Shown: piece after piece, positions 1-44,295 of the stretch
Position numbering within the stretch: the first letter of the stretch is position 1
Layout: the number at the start of each line of letters is the position of its first letter
Virus record (IMG/VR): IMGVR_UViG_3300025101_000048
Coordinates: 1-44,295 of that record
Source: a virus
Length of the DNA stretch: 44,295 nucleotides
Strand: one strand, 5' to 3'
Position numbers and translations under genes: made by a program
Notes under the pieces: generated by a model
Told to the model about the DNA's origin: nothing
Seen by the model: only the letters and a program-made list of their open reading frames with translations
Databases searched by the model: none

Positions 1-1
1 A

Positions 2-562
2 TTACCTATGGTTCTTTGTTGTGATGAGATAGACTTTGTCACTCCAAGTGTAGCTTATGTAATGCAAGCTCCACTAGAGGGTAAGCCTCTCGTGATTACC
101 GAAGACGGCAATCGAATAGTGAAACCACATCCAATGTTTAGGATCTTTGGCACTGGAAATACACAAGGCCAAGGAGATGAGAAGTCTATGTATGCTGGTG
201 CTAGACCACAGAGCATGGCCTTTCTCAATCGTTTCACTGTCTGGAAGAAAGTCGATTACCTAAGTGCAGACCAGAGGAAGGTATTGCTCAAGAAGAAATG
301 CCCTACCCTAAACAACAAGTACGTCTCCATGATAACACAGTATGTGACAGAGCATCTGAAAGCATTCGAGCAAGGCAATGTTCTTCAGCCTATCACACCA
401 AGAGATATGCTTTCATTAGGCAAGGCGATATCGACATTCACAATCATGGACTCAAGTGAAGAGAACGCAGTTACCAACGCATTCAAATCAAGTGTGCTTG
501 ATAGGGCAACTACCCAAGATTTCGCAGTACTTAATGGCATAGTAGCCAGGGTGAGGAGTTAA
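2..562 (+). CDS. CobS/MoxR-like AAA+ ATPase, 5' end missing
   Basis: The frame is open from base 2 and continues off the left edge, so only the C-terminal part (about 187 codons) is present. Numbered from the first ATG (base 8), it shows a Walker B motif (VLCCDEID, residues 2-9), a sensor-1 asparagine in GTGNT (N51) and an arginine after a conserved FLNR (R75), followed by a helical lid. This is the pattern of MoxR-family AAA+ ATPases, closest in style to CobS, the ATPase subunit of aerobic cobaltochelatase. Walker A must lie upstream of the window. Its VWA partner lies five genes downstream (1708-3777), as expected for an AAA+/VWA two-component machine. In phages the substrate is unknown; cobalt chelation is not shown because no CobN-like subunit is visible. 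Confidence 0.85.
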   Translation, partial: LPMVLCCDEIDFVTPSVAYVMQAPLEGKPLVITEDGNRIVKPHPMFRIFGTGNTQGQGDEKSMYAGARPQSMAFLNRFTVWKKVDYLSADQRKVLLKKKCPTLNNKYVSMITQYVTEHLKAFEQGNVLQPITPRDMLSLGKAISTFTIMDSSEENAVTNAFKSSVLDRATTQDFAVLNGIVARVRS

Positions 563-563
563 T

Positions 564-782
564 ATGACACTCAAACAGTTGATAGATGAGACTGCCAAAC
601 AATCTTTTGTGGAAGGTTATAAAGCAACAGATGAAGAGGTGCTAGGTGTAATTATAGCCAAGCATTTTAAGTGGAATGGAGATTTGATTTTCAGTGTAGC
701 ACAAAAGGCATTTGAAGATGCAAACTTCCATTCCTTTAACGAGAAATTTGAACAGTTATGGGAGGATGAAGTTAATGAGTAA
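564..782 (+). CDS. Small acidic hypothetical protein (72 aa)
   Basis: It starts one base after the AAA+ gene with a good ribosome-binding site (GAGGAG), and its stop overlaps the start of the next gene. The protein is acidic and probably helical, with no motif I recognise. Its position between the AAA+ and VWA genes makes it a possible accessory factor, but that rests on context only. Confidence 0.7.
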   Translation: MTLKQLIDETAKQSFVEGYKATDEEVLGVIIAKHFKWNGDLIFSVAQKAFEDANFHSFNEKFEQLWEDEVNE

Positions 783-1104
783 GATGCCACACATTATAAT
801 AACGAAGACGATGCTGAACAAGTATATCATTGATGCAAAGGTTGATGTGCTGAAACTATTCGGAGTGCTTACGTTTCCAGTAATCAAATCGGTTGATGTC
901 TTCGATCCATATACACAGACGGGTAAGACAACCATCAGGTTCTACAAAACAAGGCGTGGTGACAAACGCATGAGCATCAAGAACCTCAAAAAGTACGCCA
1001 ATGTAGGAGACTACATCACGTTCAGCGATATAGCAGGTACGGCTCACATTAAAGGTATGACTGTAACAACAGACGGAGTCATATTTGTTAGGAAGGTGGC
1101 ATGA
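775..1104 (+). CDS. Small basic hypothetical protein (109 aa)
   Basis: I chose ATG 775 over an in-frame ATG at 712 because GGAGG (761-765) sits about 10 bases upstream and 775 overlaps the preceding stop by 8 bases, the spacing used throughout this operon. The protein is basic and mixed alpha/beta in appearance, with a central K/R-rich stretch (TTIRFYKTRRGDKR). No family recognised. It is coupled by ATGA overlap to the following micro-gene. Confidence 0.7.
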   Translation: MSKMPHIIITKTMLNKYIIDAKVDVLKLFGVLTFPVIKSVDVFDPYTQTGKTTIRFYKTRRGDKRMSIKNLKKYANVGDYITFSDIAGTAHIKGMTVTTDGVIFVRKVA

Positions 1105-1184
1105 CTGAGTTGCAGATGGAAACCATACTCAACGAAGTGTTCAAGAAATTCATACAACAATTACAAAGAGAGGAAAATGAATGA
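1101..1184 (+). CDS. 27-residue micro-protein with double ATGA coupling
   Basis: This frame encodes a 27-residue amphipathic, glutamine/glutamate-rich helix (MTELQMETILNEVFKKF at its start). Its ATG overlaps the previous stop as ATGA (1101-1104), and its own stop overlaps the next ATG as ATGA (1181-1184). Precise coupling on both sides is the main evidence that it is translated; at the least it carries ribosomes between its neighbours. Function unknown. Confidence 0.55.
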   Translation: MTELQMETILNEVFKKFIQQLQREENE

Positions 1185-1711
1185 GCGATTCAGATAAAGC
1201 AGTAGCATCAACGATGCTCAACAACATGGGCATCAAGACAGAGACAGATACCCAGACGGAGATGCCTTTAACTCAGCCGTCTCGAAGGTCTGGTGTTAGC
1301 ACTGGCAGAGAAAGAACAAAGACAAAGCCTTACAAGCCAACAGTTCCGAGAAAGTTTGATCGGAAGATCACAACGGCTGATGAGTATGCTGAGATGTACC
1401 CACATATAATGACACCTCATGTAGCACAGAAGCCAAAGATGGTGGCAGTTTTGAGAGATGTAATGAGCAAAGTATTTATCAGAGATGATGATGCGATCAT
1501 AGATCCAGAAGACTACAAGTTAATGGTCACGCTTACGACTACCTATTTCAACGACATTCTGGAGGGTGCAGGTTTCATATTCAAAGGTAAGCACGAGCAA
1601 CTAAGGAAAGATTTCGGCTGGTTTCTCAAGAACATTTTGGAAGATGAATATGTGTTCAGAAAAGGTGAAGGTCACAAGCATTACAAGGTAGTGATGAAGG
1701 GAGGAGAATGA
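1181..1711 (+). CDS. Hypothetical protein upstream of the VWA gene (176 aa)
   Basis: The first 60 or so residues are polar, T/P/R-rich and probably disordered; the remainder looks helical and folded, with an LRKDFGWFLKNIL segment near residue 145. ATG 1181 lies behind AGAGAGG and overlaps the preceding stop, and its own stop overlaps the VWA start as ATGA. It may be an adaptor for the AAA+/VWA pair, which is inference from tight coupling. No family recognised. Confidence 0.75.
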   Translation: MSDSDKAVASTMLNNMGIKTETDTQTEMPLTQPSRRSGVSTGRERTKTKPYKPTVPRKFDRKITTADEYAEMYPHIMTPHVAQKPKMVAVLRDVMSKVFIRDDDAIIDPEDYKLMVTLTTTYFNDILEGAGFIFKGKHEQLRKDFGWFLKNILEDEYVFRKGEGHKHYKVVMKGGE

Positions 1712-3777
1712 GAATGAAATCAGAATTATTTATGCACGAGATGACGGAAACGTCAGCAGTATTTGGAAGGAAAGCCAAGACGAGAGTTACCTTTGGGGGT
1801 AATGGTGCGTACACAGATGGTACGCACATTAACTTACCTGCAATGGCACAAGGGAAAGAGATAGATGATGTGTCTATTGATGTGATGCGTGGTTACACAG
1901 ACCATGAAGCAGGTCACATAAGGCACACAAACTTTAAGGAAGTAAAGAAGTTCGTAGAGAATGAATGCACTAACCCAGACGGATCATTCAACAATTTACT
2001 AAAGTCATTAGGCAATGCCGTTGAGGATGTCTGGCTTGAGCGAAAAGTTTTAAAGGAATACCCAGGTTCATGGAAGAACTTGTCTGCCGTTGCGTCTGCC
2101 GTCAATGGTGAGTTCAAGGATATGAAAGACGCAGACAAGATAGCCAAAGATTGGATGGCAGTACTGCCAGTGGCACTGACATGGGAAGGCCGTAAGGATT
2201 ACAAGGAAATAAAGAACAATGACGACTGCCTTAACATGCTTGACGATGACCTTCGAGAGAGACTTAAAGACTGGGTCAAGGAGATCAATGGGTGCAAGAG
2301 TACGAAGGATAACCACAAGTTAGCCAAGAAGATACATGACGAGGTGATGGAGGAAGCTGAGAAGAGGAAGCCAGAGCCAGAAGATAAGAAGGGTGATGGT
2401 GAAGGAGGAGGAACACCAGATCAAGACCCACCTCATGGAGATGAAGCAAACAAGGGAGACGGCGATGAAAAAGTCAACGAAGATGAAAAAGATACTACAG
2501 TCAGCGAACAACTGGAGGGAGAGGAAAGTCAAGAGGACGAAGGAAGCGATGGAAAAGGTAAGGGCTCTCCAGATGGAGAGGAAGATGGTGATAAAGAAGA
2601 TCAACCAGACGGAGGGTCTGGAGCAGATGATGCTGGAGATAAAGAAGACGGAGATAAACCAGAAGATAAAGGAGATGAAGATACAGTAGGAGCTACGGGA
2701 TCTTGGGGAGAGCATGAGATACAGACGGGAGATCTTTCGAATGCAGTGGATGCTATCATATCAAAGAGTGAGAGCCTCAAGGGAGATGGTAGTGACTACA
2801 AAGTAATGACCACCAAAGATGATCTTGTGATAACGAGGCATCACCCCAAGAGGAAACTTATGATGCCTGATGACGAGCAACATGGTCGTGATGAGTACGA
2901 AAGAAAATTAAGAGGTATGACTGGAGCACCTAATGTCATAAGGCGAAAGCTAGAGAGAGCCTTGTCTGCCAAGATGAACAGAGGATGGGAAGGTGGAAGA
3001 GAGCAAGGGAAGTTGGATACCAAGAGATTGGTTTCGGCTTTCAATGGTAAGCCAGACGTATACAAAGAGAGAGATCCAGTGCCAGAGATAGACACTGCCA
3101 CAACAATATTGATTGACTGCTCTGGTAGTATGAGTGGTAGCAAGATACGACTTGCTAATGAGATTGCGATTGCTCTTGCTGAAGCATTGGAACGTACCAC
3201 AGTTAGCTATGAAATCTTAGGGTTCACTGATAGGTCTATTGGTTGGAAGAGATTCTACAGAGAGAAAGTTAAGGGTAAAGAGCCCTTTAGTAGAGTAGAG
3301 GGGCTCTTGCATTATGTGTTCAAGGATTACAATGAGTCATTACTCAGAGCCAAACCTGCACTTGGAGGTATTCATTGTTATGCTGACAGACGTGAGAATG
3401 TAGATGGTGAGGCAATACAATGGGCTTCTCGCAGACTACTGAAGAGACATGAGAAGAGAAAGGTTATGTTGGTTCTGTCTGATGGGCTACCAGCATTTGC
3501 ATGTTCTCGTGCTGGAGGGTACGAAGACTATGACCTGATGGGTGCAGACGCTCACTGTAGATATGCCGTTGATGAAGCCATCAAATCTGGCATTGATATG
3601 ATTGGTATTGGTATACAAGATAGTTCAGTCAAGAAGTTCTACCCAGACCATGTGGTGGTGCGTAACCTAGACGATTTGCAGAAGACCGTCATCAGCAAGT
3701 TAGCCAAGGCGTTACTTGGCGAGAGGTATGAAGTTGATAACTCTGAGTTGATGAAGGTCAGAGATGCCGTCGCTTAA
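1708..3777 (+). CDS. CobT-like VWA-domain protein with N-terminal HEAGH motif
   Basis: A 689-residue protein with three parts. Residues 1-200 are helical and include H66-E-A-G-H70, with an acidic NAVEDVWLE segment (E106-D107) about 36 residues later, which resembles the zinc-binding pattern of gluzincin metallopeptidases. Residues 210-330 form a very acidic D/E/G/K-rich linker, typical of CobT. The C-terminal third is a von Willebrand factor A domain with the metal-binding MIDAS motif D470-x-S472-x-S474 and a later SDG. It pairs with the CobS-like ATPase upstream. In bacteria such pairs act as chelatase or protein-remodelling machines; here the client is unknown. ATG 1708 overlaps the previous stop; ATG 1714 is also possible. 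Confidence 0.88.
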   Translation: MRMKSELFMHEMTETSAVFGRKAKTRVTFGGNGAYTDGTHINLPAMAQGKEIDDVSIDVMRGYTDHEAGHIRHTNFKEVKKFVENECTNPDGSFNNLLKSLGNAVEDVWLERKVLKEYPGSWKNLSAVASAVNGEFKDMKDADKIAKDWMAVLPVALTWEGRKDYKEIKNNDDCLNMLDDDLRERLKDWVKEINGCKSTKDNHKLAKKIHDEVMEEAEKRKPEPEDKKGDGEGGGTPDQDPPHGDEANKGDGDEKVNEDEKDTTVSEQLEGEESQEDEGSDGKGKGSPDGEEDGDKEDQPDGGSGADDAGDKEDGDKPEDKGDEDTVGATGSWGEHEIQTGDLSNAVDAIISKSESLKGDGSDYKVMTTKDDLVITRHHPKRKLMMPDDEQHGRDEYERKLRGMTGAPNVIRRKLERALSAKMNRGWEGGREQGKLDTKRLVSAFNGKPDVYKERDPVPEIDTATTILIDCSGSMSGSKIRLANEIAIALAEALERTTVSYEILGFTDRSIGWKRFYREKVKGKEPFSRVEGLLHYVFKDYNESLLRAKPALGGIHCYADRRENVDGEAIQWASRRLLKRHEKRKVMLVLSDGLPAFACSRAGGYEDYDLMGADAHCRYAVDEAIKSGIDMIGIGIQDSSVKKFYPDHVVVRNLDDLQKTVISKLAKALLGERYEVDNSELMKVRDAVA

Positions 3778-3943
3778 AAAGAAACCGAAGACAGTTGTAC
3801 GTCTGGAATGGATGGAGTGGCATCCATCCAGACGATGGCACATGCAGTTCTGGCTGAAGGTCGGTAAGCAAGTGAGAAAGAAAAACATACGGCAGTTAGA
3901 TCGTAGCAAGATCATGCCAATAATAAGGAGTATAGATACATGA
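3764..3943 (+). CDS. Small basic hypothetical protein (59 aa)
   Basis: Starts inside the end of the VWA gene and ends in an ATGA-type overlap with the next start. The peptide is strongly basic and tryptophan-rich (WMEWHPSRRWHMQFW in the middle), which could suit nucleic-acid or protein binding. No family recognised. Confidence 0.6.
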   Translation: MPSLKKKPKTVVRLEWMEWHPSRRWHMQFWLKVGKQVRKKNIRQLDRSKIMPIIRSIDT

Positions 3944-4101
3944 CGTGGGATGAATTGAACGAGGCTTTAATAAAGATAGCGTGGGATGTCAATTACATTG
4001 CAGTTGACGAAGATGGTAGGGTCACTGTCGAGGTTAGCAATGTTGATACAAGTGAACCAATACCAGCATACACTGGATTAAATTTTGAGGAGAAGGCATG
4101 A
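3940..4101 (+). CDS. Small acidic hypothetical protein (53 aa)
   Basis: A 53-residue acidic peptide beginning MTWDELNEAL and ending NFEEKA. ATG 3940 overlaps the upstream stop (ATGA), AAGGAG lies upstream, and its own stop overlaps the next start (ATGA at 4098-4101). Real as part of a translationally coupled chain; no function recognised. Confidence 0.6.
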   Translation: MTWDELNEALIKIAWDVNYIAVDEDGRVTVEVSNVDTSEPIPAYTGLNFEEKA

Positions 4102-4310
4102 CTAGATATAACCACGCATTTGATATTGCTTTCGAAGTTATAAGCAACGAGGAAGATGGCAGTGATGTCACTGCTGATATGATGGTGGATGCTTTGGCAA
4201 AAAGGTTGAATGAATTAAAGGGAGAGGAAATCATAGAGGCTTGTGGTTGTCCCTTTGATACCTATGAGATGGAAGAACCAAAGGCCAGACGCAGAGAGGT
4301 GAAGACATGA
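4098..4310 (+). CDS. Small hypothetical protein (70 aa)
   Basis: Acidic helical protein with a cysteine pair in ACGCPF and a basic tail (KARRREVKT). Coupled by ATGA overlaps on both sides, with GAGGAGAAGG upstream. No family recognised. Confidence 0.65.
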   Translation: MTRYNHAFDIAFEVISNEEDGSDVTADMMVDALAKRLNELKGEEIIEACGCPFDTYEMEEPKARRREVKT

Positions 4311-4426
4311 TAGAAGAGATAAATGGAAGATGGACTTGCACTGAATGTGGTTATCAATGGAGTGCGATGTTAGGTGATAACGAAATTCCTGACACTTGCA
4401 GTTGCGAAGGAGATGATGATGACTAG
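4307..4426 (+). CDS. Zinc-ribbon micro-protein (39 aa)
   Basis: A 39-residue peptide with CTEC (residues 11-14) and CSC (31-33), the spacing of a small treble-clef or zinc ribbon, ending in an acidic run. ATG 4307 overlaps the previous stop as ATGA, and its TAG overlaps the start of the next zinc-ribbon gene. A structural zinc site is inferred from the cysteines. Confidence 0.6.
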   Translation: MIEEINGRWTCTECGYQWSAMLGDNEIPDTCSCEGDDDD

Positions 4427-4637
4427 GTGTCCTCGATGCCAGAGTGAAGTGAGTTTAGTTTTTGTGCATGGGCATTACCAATGTCCCATGTGCAAAAGTA
4501 ATGTCGATGATTGTTGTCAAGGTGAGGTGTGTCAAGTGCCAGAACCTACAAAGAAATTTCGTAATTGGTTAGAGGAAAAAGGATTGCCACACAGACGATG
4601 GGGCAAAGTAATTAAGGAAGGGAAAAAGAATGAGTGA
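4419..4637 (+). CDS. Zinc-ribbon protein (72 aa)
   Basis: I chose ATG 4419 because AAGGAG (4407-4412) sits six bases upstream; 4413 and 4416 are alternatives, and 4374 would overlap the whole upstream gene. It begins MTRCPRC and carries CPRC...CPMC, a classic zinc ribbon, then a CC...C group and a basic C-terminus. It could bind nucleic acid. It is adjacent to another zinc-ribbon micro-gene. Confidence 0.7.
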   Translation: MTRCPRCQSEVSLVFVHGHYQCPMCKSNVDDCCQGEVCQVPEPTKKFRNWLEEKGLPHRRWGKVIKEGKKNE

Positions 4638-5154
4638 ATACGATGGAGAACGTAGAATACTACCAAAAGTATTGTGGATGCCTATAAACATAAAAGATCA
4701 GTTTAATAAAATCGAACATGAGATAGAAAAAGCAAAACAAAATAAGGAATCTGATTACAACAATCTGTACATAAAGCACTTCGAAGATTTAAAAGAGGAT
4801 GCCTTATCGTTTATGACATCAAGAGGGATGAAGCCGAAAAGACCTAAGATAACGCAAAGAATAAGTTTAACAGATACTCGGAAAGAGATGTGGCACAGAC
4901 GAACAGTTGTGCTTGACATGAAACATCATGGAGAATGGATAGCAACAAAGGAGGAATGTTATCCTAGTACAGTGAATGAACTTATAGCTGAAGCAGTTGA
5001 TAGGATTTCAGAGGAAATACCCTCAAGAAATTGTGGAAACCCAATAAGTGTAACTGACTGCACTCTTGTAAGCTACAACACAGAGGAGATAGGGGCTAGG
5101 GAGTGTTGGGATTGTGGCAGTAAAAATTATGAGGAGAAGAATAATGAGGGATAG
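4630..5154 (+). CDS. Hypothetical protein with C-terminal CxxC (174 aa)
   Basis: A mixed helical protein with a charged coiled segment (residues 20-60) and a C-terminal ECWDCGSKN. ATG 4630 follows GGAAGGG and overlaps the previous gene by 8 bases. No family recognised; the late cysteines suggest a metal site, but a second pair is not obvious. Confidence 0.7.
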   Translation: MSEYDGERRILPKVLWMPINIKDQFNKIEHEIEKAKQNKESDYNNLYIKHFEDLKEDALSFMTSRGMKPKRPKITQRISLTDTRKEMWHRRTVVLDMKHHGEWIATKEECYPSTVNELIAEAVDRISEEIPSRNCGNPISVTDCTLVSYNTEEIGARECWDCGSKNYEEKNNEG

Positions 5155-5371
5155 AGCATTCAGACGTTCACAGAGAGAACGTGCAATAGATAAAGCAAAG
5201 CGAAGTCAGATAGGTAAAACCTATGGTGACGATTTTAACTACGGAAGAATAGCAGACCACTTGCGTCTATGCTCATGTTGGATGTGTTCATCAGACGGAC
5301 ATGGTGAAGAAAGCTATCAAGTATTAAAAGCCAATGCAGATACAATGCAACAGTTGAAGGAGGACAAATGA
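5144..5371 (+). CDS. Small basic CSCxMC phage protein (75 aa)
   Basis: ATG 5144 is preferred over 5114 because GAGGAGAAG precedes it and it leaves only an 11-base overlap with the upstream gene. It has an R-rich N-terminal helix (MRDRAFRRSQRERA) and a CSCWMC motif near residue 45. Short phage proteins with a basic helix followed by L..CSC.MC are widespread and uncharacterised; the layout suggests RNA or DNA binding, which is inference. Confidence 0.7.
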   Translation: MRDRAFRRSQRERAIDKAKRSQIGKTYGDDFNYGRIADHLRLCSCWMCSSDGHGEESYQVLKANADTMQQLKEDK

Positions 5372-5820
5372 TCCAGAAATTCTACGATAAAATACATACG
5401 ATCTTTGATGGTCTGGCAGACGATCAAAGGGTTACTATATACAACCAGCTAGGCGAGAAGTTAATGAAGGATAACTTGTTGCCTAGCCAGACGAGTAAGC
5501 CTAAGAAAGCCAGGGGGTGGAGGCCGTCTGGGCATGTCAGCTTTAAGCACATTACTGGTTTCGATCCGAAGAAGACAATGATTGCAAGGATTGAAGGAAC
5601 AATGGTGAAGGATTACATGACAGTAGATGAGGGTGAGTTGATTATCATAATGAAAGATAAGAAGTATGCAGTGTGTGTCAGAGATAACCTTGATGCCGCT
5701 GATTTAATAGGTGATAGATACAATGAGTTGAAAAATTTATCACCTCAATTTAATAGTCCAGATCCGAAGGTGAATTGGAAGGATCTTAATAGGTGGTGTG
5801 ATAAACACTATAATAAGTAG
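5368..5820 (+). CDS. Hypothetical protein (150 aa)
   Basis: Strong ribosome-binding site (AAGGAGG) and ATGA overlap with the previous gene. The N-terminus is helical and a central region (about residues 45-110) looks beta-rich. No motif recognised. It is the last gene before a promoter-bearing gap that opens the lysogeny island. Confidence 0.7.
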   Translation: MIQKFYDKIHTIFDGLADDQRVTIYNQLGEKLMKDNLLPSQTSKPKKARGWRPSGHVSFKHITGFDPKKTMIARIEGTMVKDYMTVDEGELIIIMKDKKYAVCVRDNLDAADLIGDRYNELKNLSPQFNSPDPKVNWKDLNRWCDKHYNK

Positions 5821-5846
5821 TTAAATTGAACGTAACCGAAATAGTG

Positions 5847-5875
5847 TTGACAGTGGTGTATTCGGTGTGTATAGG
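5847..5875 (+). promoter_or_regulatory. Sigma-70-type promoter for the lysogeny island
   Basis: A perfect TTGACA (5847-5852), a 17-base spacer and TATAGG (5870-5875). It is the best-formed promoter I see in the left arm, and it lies in the only sizeable gap (5821-5931) before the basic peptide, LuxR-type regulator and integrase, so these genes can be expressed separately from the early operon. Confidence 0.6.
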
Positions 5876-5931
5876 ATACTATACAGTTGAGGAGAGCAGT
5901 GTTATTTTAATCAATATAAAAGGAGAGAACA

Positions 5932-6069
5932 ATGATAATAAATACATTAAGAAAAGGACCACCAAGACGATGGAAACTCAGCCTTAGTACTTGGCTAAGA
6001 AAAGCCACAATCAAATTAGTTTCATACAACAAGCATGCTTTCGGCGGTGGCCGAAGACATCTTACATAG
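5932..6069 (+). CDS. Basic 45-residue peptide ahead of the LuxR-type regulator
   Basis: A short frame with a strong ribosome-binding site (AAGGAGAG, about 7 bases upstream), encoding a highly basic peptide (MIINTLRKGPPRRWK at the start, GGGRRHLT at the end). It is the first frame downstream of the 5847 promoter and stops 12 bases before the LuxR-type gene. Function unknown; it could be a leader peptide. Confidence 0.45.
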   Translation: MIINTLRKGPPRRWKLSLSTWLRKATIKLVSYNKHAFGGGRRHLT

Positions 6070-6081
6070 AGGGGGCAAGCT

Positions 6082-6522
6082 ATGAAACAACTAGATAGGA
6101 TAGAGTGGAAGTTAGATAACCTTATAGATAGACTAAACAATGGACTTGCAACAAAACAAGTTAGCCCACCCATTGAGGCAGACGACAGACCAGAGGTGGT
6201 GCTTGCAGGTTTCACAACTAAACAACATGGGGTTATCCAAATGCTTTGTCGATCAGCTACTAACGGTGACATTGCAAAAAGGTTACAGATAACTGAGAAC
6301 ACGGCGAAAGTTCATGTTAGGACAATCGCTAGAAAATTTGGGGTGCAGATGAGAGCCCAAGTAATTCTGAAGACGATCAATGCACTCAAGGAAATAGATG
6401 ACGAGAGTTATCGTTTGTTGTCGAAAGGTTTGCCCAAAGATTGGGATGCCAATTATGACAAGGAAGGTGGAAAGGCTTTCGATCACCTGATAATAGGAGA
6501 TGGTGTAGGAAATGGGACTTAA
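6082..6522 (+). CDS. LuxR/GerE-type helix-turn-helix regulator
   Basis: A 146-residue protein with a short N-terminal helix (possible coiled coil, residues 1-22) and a LuxR-family HTH at residues 44-98 (FTTKQHGVIQML, GDIAKRLQITENTAKVHV). There is no receiver or autoinducer domain. It starts behind AGAGGGGG and overlaps the integrase start by 11 bases, so the two are probably co-translated. A role in the lysogeny decision or integrase control is inferred from position; no CI-like repressor is visible in the window. Confidence 0.85.
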   Translation: MKQLDRIEWKLDNLIDRLNNGLATKQVSPPIEADDRPEVVLAGFTTKQHGVIQMLCRSATNGDIAKRLQITENTAKVHVRTIARKFGVQMRAQVILKTINALKEIDDESYRLLSKGLPKDWDANYDKEGGKAFDHLIIGDGVGNGT

Positions 6523-7786
6523 TCTAAGTCTAAGAGGAAACGTATGGTACGCAATCGGCACGATGACTAGGGCTGATGGCAAGAGCGTTAGAGTTAAACG
6601 CAGTACAAAGTTTACTTTAAATCAAAAACGCTTCGCATCTAATTTGTTATCTAAAATTGAGGCTGAAATTTTTAGCCAGACAGATGAGGTAAAGAGTAAG
6701 GTGCGTCACGACGACACCGTTGCCGAGATGAACAAGAGATATCTTGGCAGACCAGAGGGGTTCTTATCTAAGTCTTCTCTGTGGGTGTTGAATGCTTTTG
6801 ATAATGCCTTCGGAAAGATGAAGGTAAGCGATCTTGATATTAAAAAAGTGTATAGCCATTTCGAAAGGAAGGGGACAAAGCCTACCTCAATCCGAAAAGA
6901 AATGGCTGTACTCATAGCCAGTATTAATCATTCAAAGACGAGAGGTTTCCCATTCATAATCTTTACAGATGTGAATGGGAGAGAAGTTAATCTTGTCAAG
7001 CCACCCGAAGGTGAGGGTAGGTTAAGATGGTTAACTGTGAAGGAGAGGGATCGGTTGATTAATTGTTGCGATGATACAATTAAAGATCTTGTTTCCTTTC
7101 TCTTCTTCACTGGTGCTCGTTTGGGTAATGCGTTCAGTCTGACAAATGAACATGTCATCGGAGATGAGGTCATGTTATATTCAAGGAAGGGACGCAAGAG
7201 ACACATGACTTGGAGGAAAGTTCCAATCGTCTCGTCACTCAGACCAATCCTTGAGAGTAGATGTAATGGTGGCCTTGTCTTTCCAAACCCATTGGGTTCT
7301 CAATGGCGAAGGTCTGGTGTGAACAATGATGGAAGGAAGTCAGACAACACAAACTTCTATCACTTCTGGAGTGAGGCTTGCGAGAAAGCAGGGATCACAG
7401 ACTTTAGGCCACACGATTGCAGACACACGTTTGCCAGCCACTTGAGGCAGAAGGGTGTGGGTCTTGACGAGTTGAAAGAGTTGTTGGGACACGCAAGTTT
7501 GGAGATGGTTATGCGGTATGCTCACCTCGCTCCGAGCAGTCTAAAGAGTGTTATAGAACACTTGGATACATCCAAGGATAGTAGTGTCCCAAATCTTGAC
7601 CAGAAGGATGTGGTGCTGACGGAAGGAATTGAACCTTCGACTCCCTCATTACCAATGAGGCACTCTACCACTGAGTTACGCCAGCATACGAGCAACCTTA
7701 ACACAACGAATTGTGTTGACAAGAGTACGGTGGATGCCCTTACCAAGGAAGTAGAAGCACACCCATCGGACGAAAAACCACCATAA
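6512..7786 (+). CDS. int: Tyrosine recombinase (phage integrase)
   Basis: Site-specific recombinase of 424 residues with the full catalytic set: R203 (GARLG), H301-x-x-R304 (HDCRHTF), H327 (LLGH) and the nucleophile Y336 (MRYAHL). The N-terminal region fits a SAM-like core-binding domain. The protein should end soon after residue 350; the last 75 or so residues arise because the frame runs antisense through a complete tRNA-Thr gene (7611-7685), as in other integrases whose 3' end overlaps the attachment site. This points to a tRNA-Thr gene as the integration target. Start ATG 6512 overlaps the LuxR-type gene. Confidence 0.95.
   Translation: MGLNLSLRGNVWYAIGTMTRADGKSVRVKRSTKFTLNQKRFASNLLSKIEAEIFSQTDEVKSKVRHDDTVAEMNKRYLGRPEGFLSKSSLWVLNAFDNAFGKMKVSDLDIKKVYSHFERKGTKPTSIRKEMAVLIASINHSKTRGFPFIIFTDVNGREVNLVKPPEGEGRLRWLTVKERDRLINCCDDTIKDLVSFLFFTGARLGNAFSLTNEHVIGDEVMLYSRKGRKRHMTWRKVPIVSSLRPILESRCNGGLVFPNPLGSQWRRSGVNNDGRKSDNTNFYHFWSEACEKAGITDFRPHDCRHTFASHLRQKGVGLDELKELLGHASLEMVMRYAHLAPSSLKSVIEHLDTSKDSSVPNLDQKDVVLTEGIEPSTPSLPMRHSTTELRQHTSNLNTTNCVDKSTVDALTKEVEAHPSDEKPP
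7611..7685 (-). tRNA. tRNA-Thr (anticodon GGU), antisense to the integrase 3' end
   Basis: On the minus strand the sequence folds as a complete tRNA: a 7-bp acceptor stem (GCTGGCG with CGTCAGC, one G-U), D arm with ACTC/GAGT and an AGTGGTA loop, 5-bp anticodon stem (CCTCA/TGAGG) with loop TTGGTAA, a 5-base variable loop, T arm GAAGG/CCTTC with loop TTCAATT, discriminator A and an encoded CCA (7611-7613). The anticodon is GGT, specifying threonine. All arms pair well, so it may be functional, and it probably contains the attP core. Confidence 0.9.
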
Positions 7787-7798
7787 TAAACACCTAAA

Positions 7799-7816
7799 GA
7801 CACAATAAGTTGTGTC
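7799..7816. other. Hairpin just downstream of the integrase gene
   Basis: A perfect 7-bp inverted repeat, GACACAA-TAAG-TTGTGTC, 13 bases after the integrase stop, flanked by partly pairing CACC (7791) and GGTG (7820). There is no T-run, so it is not a classical terminator; it could be an operator, an integrase arm-type site or an mRNA 3' hairpin. Confidence 0.5.
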
Positions 7817-7848
7817 TATGGTGTGCCGTTTCACCAAATATGGAACAA

Positions 7849-7870
7849 ACACCACCTTTTGGAGTGGTGT
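7849..7870. promoter_or_regulatory. Inverted repeat ahead of a TTGACA box
   Basis: ACACCAC (7849-7855) and GTGGTGT (7864-7870) form a perfect 7-bp inverted repeat with an 8-base centre, two bases before TTGACA (7873-7878). The matching -10 is weak (TAATCT at 7897). Possible operator/promoter for the genes from 7947, or an integrase or excisionase binding site near attP. Confidence 0.4.
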
Positions 7871-7946
7871 CATTGACACTAAAGAGGGAATTCGAGTAAT
7901 CTTAATGACAACCTTAGTAAAACAATCATATATGGAGGATAGGAAT

Positions 7947-8177
7947 ATGATTAACATAAACGATAAGAGCCGAGGAGGGAGAAAGCTGATCTCTAGGCAT
8001 TCTCTTGGTAACGGAAAATCAAAAGGCAGTTGGATAACATACCACTTCGACAGATTTAAGTTTCGAATAAGGACTAAGAAGGGATTGAACTATACTGTTC
8101 CATCTCAGATTCATCACTGGATCAATGTTGGCAACAACGTGATAACTGCCCCACCTTATGAGGTGTCACATGCTTAG
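7947..8177 (+). CDS. Small basic hypothetical protein (76 aa)
   Basis: ATG 7947 is chosen because TGGAGGAT precedes it by about 8 bases; the frame is open further upstream but without a good start signal. The protein is basic and beta-rich in appearance (WITYHFDRFKFRIRT). It lies directly after the integrase/attP region, where excisionases often sit, but no HTH is obvious. Its end overlaps the next start (ATGCTTAG). Confidence 0.55.
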   Translation: MININDKSRGGRKLISRHSLGNGKSKGSWITYHFDRFKFRIRTKKGLNYTVPSQIHHWINVGNNVITAPPYEVSHA

Positions 8178-8325
8178 AAAAAAGTATAAGTGTGACGGTG
8201 AACCGCACGTTAAATACCAAAATGGGCTGATGCCCTCACCACGCAAAGGAACGCTGAATGAGCAATTAAAATATTGGAAAGGCCAGAAGGTCTATCTAAG
8301 CGAGGTTGTGCAATGCGTGACATAA
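8170..8325 (+). CDS. Small basic hypothetical protein (51 aa)
   Basis: A 51-residue basic peptide beginning MLRKKYKCDG. It overlaps the preceding stop by 8 bases and the following start by 13 bases, the same dense packing as the rest of the arm. No family recognised. Confidence 0.5.
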   Translation: MLRKKYKCDGEPHVKYQNGLMPSPRKGTLNEQLKYWKGQKVYLSEVVQCVT

Positions 8326-8540
8326 AATTTGCAGAGGCAGTTGATCGCTTGTGCGAGAGACTTATAGAGACAGTGAGATCTGAATTAAAAGTTCACAACA
8401 AGACGACACAAGATCATATGAACGATATTGTAGACCTACTAACGGACGTACAAATATCATCCCATAAAGCAGAGAGGGAAATAGCTAAAACTCTTGGTTG
8501 GGATTATAGTAGGAGGATCAAAATTGACAGATCAGAATAA
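8313..8540 (+). CDS. Small helical hypothetical protein (75 aa)
   Basis: Start at ATG 8313 rather than the in-frame 8274, because this leaves only a short overlap with the upstream gene. The protein is almost entirely amphipathic helix (FAEAVDRLCERLIETV), with a possible coiled coil. Its 3' end contains the AGGAGG that serves the next gene. No family recognised. Confidence 0.6.
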   Translation: MRDIKFAEAVDRLCERLIETVRSELKVHNKTTQDHMNDIVDLLTDVQISSHKAEREIAKTLGWDYSRRIKIDRSE

Positions 8541-8823
8541 CAAAAAAGCTATTGATGTCGGCAACTTGTTTGCCGTCATCGACGAGACTAACAAACTCGT
8601 TGGTGTTGAACTTGGTTTCAATGCCAACGTGAAGAATAGAGATGGGGCGGCAGACTTGGTAACAAGTTTGTCGTCATGCGTCTCATCTCCCAGATGGGTC
8701 ATAAACAATATAATGAGGTTCGAAGCAGATGCACAGAATAAAGCCGATGGAAATGAAGATAGCACTGACAATCATGTGGATGCAAGCACAGAAGGATCAG
8801 TGGCAGAAGGTACGTCTGAGTGA
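8524..8823 (+). CDS. Hypothetical protein with likely TTG start (99 aa)
   Basis: A perfect AGGAGG (8511-8516) lies 7 bases before TTG 8524, the best start in this frame; TTG 8494 has no such signal. The first 65 residues look folded and the last 30 or so are acidic and low-complexity. That tail is overlapped out of frame by the winged-helix gene from 8729. Confidence 0.6.
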   Translation: MTDQNNKKAIDVGNLFAVIDETNKLVGVELGFNANVKNRDGAADLVTSLSSCVSSPRWVINNIMRFEADAQNKADGNEDSTDNHVDASTEGSVAEGTSE

Positions 8824-8974
8824 CATATCTAAGCAAGTCGGCATATCTGGTTCGGCAGTTAGTGGCTACTGTAAGTGGTTACAACATTGCCGAATTGTTC
8901 AGAACTCTACTAAAGAGGGATGGACATCTGGTGACAAGGCTAAGATCTACCTCAAGCATTGGGGGGTTATCTGA
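8729..8974 (+). CDS. Small winged-helix DNA-binding protein
   Basis: An 81-residue protein whose core reads as a winged helix: RLSDISKQVGISGSAVSGYC is a clear helix-turn-helix and is followed by a beta-wing-like LQHCRIVQNS. It may regulate the early operon or lysogeny. The start is uncertain: ATG 8729 (GAGG upstream) gives 95 bases of overlap with the previous gene, while ATG 8747 or 8753 shortens it. It ends in a TGATG overlap with the next gene. Confidence 0.65.
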   Translation: MHRIKPMEMKIALTIMWMQAQKDQWQKVRLSDISKQVGISGSAVSGYCKWLQHCRIVQNSTKEGWTSGDKAKIYLKHWGVI

Positions 8975-9135
8975 TGGATAAAGATTGGCGACCTAAATAT
9001 ACATGTTGTCTGTGCCATAAGGAGTTCAGAGGATCAGGGAATAACCCTGCTCCTCTGGCGAGCCCAGATAAAAAATGTTGCGATAATTGTAATAGGGAAG
9101 TTATAGCCAGACGGTTTGTAGAGATGAACCGTTAA
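8974..9135 (+). CDS. CCDxCN-type zinc-ribbon protein (53 aa), copy 1
   Basis: A 53-residue protein with CCLC (residues 11-14) and CCDNC (35-39) around a conserved GNNPAPLAS, a widespread small phage family of unknown function. The same signature recurs in the minus-strand gene at 9455-9763, so the genome carries two divergent paralogues facing each other. ATG 8974 overlaps the previous stop. Confidence 0.75.
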   Translation: MDKDWRPKYTCCLCHKEFRGSGNNPAPLASPDKKCCDNCNREVIARRFVEMNR

Positions 9136-9302
9136 TGGCTACTAAGGAAGAGATCAACGCATGGCTAGAGAGTTGTCCGACTAAAGACTTTATGATCGTT
9201 ATGAGGGGTCAAAGTATGTGGACAGTTCGGTTCATCATTGATGATAAGCCAGAGAAGAAAAATACTGACGGCTCGGCGACAACAGAGAAAGTCGTGGTAT
9301 AA
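9135..9302 (+). CDS. Small hypothetical protein (55 aa), end of the rightward operon
   Basis: Starts on the last base of the previous stop (TAATG). It has a helical start (MATKEEINAWLES), then a short beta-like segment and a charged tail. It is the last rightward gene of the left arm, followed by a hairpin and a strong terminator. No family recognised. Confidence 0.55.
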   Translation: MATKEEINAWLESCPTKDFMIVMRGQSMWTVRFIIDDKPEKKNTDGSATTEKVVV

Positions 9303-9311
9303 TCGAATCAT

Positions 9312-9354
9312 AGCAGAAAGGTTTTACAATGCTTCCTTCAATTCCCTTTCTGCT
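9312..9354 (+). other. Long-stem hairpin after the left-arm operon
   Basis: AGCAGAAAGG (9312-9321) pairs perfectly with CCTTTCTGCT (9345-9354): a 10-bp stem around a 23-base loop, 9 bases after the last rightward stop. The tail TAGTTTGTAGTT is only moderately U-rich, so it may be a weak terminator or an mRNA-end stabiliser ahead of the stronger terminator at 9457. Confidence 0.5.
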
Positions 9355-9454
9355 TAGTTTGTAGTTAAATTTTCGAGAGGCGAGGTGTCGTTGATAGTAG
9401 TGAATAACACAAGTATAGAATAGCTACTCGTTTAATTATAGATTGTAACTTTCA

Positions 9455-9763
9455 TTAAGGGGGTGAGGCTTCGGCTTCATCCCCTTTTTTTATGTCCAAA
9501 ATTCGGGCGAGGATTACCTTCTCGTTACACTTGTCACAACACTGACCAGACGAGGCCAATGGTGAGGGGTTGTTTCCCCATTCGGTAAACGATTTGTTGC
9601 AGAGGATGCAGATCTTTTCTTCCATGCCATCTATCGTATCAGAATTGCAGACAGTCGCAACAAAAAGATTATAGAGCCAGTTGTCTCCCTCCGTTTCTGC
9701 GAGGGTTAGACCGTCAGGTTCTTCGTTGAGGTCTAGTTTGAGTTGATTACTTGGGTGATCCAT
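9455..9763 (-). CDS. CCDxCN-type zinc-ribbon protein (102 aa), copy 2
   Basis: The C-terminal half carries CILC...GNNPSPLAS...CCDKC, clearly related to the plus-strand protein at 8974-9135, with a conserved VI.AR helix after it. The N-terminal 46 residues are an acidic extension absent from the paralogue; an internal ATG (codon 47) would give a protein matching the paralogue's length. The start at 9763 overlaps the preceding gene by 17 bases. Probable zinc-binding protein; function unknown. Confidence 0.75.
   Translation of the reverse strand: MDHPSNQLKLDLNEEPDGLTLAETEGDNWLYNLFVATVCNSDTIDGMEEKICILCNKSFTEWGNNPSPLASSGQCCDKCNEKVILARILDIKKGDEAEASPP
9457..9491 (+). terminator. Strong intrinsic terminator with UUCG loop
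   Basis: A 13-bp stem (AAGGGGGTGAGGC with GCTTCATCCCCTT, two G-U pairs) closed by a cUUCGg tetraloop and followed by a run of T (to 9491). It ends the rightward left-arm transcript and overlaps the 3' end of the convergent minus-strand gene at 9455. Confidence 0.9.
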
Positions 9764-10184
9764 ATAGCCAAGCTACATACACAAGGCCAGCAAAGCCAGC
9801 AAAGAATATTACACTGCCGAATAAAATAGAGAGTACATTCTTTATCTTGGCACTACGCTTACGAGTTTCGTAGTCCTCAAGTTCCATAGCTTTCTTCTCT
9901 TCATTGCGGAGAGCCATGAATTGCTTGAGCCCTGCCTCGCCACGAGTGGCACGAATGATTTGTTGCAGGTTATATTCTAGGTCTTCAGCCTCTTTCAGAG
10001 CAATGAACTTCTCCATCGCATTGGATGCTCCAGACTTCTTCGCAGACTTAGCGTCTGCCTTGACCTGATCTATAGCAGACCAGACCTTGCCCAGGTCTTT
10101 CGCAATTTCGGACGCACTTTTAGAAAGCTCAATACTTTTCTTTGCGACCTTGAACGCACCAATAGCTACAGTTAATGGGTCGAT
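9747..10184 (-). CDS. Phage membrane-anchored protein, probable ATC start (145 aa)
   Basis: The first ATG in this frame (10016) gives only 89 residues, but clear coding sequence continues 56 codons upstream: DPLTVAIGAFKVAKKSIELS and on through KDLGKVWSAIDQVKADAKS. This matches the N-terminal style of a widespread marine phage family that begins M-DP-[LI]-T. An in-frame stop lies just upstream, and the only codon in the right place is ATC (10184), with GAGG 7 bases before it. The C-terminus has a charged helix, then one transmembrane segment (VLSILFGSVIFFAGFAGLVY). The function is not known; an inner-membrane role is inferred. Confidence 0.7.
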   Translation of the reverse strand: MDPLTVAIGAFKVAKKSIELSKSASEIAKDLGKVWSAIDQVKADAKSAKKSGASNAMEKFIALKEAEDLEYNLQQIIRATRGEAGLKQFMALRNEEKKAMELEDYETRKRSAKIKNVLSILFGSVIFFAGFAGLVYVAWLYGSPK

Positions 10185-10188
10185 GGGA

Positions 10189-10368
10189 CTACCTCTTTCT
10201 TAATCGTCCGAGGATCGGCTTACGCCCTCCCATATTCCTCCCGAACATACCAGACGGACGAGACATAGGTCTTGCCATCGGGTTCATTCCACCTCTCATT
10301 TGATTAGGCATTATGTTTCCAGATCGGGTAAACACTACACCTCTGTTTGGTCTTTTCATTCCACGCAT
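10189..10368 (-). CDS. Met/Gly/Arg-rich basic peptide (59 aa)
   Basis: Starts with ATG 10368 in a TGATG overlap with the upstream gene's stop and ends 4 bases before the ATC start of the next. The product is unusually rich in M, G, R and P (eleven methionines in 59 residues; NQMRGGMNPMARPMSRPSGM in the middle), likely disordered and strongly basic. RNA/DNA binding or a minor virion role are possibilities; no family recognised. Confidence 0.65.
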   Translation of the reverse strand: MRGMKRPNRGVVFTRSGNIMPNQMRGGMNPMARPMSRPSGMFGRNMGGRKPILGRLRKR

Positions 10369-11015
10369 CAGTGCCTCACTTCTTCTTCTTCGATTTCGAT
10401 TTCGATTTCTTTACTGACTTTTTCATACCACGCATTTGCCATTACCTTTCTTTCTACTAAGTCTGTTATGTCATCCACGCCTCTGTAGTACTGAGTTCCG
10501 AGGAGGATGGAGTGAGCATTGTCTAAGTCTGCTAATGATTGCACAAGAAGTATGCCCCAGTCGTCCATGTTGAGTGACTGCCAGACAGATAATTCTGCGT
10601 CGGGGTGGTCGGGGTGCATACCTATAAGCCAGCATCCGAAGTGGTTCTTGTTCTGGTCAGCGATCCAGTCGGTCATTTCATCGGGTGACATTTGAGATGG
10701 GTCTGTCCAGATGAAGACGTGCGTGAACTTGTCTGGGTCGCCGATGGCTTTGATATCTATGGCGGCGGTTAGATCGTCTGAGGTATGGAAGATTACACGT
10801 CCAGCCATGAGTGCTTGTCGTGCGTAGGGGCATGGAGGCATGTCGTTGTATTCTTCGGTAGGTTCGGAGAGGTCGTGGACTATCCAGTTCCATACTTGTT
10901 GTACAAGTTTAGTTTGTTTTGAGGTAGCCCGACGGGCCGTAAGGCCAGAGGAGGGCGAACTATCGTCGGCTTTTTTTAGTTGGTCGATCAGGAACGGGAG
11001 CTTGTCTTTTTTCAC
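10368..11015 (-). CDS. Hypothetical protein with CPYAR motif (215 aa)
   Basis: I favour GTG 11015, which follows GGAAAGAGAGG, over GTG 11042, which has no clear ribosome-binding site. After a basic leader the protein has a WNWIVHDLSEP...PPCPYARQAL segment near residue 60, a beta-rich middle, WLIGMHPDHPDAEL near residue 135 and an acidic C-terminal run (EIEIEIEEEE). It looks like a folded cytoplasmic protein; I do not recognise a characterised family. The C-P-[YF]-x(3)-A element resembles DUF6875-type proteins, a weak suggestion only. Confidence 0.7.
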   Translation of the reverse strand: MKKDKLPFLIDQLKKADDSSPSSGLTARRATSKQTKLVQQVWNWIVHDLSEPTEEYNDMPPCPYARQALMAGRVIFHTSDDLTAAIDIKAIGDPDKFTHVFIWTDPSQMSPDEMTDWIADQNKNHFGCWLIGMHPDHPDAELSVWQSLNMDDWGILLVQSLADLDNAHSILLGTQYYRGVDDITDLVERKVMANAWYEKVSKEIEIEIEEEEVRH

Positions 11016-11139
11016 TTTTCCTCTCTTTCCTTTCTGCCTCACAACGTGGGCAAGCCATGAGTGCCTTTATCCATTTCTGCTGAAGTGTGTAGAGGGCTAC
11101 AGTTTCTTGGTTGGTTGAGCAGACTGGACAGGCTGGCAT
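10960..11139 (-). CDS. Zinc-ribbon protein overlapping both neighbours (59 aa)
   Basis: A frame starting at ATG 11139 with CPVC (residues 4-7) and CPRC (30-33), a standard zinc ribbon, then a very basic tail (ERKERKSEKRQ). It overlaps the end of the nuclease gene by 43 bases and the start of the next gene by about 56 bases, in different frames. The paired CPxC motifs argue it is real despite the overlaps. A nucleic-acid-binding role is inferred. Confidence 0.55.
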   Translation of the reverse strand: MPACPVCSTNQETVALYTLQQKWIKALMACPRCEAERKERKSEKRQAPVPDRPTKKSRR

Positions 11140-11519
11140 TCGTCTTCCTTAACAAAGCCCTCCTGACATAAGTATGCACGATAGAAGGTGAGCAGGTCGT
11201 CCAGTCTGAGGAGACAAAGACTATCTCCCGTCTTCATTCTATTCTTTCTGTTGATGACTACGGGTACGTCGTCTGTCGCACGGCTGGTACGGTTACGTTC
11301 AGCCTGACGCATAGCATCGTGGAAGTTCAGACGCTCGACACGCTTCGCTTCTATGAAAAGGTTGGGTACGCCGAGCAGGTCTGCACCGCCAGACAGTATA
11401 CCTATCGCACCGCCGCCAGACAGAGGGGCTCGTGAACAATCGAGGCCAGTGTTGTCGTTGATGTACGCCGCAAGTTCACGCTCGTACCCGTCGCCTTTAG
11501 CTTTCTGTGGGTTGCTCAT
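11097..11519 (-). CDS. Hjc-like PD-(D/E)XK nuclease (Holliday junction resolvase type)
   Basis: A 140-residue protein with the archaeal-Hjc/endonuclease layout: an N-terminal helix with glutamate (GDGYEREL, E13/E15), a glycine-rich turn (SGGGAIG), then D47 (GADLLGV) and E57-A-K59 (FIEAKR), the PD-(D/E)XK triad. Phages use such enzymes to resolve branched recombination or replication intermediates before packaging; a substrate-specific role here is inferred. It overlaps the upstream methyltransferase stop by 4 bases. Confidence 0.75.
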   Translation of the reverse strand: MSNPQKAKGDGYERELAAYINDNTGLDCSRAPLSGGGAIGILSGGADLLGVPNLFIEAKRVERLNFHDAMRQAERNRTSRATDDVPVVINRKNRMKTGDSLCLLRLDDLLTFYRAYLCQEGFVKEDECQPVQSAQPTKKL

Positions 11520-12016
11520 GTTTTTCTTCCTATAAAATTTGTTGGCACGGACTTATCTCCGAACAAATACCAGCAGTAGTTATCTTTTCCTTTGATCTTA
11601 TTCTCTTGCCAGTACAGACGGCCTACTGACCAGACGGTTTTGCACCGCTTCATGTGAACAGACATACGCTTGTTGTGCATCATGTCTGAGGGAAGAAGAA
11701 GTAAGGTTGGTAAGAGTGCAGATAGATTAAATAATATTGGTTCAAGTATGGGCCAAGAGTACGGAGGGTTTGTTATGAAAAGATCTGCCCCAGCAAGATC
11801 TTTTCTCACCAGTCGTGCCGCATCTTTTTCTACGTCTGACGAGCCAGTACATACGGCGAGTTCGTCTAAGAGATTGATGAGTTGTCCGTCTCCGACGCAC
11901 GGTTCGTAATAGTTTTTGTATAAGACAAAGCCAGCTATGGGGTCGATAGCAGACGGATCTATTGTTGGGTAGAAGTCTCTCTCTTTTCTCTCAAAGCCAT
12001 TAGATCTTTTACCCAT
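11516..12016 (-). CDS. Small N6-adenine-type DNA methyltransferase
   Basis: A 166-residue protein with SAM-binding motif I (EPCVGDG, residues 38-44) and catalytic motif NPPY (83-86), as in amino-methyltransferases that modify adenine in DNA. It is short for the family, so the target-recognition part must be minimal. ATG 12016 is chosen because AGAGG lies upstream; 12046 would extend into the previous gene. No partner restriction enzyme is seen, so it is probably an orphan phage methylase, perhaps protective or regulatory. Confidence 0.8.
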   Translation of the reverse strand: MGKRSNGFERKERDFYPTIDPSAIDPIAGFVLYKNYYEPCVGDGQLINLLDELAVCTGSSDVEKDAARLVRKDLAGADLFITNPPYSWPILEPILFNLSALLPTLLLLPSDMMHNKRMSVHMKRCKTVWSVGRLYWQENKIKGKDNYCWYLFGDKSVPTNFIGRKT

Positions 12017-12320
12017 TGAGTTTCCTCTTCTCGATGGGGACACCATTCTGTTTAGCCAGATTGATTGCCAGTTCCATACCGTAAGTTATTCCAAAATCTT
12101 CATAGACGACCAGCTTGTCTGCGTGTTTGTGCCAGAGGAATGATGCCGAGATACCTTTGTATCGCTCATCTTCGTTAGATTCATCTAGCACTTGTGTGTA
12201 AAGTAAGTGGAAAACTAATGGTGACTCTCCACGATTTAGGCTGTCGATCATGCAACGCTTCGCATAATCGGTGTTCCGCACGATGTCGTCCTTGTAGGGC
12301 GACTCTATTATTACTTTCAT
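12009..12320 (-). CDS. DUF7768-like / deoxyribosyltransferase-fold protein
   Basis: A 103-residue protein matching the phage family with an IESPY start, an N-x(2)-YA-x-R helix, SPLVFHLLYTQVLD, an ER..GI segment, and a C-terminal YGMELAINLAKQNGVPI. That layout resembles nucleoside 2-deoxyribosyltransferase-like (DUF4406/DUF7768) proteins, which may act on nucleotides, though activity is unproven. It is coupled by short overlaps to both neighbours. Confidence 0.65.
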   Translation of the reverse strand: MKVIIESPYKDDIVRNTDYAKRCMIDSLNRGESPLVFHLLYTQVLDESNEDERYKGISASFLWHKHADKLVVYEDFGITYGMELAINLAKQNGVPIEKRKLNG

Positions 12321-12616
12321 TCCTCCTCATATCCTCTCTTTTTCCTACATGAACGGCAGTAGAACCAGTTCTTTGGACGCAACTCCTCGTTTGAGCACTC
12401 AAGGCAAGGACGATTCCACATTGTTACGCCAACGTCTCTACGCAGTTGGTACTTTGCTCCATCAAATTCTTGAAGTCCTTCACGCACGAGTATGCGTTTG
12501 AGCGTGTCTACGCACACACCGATTCTATCTGACATATCGGAGTACGTCGTCTTTCTGTGATTTTCTCTGAGCCATCTCAAGTTTGTCGGCCCTATTTCTA
12601 TCGGCTTTGGCAACAC
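12317..12616 (-). CDS. HTH plus zinc-ribbon protein (99 aa)
   Basis: The N-terminal half contains a helix-turn-helix-like segment (YSDMSDRIGVCVDTLKRILV) and the C-terminal half a zinc ribbon (CLEC...YCRSC), so it is a good candidate DNA-binding regulator. The start is GTG 12616 or, with better spacing from AGGAG, TTG 12613. It is the first gene of the leftward cluster, just downstream of the palindrome at 12636-12651, which may be its operator. Confidence 0.65.
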   Translation of the reverse strand: MLPKPIEIGPTNLRWLRENHRKTTYSDMSDRIGVCVDTLKRILVREGLQEFDGAKYQLRRDVGVTMWNRPCLECSNEELRPKNWFYCRSCRKKRGYEEE

Positions 12617-12635
12617 TGCTCCTGTTACTTGTACC

Positions 12636-12651
12636 TATATGTATACATATA
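12636..12651. promoter_or_regulatory. Perfect 16-bp palindrome in the divergent control gap
   Basis: TATATGTATACATATA is a perfect 16-base palindrome located 20 bases upstream of the leftward cluster and inside the AT-rich divergent gap 12617-12824. Such symmetry fits the operator of a dimeric repressor or part of the leftward promoter. Confidence 0.5.
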
Positions 12652-12715
12652 CCTAAAGCACACCTAAGATACAACCGAATATATAAAATAATATAAACTA
12701 ATTTAAAAAAAGGGG

Positions 12716-12799
12716 TTGACCTTCAACCTCTCAGGGTGTAGGAACGCTGAGAGCGACTTGAGCCGAAGTGTTACTCAGCCCCCTTGGGGGGCCTGAGTA
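12716..12799 (+). promoter_or_regulatory. Promoter and two-hairpin leader of the 62-aa gene
   Basis: TTGACC (12716-12721) with a 17-base spacer to TAGGAA is a plausible rightward promoter. Downstream lie two hairpins: CTCTCAG/CTGAGAG (12728-12753) and ACTCAG-CCCC/GGGG-CTGAGT (12773-12798, with a two-base bulge). The CTCAG and CTGAG arms are shared, so the arms could swap partners. No T-run follows. It could be an attenuator-like leader, but no known riboswitch class matched. Confidence 0.4.
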
Positions 12800-12824
12800 T
12801 AAACGAAGGAGAAACGAAGCGAAC

Positions 12825-13013
12825 ATGAGCCGTAAGCGATACGTTCCTAAATTCAGAACCATTGGTCAGCAGACAGAAACAAATGGCAACAGAGCCAAGT
12901 ATCCAGAGATAGCTGAATGGGTTGATAGCATCAGAGAAGTTTTCCCTGATGCCAAAGTTATGGGTATTTATGAGAAAGGTTACTGGAAGGTTAAACCTCC
13001 AACCAATCCTTAA
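12825..13013 (+). CDS. Small basic hypothetical protein (62 aa)
   Basis: ATG 12825 follows GAAGGAGAAAC; earlier in-frame starts would run into the hairpin leader. The protein starts MSRKRYVPKFRTIG and has a helical middle and a beta-like end (KVMGIYEKGYWKV). A single-gene rightward unit between two leftward blocks, with its end overlapping the convergent primase gene by 23 bases. Its isolated, structured leader suggests separate regulation. Confidence 0.65.
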   Translation: MSRKRYVPKFRTIGQQTETNGNRAKYPEIAEWVDSIREVFPDAKVMGIYEKGYWKVKPPTNP

Positions 13014-14898
13014 TCACCCTTAAAGGTTTAGATAGAACTCGACTGATTTCTTCTACATCTTTTCCATCAAGTGCCAAGTCTTTTGCAATTTGTTTTGTTG
13101 AACGAGATGATACTATACATCTTTCATCTGTCTGGTTGTTAGCCGCCAAACCAATCCACTGAACACGATCATGTGCGTCTGTCCATTCACGAACTTTACC
13201 GTAACGAATTTCCATTACCATATATAATTGGAAGTCTTTCATTAGCCTTGCCGATAACATGGGCCACACTGGTCTGTCGTATGAGCCGTCATAGATGGCG
13301 GCGTTTTGTTTCGCCGTCTCTTCATCCTGATAAACTTGTGTCACACGGATCTGTGTTTCCAAGACAGTCAACTGGTTCGTTGATCCAGCCTCTCTACCAA
13401 CACCAGTCTCACTTGGCTTGTTGCTGTGGTGAACAAGGATGACAGCATAACCAGAGTTACGCAGACGGACAGCCAACTGGTTTACCTTTGCCCATTCGTC
13501 TGAGGAATTTTCCATTAAGCCAGGGTATGCAGTTCTTATGGTGTCAACAACTATTACGTCTGGCTTAATAAAATCTACCCAACCTTGTAACTCAACAAGA
13601 CCCTCCTTAGTTCGGAGGTTCATCTCATGGTTATCAACAAAGGGAGTCCATATCTGTAACCTATCCTTCGTATCTCCATGTACTTGTTTCATCTCAAGTA
13701 AACGTCTGGCTATCGTAGACATACCCATCTCGAAGTCTAAGTATAGGATCTTGCTTGGCTTATTGATCTCAAAGCAACCAAAGTATTTACGTCCCGATGC
13801 CAATGAAGCCATAGCGTTCTGGACAAATAAAGATTTACCATGACCAGAATATCCGTAGACCTGCGTAATCGAGGCAGGTGATAGCCAAGGTTCAATAAGA
13901 AATTCTCTAGCTTCAGACTTCTCAGCTAACTCTTTAGCATCTCCCATAGTAATTAATCTTCTTGATCTACCTTCACCATTCTCTTCAGCTTTGGCTTCTT
14001 CTATTCTCTTCCGATGAATGTACTCACCCTTCTCATCAAAACGATCTGGATGATTACGTCTCTCACTCTCCTCCATTGAACGAACAGTAGCTTCGAACTC
14101 GGCAACCGATAGATGTTCTTCAAAAAACTCAGTCATAAAGGCGTAGCCACGAACACGAAGTTCTGCACCGAAGTTTCCATCTAGGATTTGCTCAGAGATA
14201 TACTTCATCACTCGTTCATTCCTACCATTGCCAACACCAGACGGGATCTTCATGGTGTTTGGGTACGTCTCTCGCACATACCTTGCAGTCCTATCCCATT
14301 CAGACATCAGTTCTATGGGGTTCATTGCCACAACATCAGATAAATCTAGGTCATTAAAACTAAACGAGTCATCAAACTCTGATTTAATCTCTGGCTTCCA
14401 ATCTTCCCAGACTGGAAAGTCTTCTGGGTCTAAGCTAAAACCCTTTGGTATCTCCCAACTATAATTCTTAGATGGAGGCACAAGGGCATACGAGCCATCA
14501 CCTCTAAAATCTAGCCCATTTATTTTAGGCCAGTCTGATCCTCTACTATTAACTCCAGCTTTTGGGCCACGACGTATGCCGTCTTCTGGGTGGCGAAAGT
14601 ATAGATGATGCCCTCTCTTTGTCTTCGCACGAAAGGGTGACTTCATTCCGCAATCAAAGGCGGCATGAAGGGCTTCCTCATTGTCACAATCAACCACAAC
14701 CACACCTGATAAACTGCCAGTGATTAGAGCAATAGGATCATCTGGGAATTTAGTCCACCATTCTGTTACCTGATCTTCTGTTGGTAAGGTTTCTTGAAAT
14801 TCTTTCCACTTAATTCGTGGTCGTTTCGTATCTGGGCGACATGGGATGATTGACCAACCCATGTCTAGCAGTTCAAGTGCCGCCTCCAAGTTTTTCAT
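12991..14898 (-). CDS. Primase-polymerase fused to RepA/DnaB-like helicase
   Basis: A 635-residue replication protein. The N-terminal PrimPol (prim-pol/AEP-type) domain spans about residues 1-160, with D70-x-D72 (VVVDCDN), a GHH pair (H97/H98) and GLDFRGDG (D130). The C-terminal domain is a RecA-fold helicase: Walker A GYSGHGKS (349-356), Walker B VIVVD (448-452) and VILVHH (486-491). It would prime and unwind phage DNA. ATG 14898 is chosen because GAGGAGAG precedes it; TTG 14913 lies upstream of that signal. The gene follows a Cro-like HTH gene with a 26-base overlap. Confidence 0.92.
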   Translation of the reverse strand: MKNLEAALELLDMGWSIIPCRPDTKRPRIKWKEFQETLPTEDQVTEWWTKFPDDPIALITGSLSGVVVVDCDNEEALHAAFDCGMKSPFRAKTKRGHHLYFRHPEDGIRRGPKAGVNSRGSDWPKINGLDFRGDGSYALVPPSKNYSWEIPKGFSLDPEDFPVWEDWKPEIKSEFDDSFSFNDLDLSDVVAMNPIELMSEWDRTARYVRETYPNTMKIPSGVGNGRNERVMKYISEQILDGNFGAELRVRGYAFMTEFFEEHLSVAEFEATVRSMEESERRNHPDRFDEKGEYIHRKRIEEAKAEENGEGRSRRLITMGDAKELAEKSEAREFLIEPWLSPASITQVYGYSGHGKSLFVQNAMASLASGRKYFGCFEINKPSKILYLDFEMGMSTIARRLLEMKQVHGDTKDRLQIWTPFVDNHEMNLRTKEGLVELQGWVDFIKPDVIVVDTIRTAYPGLMENSSDEWAKVNQLAVRLRNSGYAVILVHHSNKPSETGVGREAGSTNQLTVLETQIRVTQVYQDEETAKQNAAIYDGSYDRPVWPMLSARLMKDFQLYMVMEIRYGKVREWTDAHDRVQWIGLAANNQTDERCIVSSRSTKQIAKDLALDGKDVEEISRVLSKPLRVIKDWLEV

Positions 14899-15091
14899 TT
14901 TGTCTCTCCTCAAAATATTTATTAATGTTTAATGTTGGATTAGCTGTAGTTATCTTTTCTAAAAATGTAGATCGGATGTGTCCTTGACGCACCCATCCAT
15001 ACGGGGCAGTCCTCTGAACGCCCACTATTTCTGCAACCTTACGAGCACCACCAACATCTTCGATAAGTCGTTTTATATTTAATTTTTTCAT
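14873..15091 (-). CDS. Cro/YdaS-like HTH repressor
   Basis: A 72-residue protein with a compact helix-turn-helix of the Cro/YdaS type (IEDVGGARKVAEIVGVQRT then APYGWVRQGHI). It is transcribed leftward from the divergent gap at 15092-15203, whose inverted TTGACAC/GTGTCAA repeats are its likely operator. It overlaps the primase gene by 26 bases. A role in controlling early replication genes is inferred from position. Confidence 0.75.
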   Translation of the reverse strand: MKKLNIKRLIEDVGGARKVAEIVGVQRTAPYGWVRQGHIRSTFLEKITTANPTLNINKYFEERQNEKLGGGT

Positions 15092-15109
15092 TCTTTTCTC
15101 TTTTTTAGG

Positions 15110-15148
15110 TTGACACCTGTAACTTATACTATACTACTAAAGTGTCAA
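15110..15148. promoter_or_regulatory. Symmetric divergent promoter/operator
   Basis: TTGACAC (15110-15116) and its exact inverse GTGTCAA (15142-15148) face each other across 25 bases containing overlapping TATACT / TATAAG boxes. Each half can be a -35 element, one driving genes from 15204 and the other the Cro-like gene. The spacers to the best -10 boxes are short (14 bases), so exact promoters are uncertain. The symmetry fits a repressor site for the adjacent HTH protein. Confidence 0.55.
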
Positions 15149-15203
15149 ATAGTATTACAACTAATTATATTTAGAGTGATACAGAATAAAAGAAAGGTAA
15201 TAT

Positions 15204-15986
15204 ATGAAGTTTCGACCAAGTAAAACATCTGACTTACAATCAGATGGCCCAACCAAGACGTTGCTGTACGCACACCATGGGTGGGGCAAAACATTTCAAT
15301 GTAGGTTCTATCAAAAAAGATTTGGTAAAGGCTTAATCATTTCTGGTGAAGCTGGACTTAAATCTATTGAGGACACAGACATTGATTACATTCCGTTCCT
15401 CTCATGGGATGGAGAGAACAATGAAGAGAAGGGTACATACTCTTTTATGCAGATCTTTAAATGGTTAACACATCCAGACTTCTTAAAAGCTCAAGGATAT
15501 AAGTGGATTGCCATAGATAGTTTGACAGAAATGTCAGACAGACTTCTCGAAAGTCTGGATGAAAAGCTAGACGGCGAGAAGAATGGGTTCAAGGTCTGGG
15601 GGGAATATGCAACGCAGATGATAGGTGTCCTTAAAAAAATAAGAGACTTACCTGCTCATGTGTTCGTAACATGTCTAGCCAAAGAAGAAGCAGATGCCAA
15701 CGGAGTAACACAGTATTGGCCTCATGTGAAAGGTCAGGCTGTCTCTAAGCAGATACCTGCAATCTTCGATCACGTTTTCTGTGGAGTGAGAACTACAGAG
15801 AAGACAGATAGTGGGCATCCAAAAGTCAGACGTATGTTTGCGACAGACGAAGTGAACGGATGGCACGGCAAAAGTCGTGATCCACAAAGAAGGCTAAACG
15901 CCATCGAAGAGTGTGACGATGTCACAGAACTACTGGCAAAGATGTCAGAAACAAAAGAACAATTTGAGAAGAGGAAAGTAAAATGA
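15204..15986 (+). CDS. Sak4-like RecA-fold recombination ATPase
   Basis: A 260-residue single-domain ATPase with Walker A HHGWGKT (residues 24-30), Walker B WIAIDS (101-106) and a later VFVTCLAKEE strand. Size and layout match phage Sak4-type proteins, RecA-core annealing/strand-exchange ATPases that work with a phage SSB. Its gene is coupled by ATGA overlap to an SSB-like gene and followed by a RecB-like nuclease, as in known Sak4 modules. Confidence 0.82.
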   Translation: MKFRPSKTSDLQSDGPTKTLLYAHHGWGKTFQCRFYQKRFGKGLIISGEAGLKSIEDTDIDYIPFLSWDGENNEEKGTYSFMQIFKWLTHPDFLKAQGYKWIAIDSLTEMSDRLLESLDEKLDGEKNGFKVWGEYATQMIGVLKKIRDLPAHVFVTCLAKEEADANGVTQYWPHVKGQAVSKQIPAIFDHVFCGVRTTEKTDSGHPKVRRMFATDEVNGWHGKSRDPQRRLNAIEECDDVTELLAKMSETKEQFEKRKVK

Positions 15987-16438
15987 GTGGTTTTAATTTT
16001 GGAGAATTAGATTTAACAGACGTAGCCGCAGACGATGGCCCACCTAAAAGGTTTTTAGAGGTTGGTAATCACGATGTACGCATTAAAGAAGCTATGATTA
16101 AAGAAACGGCGGCAAGGACTGGGCGTTATCTTGAAGTTATGTTTGCTGATGAAAACGATATGACAATCGTAGAGCGATATAATGTTCAGAACCCAAATCC
16201 GAAAGCCGTTCAGATTGGTAAGTCCCAGTTGAAGGCGATGCTTGAAGCGTCTAACCATCCCGATGCTAATAAACCTGGGGATGCAGACAAGCTAAGTGGT
16301 TATCAAGTTCGCATAAACGTAGGGCTTGGGAAGGAAAATAACGAGGGCAAAAGGTGGCCTGAAGTTAAATCTTATGAAAAATCTCAAGCGTTAGTAGAGG
16401 CAGTAGCCTCAACTGACGACGATGAGATTCCGTTTTAG
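15983..16438 (+). CDS. SSB-like single-stranded-DNA-binding protein
   Basis: A 151-residue protein, probably beta-barrel-like in the middle, ending in DDDEIPF. An acidic tail closing in IPF is the hallmark of bacterial SSB, used to recruit partner enzymes. The body resembles the DUF669-type phage proteins found next to Sak4 genes. The start overlaps the upstream stop as ATGA. Identification rests on the tail and the gene order, since the body lacks short diagnostic motifs. Confidence 0.75.
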   Translation: MSGFNFGELDLTDVAADDGPPKRFLEVGNHDVRIKEAMIKETAARTGRYLEVMFADENDMTIVERYNVQNPNPKAVQIGKSQLKAMLEASNHPDANKPGDADKLSGYQVRINVGLGKENNEGKRWPEVKSYEKSQALVEAVASTDDDEIPF

Positions 16439-16478
16439 TCGTAGTTTTTTTGGTTTCCCTACGACTAACGTAAGTCGT
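16435..16478 (+). promoter_or_regulatory. Competing hairpins after the SSB-like gene
   Basis: TTAGTCGTAG (16435-16444) pairs perfectly with CTACGACTAA (16459-16468). The second arm can instead pair with AGTCGT (16473-16478), so two hairpins compete for the same bases. The first stem starts in the SSB gene's stop codon. The loop of the first holds a seven-T run. This resembles an attenuation device or a processing site. Confidence 0.45.
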
Positions 16479-16515
16479 GAGAGCGAGGGTTATTCATTCC
16501 CATATCCACGACATA

Positions 16516-16557
16516 ACAGCCCAAGGTTCTCTCCCTTTTCCTTGGGCTGTTTCCTTT
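16516..16557 (+). terminator. Hairpin terminator between SSB-like and nuclease genes
   Basis: ACAGCCCAAGG (16516-16526) pairs perfectly with CCTTGGGCTGT (16540-16550), an 11-bp stem with a 13-base pyrimidine-rich loop, followed by TTCCTTT. It should terminate most transcripts from the recombination genes just before the nuclease gene, lowering its expression, unless read-through is controlled by the hairpins just upstream. Confidence 0.7.
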
Positions 16558-16568
16558 GAGGAGCAGTT

Positions 16569-17393
16569 ATGAAAAAGATTAGGACGGCAGAGGATATAGT
16601 TGAGGCGATTGATACTGGCTATCGAAATAAAAAGATACAAGAAGCCAGACAATATATTGGGGCTAGTGGCGTAGGTACTCCTTGTGATGCCGCACTTGCT
16701 TTCTCGCTCAGAGGTTTCCCCGAACCACAGATTAACCCAAGGACACAACGCATATTTGCGTTGGGTCATTTGCTTGAAGACATTGTTGTTAAGGATCTAA
16801 AGGAGAACGCAGACGTAAGAGTCTGGGAGGTGGATGGTATGACTGGTCGCCAGTATTCCTATCATCTCTACGGCGGTCATGTGAGTTGCCACATGGACGG
16901 ACACATAGAGACAGACGATCAGATTGTACGAGTACTTGAGATCAAGTCTATGAATGACGCAAGTCACAAAAAGTTTTTAAAGAATGGGGTGAAGGATGCA
17001 CACCCTAAATATTATTCACAGTTGCAGATGATGATGGGTATGAGTGGTTTCAAGGAAGCCGTGTTTGTAGCTATCAATAAAAATACGTCAGAATATGGTG
17101 CTGAGATAGTCGAGTATGACGACATACACTACCACTTTCTGTTATCAAAGGTTGAACGTGTGATGTCTGGAGAGGCCACAAAGGTCAGCGACAACCCAGA
17201 CAGTTTCAGTTGTCGGTTTTGTTTTAAGAAAGCCGCTTGCTGGGAAGGGCTCGAAGCACCAGTGAGGTGTGAGACATGTGCCTTTGCTTTCCCTCGTGAA
17301 GATGGAGGGTGGCACTGTGACAAACATGATCGTGAAGCAATACATGCTTGCCAAGAATATAAAGTTTATAAGCCAAAGGAAAAAGGACAATGA
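16569..17393 (+). CDS. RecB/Cas4-like PD-(D/E)XK exonuclease
   Basis: A 274-residue nuclease with the RecB-family motifs in order: H67-x-x-E70 (GHLLED), D110 (HMDGH), E124-I-K126 (EIKSM) and Q152 (YYSQLQ). The C-terminus carries clustered cysteines (CRFC at 215-218, C224, CETC at 234-237, C250, C261), which could bind zinc or an iron-sulfur cluster as in Cas4/AddB. It is the likely 5'-3' exonuclease partner of the Sak4-like ATPase and SSB. Start ATG 16569 follows GAGGAG. Confidence 0.85.
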   Translation: MKKIRTAEDIVEAIDTGYRNKKIQEARQYIGASGVGTPCDAALAFSLRGFPEPQINPRTQRIFALGHLLEDIVVKDLKENADVRVWEVDGMTGRQYSYHLYGGHVSCHMDGHIETDDQIVRVLEIKSMNDASHKKFLKNGVKDAHPKYYSQLQMMMGMSGFKEAVFVAINKNTSEYGAEIVEYDDIHYHFLLSKVERVMSGEATKVSDNPDSFSCRFCFKKAACWEGLEAPVRCETCAFAFPREDGGWHCDKHDREAIHACQEYKVYKPKEKGQ

Positions 17394-17704
17394 GTGAAAA
17401 AAATAGATCAGAAGTTCTGTGTGAAGCAGAAGAATTAATTAATGGGGACAGAGCTAAAGATTATGGCGATGCCTACAAAAATCACGAAAGAATTGCAAAG
17501 CTATGGTCTGTAATCCTTGAGAAAGATATTACAGTTAAGGACGTTATTCTCTGCATGTTAGCCATGAAAACAGCCAGACTTATCCATTCAGATAAATTTG
17601 ATTCATGGCTGGACATCTGTGGATACGGTGCAATCGGTGGAGAATTTCAGCAGAGATCAGAAAATAAATCCGAAGTACCTCTCTTTGAGGTAACTAAGGA
17701 GTAA
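17390..17704 (+). CDS. DUF6378-family phage protein
   Basis: A 104-residue protein with the family signature: NGDRAKDYGDAYKNHERIA, LW, a DVILCMLAMKTARL helix and DSWLDICGYGAI. These small helical proteins accompany phage replication/recombination genes; the biochemical role is unknown. It overlaps the nuclease stop as ATGA and ends the rightward block. Between it and the convergent gene (17705-17786) I see only a small GATAAG/CTTATC hairpin. Confidence 0.8.
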   Translation: MSEKNRSEVLCEAEELINGDRAKDYGDAYKNHERIAKLWSVILEKDITVKDVILCMLAMKTARLIHSDKFDSWLDICGYGAIGGEFQQRSENKSEVPLFEVTKE

Positions 17705-17786
17705 CGGATAGTGGGTAAGCACGAAGTTAAAACCTTCTGGTGTGCTGATGTAAGCTAAGAATACAAAGAAGATAAGTATCTTATCC

Positions 17787-18047
17787 TCAGTCGAGAGTTC
17801 CAATTTCTCTCATCGTCATTCTCCAAATGAAAAGTGGAGTGGCTTTACCAACATAAGATCCAACTATATTGAAGTTATAATATTCCAAAGCATCTTCCCA
17901 CGACATGCCATCACGGGTCATTAGGATATCTATGACTTCTTCTGCGTCGTACACAATTCTTCTGGTATCAAACCCAATGTCTGTGACACCGATCACAGCT
18001 TCATCGAAGCCGTCTGCCTGAATTAGTTTCTCGTCTTCATCAGTCAT
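17787..18047 (-). CDS. Conserved phage protein of unknown function (86 aa)
   Basis: It has the recognisable core GFDEAVIGV, VYDAEEVIDIL, TRDGMSWEDALEYYNFN and VGKATPLFIW, shared by a common but uncharacterised phage/cyanophage family. It is the last gene of the late leftward transcript, and its start overlaps the upstream stop by 4 bases. Confidence 0.75.
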   Translation of the reverse strand: MTDEDEKLIQADGFDEAVIGVTDIGFDTRRIVYDAEEVIDILMTRDGMSWEDALEYYNFNIVGSYVGKATPLFIWRMTMREIGTLD

Positions 18048-18280
18048 CTAAAGTTCCAAATGTTATATCTACCGCCAACCATTATCTTCTTGCCAACGTA
18101 GATGTTCTGACACATAGGCTGGACATAATATATGTCCTCGTCGTCTGAGATTATCTGTGCTTTGCTGACAGAAACATGGAAGCATTCCTCTTGTGTCGGC
18201 AGTAAATCTTTCCGAGTAACCACCATGCAAGACTCAGCTTGCACAGACGAACAAAACATAATGATGGATAGCCACATCAA
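18044..18280 (-). CDS. Probable exported or membrane-anchored small protein
   Basis: A 78-residue protein with an N-terminal hydrophobic segment (MMWLSIIMFCSSVQA) that reads as a signal peptide, cleaved after AQA-like VQA or lipidated at a nearby cysteine, then a beta-rich domain with three more cysteines. Next to the endolysin, an export signal suggests a spanin-like or envelope role, but no spanin features are clear. The start overlaps the endolysin stop. Confidence 0.6.
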   Translation of the reverse strand: MMWLSIIMFCSSVQAESCMVVTRKDLLPTQEECFHVSVSKAQIISDDEDIYYVQPMCQNIYVGKKIMVGGRYNIWNFR

Positions 18281-18747
18281 TGAGGCATCAACTCAAAATG
18301 TGGGCCGTCTATAAAAGGTCGTCTGCCTTCTGACCTTCGGAGATCAATGTATTCATTCATTGCTTCTTCCATTGTTCCTTCGTACTCACCGATTGAGTCA
18401 ATGTGCCAAGAAGCACCCCACCTTATTTTGATACCTTTTTCCCTTGCCGCTTTAGCCATTGCGTCTGCGATATCGTCGTACAAATTCAACTCCCAAGAAG
18501 CTCGTGACTTTCCGTTGCACTCGACGTAAGCCATTAAATCGACAGCATCTCCCGTAAGGTGTTTAGACTTCCTCGTCTGGCTCGCTCCACGAGCTACTAA
18601 ATCGTCCTGTTCTTTTTGGGTTCTCATCCCACAAACGACTCCGAAGTCCACAGAACTCTGGGAAATCGCCGAGGTAACAACTGAGAACAGTTCATTCTTT
18701 ACGCCGTCCAGTCTACCTAGACTTCTTTGCGATAGTTTAAAGGTCAT
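18277..18747 (-). CDS. M15-type peptidase endolysin
   Basis: A 156-residue D-Ala-D-Ala carboxypeptidase/L-Ala-D-Glu endopeptidase-type lysin with zinc ligands H63 and D70 (SKHLTGDAVD) and H150 (DGPHFEL), plus an upstream CGMRT segment. It cuts peptidoglycan cross-peptides at lysis. There is no signal peptide, so it needs the holin encoded just upstream. GGAGGG lies ahead of the ATG, inside the end of the 26-residue micro-gene. Confidence 0.88.
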   Translation of the reverse strand: MTFKLSQRSLGRLDGVKNELFSVVTSAISQSSVDFGVVCGMRTQKEQDDLVARGASQTRKSKHLTGDAVDLMAYVECNGKSRASWELNLYDDIADAMAKAAREKGIKIRWGASWHIDSIGEYEGTMEEAMNEYIDLRRSEGRRPFIDGPHFELMPH

Positions 18748-18750
18748 ACC

Positions 18751-18831
18751 TTATCCCTCCACACAGTTACAATTTTCGTTGCACTTCTTATTGAGCAACG
18801 CACACCAAATTCTTTTTAAATATTTTCTCAT
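18751..18831 (-). CDS. 26-residue cysteine-rich micro-protein in the lysis cassette
   Basis: The frame begins at ATG 18831 after AAAGG and encodes MRKYLKRIWCALL followed by a C-rich tail (KKCNENCNCVEG). Its stop sits 3 bases before the endolysin start and it contains that gene's ribosome-binding site. A basic, partly hydrophobic N-terminus with four cysteines is not random-looking. Possible envelope-active or leader peptide; function unknown. Confidence 0.5.
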   Translation of the reverse strand: MRKYLKRIWCALLNKKCNENCNCVEG

Positions 18832-18844
18832 TGTTTTACCTTTC

Positions 18845-19204
18845 TTATTTGCCTACGCTTTTCACACGCTCGTAGGAGCGTAATCCAGCAAGACCCAACA
18901 TTCCTGTCAAAATCGGAATCATCATGGATACATCCACTTGTGGAATGACAACACCAAATGGTGCGGCTAGGGGGCTGACCAAATAATTCATAACAAAACC
19001 TGTAAGACAGACGTAAGCAGTCAATGGTCGCCAGCTTGACTGAAACCAATTCCCCTTCGCATCTTCTTTATTTATTTCCAACTGAGCCATGACTTGTTTA
19101 TCAGCCATCGTTGCTATCTCATGGGCAAGCATTGCCTTTTGGTCTTTGTCTTCTACAAATTTATCTAGCAACCCTGCAACGGGATTAATTAAATCTTTAA
19201 GCAT
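18845..19204 (-). CDS. Holin of the GTA three-TM type
   Basis: A 119-residue membrane protein with the GTA_holin_3TM layout: an N-terminal amphipathic helix (MLKDLINPVAGLLDKFVEDK), an alanine/glutamine-rich helical middle, then WFQSSWRPLTAY leading into hydrophobic segments at about residues 60-80 and 90-108. It forms the membrane lesion that releases the endolysin. This family is typical of alphaproteobacterial phages and gene-transfer agents. It overlaps the EF-hand gene by one base. Confidence 0.85.
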   Translation of the reverse strand: MLKDLINPVAGLLDKFVEDKDQKAMLAHEIATMADKQVMAQLEINKEDAKGNWFQSSWRPLTAYVCLTGFVMNYLVSPLAAPFGVVIPQVDVSMMIPILTGMLGLAGLRSYERVKSVGK

Positions 19205-19545
19205 TATCTTTCCTCCTTTGATTTAGCCCAAGCATTAGCACCAACATACCCACCGATTATTCCTAACTGGCTAAGTATGAATGTCGTTGCAACACCGACC
19301 AAATGATCTAGTCTGCTTTCTGGAACGACCTCTGGTATTGTTAGTATTGCGACGAACAGCACTGTGGCTATGGATTGAAACCAGATAAGCAATCTTATCT
19401 GGTCTTCCTTCTTGTCACTATTCTCCATACGGATGCGACGTTCTTCTCGATCCAGTTCAGCGTCAAGCTCTTCGTCTGTCAGTATATTGTCCCCATTCGT
19501 ATCAGCTTTGCTAAAGCGAGACTTGGGGTCGAGCTTCTTCGTCAA
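19204..19545 (-). CDS. EF-hand plus two-TM lysis-cassette protein
   Basis: A 113-residue protein with a near-canonical calcium-binding EF-hand loop (D15-TNGDNILTDE-E26), a charged coiled helix and two transmembrane segments (about 51-71 and 83-104). Proteins of this design recur beside holins in marine podoviruses. A second holin or a calcium-responsive lysis factor are possibilities; neither is demonstrated. It overlaps the stop of the giant gene by 4 bases. Confidence 0.75.
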   Translation of the reverse strand: MTKKLDPKSRFSKADTNGDNILTDEELDAELDREERRIRMENSDKKEDQIRLLIWFQSIATVLFVAILTIPEVVPESRLDHLVGVATTFILSQLGIIGGYVGANAWAKSKEER

Positions 19546-22500
19546 CTCCAGCTACCTCCCCAGCCACCCCAGCCAGACGATTGTTTACCTGTGGCTTCAC
19601 CAGCCCAAGCATCAACCAGACTTTCTCTAGCTTTCTTAACGCCACCAACTACTGGGATACGACTTACTATTTCTCGTGCGGCAGTTCTTTCTTTTGCATT
19701 ACTTTCCGTAGAACCGAATACATAGTCTTTACCTCCAGCGAAAGCTGACAGACCAGCAGTTACCAAGCCTACACTTGGGCCACCTAACGTCTGTAAGAAC
19801 CTTGTCTGTCCGTAAGAACCATTGTCTGCCTGTGTTACAGCCGCATGGATTATGTCTCCGAGAAGACCTACTCCACCCATTTGCAAGACACCTTCCATAT
19901 ACCAACCCCAGAAATCAACTTCGTTACCATGAATTTTCTCGTCATAGCCTAGCGTCTTCATTGCATTTCTAACTCTCAACTCAGGTGATTGCTCGTCCTC
20001 GCCACCTCGCATTTGCACAATGTCTTTCACTGCCAATGCACCCATACCAAAAGATGGGCCAAGTGCGGCGAAGTAGAGGAGGGGTTTTATGTTTGACTCA
20101 CTTGCATCTCCTTTAAACAATTTGTGAAGTTTTGCGTCAGCAACTACCTTGTATGCCAGACGGCTCATCATTGTTGGAAATGATTTAAGCTGGAATACAA
20201 GAGCACCTAGAGGTGTCTGGGAAAACATGGGAGAGTCGTTTGCGTTAGGCTGGAAGATACTCTCGTCTGCAAACCTTATCATTGCTTTTCTAAGGTTGGC
20301 ATCCTTCTTCAAAAGAGATCTGTCACTTAAACTTATTCTGCTGTTAGTGCCACCTTCAAGATAATTCTCAAGGCCAAAGTCTTTCATGTATCGGTAAGCG
20401 ATCTTGTAATCTCGTGGCTGTTCACTGATGGGCTTCCCTTTAACATAGGAGTTTAATGCCCTTCTCTGGTTTGTTATAAATGTCTGATAGCCTAACGCAC
20501 CTGCTATATTCCTATTCATATCTGTCCAAGGAGTTAGCATAGTAGCGTTGAAGAATGCGTTTGAGAGTTTGTTATCTACCGCACCATACATATTCAACAT
20601 ACGCTCATGCGTAATGTTCTCCATTGCTATACCAACTTCGGAAAGAGCACGTCTGTATTCCTTGTCTGTTGCTAAAGAATACACTGTCTTTATCCAGTCC
20701 TTAACTTCTCCAGAACGTATGATAGGTAGAGCAACGTCGCCAAGTGATGTTAGGGTTGTGAAGCCAAGTAGAGTTACATTGTTCACGCTCCTCAAAAATC
20801 TTGATGCTCGTAAACCTGCCTTGCCTCCGAAATCATTCAGAGAATCTTTCCTTGCAATCCTCATTGAGTTCTCAATGAACCTTGCGTCATCATTTTCAAG
20901 TAAGGTTTTAACTCCTTTGTAGTCCTCAAGAGCACCAACGATTGCGTCAACTCTTGCATGGTAAGTAGGATCTTTTGTCCTGTTTGGATTCTTTACTTCT
21001 ATCTGTAAGAGCTTTTCCCTGACGGCAGGGCTTCCAAATTTCTTAGCAGTTTCCACCAAGTCTTCTGCAAACTTCGTAGCTTCCTGTTCACGACCAGTGA
21101 ATGGCATTACAGTTTCGGCTCGCAATACACCTTCCTCAACGCCGTCAGTTGTCACTGATCTAAAATCTTTTTGATAAACTTTATTAGAAGATAGAAGTCT
21201 AGCTATACCCCTTGATCCATTTTCTACAGCAAATAGATAGTCGTCAACTCCGTGTGAATTTAAACCAAACTTCTTAGTATGAAGCATTCTTCTTGATGAG
21301 CCTTCAAAGTATTTAACAAGCATAAACTCCAAATCATTTTCAAGAAATTTCTCCATATTCTTCATGGCTCGTGGATATTTCTCCAACTCAATCAGACGAT
21401 TGAAGTCTAAGCTCTCTGCTTGAGCATTCTTTGTAGAACCCCTGACAGGAGACTTAGGACTTTCTGGGACTTGAACCCCGTCAATACTTTCTCTGGTTAA
21501 ACTCTGGTAAACTTTCTCAGCAAATTGTCTTGCGTCTGCTTCCTGTACGGTATTGCTAAGACGGGTCTGTTCTTGCTTATAATAGTCTATCATACCTTCT
21601 ATGAACTCAGATCTATTCTTTTGAATTTCAGTTCTGCTCCATATCTGCGGCACATAGTTTCTTCTGTAACCAACATTCATACCAGCGTCGATCATCCTAG
21701 CTCTTTCTCTACTAAACTCTTTTCTAATTTGATCGGCGGCGAACTTTTCAGATTTTGTCAGACGCTTTTCTTGTCTGCTGTCTGGCCCGTGCCTTAGTGC
21801 AGACACTATTTTAGTGTACGCTTCAGGTTGCTTTTGCCCCAGACCGCCAGACGCAGACCGAGCCCAGGCCCTTATCTTGCCGTCTGCCCCTGGAAGACCC
21901 CGCAAAATATGATGTAAAGGCATGTATTTGGAAGCAAACGTCTGGTGCTGGTCTGGGAAATGTTGCTTGTACCAGCCACCTAACCAGTTCATACCCATGT
22001 TTTCCATTCGCACAGACTGGGCTTGAAGCCACGCCATCGGCCCTTGCTTCCTTACAGCTTGCTCCTGAACAGGGGTAAAGTCTCTTTGTCTGACTAAGCT
22101 AGACATAGCATCTACTAATGGAGGAGAAGTTCCTTCATCTTCAACTGCCGTTAAAAGATCAACCGTGTTTGAAGTTTCTAGTTTATCGAGGCTACCATCA
22201 GCCATTGCTACTGTAGCACCGCCATTAAATCCTCGCCCTGAATTATTAAAATCTCTGTAATGTAAGCGTGGGTCTTCAGCGTCAAAAAACTCTGCGTTAA
22301 TATGCTTCACTTGTTCAGGGTCAAAAACAATAAAGGCTTCGTATTCTATCTGCTCGCCAGTGGTGTGGCCTTTATTAAAGCCGTCTCCATCAGGAGCTAA
22401 GACTGGGTCTACGTTCATACGATTAGAATGTGGGGCTCTGATACTGTCATAACCTGCGTTTTGGAGAGCTTCAGTAAAAATATCTTGAGCCTCTTGCTTG

Positions 22501-25500
22501 CCAAGAGTTGGGTCGCCTTGCATGATCGCATCAATAAACGCATTGTAAGAGTGCATTCCTTGTTTCGTTCTCCCCCCACTGGCGAAAGAGGTCATGAGTG
22601 CTCTTCGGAAAGCCAAGGGGTGGCCGTCTGCAAACCCCTTTGTTACTGCGATTATCCCATTGATTGCCGCCTCTGTATGAGGCTCACCCATTCTATGGCC
22701 TTTCGTCTCGAAAGTATTTAGCATTCTGGAATACAATGGGAGAACTGTCGGCTTAATGTTCAGACCCATATCAGCCAATGCTTTCATTTTTATTTCTTCA
22801 AGGCCCAAGAGATTGTTAATACTGTGAGTTAAACCTTGTTGCTCATCGAAAACATTCTTACGCTCAAGATGAAGCATAGCTTTAGTTTCGTCGTCGAGAG
22901 GTGCAAAGTCACCTGTTCTTGGGTCCCAAGTGCTCGCATCATCTATGTTCAGATAGTCTACATTCTTGTTGTAGTCTTCGACTAACCTATCAACGTCTGC
23001 TAACTTTCTCCTTGATCTGGCAATTTCATCTCTAGCTTCATAAACTTCATAAGCCAGTCTCTCCATCTCGCCCTTCAACTGTTCATCACTAGAAGCTGGA
23101 GGCCAAACACTCTTCCTCATATCTTCAGTTACTTCCAAGTCCTTGATCATCTTAGTCAGAGCCCTTGGGGTAGGACGCTTTGCATAAGCACCTTCACTTG
23201 CTCTGGCATCAGGAGTAATGTAGATGCCACGTCCAAGCCAGCCACCGCCACGTTCCATTACGACCTGAGAGTCTTCAAATGGAACTCCGTTTGGTGTGCC
23301 ATGATAGTATGTGATTGGGTTGCCTTCTTCATCTAAAGAATACTTCCCATTTCCTGTGTATTTGTTGATAGCGGCTTTCTTTGAAGGCGTACTATAACGA
23401 AGCACATCACTGGCATACATGCCAGCATATTGAGAAGGTACGCCAGCCTCTTTCTTGCGGAGTAATGTAGAGAAAGGATTGCCATTTGTAGCCTCAAGCA
23501 TATCTCCGTAAATCATTAGTCGTCTGAACTGTTGCTTGATGTCTTTACGACCAATCAATCCATTGACTGCGTAAGATACATACTCAACAATTCTATCAAT
23601 AGCTTTTTCGAATGAGTTCTTCAGACGGATGTTACTCATGTTTGCACCAGACATAGCTTTTGCAACATCTCCACGCATAACTCTGCCGCCCATATACTTA
23701 GCCAGACCTTCAGCAAACCACTCCTCTGCTAGAAGACGTTCCTTTTCTCCTGATGTGTACTGTTCGTCTGAATACTTTTTGCCATAACTAGCATTCACTC
23801 GTGATTTAATATCGTCTTTGGATGCTCTAAAAAGTTCAACTACTGCGTCCATCTCTTCAGTTGGTAACATTCCAGCCCTTACCATTGTGTGACCAACCTC
23901 GTGGACTGCATCAAATGGGTCTGAGTTTCCTTTCGTTAATCCAATAGACATCTTTCTAAGATTTGATCGGAGCTTATTGAATGCTTCATGCCGAAAATCT
24001 ACTGCTACATTCTTCATGCCAGCAGGGTTTACTTGTGCAAGAAGAGCAATGTCACTTGCGTCCATTACATTCGTATCTCCAAGGGTATCTTCTACATTCT
24101 TACCCATCAGGTTCATCATACGGTAAAGCATGGTTCTCATGGTGTACTGAACTTCAGGATCACGATGCGACATGTATGAGAGAATTGTCTTTGTGCTGAT
24201 AGGTGCTGATGCAGGTATCCCATCTTCAGTAGGAACTCCGACTCCTTGTGTTACTTCAGTCTTGATACGCTGTCTTACATGTGTCGCTTTCTTCTTCGAA
24301 GGCTTCAATCCACGTCGTTGAATTTCCCATTCAACATCTGCAAGTGGAAACTCTACCTTTGTCTCTGGGTGGATATACCTTCCTGTTCTAATCCCCTCCT
24401 GAAACATCTCCATCAGATTAACCTTTGTCATCTTTTTGAATACTGCCGTTTGCTCTTTAGACAGTTCTTTTTCGATAGGAACTTTTGCAGTGTTTTGCTT
24501 TTGGTACATAAGCCATGCGATGTGATCGCCAGTAGGCGTTCCGTCGTGCTTTCTGAAATCCTCTATTAGGTCTTCATAAGTTTTAGCCCCATAGGTCATC
24601 TGAATATCGCTTGGGACATCATCAACCTTTTTGTATTTGCGTTTGGATTTTGGAGTCGTGGTTACATTCTTAGCATTGTTGACAAGAGTTTTCTTTTTCC
24701 TCTTCTCTACTACAAGTTTTGCATTCGATATTTTCGTTGCTGAAGAAAGATCTTCTTTACCAGTCTGATAGTTGGTGACTACTTGCTCATTCCATTTACC
24801 TTCTTTATCGAAGAACTCATCATTATGTTTGCCGAGCAACATTTCGTCTAGCTTCTTTAAGCTGGTGAACTCAGGCTTATCTCCATAATACTCTCTGAGA
24901 TCTCCACCCTTAAATCCTTCGGGCATTGCTTCATCAACACCGACATGACCATGTTTGTAGAGTTTTGATAAAAGTTCAGCCTGTTGGAAAAGATTGTCCA
25001 CTGATTTCATTTCTTGCAAGCCGTCTTGGATTCTTACTCCACCTATTGCTCGCTTACCTGTTTCTCCTTCAGCCCCACCTCGAAGAATAAATTCGATGTC
25101 TGCTATACGGCCTCGTGCAATTTTATCCAGACCTCTGGCATAACTTATTGAACCACCAATTCCTTTCCCTCGAAAAACTGTTTTCAAATGTCTTAACAGT
25201 TCGGTTGCCGCCATAGTGACAACTTCTGGGTTTTCATTAGCTTCAAAATCCTCAACAGCCTTTTGCATTCTTTCAAATTCCATTTTATGGATGATTGCAT
25301 GAGCTTGAGCATGTTTACCTGTTGGTGTTTTAGCTTCATACCCTGGCTCTTTAACATCATTGTGCTTGAAACGATGTCTGACTTCTTCTGGTAGAATTTT
25401 AGCGAACAGGTTCTGGTGTATAGAAGGTATTTCCCGTCCAGAGAAATACCTGTTAATGGCAGACACCTGAATGTCTTTCATTTCATTAAGATATTGTTTA

Positions 25501-28500
25501 CCTGTGCCTTTAAAAATTCCAGCAGACCTATTGTCGAATACCCAACTACTAAACTGATCTGCGAATATCTTCCTTGGTATGTTACCAGTTGCGTCTGCAT
25601 AGCGTTCTAATAGTGGGATCTTCGCACCTTTGACCTTGCCTTTTGCGGCAATGCCAGACACCAACGATTGCCAAAAAACCATCTTGTCTTCTGGGGTAAG
25701 TATGTTGTCGTAAGACCATTGGGCGATTGCGTGAAAAAACTGATGATCCGCAGGTGATCTTGAAGTAACGTCCATAGTGATTTGACCATCACCGTATGAC
25801 CAACCATCACCTCCCTCACTTCTTATAATATTTGGTGCTCTGCTTGGATCTCCGTCTAAAGCCTCAAGTGTCTGCCTGACAGCCCTGACAGTGTTTGGGT
25901 CTGCCCCACTCATTATGTTGTCTATGTCTTCAAGGATCTCGATTCTTTTAGCGGCACTCTCAACATAACCTGCTGGCATTACGTCTGCCTGTATGCTGTA
26001 TAATTGCCCCAAGTCATTCACTAATTGAGCAAGATCTTGTTTACTGCCGTTTGGAGTTATTGCCCCATTGTGAATTTGCTCAATGGCGTATTGCACATCT
26101 GCTAAATTTGGAGGGCCAAGATTAGCCCTTTGTTTATTCTGTCTATTAAATGCCAGACGCTGTTGTTCAGTGAGCTTTGAAACATCAAGATCTGTGTCTA
26201 ACATGTTAGGCTTTTCCATTGGGGTAGCAGTAAGGCTTGCCTTTGCATTCCCGTGAGATCGTATAACGCCTATCCCATCTCCAGAATTTGGTCTTTCGTC
26301 TGCTTCATCCCACAAGGATGGAAGGTTTCTTCTTGTCTTAGGAGTCAGTTTATCCGCATCAACATACCGAACTTCCCAGTCTGCCTTTTTATCTTTCTGC
26401 CGTCCCAACAAGGCATCAAGAGCATTGCCACCTTCCTGTTCAAGTTTGTCAGCTTGCTTCAGAGATAATAGTCTATATGGTCTTGCTCCTCCTGTACCTT
26501 CTTCAGCATTTTTATGCTTGATAAACATAACAAAGCTATCGCCTTGCTTTGGAGGATTTAACGTAGCACTCGCATCAACAGACCCTTTCGTTTTCTTTAT
26601 TCCATCATTCGCAATTTTTCTTGCAGTAAACTCAGAGTCATACTTTCTTCCTGTCTTACCATCTGTCCAGAGCACAGAATTTGCTGGAAACTTTCCTTCT
26701 CTCCTGTTCCCATTCTTGTCGAAGTATATCGCTGTCTCAGTTTTTACTGTTTTCCATTTGGCATAAATCGGAAGAGCTTCAAGCTCGTCTATTTCAGCTT
26801 GAATTTTCGCAAGGTTCTCTTCATTTCTTGTGTTATCTCTTCTTTGATAGAGCTTGTTAAGTTTTCTATTTTGCCTTTCTTTATTAGTGATAACTTCCGT
26901 CCTTGCACCTTCGTAGTCAAAGTTTGTGCCTTTATTGAAGTGACGTGTTTCATTTCGACCCAAGCCAACTGTGCCAGTATCCCATTTGATGAATGACTGA
27001 ATCTTTCCATTCTCAGTTCGACCTGCACCTATAAGAATACTCGCATTCTCTATTGCCTTATTAACATTGCGAGGACTGTTTTTTTGAGGGTTACTCTTTA
27101 GAACCATCTTACGAGCGTTAAGCTCTATCTCGTCATCTGTTATAGGGACATAGTCCTCAAGCTCAGATTCTGTAAGTCCGTTTTTGTATTCATTCTCCAG
27201 CTTAACAACTTTTAGTTTAGCCTCTCTGTACGCTCTCTTTCCTTTAGCTGAGAATTTACTTACGTCAAGTTGCATAATAAGACGGTCTGCTTCGTCTGAA
27301 GCCGCACGACCACCAGCAACCATTTCATTTAAATTCGCCTCGATATCTTCGGGGCTGTCAAAAGATCGTTTTCTTTTGGCTGTCTCTAGGATTGCTTCTT
27401 GGTAATCCTGTGTTCCAATCTTCACCATGTGTTGATCTGATGCTAAATCTCGAATATCTTCCTGTATGGATTTTTTCTTTGATCCGTCTGGCGAAGTGGT
27501 ATCCATCTCTTTGAGATGTTCTTTGATTGCTCGTGGAGCACCGTTGCCATGAATTACTCCACTTTTCTTGGTATTAATTTTGCCAGAGTTTATTAGGTCG
27601 TCAAGGATACGTTCCGCATCATCTTCAGGAATATTGTATTTAGCAAAAGCATTGTCTGCCTCCTTCTTAGCATCATCTTTGTTGCCCCATCTTTGAGCGT
27701 ATGGAATAACTGGCTTCTCTTTGTTATCTGAAGCCCTTGCTGTTTCCAAAGACCTATCCATAAAGGCATCCACATCATTTGGATCTGAAATGTCTTTCCA
27801 CTCAGCAAGTAATTCTTCCTGTGTTTCCTTATCTTTACCAGCCAGTACTTGGTCACGAAGGTCAGCCTCCATAACTTTCTTATATTCTTTTGGGTTAGTT
27901 TCTCTGAGTTCAGCAACCCTAGAGGCTTCTGAATCTTCTGCCTCTGCGTTAACTGCAACGTCTTCTCCTTCTTCAACGACGGAGGAATCGTCTGTGGAGG
28001 AAGGGCCAGATTCATCCCCCGTCGCCCGTCCAGCCTTTCGAGTAGTGGCTGAACCTTTTCCTTTTCCTTTTTTAGCACTAGCTCTTTTCTGAGTGGCCTG
28101 AACCTTTTTAAGTTCTTTGTTTATCTCTGAGGCTCGCTTCTTTGCGTCATTTAGAATTTTCTGTGCAGAAGCGATGTCATCTGCGTCAATAGCATTCCGT
28201 GCTTTAGCAACATCAGAATCAAGTTTCGCTTGCATACCATCAGCTTTTGCCTGAACTGCCTGAGAATTACTTGAGTTTCTAAAACCCTGTATATCAGATT
28301 GGGACAATTTAATTCTTTTAGCGATGTCACGACTAATTTTTAGCTGAACTAAATCTTTTGCTATTATGTCTCGTTGTATCTTAGCATTGTCGTCTGTTGG
28401 ATTTTTGGCAAGATCTCTTTCCGCATCTTTCAAGGCTATTTCTTCTTGCTCTATCTGCTTATTGAAGAACTCTTCTTGTCCTTTAAATTCCTCAATGACA

Positions 28501-29435
28501 ATATCTTCTGCTGTCTTAGGCGTATCATCAACAGGTGTCTCTGGAGTTGCGTCTGCCTGTTCTGCTCTTGCTCGCTCAACTTCGTCTGGCATGTACGGGC
28601 CAGCACGGGTTGCCGCCTCTGTTGTCATTTCGCCAGCCTGTCTGTTTGTCAGACGTGCGATATCTTCAGGTGCTTGTCCTGTAAATAGACCAGCTTCTAC
28701 GTCTGCCCGTCCTTGTCTGACACCAGCAATAGATGAAGGGATACCGATTGTGCCACCAACTGCACCGCCAAGAACAGTTCCAAATGCAGTCGCTTTTACA
28801 AATTGATCCCAGTCAAATTCCTGTTGGAGGCCAATGTCTTGTCTGTACCCTTGTTCACTTACGTTGATAAGGGCTTCTTGCCCACCAGATATTGCACCCT
28901 CAGTCGCCGCACCAGCAGTAACACCTTTAAGAAATGATTTAACTGGAGCAGATCTTCCAAGGGCGGTTGATGTTCTCATTGCCCCTTGAGAAACTCCTTT
29001 AGCCGCAACACCACCGATTAAGTTTAGTGGGTCTAATAACACAGACTTTGCTATGTCTGGCACAGCACCCCAGCCACGACCACCTTCCTGATAAAAGTTA
29101 GGCAGGTTATCCCAGACTGCTGTCAGTCTGGCGTTTCTCATCTTCTCTTCGTCGGTGTCTCCGCCGCCTTCCATCATTCTGCCTACAGCACCGACAGTAT
29201 TTAACTGAGCCCAGTTCTCGTCTGAATAAAATTTGTTGATAAGGTCTTCGTCTGACAGTTGTTGCAACGGGTCGTAACGGTCTTGAAGGTCTTTTAAGAA
29301 CCTTGGGTCTTTAAGGATACTACTCCTGTCCACATTAGCGGCGTATCCTAAGTCTACTGTTTGAGAATTTGTTTGATCTTGAGGATCTGAAAGATCGAAT
29401 GGCTTAGAGCCAAAAGGGTCTGATAAAAATGTCAT
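19542..29435 (-). CDS. Giant polyvalent virion protein: two zincin-like domains and an ADP-ribosyltransferase-like domain
   Basis: A single 3297-residue frame. Visible parts: a Gly/Ala-rich hydrophobic N-terminus (about 130-240), K/E-rich coiled coils (290-480), a degenerate zincin-like motif H1231-Q-F-F-H1235, an intact zincin motif H1845-E-V-G-H1849 with EEWFAE (1904-1909) as third ligand, an ADP-ribosyltransferase-like domain (YYHGT with H2045, GRGIY with Y2072, EYE at 2364-2366), and a helical C-terminus with FQLKSFPTMMSRLAY near 3070. Such multi-enzyme proteins are carried in the virion and ejected with the DNA. It occupies the slot of T7 gp16-like ejection proteins. The targets of the enzymes are unknown. 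The ribosome-binding site is inside a hairpin. Confidence 0.88.
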   Translation of the reverse strand: MTFLSDPFGSKPFDLSDPQDQTNSQTVDLGYAANVDRSSILKDPRFLKDLQDRYDPLQQLSDEDLINKFYSDENWAQLNTVGAVGRMMEGGGDTDEEKMRNARLTAVWDNLPNFYQEGGRGWGAVPDIAKSVLLDPLNLIGGVAAKGVSQGAMRTSTALGRSAPVKSFLKGVTAGAATEGAISGGQEALINVSEQGYRQDIGLQQEFDWDQFVKATAFGTVLGGAVGGTIGIPSSIAGVRQGRADVEAGLFTGQAPEDIARLTNRQAGEMTTEAATRAGPYMPDEVERARAEQADATPETPVDDTPKTAEDIVIEEFKGQEEFFNKQIEQEEIALKDAERDLAKNPTDDNAKIQRDIIAKDLVQLKISRDIAKRIKLSQSDIQGFRNSSNSQAVQAKADGMQAKLDSDVAKARNAIDADDIASAQKILNDAKKRASEINKELKKVQATQKRASAKKGKGKGSATTRKAGRATGDESGPSSTDDSSVVEEGEDVAVNAEAEDSEASRVAELRETNPKEYKKVMEADLRDQVLAGKDKETQEELLAEWKDISDPNDVDAFMDRSLETARASDNKEKPVIPYAQRWGNKDDAKKEADNAFAKYNIPEDDAERILDDLINSGKINTKKSGVIHGNGAPRAIKEHLKEMDTTSPDGSKKKSIQEDIRDLASDQHMVKIGTQDYQEAILETAKRKRSFDSPEDIEANLNEMVAGGRAASDEADRLIMQLDVSKFSAKGKRAYREAKLKVVKLENEYKNGLTESELEDYVPITDDEIELNARKMVLKSNPQKNSPRNVNKAIENASILIGAGRTENGKIQSFIKWDTGTVGLGRNETRHFNKGTNFDYEGARTEVITNKERQNRKLNKLYQRRDNTRNEENLAKIQAEIDELEALPIYAKWKTVKTETAIYFDKNGNRREGKFPANSVLWTDGKTGRKYDSEFTARKIANDGIKKTKGSVDASATLNPPKQGDSFVMFIKHKNAEEGTGGARPYRLLSLKQADKLEQEGGNALDALLGRQKDKKADWEVRYVDADKLTPKTRRNLPSLWDEADERPNSGDGIGVIRSHGNAKASLTATPMEKPNMLDTDLDVSKLTEQQRLAFNRQNKQRANLGPPNLADVQYAIEQIHNGAITPNGSKQDLAQLVNDLGQLYSIQADVMPAGYVESAAKRIEILEDIDNIMSGADPNTVRAVRQTLEALDGDPSRAPNIIRSEGGDGWSYGDGQITMDVTSRSPADHQFFHAIAQWSYDNILTPEDKMVFWQSLVSGIAAKGKVKGAKIPLLERYADATGNIPRKIFADQFSSWVFDNRSAGIFKGTGKQYLNEMKDIQVSAINRYFSGREIPSIHQNLFAKILPEEVRHRFKHNDVKEPGYEAKTPTGKHAQAHAIIHKMEFERMQKAVEDFEANENPEVVTMAATELLRHLKTVFRGKGIGGSISYARGLDKIARGRIADIEFILRGGAEGETGKRAIGGVRIQDGLQEMKSVDNLFQQAELLSKLYKHGHVGVDEAMPEGFKGGDLREYYGDKPEFTSLKKLDEMLLGKHNDEFFDKEGKWNEQVVTNYQTGKEDLSSATKISNAKLVVEKRKKKTLVNNAKNVTTTPKSKRKYKKVDDVPSDIQMTYGAKTYEDLIEDFRKHDGTPTGDHIAWLMYQKQNTAKVPIEKELSKEQTAVFKKMTKVNLMEMFQEGIRTGRYIHPETKVEFPLADVEWEIQRRGLKPSKKKATHVRQRIKTEVTQGVGVPTEDGIPASAPISTKTILSYMSHRDPEVQYTMRTMLYRMMNLMGKNVEDTLGDTNVMDASDIALLAQVNPAGMKNVAVDFRHEAFNKLRSNLRKMSIGLTKGNSDPFDAVHEVGHTMVRAGMLPTEEMDAVVELFRASKDDIKSRVNASYGKKYSDEQYTSGEKERLLAEEWFAEGLAKYMGGRVMRGDVAKAMSGANMSNIRLKNSFEKAIDRIVEYVSYAVNGLIGRKDIKQQFRRLMIYGDMLEATNGNPFSTLLRKKEAGVPSQYAGMYASDVLRYSTPSKKAAINKYTGNGKYSLDEEGNPITYYHGTPNGVPFEDSQVVMERGGGWLGRGIYITPDARASEGAYAKRPTPRALTKMIKDLEVTEDMRKSVWPPASSDEQLKGEMERLAYEVYEARDEIARSRRKLADVDRLVEDYNKNVDYLNIDDASTWDPRTGDFAPLDDETKAMLHLERKNVFDEQQGLTHSINNLLGLEEIKMKALADMGLNIKPTVLPLYSRMLNTFETKGHRMGEPHTEAAINGIIAVTKGFADGHPLAFRRALMTSFASGGRTKQGMHSYNAFIDAIMQGDPTLGKQEAQDIFTEALQNAGYDSIRAPHSNRMNVDPVLAPDGDGFNKGHTTGEQIEYEAFIVFDPEQVKHINAEFFDAEDPRLHYRDFNNSGRGFNGGATVAMADGSLDKLETSNTVDLLTAVEDEGTSPPLVDAMSSLVRQRDFTPVQEQAVRKQGPMAWLQAQSVRMENMGMNWLGGWYKQHFPDQHQTFASKYMPLHHILRGLPGADGKIRAWARSASGGLGQKQPEAYTKIVSALRHGPDSRQEKRLTKSEKFAADQIRKEFSRERARMIDAGMNVGYRRNYVPQIWSRTEIQKNRSEFIEGMIDYYKQEQTRLSNTVQEADARQFAEKVYQSLTRESIDGVQVPESPKSPVRGSTKNAQAESLDFNRLIELEKYPRAMKNMEKFLENDLEFMLVKYFEGSSRRMLHTKKFGLNSHGVDDYLFAVENGSRGIARLLSSNKVYQKDFRSVTTDGVEEGVLRAETVMPFTGREQEATKFAEDLVETAKKFGSPAVREKLLQIEVKNPNRTKDPTYHARVDAIVGALEDYKGVKTLLENDDARFIENSMRIARKDSLNDFGGKAGLRASRFLRSVNNVTLLGFTTLTSLGDVALPIIRSGEVKDWIKTVYSLATDKEYRRALSEVGIAMENITHERMLNMYGAVDNKLSNAFFNATMLTPWTDMNRNIAGALGYQTFITNQRRALNSYVKGKPISEQPRDYKIAYRYMKDFGLENYLEGGTNSRISLSDRSLLKKDANLRKAMIRFADESIFQPNANDSPMFSQTPLGALVFQLKSFPTMMSRLAYKVVADAKLHKLFKGDASESNIKPLLYFAALGPSFGMGALAVKDIVQMRGGEDEQSPELRVRNAMKTLGYDEKIHGNEVDFWGWYMEGVLQMGGVGLLGDIIHAAVTQADNGSYGQTRFLQTLGGPSVGLVTAGLSAFAGGKDYVFGSTESNAKERTAAREIVSRIPVVGGVKKARESLVDAWAGEATGKQSSGWGGWGGSWS

Positions 29436-29442
29436 TTACGGT

Positions 29443-29478
29443 ACTCCAGTTTCCGAATAATTCTCAGAATACTGGAGT
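29443..29478 (-). promoter_or_regulatory. Hairpin sequestering the giant gene's ribosome-binding site
   Basis: On the minus strand ACTCCAGT (29478-29471) pairs with ACTGGAGT (29450-29443), and the stem continues, after a bulged A, as TTCTGA with TCGGAA (one G-U), closing a 7-base loop. The GGAG 8 bases before the ATG (29435) lies in the 3' arm. Folding would block ribosome access, so translation may depend on coupling or unfolding. Confidence 0.7.
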
Positions 29479-29499
29479 TAAAAGAGTGGGTCGTCCTTG

Positions 29500-32154
29500 T
29501 TATTCAGTTGGCAGTTCAATGCCAAGTTTTTTTACGAACCCTTTTAGTTCTGGGTTTTCTCTTATTTCCTGTATAGGATTTTCTTTAAATCTATCCCACA
29601 CTTCAGGTTTGTTTGAGAGGTAAATTCTTACTCCTTCTTGATCTGTAAATGTGTCTAGGAAGTCACGCACTTCATTCTCTCTCTCTGACTTTGTAAGGTT
29701 GTTCCACCCCTTGTTCAAAGCATTACCGATCCAAGGTACGTCTGCACCTTGAGCCTTCTTCTCTCTGAACTGCTTCCATTCGTTAACCCAATCATTTATT
29801 ATATCCTGTTTACTAAACCAGTTTTCCACAGGTGTTGCGTCAGGGTTGACGTTAAATAGTGTTTCAAGTTCACTAAGTCTATCAGGCCCTAGAGTTTCGT
29901 TACTTATTTCTTCGATCTCATTAGCTTTTGTGGTAAGGTCGTCTATCTTTGCGTCTATGTCTGTCATATCTTTTTCGACACCTGCCATGATTTTATCAAT
30001 AGCTTCTACACTATATGGGACACCTTGAATATCAACCCACTTAGTTCGTGAGTCGTAGTGAGATCTCACTTGATTTGCTATATCTACAGTCCAGTCTTTG
30101 TGCTGTGTTTTTAAGGAATTTAATTTTCTGATGGCAGATTCATAGGCTTCTCTTGTATCAGCCCCTTCAACTTCTTCTAAGATAGTTCTTACACCATCAT
30201 CAAAGTCTTCATGCTTACTACCGATTGATGTAGAAAGTTTAGAAGAATAATCGCCAAATGTTGTTCTTTCCATTGGGGTTAGTGCATTCAATGACTGGAG
30301 TTTACCTTGATAAGCAGACCAACGTGTAGCCCCATTTTCTATTAGAAAAAGTTCAGCCGCCTCTTTTATCTGAGTAGCAGACATATTTTCAAACTCATTA
30401 CTTTTTGCCATACTTTGAGCAAACTGAACTAAGAGATTTTGAGTCCTGCCATCAAAGTACCAGTTACCTGCAAGTTGAGGGGTGATTAATGCCATTCTTG
30501 ATTCACCTCCAGCCAACGGTTTTGCAGTCGCACCCCCAAATAAATCACTAGCATTTTTCTTATTGGCTTCGATTTCTGCATTAATTAGAGCGACGTTAGC
30601 TTGTGTTTGAGATTTTTTAATTTCATAATTATTTCTGTCCTGTACACTGCTATACTCCTCGATGACTGCATTCATGTGGTTGTCTAAAATTTCTTTAAGA
30701 GCTTTTTCACCAGCGACTGTTTTCCAATAATCTCCAGTAAGTTCTCCTTTAAGTTTACTCAAGACATTTTCCATTGCGGCATCATAACCCACACTGCTGA
30801 TATTTCCGATAAGAAGTGTTTTCCTCGATTCGTCATCAAGTTTAGTTCTAAGATCAGACTGCTCTTTTGCTATTAAAGCAGTAGCCTCGTCCTCTTCTCT
30901 TTCTTCTGCATCTGACACAAAACCATCTACTGTAGGCTTAAAGTCTTCCCATCTGTCTTTAAATTTTTCTGGGAGAGACGCTTTAATTTTTTCCTCTATT
31001 GTAGATGAATCTACATTGGGGTTGACAGACAGATTCAAAGCTGTCACCTGTGCCAGATTTTTCCAAGTCTCCCACTCAGTATTAAGTACATCATCTAATC
31101 TATCCGTCGCCCGATCTATATATGGATCAACCCATGTCTCATCTTCAAAAAGTTTTGGGCCATGTTTGTTATCTTTGTATCTCTCTTTTAGCATTGCTAA
31201 AATCTGTTTAGGGTTGCTAGTTATTGTTGTTGAATAAGTTTCAGCTAAGTTCATAGCTTCGTTTTTAAGGACTTGCAGTTCTGCCTTTTCATTATCATCA
31301 TAAATGCTTTGTGCTCTCTCCTTAATACTTTTAAACCATTCTGCATCCTTCTCCATATCTGCCCACAAGGGATCACTTTTATGGATTTGCTGTAAGCTAC
31401 TATAAAGGTCTTCGGCTTTAATATTATTGTCTTTTGCGAGAGCTACGGCAGAGTTAAATACCTTCTCATCAAATGCGGTTCGTAGCTTTACCTGTTCATT
31501 ATTGTATTCCGTCTGTGCCGACGCAAAGATAGGTTCAGCCACAGATTTAGGCAGACCATAGTTTTTCATAAATTGGTTTATGTCAGCATTAGCTGGATTG
31601 CCTCCACCTGCCTTTACCATATTTAAAAACTCTGTTCCAAGTTTTAGGTTTTTAGCTATGGAAGCTGTGACTGCCTCCGATCTGGCTTGCTCTGTAATGA
31701 GGGAATTGAAGTTGAGTTCCCAAGGTGCGTACTGTGAGTTCTGCTCCTCGAAATCCTGTACAGCTTTTGTCCAATCAAAACCTATTGATCCTCCAGGGCC
31801 AGTCTTTTTGCTTGGGTCTAGGGTAAGAAGGTACTGGTTTATTTTTGGCTGAAGAGTTTGCATAAACTGCTCTTCTCTCATCATTTCTTGCCACGCTTTG
31901 TCCTTGAGACGCTCTTGTTCACGCCTTTGATTATCTGCCGCAATCCTCTTACGAACATTTTCAGCAGGTGCTCCACCAGCAATGTAATTGTTTCCACCGC
32001 TGTATGAATCAATAAAACTTTGGAAATCTGCGGCAGTTGCCAGAGGGTTAGCCGCCTTGTAGTCAGCAAATGCTTCTGCCATCTGTTGTCTTTGTCCACG
32101 TCTAAACTCCCTTTGGTCTTGCATCCCCTGCGATATTGCTGAAAATATACTCAT
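29500..32154 (-). CDS. Internal virion protein, helical (884 aa)
   Basis: A long, mostly alpha-helical protein with Q/E/K-rich coiled coils, starting MSIFSAISQGMQDQREFRRG, with no transmembrane segment or enzymatic motif that I can see. It sits between the giant protein and two other coiled-coil proteins, the arrangement of T7-like internal core proteins (gp14-gp15-gp16). An internal or ejected core role is inferred from order and composition. The start follows within 4 bases of the upstream stop. Confidence 0.75.
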   Translation of the reverse strand: MSIFSAISQGMQDQREFRRGQRQQMAEAFADYKAANPLATAADFQSFIDSYSGGNNYIAGGAPAENVRKRIAADNQRREQERLKDKAWQEMMREEQFMQTLQPKINQYLLTLDPSKKTGPGGSIGFDWTKAVQDFEEQNSQYAPWELNFNSLITEQARSEAVTASIAKNLKLGTEFLNMVKAGGGNPANADINQFMKNYGLPKSVAEPIFASAQTEYNNEQVKLRTAFDEKVFNSAVALAKDNNIKAEDLYSSLQQIHKSDPLWADMEKDAEWFKSIKERAQSIYDDNEKAELQVLKNEAMNLAETYSTTITSNPKQILAMLKERYKDNKHGPKLFEDETWVDPYIDRATDRLDDVLNTEWETWKNLAQVTALNLSVNPNVDSSTIEEKIKASLPEKFKDRWEDFKPTVDGFVSDAEEREEDEATALIAKEQSDLRTKLDDESRKTLLIGNISSVGYDAAMENVLSKLKGELTGDYWKTVAGEKALKEILDNHMNAVIEEYSSVQDRNNYEIKKSQTQANVALINAEIEANKKNASDLFGGATAKPLAGGESRMALITPQLAGNWYFDGRTQNLLVQFAQSMAKSNEFENMSATQIKEAAELFLIENGATRWSAYQGKLQSLNALTPMERTTFGDYSSKLSTSIGSKHEDFDDGVRTILEEVEGADTREAYESAIRKLNSLKTQHKDWTVDIANQVRSHYDSRTKWVDIQGVPYSVEAIDKIMAGVEKDMTDIDAKIDDLTTKANEIEEISNETLGPDRLSELETLFNVNPDATPVENWFSKQDIINDWVNEWKQFREKKAQGADVPWIGNALNKGWNNLTKSERENEVRDFLDTFTDQEGVRIYLSNKPEVWDRFKENPIQEIRENPELKGFVKKLGIELPTE

Positions 32155-32157
32155 TGA

Positions 32158-33561
32158 TTACCTCCAAATATCAGAAACTTTGAACTTAGGTTCTTTGCCA
32201 CTGTAATCCCCCGTGCCATAATTCCAGTCTAGGAATGCTTTACCGAATGTTCCTCCAGATTTTCTTGATTCGTCTATGGCCGTATTAAATCTATTACCTG
32301 CATTTGTTAGTATGTTTGAAGCATAGGAAGTTGGGTCTGACCAGTTGTTTGGTGAATAGTCGTAAATTCCACTTCCGAGATTTAGACCTGCATTTGACGC
32401 ACCGCTTGTGCCAACCCCTGTTATGGCGGCTAGTGACGTACCAAGTCCTGTGTACCCATCGCTCACTCCACTTCTTAGACCATACTTGTCTTGGAAATTA
32501 TTGGCAGAAGATCCAACAGCCCTGTCGTAAACAGCAGACTGAGGCATGAAGCTCATATAACCCATAGCAGACGGAGCGTTTGGAAGGTTAGCCATTTGTG
32601 ATAGACCTGCACTCATAGTATCTCCGTACTGACCAAGCTGTTGTTGTCTTGAAGCAAGTATTGTATTGAGGTCTGTATTCTCAATATTCTGCTGACCGCC
32701 AATATACTTCATCGCATCATCATACGCCCTGAACCGAGCGTTCTGATATTCGTCTGCAAGACGTGAAGCTATGTCCCCTCTCGTCGAGTTAGCCAGAGTT
32801 GAGTTGTCCATGCCCCTGTTTATCAAGCCACCTTCAGCAATAGACGCAACTCTGTCAGCCGCACGGTCTACGTCTCCCATATATTGGTCTGTACGTTTGT
32901 TCACTTCTGCATCAATTCGTGCCTGAGTAACTGGTGTTACCTCTGGGACATCTTGTAAGCCAGCGTACACATTCTCAAGACCTGTCTGCATACCCTTAAT
33001 GCGATCCGAAATCATTTTTTGCTGACGCAACATGTGGTTGCGTTCTTGCTGGAATCCAACTCTGGCATTATTTATCTGCTGTATCTGGTAGTCTCTTTCA
33101 ACTTCCTTTTCAGCCTTTGCCATTTCAAATCTTCTTTGGTCTTCGTCTCTTTCACCTGCGGCTATCGCCTTTGCGTCTTCGAGTTCCTGAAGAGCCCGTT
33201 CTCTTTCTTGACCAGTTATTTCCTGATTTCTTAAATACTGTTCTAGCTTAAATGCGTATTGACGTGCGGCTTCCCTGTCCATTTGAAGCATACGTTCAAT
33301 CTCAAACTCACGTTCCTTGAGTAATCTGGCTTTGTATTCACCTAACTCTCGTTCAGCGAATGCTCTCTCATCTCTACGAATGTCACGGTTCAGGTCATCA
33401 AGTCTATAGGTTCGTGCTCTGTCTTCCTCCATCCAATCCATTGACTTACGAGCCATTTCTCGATTGAATGCTTCAGCAGAATTATACCTCTTTTCTGCTT
33501 TGTTCTCACGGATCATGTCTTGGACAAGACCAAGACCACCTAATACAACTGACCAAACCAT
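32158..33561 (-). CDS. Internal virion protein with long coiled coil (467 aa)
   Basis: The first 20 residues are mildly hydrophobic (MVWSVVLGGLGLVQDM), then residues 30-210 form a highly charged E/R/Q coiled coil, followed by a G/N/S/Y-rich C-terminal half. Hydrophobic start plus coil resembles T7 gp14-type ejection proteins that enter the outer membrane. Located one base after the 807-aa gene. Assignment is by position and composition. Confidence 0.7.
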   Translation of the reverse strand: MVWSVVLGGLGLVQDMIRENKAEKRYNSAEAFNREMARKSMDWMEEDRARTYRLDDLNRDIRRDERAFAERELGEYKARLLKEREFEIERMLQMDREAARQYAFKLEQYLRNQEITGQERERALQELEDAKAIAAGERDEDQRRFEMAKAEKEVERDYQIQQINNARVGFQQERNHMLRQQKMISDRIKGMQTGLENVYAGLQDVPEVTPVTQARIDAEVNKRTDQYMGDVDRAADRVASIAEGGLINRGMDNSTLANSTRGDIASRLADEYQNARFRAYDDAMKYIGGQQNIENTDLNTILASRQQQLGQYGDTMSAGLSQMANLPNAPSAMGYMSFMPQSAVYDRAVGSSANNFQDKYGLRSGVSDGYTGLGTSLAAITGVGTSGASNAGLNLGSGIYDYSPNNWSDPTSYASNILTNAGNRFNTAIDESRKSGGTFGKAFLDWNYGTGDYSGKEPKFKVSDIWR

Positions 33562-33562
33562 C

Positions 33563-35986
33563 TTAATACCTCAATATGTTTTGTGCGAAGGCCGAGGTTG
33601 GATTGTTAAATAATTCCTCCTCTTCATCCTCTGCACTATATAAAGCTCCTCTGTTTAAGGATGTAAGTGGATCAACCAATCTGTAATCCTGAAACTGAAA
33701 ATCATTATTGTCTGCATTAGCTCTTGCCGTCCGTGCGGCAACATTTGATTCATCTTGCTCTATCTGAGCCAGACGGGATGCAAGCTCTGCGGTTATGTCG
33801 CCTCTTTCATCATACGCCTGAGATGCTGTGTACTTATCTATCTCAGCCCTTATTGGATCAAATTCTTCTAAGAAGGCATCATAGTTTGCTCTGTTCGTAT
33901 CTTCACCCATTAACCTGTCGTAAAGATTTTTAGAGCTTGTTTCTAAACCTTCACGGTAATCACCTAATTGGCCCAGCTTGTTTGTGACATCTCTTTTATA
34001 ACTATCCATATCCGCATAGATATCGCCCACTCTTCCACCTGTAAAATATCCAAGGTCGTAATCAACGTCTTCAATACCTCCAAGTATCTTATTCATTTCA
34101 GCTTCTTCCCACAGATCTAAATCTGCGAGAGGACTGTAAGCTCCTGAAAGATCACCCTCTATTGAATCAAGTTTTCTTTTTCTTTGAGCCAGAAGATCAT
34201 TAAGTGCAGTCTGAGCAGAACCATATTGATTAGTTGCCTTTGTAAAATCATAGGCCAATGGGGAAGAAAAGTCTGCGTAAGTTCCTTGGCCCTGAGTGAT
34301 TGCGTTCTGGAGTTGGTCGAGCATTGACTTGTTATAGTAACCTGAAGAACCAATATTTGAGAATGCTGTATTTGCACCAGCCAATGCGTCTGACTGTGCT
34401 CTCGCAATACGGGATTCTTCAGCCGCCCTATCTGCTTCCGTCTGGCTAAGACCAGATCTAATATCGGTTATCTTGTTTCCAATTCCTGAGTCTTGGAATA
34501 TTGCTTCGATCTGACTGTCTGATAGACCAGTAGCATTCCCAAGTCTTTCTGCTTCAGTGATGTATTGATTTAAAGTATTCCGAGAACCTGCCGTATCTCC
34601 AGTCATGTCCATACCACGAACATTGTTGAGAAGATCGCCAAATCCAATACCCCTAAAACTTGTGTCCAGACCTTCGGCGGCTGTGTCATAGTTCCCTATG
34701 ATGGTATTCAGATTTCCTAATGCGTCACTATATGCTGACTGGTAATCGTCAGCTAACCCCAGACCTTCGGTAAGTCGTCTGTCTATACCTGTGTCATAAT
34801 CAAAGTCTATGTCTGAGCCTTGAAGTTGTGTCCTAAGATCTCTTGCGGCGTTGACATCTTGCATATCCCAGTCACTTGTTCCAAGAAGTGATTTGGCTAA
34901 ACCTTTTTCGTAGTTGTCAATTAGTGCATTGGTATCAGTAATTGCTGTATCGTACTGACCTTGTAAACCAGACAGGGTTGTATCTAATCCTTGATACTTG
35001 CCAAGCAAATCATTAATAGCATCCATATTCGACCAGTTGCCACCTGATGCTGAAGTCAAGTCTCCGATAGCAGAACTGATATTACCTCTTGAGTCAGCAA
35101 GTCCATTGTTCATAAGTGAATACATGTCTGCTCCACCTATGGCTGAACTTGCGTCTCCGTACATGGTGTCCCAATTACCGAGGTCGAAAGAAGGTGCAGA
35201 TGGGGTAGAGGGTGTTGGTGTCGGTGGAGTGTAACTTTGGTCTGCTGAAACTCCAGGGGGGAGAGCACTTGAGTCCCAATCCTCTGAAATCCCGTCGTAA
35301 GCTGTATTGCCTGTATTCTTTAGATACTGGTTATATTGCCAGTCGGTTATATTTCCTTTTTCGTGTGCCTTATCTGGTGTCATGGTAGAAATAGTTCTAT
35401 CGCCTAAAGCGTAAGTCCATTCGTTAGCACCAAACCTATCTTTATCCTTGTTGTCATCTTCCGCTTTTTTTTGTGCCGCTTCTGGAGAACCTGAACTAGG
35501 AGCGTACATATCCACAGTATCTGATACAGTATCTCCAAGCCATGTGAATGGATTGAAATATTCTTTGACACCATCATTGTCGCTATCAACGCCAGCACCA
35601 CCAAAGTCTTTTAAGATATCAGCTTCTTCATCAGTTATGTAGGCGAGGTTATGTTTCTCTCCTTGCACCATCTTCTCTGGCTTTACGAGCAACTCATCTC
35701 CAGAAGGGGTAGCAGAAGCTGAACCTAGTTGTGGGTTCTTTGCGTACTCTTCCCAATTCTCTATATGATCGAAAAGGTTTTTAACAACATTTCCAGTAAA
35801 GTCTAAAGTATGTTTAGTTCCAGTGTCGAGCCATTCTTTAGGAGTGTCTACCCATACGTCCTTGAGTCTTTGACCTGCCCAAGCTAAATCTTGAGGAACT
35901 TCTTGCTTTACCCTATCCCAATCTTTGTAAAATCTTGCCCAGTCCTCGTCGCTTGACTTTAATCCTAAACTTTCTAGCCAATTCAT
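33563..35986 (-). CDS. Virion protein of unknown role (807 aa)
   Basis: Starts MNWLESLGLKSSDEDWARFY. The first quarter is charged, followed by a P/T/S linker (PPTPTPSTPSAPS) near residue 250, then repeated D/S/G-rich helical segments with many SAIG, LNDL and YDTA-like units that suggest a long rod or coiled bundle. A DNDGVKEYFN loop near residue 115 resembles a calcium-binding loop. No family recognised. It lies between tail-fibre and internal-core genes, so a tail or core component is likely. Confidence 0.7.
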   Translation of the reverse strand: MNWLESLGLKSSDEDWARFYKDWDRVKQEVPQDLAWAGQRLKDVWVDTPKEWLDTGTKHTLDFTGNVVKNLFDHIENWEEYAKNPQLGSASATPSGDELLVKPEKMVQGEKHNLAYITDEEADILKDFGGAGVDSDNDGVKEYFNPFTWLGDTVSDTVDMYAPSSGSPEAAQKKAEDDNKDKDRFGANEWTYALGDRTISTMTPDKAHEKGNITDWQYNQYLKNTGNTAYDGISEDWDSSALPPGVSADQSYTPPTPTPSTPSAPSFDLGNWDTMYGDASSAIGGADMYSLMNNGLADSRGNISSAIGDLTSASGGNWSNMDAINDLLGKYQGLDTTLSGLQGQYDTAITDTNALIDNYEKGLAKSLLGTSDWDMQDVNAARDLRTQLQGSDIDFDYDTGIDRRLTEGLGLADDYQSAYSDALGNLNTIIGNYDTAAEGLDTSFRGIGFGDLLNNVRGMDMTGDTAGSRNTLNQYITEAERLGNATGLSDSQIEAIFQDSGIGNKITDIRSGLSQTEADRAAEESRIARAQSDALAGANTAFSNIGSSGYYNKSMLDQLQNAITQGQGTYADFSSPLAYDFTKATNQYGSAQTALNDLLAQRKRKLDSIEGDLSGAYSPLADLDLWEEAEMNKILGGIEDVDYDLGYFTGGRVGDIYADMDSYKRDVTNKLGQLGDYREGLETSSKNLYDRLMGEDTNRANYDAFLEEFDPIRAEIDKYTASQAYDERGDITAELASRLAQIEQDESNVAARTARANADNNDFQFQDYRLVDPLTSLNRGALYSAEDEEEELFNNPTSAFAQNILRY

Positions 35987-35995
35987 TTTAATCTC

Positions 35996-37561
35996 CTATG
36001 AACTCATAATGTTGTACGCAAGAACCACCTCTAAGTTTGCCGCAGAACTGTTACTTGTAGTTGTAAAACCTACTGTCTTGGCGGCTGTGTTACAGTCAAT
36101 CTCAAGAACAGTACCTAAAGTCGTATCACTGCCAGACGAGTTTGCAGTGTATGTAGCAGACCCTGCCAGTGTCCCGTTTACTTGAGGCTGAACAACAATA
36201 GTTCCTCCTGTGGTCGCTACTGAAATAGCGGTAATCTGGATTTTCATTTTCCAGAATTTTTCTATTGTGTATGTTGTATTAGTTGGCGAGGCTATACTTA
36301 GGTACATATTGCCAGACGTTAGGGCAGACGGAAGTTGTGAAGCTGGTAAAAGTCCAGTTGAGTCAAGTGATGCTACGCCATTCGCCGCACCTCTTTGCGA
36401 GGTCGCAAGTACAGACGATAAATCTACAGTAGCATATTCAAGAGCCGTACCTGCACCATTCACCCGTACATACTTACTTGCGTCTGATGAAGTGAATGTT
36501 GGAAGTGTGCTGTCTGGCGATGTCTGTAACCATTGTGTGCCAGTGTAGAACTTTAGGATATTAGGTGTCGAGCTTGTGTCGAGCCATAAGTTCCCTGCCG
36601 CAGGGCTTGATGGTGTAGAGCTTGCTGTAGTTATCTTTGCTTTTGCACTTAGATCTGTAGCAAGGCTCGCTACTTTCGCCTGTGGGATTTCATTGTTGTC
36701 TATCGCTAACTTTGTAAAGTCAATTAAGCCAGTGGCAGTATTAACAAAATCTTGCTCCATCATAATGCCAGTAACAGTAGTAGTAGAAGTGTTCTCAACA
36801 GTAATGATAGATATTAAATTTCCAGAGGCTACTGTGCTTGTGAATGTAACCACGTCGTTTTGTGGACTGGTTGTGTAGTCGTTTGACCCACCTTCTCTTT
36901 GCAAGATGCCATTCTTATATACTTGGAGAACAGTTTCCTCATCGTGAGCAAAAGCGAACTGTACTTGGTTGCCAGTTGTTAATGTATCTGATCGTGTGTA
37001 ACCAGTAACAGAGGTCGCTCTGACTTTATAGATTGTAACCACCGCACCTGAAGCATGAGGAGACGAATTAAATGTTACTGCACCAGCAGAACCCGAACCT
37101 GCTGTGTGGCTTTTTGTGTAATCGTGTGAACTTCCTTCTCTTTTAAGGACACCATTTACATATACGAGAAGGTCGTCTGTTGAATCGTGAGCATAATCAA
37201 AGACTGTCTGCCCTGATGTTGTTGCCACATCCTGTCTGGAATAAAGGATTGGTGCTCCGATAGTACCAGCAGTCGAGCCAGCCGCACCTCGAAGATCATC
37301 CATTGAAGCAATAGTTACCCAACCTGTCGTTGTATCTGTGTATGTTCCGATACGATATTGTATGCCAAGACTGCTGTCTTTACGCATTTCAATCGGGCCT
37401 TGCCAGACACCGCTAGAGTCAAAGAGTGTTGCTAGGAGTTCTCCTAAAGTTTTTTCACCAAGTTCGGCGGCGTTTAAATACCTAACAAGGTTCTCAAACT
37501 CAGTATTAATGTTACTAGAAGAACCGTAATTCTGCGAATATTGTTGTCTAAGTCTTGCCAT
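35996..37561 (-). CDS. Tail fibre protein with tandem gp17-like repeats
   Basis: A 521-residue T/S/A/G-rich beta-structured protein. Two repeats near residues 130 and 215 (VYVNGVLKREGSSHDYT and VYKNGILQREGGSNDYT) match the repeated unit of phage tail fibres (T7 gp17-like/neck appendage type). Further on comes a SPAAGNLWLDTSSTPNILKF element, common in marine phage fibres, and a beta-rich C-terminus that may bind the receptor or trimerise. It probably mediates host attachment. Confidence 0.82.
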   Translation of the reverse strand: MARLRQQYSQNYGSSSNINTEFENLVRYLNAAELGEKTLGELLATLFDSSGVWQGPIEMRKDSSLGIQYRIGTYTDTTTGWVTIASMDDLRGAAGSTAGTIGAPILYSRQDVATTSGQTVFDYAHDSTDDLLVYVNGVLKREGSSHDYTKSHTAGSGSAGAVTFNSSPHASGAVVTIYKVRATSVTGYTRSDTLTTGNQVQFAFAHDEETVLQVYKNGILQREGGSNDYTTSPQNDVVTFTSTVASGNLISIITVENTSTTTVTGIMMEQDFVNTATGLIDFTKLAIDNNEIPQAKVASLATDLSAKAKITTASSTPSSPAAGNLWLDTSSTPNILKFYTGTQWLQTSPDSTLPTFTSSDASKYVRVNGAGTALEYATVDLSSVLATSQRGAANGVASLDSTGLLPASQLPSALTSGNMYLSIASPTNTTYTIEKFWKMKIQITAISVATTGGTIVVQPQVNGTLAGSATYTANSSGSDTTLGTVLEIDCNTAAKTVGFTTTSNSSAANLEVVLAYNIMSS

Positions 37562-37573
37562 TTACCTTCTCAC

Positions 37574-39076
37574 TTAATTTTTTATGTTGACTGCAAAGCC
37601 AATAAGACGGAGAAGACCCCCACCTCCTTCGGCTTTAAAGCTATATTGTGCCGCTTTATATCGGTAGCTCCATTTTCTTTCATACTGTTTGGATAATGGC
37701 ACACCAACGAAATAGTTGTCGTCCGTAGTGTCGTCCACTTCGAAAACTAAAGAACCTATTTGATTGCCATCTAAATCTTGGGCATCCATAGTTATCGTGC
37801 CTTTACCTGCCGCTTGTATAATAACACTGTGCGTCTGCTTGGTATCAACAAGTGAACCATGCCAGAGCAGGGGAGTCATTATGGTTAGAGTAGGAACAAA
37901 GCCAGTGGTTTCTTCAACCTGATTTACGTTATAAATTCCACCTGTTGTCCCTAATACGAGCTTTCCCCCAAGGAAAGCTCCGCATCTTGCGTTAAGGAAA
38001 TCGCCTTCGCTAAACTTTGGTTGAGCACCTTCACCACCCTCTGGGTTAAGAGCGAGTGTTAATCTCTTGGTATTAATGTCACCAGCTTGTGGGAAAAATA
38101 TATGGTACTGAGCAGTGTCTTGGTCAAATACGGCTGAGATCTTTTGAGGATCGTCAACAGACGCAAAGAGTTCACGGTATAAAATGTCTATCTTGTCTGA
38201 AAGTGAGTAGGAATAAACAAGTATCCCGTTCTCCTCTGATCTTTTAATTGAATGGATGCCAGACCGAGAGCAGAACATAAGGTCTGTGCCAGCGTTACAG
38301 ATTGTGTTGTGGCTGGCACATCCAATGTTTATGAATGTGTCGTCGTCTATAAGCCAGTTGTCTATTGATGGGTCAATCTTATATATGATTGCCCTGTCTG
38401 ATGTAAATACGACTAACCTATTCTGCTCAAAAGAGCCCAGACCAGTTATCTGGTCAGCCGTTCCTAGTAGGTTAGCTATATCTATAAAGCCAGCACGGAG
38501 TACGTTAGAACTATTTACATCTTCGTCTTCTGGGAAAACCTCATCATTATCCACACGACTGAAATGAACTTGGGTTTCACGCCCTGGAATACCAGCAACT
38601 ACCATGCGTCTTTGGATAGAGGATATGAATGCAGGTGTGAGGCTATTTAAAGAGGTAGATTGATTGCGAGAAAACTTAGTTCCATCATATCTATATGTGG
38701 CTCTGCCTCTGCATGTCAGGTGAACACTCTGATTAAAAACGATTGAAGAAATGATAGAGCCAATGGGGTGAACATTTTCAAGAACATGGTCGTCGTCGGA
38801 ACGTAAGTTAATCGCTGAACCTGTTTCTTCGGCCCAGACAACAGCTTCCTTTCCGTAGAAAGAACAGTGCGTAACCTTGTTGCTACCTTTCCTAAAGGCA
38901 ACTGTTGGATCACGGACAATCTGCCCACGCCAGTCACAGTATCCGTTTACCAGCTTTGTTAAGTGCTGATCTTCCCCAGTGTCTAATGATGTAATATCCC
39001 TCGAAGTGTCTAATCCTTGGAAGTTTTCATAGCTGAATGTTTTATATGGTACACCACTGGCTGATTGTGTGCTCAT
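37574..39076 (-). CDS. Tail hub / DNA-stabilisation-type protein
   Basis: A 500-residue beta-rich protein with repeated blade-like segments (VVWAEETGSAINL, TYRYDGTKF, GIYNVNQ), which suggests a beta-propeller or stacked barrel. Its start, YENFQGLDTSRDITSL, is typical of the family annotated as P22 gp10-like packaged-DNA stabilisation or stopper protein. It lies directly downstream of the connector gene, as expected for tail assembly. The exact function is inferred from gene order. Confidence 0.65.
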   Translation of the reverse strand: MSTQSASGVPYKTFSYENFQGLDTSRDITSLDTGEDQHLTKLVNGYCDWRGQIVRDPTVAFRKGSNKVTHCSFYGKEAVVWAEETGSAINLRSDDDHVLENVHPIGSIISSIVFNQSVHLTCRGRATYRYDGTKFSRNQSTSLNSLTPAFISSIQRRMVVAGIPGRETQVHFSRVDNDEVFPEDEDVNSSNVLRAGFIDIANLLGTADQITGLGSFEQNRLVVFTSDRAIIYKIDPSIDNWLIDDDTFINIGCASHNTICNAGTDLMFCSRSGIHSIKRSEENGILVYSYSLSDKIDILYRELFASVDDPQKISAVFDQDTAQYHIFFPQAGDINTKRLTLALNPEGGEGAQPKFSEGDFLNARCGAFLGGKLVLGTTGGIYNVNQVEETTGFVPTLTIMTPLLWHGSLVDTKQTHSVIIQAAGKGTITMDAQDLDGNQIGSLVFEVDDTTDDNYFVGVPLSKQYERKWSYRYKAAQYSFKAEGGGGLLRLIGFAVNIKN

Positions 39077-39591
39077 GTTGATTCAAGAAGTCCATTATAT
39101 ACGTTAGTTTTTATATCGTTTGCATTTCTCTTATTCGTTCCGTCGTCAACAACACGAAGTTTAATTCTGGTGTTGCCGTTAAGCTCATTCCAAAGTTGTT
39201 GGTTAAGAGTTCTGTAGTAATTAGGCATATATATCTGCATCTTTTCACTGCCCTGCTGGACAGCATAATGTGCAAGAATGCCAGCAACTATTATCTGATC
39301 GTCTATCTCCCGTGTTTCGTCTGGGGATGTATAGTAATTAATATCATTTGCAGATGTTGTAGTAATCTTCTGCCCATTGGTTGTTGTCGTTGTTGTAGTT
39401 CTTGCCGCATACGGATGCTGACGAATATCATCAATCACCATATTCGCAAACTCTAGGAACATAAGAACGACATCACCGTCTACGGTACTTGCGTTAAAAT
39501 CTCCGAAACGTCTGAGAGCTTGCATGGCAAGCGTCCTAAGTGGAGAATACTTTGTCCGTATATGTGGGTTCGTGTTACTTGTTTCTGCCAT
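39073..39591 (-). CDS. Head-tail connector (adaptor) protein
   Basis: A 172-residue mostly helical protein (ALRRFGDFNAS...MFLEFANMVIDDIRQHPY) with a threonine-rich loop (residues 64-80) and an ILAHYAVQQGSE helix, the profile of short adaptor proteins that ring the portal (gp4/gp11-like). It lies between the capsid and tail hub genes, with 4-base or shorter overlaps on both sides. Confidence 0.7.
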   Translation of the reverse strand: MAETSNTNPHIRTKYSPLRTLAMQALRRFGDFNASTVDGDVVLMFLEFANMVIDDIRQHPYAARTTTTTTTNGQKITTTSANDINYYTSPDETREIDDQIIVAGILAHYAVQQGSEKMQIYMPNYYRTLNQQLWNELNGNTRIKLRVVDDGTNKRNANDIKTNVYNGLLEST

Positions 39592-39887
39592 TATTTCTTC
39601 CTAACAATCCTTGCGTTCATACAAAAATGATGCTGTTCGAATCTTTCAACGTCGTCTGCGTCTACTTCATATTCGAGCCGACCTGTCTGAAAGTTTCTTA
39701 TGGGTTTAATGTCTGCAACAGGAAACATACTAGGTTCTTTCTCACGACTTTCGTACCAGACGGTCTGAGGTTTCATAGGTTTCACAGCCTCTTCCTGAAC
39801 GTATGCTTCGTTTATGTCTGGTGTTGAAGGGTCATCTTTTTTGTAATGACCTTTAGATGTTCTTGCTCTTTTTTTATTTTCTGCCAT
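39591..39887 (-). CDS. Small structural-region protein (98 aa)
   Basis: A polar, charged protein with a basic N-terminus (MAENKKRARTSKGHYKKDD) and a beta-like C-terminal half (TGRLEYEVDADDVERFEQH). It is the first gene after the capsid protein, where head-completion or decoration proteins commonly sit. No family recognised. GGAGG precedes the start. Confidence 0.6.
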   Translation of the reverse strand: MAENKKRARTSKGHYKKDDPSTPDINEAYVQEEAVKPMKPQTVWYESREKEPSMFPVADIKPIRNFQTGRLEYEVDADDVERFEQHHFCMNARIVRKK

Positions 39888-39907
39888 TTAGTCCTCCAAA
39901 TGTTAAA

Positions 39908-39925
39908 GGGAAGCCGAAGCTCCCC
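39908..39925 (-). terminator. Weak hairpin terminator after the capsid gene
   Basis: On the minus strand GGGGAGC-TTCG-GCTTCCC forms a 7-bp stem (one G-U) with a UUCG-type loop, followed by TTTAACATTT. It would cut down transcription after the highly expressed capsid gene while allowing read-through to tail genes, a common phage arrangement. Confidence 0.6.
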
Positions 39926-39959
39926 TCTAATATGGATTAAATTTAAGGAATGGTCGTCC

Positions 39960-41150
39960 TTATGATCTGGAGTTCCAACCTTTGATGTAAGCATGAACCT
40001 TGTCTTGCAATAGTTCCAAACCACATTCGGTTAGGTACTCGTGCTTGACTGAGTCAGCGTCTGGTGACTGTCTGTTCTCCAAGAGTGAAGTATCACGACC
40101 TTCAAGGTAGCGATAGCTCAAGTATGGGAAGTCAACAATTACCATTGCATTCTTCATGTGATCCAACTGACGGAACTGTGGATGTAAGTGAACCATCAAG
40201 TCACCTGCAAATGTTGTGTATCTTATAAGGTTAACCCCATAAGATCCTTCAACAACTGTAGGCTTCCATCTGTCCTTACCCATTTGCTGTAGCTGATTAG
40301 CTACTGTTTCGCCTACGAAAGCGATCTTTTGATTGCTTCCATACTTGAAGACAGTTGACATTAGAAGAGAGTCGAAACCTTCTTCTGACATCTTGCCAGC
40401 ACTAGCACCACCGTAAGACGCATAGGAAGTTGTGATATCAACTACGTTTGTTAACGAGTTGACCAAACCACCTGTGTATCTGGTTGGAGCAGATGTTGAA
40501 CCGTTAGCTTCATGCTTGTAACCGAAGAACATAGCTCTCTCAATGTCGCTCATGTGTAGCTTGAGAGCTTTAGTCATGCTCTCGTCCATCTTATCACCAG
40601 TTCTTAGGTATGTGCTTTGCAAAGTATTTGATACTTGGAATGCAGTCCTAAAGATCTGAGTATAATTTTCAACTACTGAAGCGTCGAAAGAGATCGCTGT
40701 TGGGCTTGACCCACCTTCAGCCGCCGCATATCCACTTATAAAGAGGACTGCATTGTCTGCAATTTGGTGAGATGTGCCGCCGATGTTTCGAGTTACAGCT
40801 AGGGTTGTTGAAGTAGTATCAGCAGTAGCTTGCATTACCTCACCAGTTGTCTGGTTGATAACAATAGCACCTTTGATAGCGTACTTGTTGTCGTCTGCCG
40901 CATCAATAGTAATAGACGCAGTAGATGTAGAAGCGATTGCACCATTCACAGTTAGTGTGCGGTCTGGTAATTCGTCTCTGAAGTTTTTGAAAGACGGGTC
41001 GTCTGTGCTTTCAGACGAACCCATAGATAACAAAGCGTTCAAAGGTGCATTACCATTAGGCTCTAACAGAGTGAATAGTTCTCTGTAGTTTTTTGGACGG
41101 AAGTCAGTGCCGAACTCGCCTGTGCCTCTCATCCCTTGTATTGCCGCCAT
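39960..41150 (-). CDS. Major capsid protein, SU10-like (DUF5309)
   Basis: A 396-residue HK97-fold major capsid protein of the SU10/DUF5309 type. It starts with GMRGTGEFGTDFRPKNYREL and has NGNAPLNALLSM, a central beta-rich insertion (residues 65-140, like an immunoglobulin-like or accessory domain), YTQIFRTAFQVSNT, and a C-terminal HAYIKGWN. It forms the icosahedral shell. AAGGAG precedes the ATG and the gene has a 130-base leader; a terminator-like hairpin follows. Its length fits the family. Confidence 0.9.
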   Translation of the reverse strand: MAAIQGMRGTGEFGTDFRPKNYRELFTLLEPNGNAPLNALLSMGSSESTDDPSFKNFRDELPDRTLTVNGAIASTSTASITIDAADDNKYAIKGAIVINQTTGEVMQATADTTSTTLAVTRNIGGTSHQIADNAVLFISGYAAAEGGSSPTAISFDASVVENYTQIFRTAFQVSNTLQSTYLRTGDKMDESMTKALKLHMSDIERAMFFGYKHEANGSTSAPTRYTGGLVNSLTNVVDITTSYASYGGASAGKMSEEGFDSLLMSTVFKYGSNQKIAFVGETVANQLQQMGKDRWKPTVVEGSYGVNLIRYTTFAGDLMVHLHPQFRQLDHMKNAMVIVDFPYLSYRYLEGRDTSLLENRQSPDADSVKHEYLTECGLELLQDKVHAYIKGWNSRS

Positions 41151-41234
41151 AATAAAATACTCCTTGGCTTAAAGGTTAAGATAAAAATTTGACGAGTGTT
41201 GTGGAATTACCTTCACTAAACTCATAAGTCTTGT

Positions 41235-41246
41235 AGGCCGTAGCGT
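41235..41246 (-). repeat. 12-base leader repeat, capsid copy
   Basis: The minus-strand sequence ACGCTACGGCCT lies in the leader of the capsid gene and recurs in the leader of the scaffold gene (43182-43193). Both leaders also use CCAAGGAGTA as the ribosome-binding region. It might be a shared transcriptional or mRNA-processing signal. The rest of the 41151-41282 gap holds nothing else I can call. Confidence 0.4.
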
Positions 41247-41282
41247 ACATTTTGTGACTTGATTAGAAAGGTACAGTATTTC

Positions 41283-41705
41283 TCACAGGGTTTCGTCCCT
41301 ATCGAAACATTTTTTCCAAGAAAATAAATCGCAGCCAATAAAAAAATCGTCTGGGGTGATATGTTTCGTTAACTTTCCATCCAGTTCTTCAACCTTTTTA
41401 AAGATAACTCTCTCTCTATCTATGGCTACAAGTGCCACAATATCACAAACTTCTTTTGTTAATGGCTGTTTTGGTCTGCCACCAGAGGCAATAGAGAAGT
41501 GATATGAGAAATACTCTCGTCCTTTTCGCTCATACGCCCTTTTTATTCTGCTTGATTTGACCTGTATCCTGAGAGGCTTGCCATCCTTTAGAGCCAGAAT
41601 GTCTGTCTTTTGTAGGTGGACGAGGGTACAAGGTATGTCCATCTTGAGTAGCTTGACTGAGCAAATGCTTTCTCCTAGCTGACCAGTAAGGATATTATCA
41701 GTCAT
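41283..41705 (-). CDS. PD-(D/E)XK nuclease inside the structural module
   Basis: A 140-residue protein with the PDDEXK_5-like pattern: GQLGE (E12), D35 (KTDILAL) and Q48-V-K50 (RIQVKSS), in which glutamate is replaced by glutamine, followed by a basic region and a CDIVALVAID strand. This resembles group I intron-type or resolvase-like endonucleases. Its position between hydrolase and capsid genes suggests a free-standing homing endonuclease or a DNA-processing factor. It is coupled to the upstream hydrolase by a 4-base overlap. Confidence 0.65.
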   Translation of the reverse strand: MTDNILTGQLGESICSVKLLKMDIPCTLVHLQKTDILALKDGKPLRIQVKSSRIKRAYERKGREYFSYHFSIASGGRPKQPLTKEVCDIVALVAIDRERVIFKKVEELDGKLTKHITPDDFFIGCDLFSWKKCFDRDETL

Positions 41706-42106
41706 TTATTCTTCTCATAAAAGATATGACCACCTATCTGCTTTATCTTTGATACATCCGAAAGCCAGTAAGGAGATACAGATGTGGCGTGAAAGAAGAG
41801 GGCAGTTTCTCCTACGCAGGTTACACGGTCTTTCTCCGTGTATTCATCCAGCATAATCTTTGCGAGGAAGACAGAGTTTTCCCACGCTTTCTTTTCTTTT
41901 GGCTTGTCTGACTTGCCGTCGCAATACCAACTGAAGGAGCAGACCCTATCACCCTTTTGAGTTACGACTTCCTTTACTGTGTCTGGGTAGTGAGGGGAGG
42001 CAACACGGTTCAGGGTTACTTCGGCGACAGCTATTTGTCCCTGCAATGGTTCATTGCGAGATTCAAAGTAGATGTTAAGTGCGAGCCAGAGTACTGCTTC
42101 GATCAT
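41702..42106 (-). CDS. SleB-type cell wall hydrolase
   Basis: A 134-residue Hydrolase_2/SleB-like enzyme with the signature YFESRNEPLQGQIAVAEV (E16 probable catalytic), NRV, CSFSWYCDG, W and a C-terminal FFHATSVSPYW. It cleaves peptidoglycan glycan strands. The N-terminus is hydrophobic (MIEAVLWLALNIYF). Located between scaffold and capsid genes, it could act at DNA entry as a virion lysin or assist lysis; the separate endolysin at 18277 makes the entry role plausible. Confidence 0.8.
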   Translation of the reverse strand: MIEAVLWLALNIYFESRNEPLQGQIAVAEVTLNRVASPHYPDTVKEVVTQKGDRVCSFSWYCDGKSDKPKEKKAWENSVFLAKIMLDEYTEKDRVTCVGETALFFHATSVSPYWLSDVSKIKQIGGHIFYEKNK

Positions 42107-42115
42107 GGTTTTCTG

Positions 42116-42141
42116 AAAAAGTAAGCCCCCGTTAGGGGGCT
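42116..42141 (-). terminator. Intrinsic terminator after the scaffold gene
   Basis: On the minus strand AGCCCCC-TAAC-GGGGGCT forms a perfect 7-bp GC-rich hairpin followed by TACTTTTT. It lies between the scaffold and hydrolase genes and should reduce transcription of hydrolase and nuclease genes from the upstream promoter. Confidence 0.8.
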
Positions 42142-42159
42142 AGTTCAGAGAGACAATCT

Positions 42160-43167
42160 CTAGGCTAAACCTTTTTGTGCCATCTTTTGATTTGCGAATT
42201 GGTCAAACCTGCTTTCCGTAGGGGCATCACCTGTTGCATTAGCAGAAGGTGTGCTTCCTAAAGAGCCTGTATAAGCAGATCTCTTCTTCGCAATTTCAAC
42301 AAGACGCTCCATTTCTGGAGAGTTGAGATTGTTTTTATAATCTTGCATCAGTTTCATTGTTAATGACGGGTCGATAAGATCCTCCATTGTGTATCCACGC
42401 TCTGCCATAAACACTGGAAAGTTTTGTGCCGCTTCGTCTGGCAGACCAAGTTGCTGTTGAACCCTGTCTATGTTGTTCCCGATTTGCTTTTGCATGGCTT
42501 GGATCTGCATATTGTTTGCATTATCCATCGTGTCTTTAGCGGCATTGACGTTGCCCTGTGACATCTGAAGAACCTGATTAAGCATACCTTCCATCTTTGC
42601 CATTCTGTCGCCCATGCTATTCATGCCAGACGTATTGCCTTGCATCATTTCTGCATATCCAGGGGGAAGAGATATTGCGTTGTCCTCAGACCACTTTGTC
42701 AAAGCGTCGCCTATGTTTTCTTGACCTGCTTTTGCAGGTTGATCGCCTTTGGTGTTCCCCATTTCAGGGTTCTTTCTGCTAGATTTCAGGATATTTTCTA
42801 GCGTACCTGCTACGTCCTTCGGTTGCATGTTTGGGTTTGCTCTGAGAATTTTAGCTACTAGATCGTTGACTGGCTTTAAGTTTGCATTTTGATAATTCAA
42901 TGCGGCGTATCTCTGCATAGTTGAAGAGATTTGCTTTGGGGTCATGTTGCGTGTTTTGCCATCACCCATGTCTATCTCGTAGACAACAGCTTCCGCTTGC
43001 ATCTTGTCCCCCTCTGTAACGGGACTAGCTTTCGCAGACGCTTTGTCTTCGTTACTGTCTTTTGCCTTTGGCTCTGGTGCTGTTGTAGGTTCAACAGGCA
43101 TATTGTTGGGCGTACCGAGCTTCGCCGTTGAGATACTGTCGATTATTGCTTTGTCGTCTATAGCCAT
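42160..43167 (-). CDS. Capsid scaffolding protein
   Basis: A 335-residue hydrophilic protein, rich in A, E, K, M, N and Q. The N-terminus is disordered (PTTAPEPKAKDSNEDKASAK), the middle is predicted coiled coil (MAKMEGMLNQVLQMSQG), and the C-terminus is basic. This profile, and its location two genes upstream of the capsid gene, fits the scaffolding protein that directs procapsid assembly. No enzymatic motif is seen. AAGGAG precedes the ATG. Confidence 0.75.
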   Translation of the reverse strand: MAIDDKAIIDSISTAKLGTPNNMPVEPTTAPEPKAKDSNEDKASAKASPVTEGDKMQAEAVVYEIDMGDGKTRNMTPKQISSTMQRYAALNYQNANLKPVNDLVAKILRANPNMQPKDVAGTLENILKSSRKNPEMGNTKGDQPAKAGQENIGDALTKWSEDNAISLPPGYAEMMQGNTSGMNSMGDRMAKMEGMLNQVLQMSQGNVNAAKDTMDNANNMQIQAMQKQIGNNIDRVQQQLGLPDEAAQNFPVFMAERGYTMEDLIDPSLTMKLMQDYKNNLNSPEMERLVEIAKKRSAYTGSLGSTPSANATGDAPTESRFDQFANQKMAQKGLA

Positions 43168-43181
43168 TATTACTCCTTGGG

Positions 43182-43193
43182 AGGCCGTAGCGT
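43182..43193 (-). repeat. 12-base leader repeat, scaffold copy
   Basis: The second copy of minus-strand ACGCTACGGCCT, 15 bases before the scaffold start and next to its CCAAGGAGTA ribosome-binding region. The other copy is in the capsid leader (41235-41246). Confidence 0.4.
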
Positions 43194-43218
43194 CCCGATT
43201 AAATTGAATGTGATGGCA

Positions 43219-43488
43219 TTATGTATTGCTGTTGATACTCTTGTCGTCCCTCGTTAAAGCTATTTCAGCTTCAAACTTTGACCTGAGTTTTGTCGGCATA
43301 TCCAGTAGGGCTTTCGCCGCAAATATAGTTCCTCTCCTAAAGTTGATTTCATCCAAAGACATTGTCGGTGATTCTGCGATTGCCATTGCGGAAGAAACGA
43401 TTTCCTCCTCCATTACTTTACGCATGACTGTCCACCCTTTACTATTCTCAAGGGTATCTATCGCATTCAGCGAAGCCTTTGGGTTCAT
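43219..43488 (-). CDS. Small helical structural-region protein (89 aa)
   Basis: An almost entirely helical, acidic protein (MNPKASLNAIDTLENSKGW; FRRGTIFAAKALLDMP). Small helical proteins upstream of scaffold genes are frequent in marine podoviruses, often of unknown role. ATG 43488 overlaps the upstream stop as ATGA. Confidence 0.65.
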   Translation of the reverse strand: MNPKASLNAIDTLENSKGWTVMRKVMEEEIVSSAMAIAESPTMSLDEINFRRGTIFAAKALLDMPTKLRSKFEAEIALTRDDKSINSNT

Positions 43489-43613
43489 CTCTTCTTAGCT
43501 GATTTCTTCTTTATTGCTTTACCTGCCATAACCGCACCATGACCTTTCGGGCCAGACGAAGTTTTATGGGGTATGCTACCCATGTAGGGTTTTAAGTTAG
43601 GCTGTTTTCCCAT
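43485..43613 (-). CDS. Basic 42-residue protein
   Basis: A 42-residue basic peptide (MGKQPNLKPYMGSIPH at the start, KAIKKKSAKKR at the end) embedded in an overlapping gene chain: its ATG overlaps the previous stop (TAATG) and its stop overlaps the next start (ATGA). Likely nucleic-acid-associated or a minor head component; unrecognised. Confidence 0.55.
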   Translation of the reverse strand: MGKQPNLKPYMGSIPHKTSSGPKGHGAVMAGKAIKKKSAKKR

Positions 43614-43786
43614 TATAATTTCCATAACATAGTTGATAATAAAAGTATGATAGCAGACGCAGTACCTATAAGTAGTCCCTCTATCCGCTTCAGACGGACA
43701 AAAAGTTCTTTAAATTGGATTGATGTCTCTGTTTCCAGTTTTGTTAAGCGTCTGTCTAGCGATGATATTGTTGGCTTATCCATCAT
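43613..43786 (-). CDS. XhlA-like coiled-coil plus TM small protein
   Basis: A 57-residue protein with a heptad-patterned helix (SSLDRRLTKLETETSIQFKELFVRLKRIEG, split by charge) followed by one C-terminal transmembrane segment (ASAIILLLSTMLW), the architecture of XhlA-type haemolysin/holin-accessory proteins. ATG 43786 overlaps the upstream stop as ATGA; ATG 43783 is also possible. It is separate from the lysis cassette at 18-19 kb. Confidence 0.6.
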   Translation of the reverse strand: MMDKPTISSLDRRLTKLETETSIQFKELFVRLKRIEGLLIGTASAIILLLSTMLWKL

Positions 43787-44277
43787 GCGGCTATTTCTTC
43801 TAAAATCATATGGACATATATATCATTAGAAGAACCTATATTATTAAAATGGCAAGTTTTACTAGCATCACTCGTCTTATGATAAATCTGATATGTTCTC
43901 GCTGAAGTGCTATTCGCATCTATATATTCTACAAGCGACCATGCACCATAATGAATACTATTGCCGCCACCATTATTAAAAATTGAAGTCCATCTACCTG
44001 AACCTCCATACGCAGAACCATCTACATAAAGTTTTACATCGTGTTGAACAGAGTCTGCATTATAGTAATTACGACCACCCAAAACCATTACCTTTAATTT
44101 ACTTGTAGAAAACTTTGGTGTAATTGCTAGAGCAAGTCCTGTCGTAACATAACTCGTTGAAGCAGTTGATATAGCACTATCTGTTCGTGTGTGAACAACT
44201 TGCAACACAGACCCACTCGGCATCTTCGCATGGGGAACAACACCTTGCCCTGTGTAATTTATTTTAGTTAGTGCCAT
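43783..44277 (-). CDS. Tail fibre-like / receptor-binding appendage protein
   Basis: A 164-residue S/T/G/Y-rich beta protein starting MALTKINYTGQGVVPHAKMPSGSVLQVV. The PSGSVLQ-V motif and the following ITPKFSTSKLKVMV strand pattern are typical of a widespread marine phage fibre-tip family. It probably forms a surface appendage that binds the host. It is unusual in being upstream of the head genes, so it may follow portal or other genes beyond the window edge. The gene has a clear start at 44277 behind AGGAG. Confidence 0.7.
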   Translation of the reverse strand: MALTKINYTGQGVVPHAKMPSGSVLQVVHTRTDSAISTASTSYVTTGLALAITPKFSTSKLKVMVLGGRNYYNADSVQHDVKLYVDGSAYGGSGRWTSIFNNGGGNSIHYGAWSLVEYIDANSTSARTYQIYHKTSDASKTCHFNNIGSSNDIYVHMILEEIAA

Positions 44278-44295
44278 GTTTTTCTCCTTACCCTA

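Follow-up and report, generated by a model that had tools for sequence, protein, structure and literature searches.

The left edge of this phage contig carries a gene pair resembling cobS and cobT. Given that viral cobS/cobT have repeatedly been counted as phage boosters of host vitamin B12, we were particularly interested in whether the pair is a cobalt chelatase at all or an ATP-driven machine that remodels or cuts proteins. The window, i.e., the whole stretch of 44,295 bases that was analysed, is an IMG/VR record of a marine CRP-810-type Roseobacter phage, whose major capsid protein is 84% identical to that of CRP-810. Assignment to the gp24/gp25 pair of Schitoviridae (N4-like) was rejected because the best agreement, for the pair as for the capsid protein, is with CRP-810. 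A profile search of genome contigs with a close phage alignment returned no relatives.

The pair consists of a MoxR/CobS-type AAA+ ATPase, whose gene runs off the contig, and a CobT-like VWA protein of 689 aa, encoded on the same strand 1.1 kb apart (Table 1). The HExxH motif, E106 and the MIDAS were all found where the earlier note on this DNA had placed them. The homologous start of the VWA protein is the ATG at 1714 (residue 3), not necessarily that at 1708.

Table 1. Coordinates and supporting evidence for the AAA+/VWA pair and the genes between its members
Feature	Position	Strand	Evidence
AAA+ ATPase, MoxR/CobS-type, C-terminal part only	2..562	+	186 aa; AAA_5 above cut-off (six-frame search), phrog_249 1.7e-34
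72-aa protein of no known function, between pair	564..782	+	not conserved with pair
109-aa protein of no known function (MSKMPHI...)	775..1104	+	homologue in L011; not conserved with pair
176-aa protein of no known function	1181..1711	+	homologues seen only in close relatives L009, L010, L011
CobT-like protein: zincin-like N-domain + acidic linker + VWA	1708..3777	+	CobT_C 123.3 bits, CobT 36.2 bits; phrog_1576 273 bits
N-terminal domain PF06213, predicted zincin-like fold	1714..2382	+	AlphaFold2 pLDDT 91.8, pTM 0.88; BepA, M1/M4/M32 peptidase matches, all Z < 8
H66-E67-A68-G69-H70 (HExxH), inside predicted helix	1903..1917	+	47/50 relatives; 0/87 chelatase-type CobT
N103-x-x-E106-D107-x-x-x-E111	2014..2040	+	D107 (with N103) co-lost with HExxH; E106, E111 not
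Acidic low-complexity linker	2383..2892	+	sequence; dN/dS 0.46
VWA domain	3085..3717	+	CobT_C match residues 460-670; MIDAS D470-x-S472-x-S474 at 3115-3129, D592 at 3481-3483

The AAA+ fragment keeps Walker B (VLCCDEID) and sensor 1 (GTGNT), and its 5′ part falls outside the contig. The complete 638-aa ORF is seen in a 92%-identical relative (L010/L018), with the Walker A sequence GDTGTGKT. Walker A was present in 45 of 48 AAA+ ORFs, and the remaining three are truncated. In most relatives the AAA+ and VWA genes adjoin each other. The small genes at 564-1711 are thus dispensable there, and the suggestion that they encode adaptors was rejected because of this gene order.

HExxH in mobile-element proteins and its absence from chelatase CobT

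Conservation was examined in 50 phage, plasmid and island relatives, some of which are near-copies of each other. E67 and E111 were kept in 50/50, E106 in 49/50, D107 in 48/50, and H66 and H70 in 47/50 each. The MIDAS D/S/S was intact in 46/46 proteins where the region is present, and D592 in 42/43. HExxH was also found in 7/7 non-chelatase genome matches. A chance occurrence of the motif was rejected given its conservation across relatives. The N-domain is under purifying selection, with a dN/dS of about 0.2-0.27 against the nearest relatives, compared with 0.46 for the acidic linker. Three mobile-element members (L005, L008 and L014) have lost both histidines and still retain the pair and E67, indicating that cutting is not needed everywhere; E67 may have a structural role in these proteins.

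In contrast, none of the 87 chelatase-type CobT proteins examined carries HExxH; nearly all of them are encoded next to cobS, and they make up one clade. The acidic residues were then compared column by column. D107 was present in 53/53 HExxH bearers and in about 1% of CobT, while E106 was kept as glutamate in 100% of the zinc-less CobT and is valine in ICP2, an HExxH bearer. E106, which the earlier note had put forward as the distal zinc ligand, is therefore doubtful in that role and was dropped as third ligand, since it is not lost together with HExxH. At the sequence level, the residue that vanishes along with the motif is D107 (with N103).

The chelatase assignment was examined with family cut-offs. 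The VWA protein passed the Pfam cut-offs for the CobT N-domain (PF06213, 36.2 vs 26.1 bits) and CobT_C (123.3 vs 21 bits) but missed that of the CobT equivalog TIGR01651 (146 vs 759.05 bits). The AAA+ protein, tested on the complete relative L010, missed that of the CobS equivalog TIGR01650 (139.4 vs 558.55 bits). In the tree, 13 rows of CobT encoded next to cobS in B12-producing bacteria formed one side of a branch with SH-aLRT 100, and the window protein fell outside. The failed equivalog cut-offs and the motif contrast with genuine CobT bear out the proposal that the pair is not a bona fide cobalt chelatase. As had been noted for the window, no CobN-like subunit is seen; none was found there, nor among 18 phage/island records related to it (19 in total), nine of these 18 being deposited phage/island records, complete genomes included. 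The same search did recover CobN from pSymB and from 14 of the 17 genomes that encode a genuine CobT. A CobN supplied by the host could also serve the phage pair. Moreover, passages of PMC11288001 describe the CHUG roseobacters infected by CRP-810 as a lineage without cobG and cbiX. Because the cut-offs failed, CobN was absent from all 19 records and the host lineage lacks cobG/cbiX, the reading of the pair as a B12 auxiliary metabolic module is weak.

Predicted structure of the N-terminal domain

In the AlphaFold2 model of the N-domain, helix 52-71 carries HExxH, and helix 94-115 carries N103/D107. The best VIA-align rows for the phage domain were BepA (M48; Z 5.7 and 5.3), and the first 50 rows also held IRAP, LTA4H, a thermolysin-like protease, MATCAP and Pfu carboxypeptidase. 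An independent model of a genuine CobT N-domain matched selecase (Z 5.5), LasB, Gentlyase, ProA, ArdC, vibriolysin and thermolysin. The phage and CobT models have the same topology. Their structural matches are weak, with all Z-scores below 8, but zincin peptidases stand out among them. Foldseek against the PDB alone gave no match at E ≤ 0.001, zincins surfacing only with VIA-align; a single-sequence PDB search returned chance matches only, and Pfam searches of 37 N-domains showed no peptidase family above chance. The structure prediction proposed in the earlier note thus placed HExxH in a helix of a confident model, with weak matches to zincins. The motif, which is conserved, predicted to be helix-borne and missing from genuine CobT, appears zincin-like. 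The HExxH split, the common model topology and the zincin matches together make the CobT N-domain look like a zincin with a decayed zinc site, which the mobile-element proteins would have kept.

A candidate remodelling machine and its alternatives

We give about an even chance to the pair being an ATP-driven MoxR AAA+/VWA protein-remodelling machine, and not a cobalt chelatase, in which the VWA partner carries an N-terminal zincin-like metallopeptidase domain. By analogy with NorQ/NorD and other MoxR-VWA systems, the AAA+ subunits would form a ring on which the C-terminal VWA domain docks. The MIDAS metal would hold a target protein that ATP hydrolysis pulls or distorts. The N-terminal domain, tethered via the flexible acidic linker, would bind zinc through H66, H70 and an acidic residue of the N103-E111 helix, with D107 the best candidate; E67 would activate water and the domain would cut the target. 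The machine would probably act while phages and other mobile elements are in their early/DNA-replication phase. Support at the level of sequence comes from homology, the pairing of the genes, the conservation of HExxH, N103, D107 and MIDAS, the absence of the motif throughout the chelatase CobT clade and the replication-gene neighbourhood (DNA polymerases, primases, helicases and integrases).

Alternatively, the pair could be a MoxR AAA+/VWA chaperone without proteolysis that remodels or assembles its target, in which case the N-domain, as in CobT, would be a recognition module that binds zinc or is merely structural. Among MoxR-VWA pairs that have been characterised, NorQD and others are chaperones (PMC9976466), the motif is dispensable for genuine CobT function, and three mobile-element members lack both histidines. 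However, H66, E67, H70 and D107 are strict in the other 47 members, on very divergent elements, which exceeds the usual structural demand, and we regard this alternative as plausible but unlikely.

A protease-chaperone for virion assembly, as proposed for the jumbo-phage MoxR and metallopeptidase-vWA pair in PMC7824862, where a tail-assembly MoxR-vWA of Acidianus two-tailed virus is also cited, is improbable here. The surrounding genes are for replication/recombination and not for heads or tails; the virion genes of the window form a separate minus-strand block; and homologues occur on plasmids and IncC/SXT-like islands, where they neighbour ssb-bet or genes for plasmid replication. About equally improbable is a counter-defence role, in which an ATP-driven protease would unfold host restriction or immunity proteins and cut them. 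Members of the family turned up here mainly on mobile elements, which are of many kinds, the pair lies in the early region, and ArdC, a plasmid antirestriction zincin, is among the CobT-model matches, but nothing points to a target and the defence library, which lists defence systems and not counter-defence, gave no match. Least probable, and very much so, is a true auxiliary metabolic module in which phage CobS/CobT and host CobN insert cobalt and raise B12 supply: despite domain homology to CobT, proposals of such a role in haloarchaeal viruses (PMC8651126), a Microcystis phage (PMC9503304) and, in passages of PMC11288001, CRP-810-type phages, and B12 synthesis encoded by some pelagic roseobacters (PMC12075776), it is opposed by the equivalog cut-offs, the position outside the chelatase clade, the lack of any chelatase-clade substitution at 66, 67, 70, 103 and 107, and the gene content of the CRP-810 host lineage.

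More broadly, we tentatively suggest, with considerable doubt, that the 'cobS/cobT' genes found on many phages, ICE-like islands and plasmids belong to a single large family. Its members would be zinc proteases powered by ATP and active early in infection or transfer, and the B12 chelatase CobT would have derived from this family by zinc-site loss. If so, viral B12 'auxiliary metabolic genes' of a class that is widely cited would carry the wrong name. The motif split (47/50 mobile-element vs 0/87 chelatase-type proteins) offers a simple sequence test of the B12 claim and speaks against that claim in this phage type, the cultured host lineage of which has neither cobG nor cbiX. The split also suggests that the CobT N-domain originated as a dead zincin, and it points to a candidate phage-encoded ATP-dependent protease.

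Known systems of the same architecture

CRP-810 and the phages of its type carry the same pair; the VWA protein of CRP-810 shares 43% identity across 81% of the length, and the AAA+ protein 56%. Their CobS/CobT appear in passages of PMC11288001 as B12 auxiliary metabolic genes, and those on CRP-810-type phages make no mention of HExxH or its lack in chelatase CobT. Cobaltochelatase CobT (TIGR01651; PDB 9uka, 21vu) shares the domain order, with a homologous N-domain (profile E 3.7e-6 to 21vu_H) and VWA, but has none of H66, E67, H70, N103 and D107 and falls into a separate clade.

The group 2.2 jumbo phages, in which the pair was reported in 2021, have a like architecture, with a MoxR ATPase gene next to one for a vWA protein fused to an N-terminal metallopeptidase domain (ASV44728/ASV44729; PMC7824862); virion assembly was proposed there, whereas replication genes lie alongside the window pair. 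On IncC/SXT-kind VWA/DUF3150 islands, HEAAH and NVLEDCRIE occur with a VWA domain and the AAA+ gene is in the same cluster but separated from the VWA gene by ssb, bet and other genes. As in the window family, the 'Peptidase' of the T4-like cyanophage S-PM2 combines HEVGH and NVIEDARIE with a VWA domain and an adjacent CobS; it has diverged strongly, scoring 41.6 bits against the family profile, and has recombination and clamp genes alongside. The peptidase label of the T4-like cyanophage protein has been called mistaken (PMC8651126); judging from these motifs, we favour keeping it open.

The gene pair and its phage

The record comprises 44,295 b with no further sequence to the left of the window, and the 5′ part of the AAA+ gene lies beyond the contig end. 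A complete AAA+ ORF was found in a relative contig (L010/L018), with 638 codons, the Walker A sequence GDTGTGKT and an N-terminal extension of ~350 residues; the VWA protein of this contig is 92% identical to that of the window over the portion present. Close relatives point to ATG 1714 as the probable homologous start of the window's VWA protein. The three small genes following the AAA+ gene, considered possible adaptors in the earlier note, were missing from most relatives, where the AAA+ gene lies directly before or after the VWA gene, indicating that they are not core adaptors. The window capsid protein showed 84% identity to that of Roseobacter phage CRP-810, and both pair members found their best match in CRP-810, indicating that the window represents part of the genome of a CRP-810-type phage. 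The window phage is probably temperate, as has been reported for CRP-810, to which it is likened here.

Features of the window
Feature	Position	Strand	Remark
MoxR/CobS-type AAA+ ATPase, C-terminal part	2-562	+	5′ part beyond contig end
Small gene	564-782	+	
Small gene	775-1104	+	
Small gene	1181-1711	+	
689-aa VWA protein	1708-3777	+	Pfam CobT_C 123 bits, CobT 36 bits
Tyrosine-type phage integrase	6512-7786	+	downstream of the pair
Prim-Pol/AAA_25 fusion	12991-14913	-	primase-helicase-like
Sak4-like annealing protein	15204-15986	+	strand opposite to the Prim-Pol/AAA_25 gene
3297-aa ORF	19542-29435	-	single ORF within virion-gene block

Putative zinc-site residues in relatives and in chelatase CobT

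Fifty phage, plasmid and island relatives were collected (with a range covering cyanophage, vibriophage, SSU5-like phage-plasmids, rhizobial phages, an Acinetobacter plasmid and an IncC/SXT-like island), several being near-copies and many showing ~25% identity or less. H66 and H70 of the HExxH motif were kept in 47/50 and E67 in all 50, while E106, D107 and E111 were present in 49, 48 and 50 relatives, respectively; the MIDAS residues D470/S472/S474 occurred in 46/46 relatives reaching that region. The dN/dS of the N-domain against the nearest relatives was ~0.2-0.27 (linker, 0.46), which argues for purifying selection on this domain. The HEAGH motif reported earlier is therefore real, and of H66, E67, H70 and E106 only E67 was invariant. 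Both histidines were gone, with E67 retained, in members from a Nickie-type phage, a Stenotrophomonas phage and an Acinetobacter plasmid (L005, L008 and L014). In the AB571791 island (L012) and a Halomonas plasmid (L016), the HExxH-VWA protein lies beside DUF3150 and recombination genes (ssb, bet; lambda-exonuclease family), possibly a recombination-linked variant of the machine.

Genuine CobT, the cobaltochelatase subunit, was compared using 87 proteins from five large plasmids (annotated cobS adjoining in 4/5), 80 bacterial genome loci (P-loop ORF just upstream in 79/80) and two further genomes. The genome loci were mostly Hyphomicrobiales, and the plasmids added Burkholderiales, Sphingomonadales and Rhodobacterales. 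None of the 87 carried HExxH; position 66 was S or A, 67 mostly M and 70 mostly R. HExxH was present in all seven remaining genome hits from the same search, whose short loci lacked a recognised cobS. Among N-domain columns conserved in HExxH bearers, CobT lost A34, H66, E67, H70, N103 (98% to 0%) and D107 (100% to 1%), and retained V27, P44, G62, E106, E111 and G120. In ICP2, HExxH and D107 were present and position 106 was V. These results suggest that D107, with N103, belongs functionally with HExxH and that E106, the earlier candidate for the distal ligand, does not; from these columns we propose D107 as the distal ligand or a close second-shell residue. A tree built without the motif columns grouped 13 CobT proteins in one clade (SH-aLRT 100) and implies three or more changes of the motif. 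It lacks a root and contains long branches, so loss in CobT is argued from parsimony and from the zincin resemblance of both domains. Three genomes (G021, G023 and G025) had genuine CobT with an upstream P-loop ORF, and CobN was not detected in them; perhaps these assemblies are incomplete, or CobST has another role there.

Predicted fold of the N-domain

An AlphaFold model for the window's N-domain was built from 36 sequences (pLDDT 91.8); in it, HExxH falls within helix 52-71 and N103-E111 within helix 94-115 (model numbers equal protein numbers minus two). Foldseek against the PDB gave no match to this model at E <= 0.001. When Foldseek's top 1000 chains were ranked by VIA-align, the best row was E. 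coli BepA (Z 5.7, 133 residues, rmsd 4.1; second BepA entry, Z 5.3), and IRAP, LTA4 hydrolase, thermolysin-like protease, MATCAP and Pfu carboxypeptidase were within the best 50 rows. A control model of genuine CobT (pLDDT 93.4) showed the same order of elements; selecase topped its list (Z 5.5), which also contained LasB, Gentlyase, ProA, vibriolysin, ArdC, MATCAP, ERAP1 and thermolysin. All Z values were below 8 in both lists and single matches were each weak, so the zincin resemblance is suggested by recurrence of the same superfamily in two independent lists of model matches. The observation of the earlier note is confirmed, with HExxH lying in a predicted helix, and its interpretation is partly supported. 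In BFVD, many phages and haloviruses have proteins named VWA or CobT with the same fold, and the family profile matched solved CobT (21vu, 9uka) across the whole domain (E 4e-6 to 2e-5). The anti-CRISPR AcrIIA26 (PDB 9zq6) has N-x-x-E-D-x-x-x-E-...-E-Y-x-G like the second motif helix (family alignments A3/A4, E 0.005-0.006); the aligned part excludes HExxH, and the likeness may be chance.

Possible roles of the pair

In NorQ/NorD, the VWA domain was modelled as a plug of the AAA+ ring, and the NorD MIDAS is required for function and dispensable for ring binding (PMC9976466). If the phage pair behaves similarly, its VWA domain would bring a target to the ring, and the target would be cleaved by the zincin-like domain, which a flexible acidic linker tethers; we offer proteolysis by the pair as a hypothesis. 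The three members without the histidines keep the rest, so some elements must be able to manage with remodelling and no cutting. Across 25 loci of relatives, the 85 neighbours of the pair included genes for DNA polymerase, primase/helicase, exonuclease and integrase: the pair precedes DNA polymerase III in SSU5-like elements, sits between gp46/47 and clamp in S-PM2, and adjoins ssb-bet in the IncC/SXT-like island. Early takeover or a replication role is therefore favoured over virion assembly, the function suggested for jumbo-phage proteins of similar architecture (PMC7824862).

Phage cobST have also been treated as B12 genes (PMC8651126, PMC9503304 and PMC11288001), and B12-making hosts could supply CobN, which leaves this auxiliary metabolic gene (AMG) reading a small probability. 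However, both proteins fell far short of the curated equivalog cut-offs: the window CobT-like protein reached 146 bits against 759 for CobT, and the AAA+ partner, tested in a complete relative, 139 against 559 for CobS. No CobN was encoded in 19 phage/island records, while the same search found it on S. meliloti pSymB and in 14/17 genomes with genuine CobT, in line with the earlier view that the pair is not a cobalt chelatase. The host lineage of CRP-810 is described as without cobG and cbiX, a further point against a chelatase role (PMC11288001). The CRP-810 paper also assigns activation of the lower ligand base to cobT. That activity belongs to a different enzyme of the same name, nicotinate mononucleotide:DMB phosphoribosyltransferase. 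The cyanophage 'peptidase' label was considered a mistake in PMC8651126; the motif data appear to speak against that judgement.

In the literature searched, we did not find that chelatase CobT consistently lacks the zinc-site residues kept by mobile-element CobT-like proteins, that D107 and not E106 accompanies HExxH, or that the AMG label is weakly founded for CRP-810-type phage. The gene pair and its architecture are already known, the pair as cobS and cobT in CRP-810-type phage.
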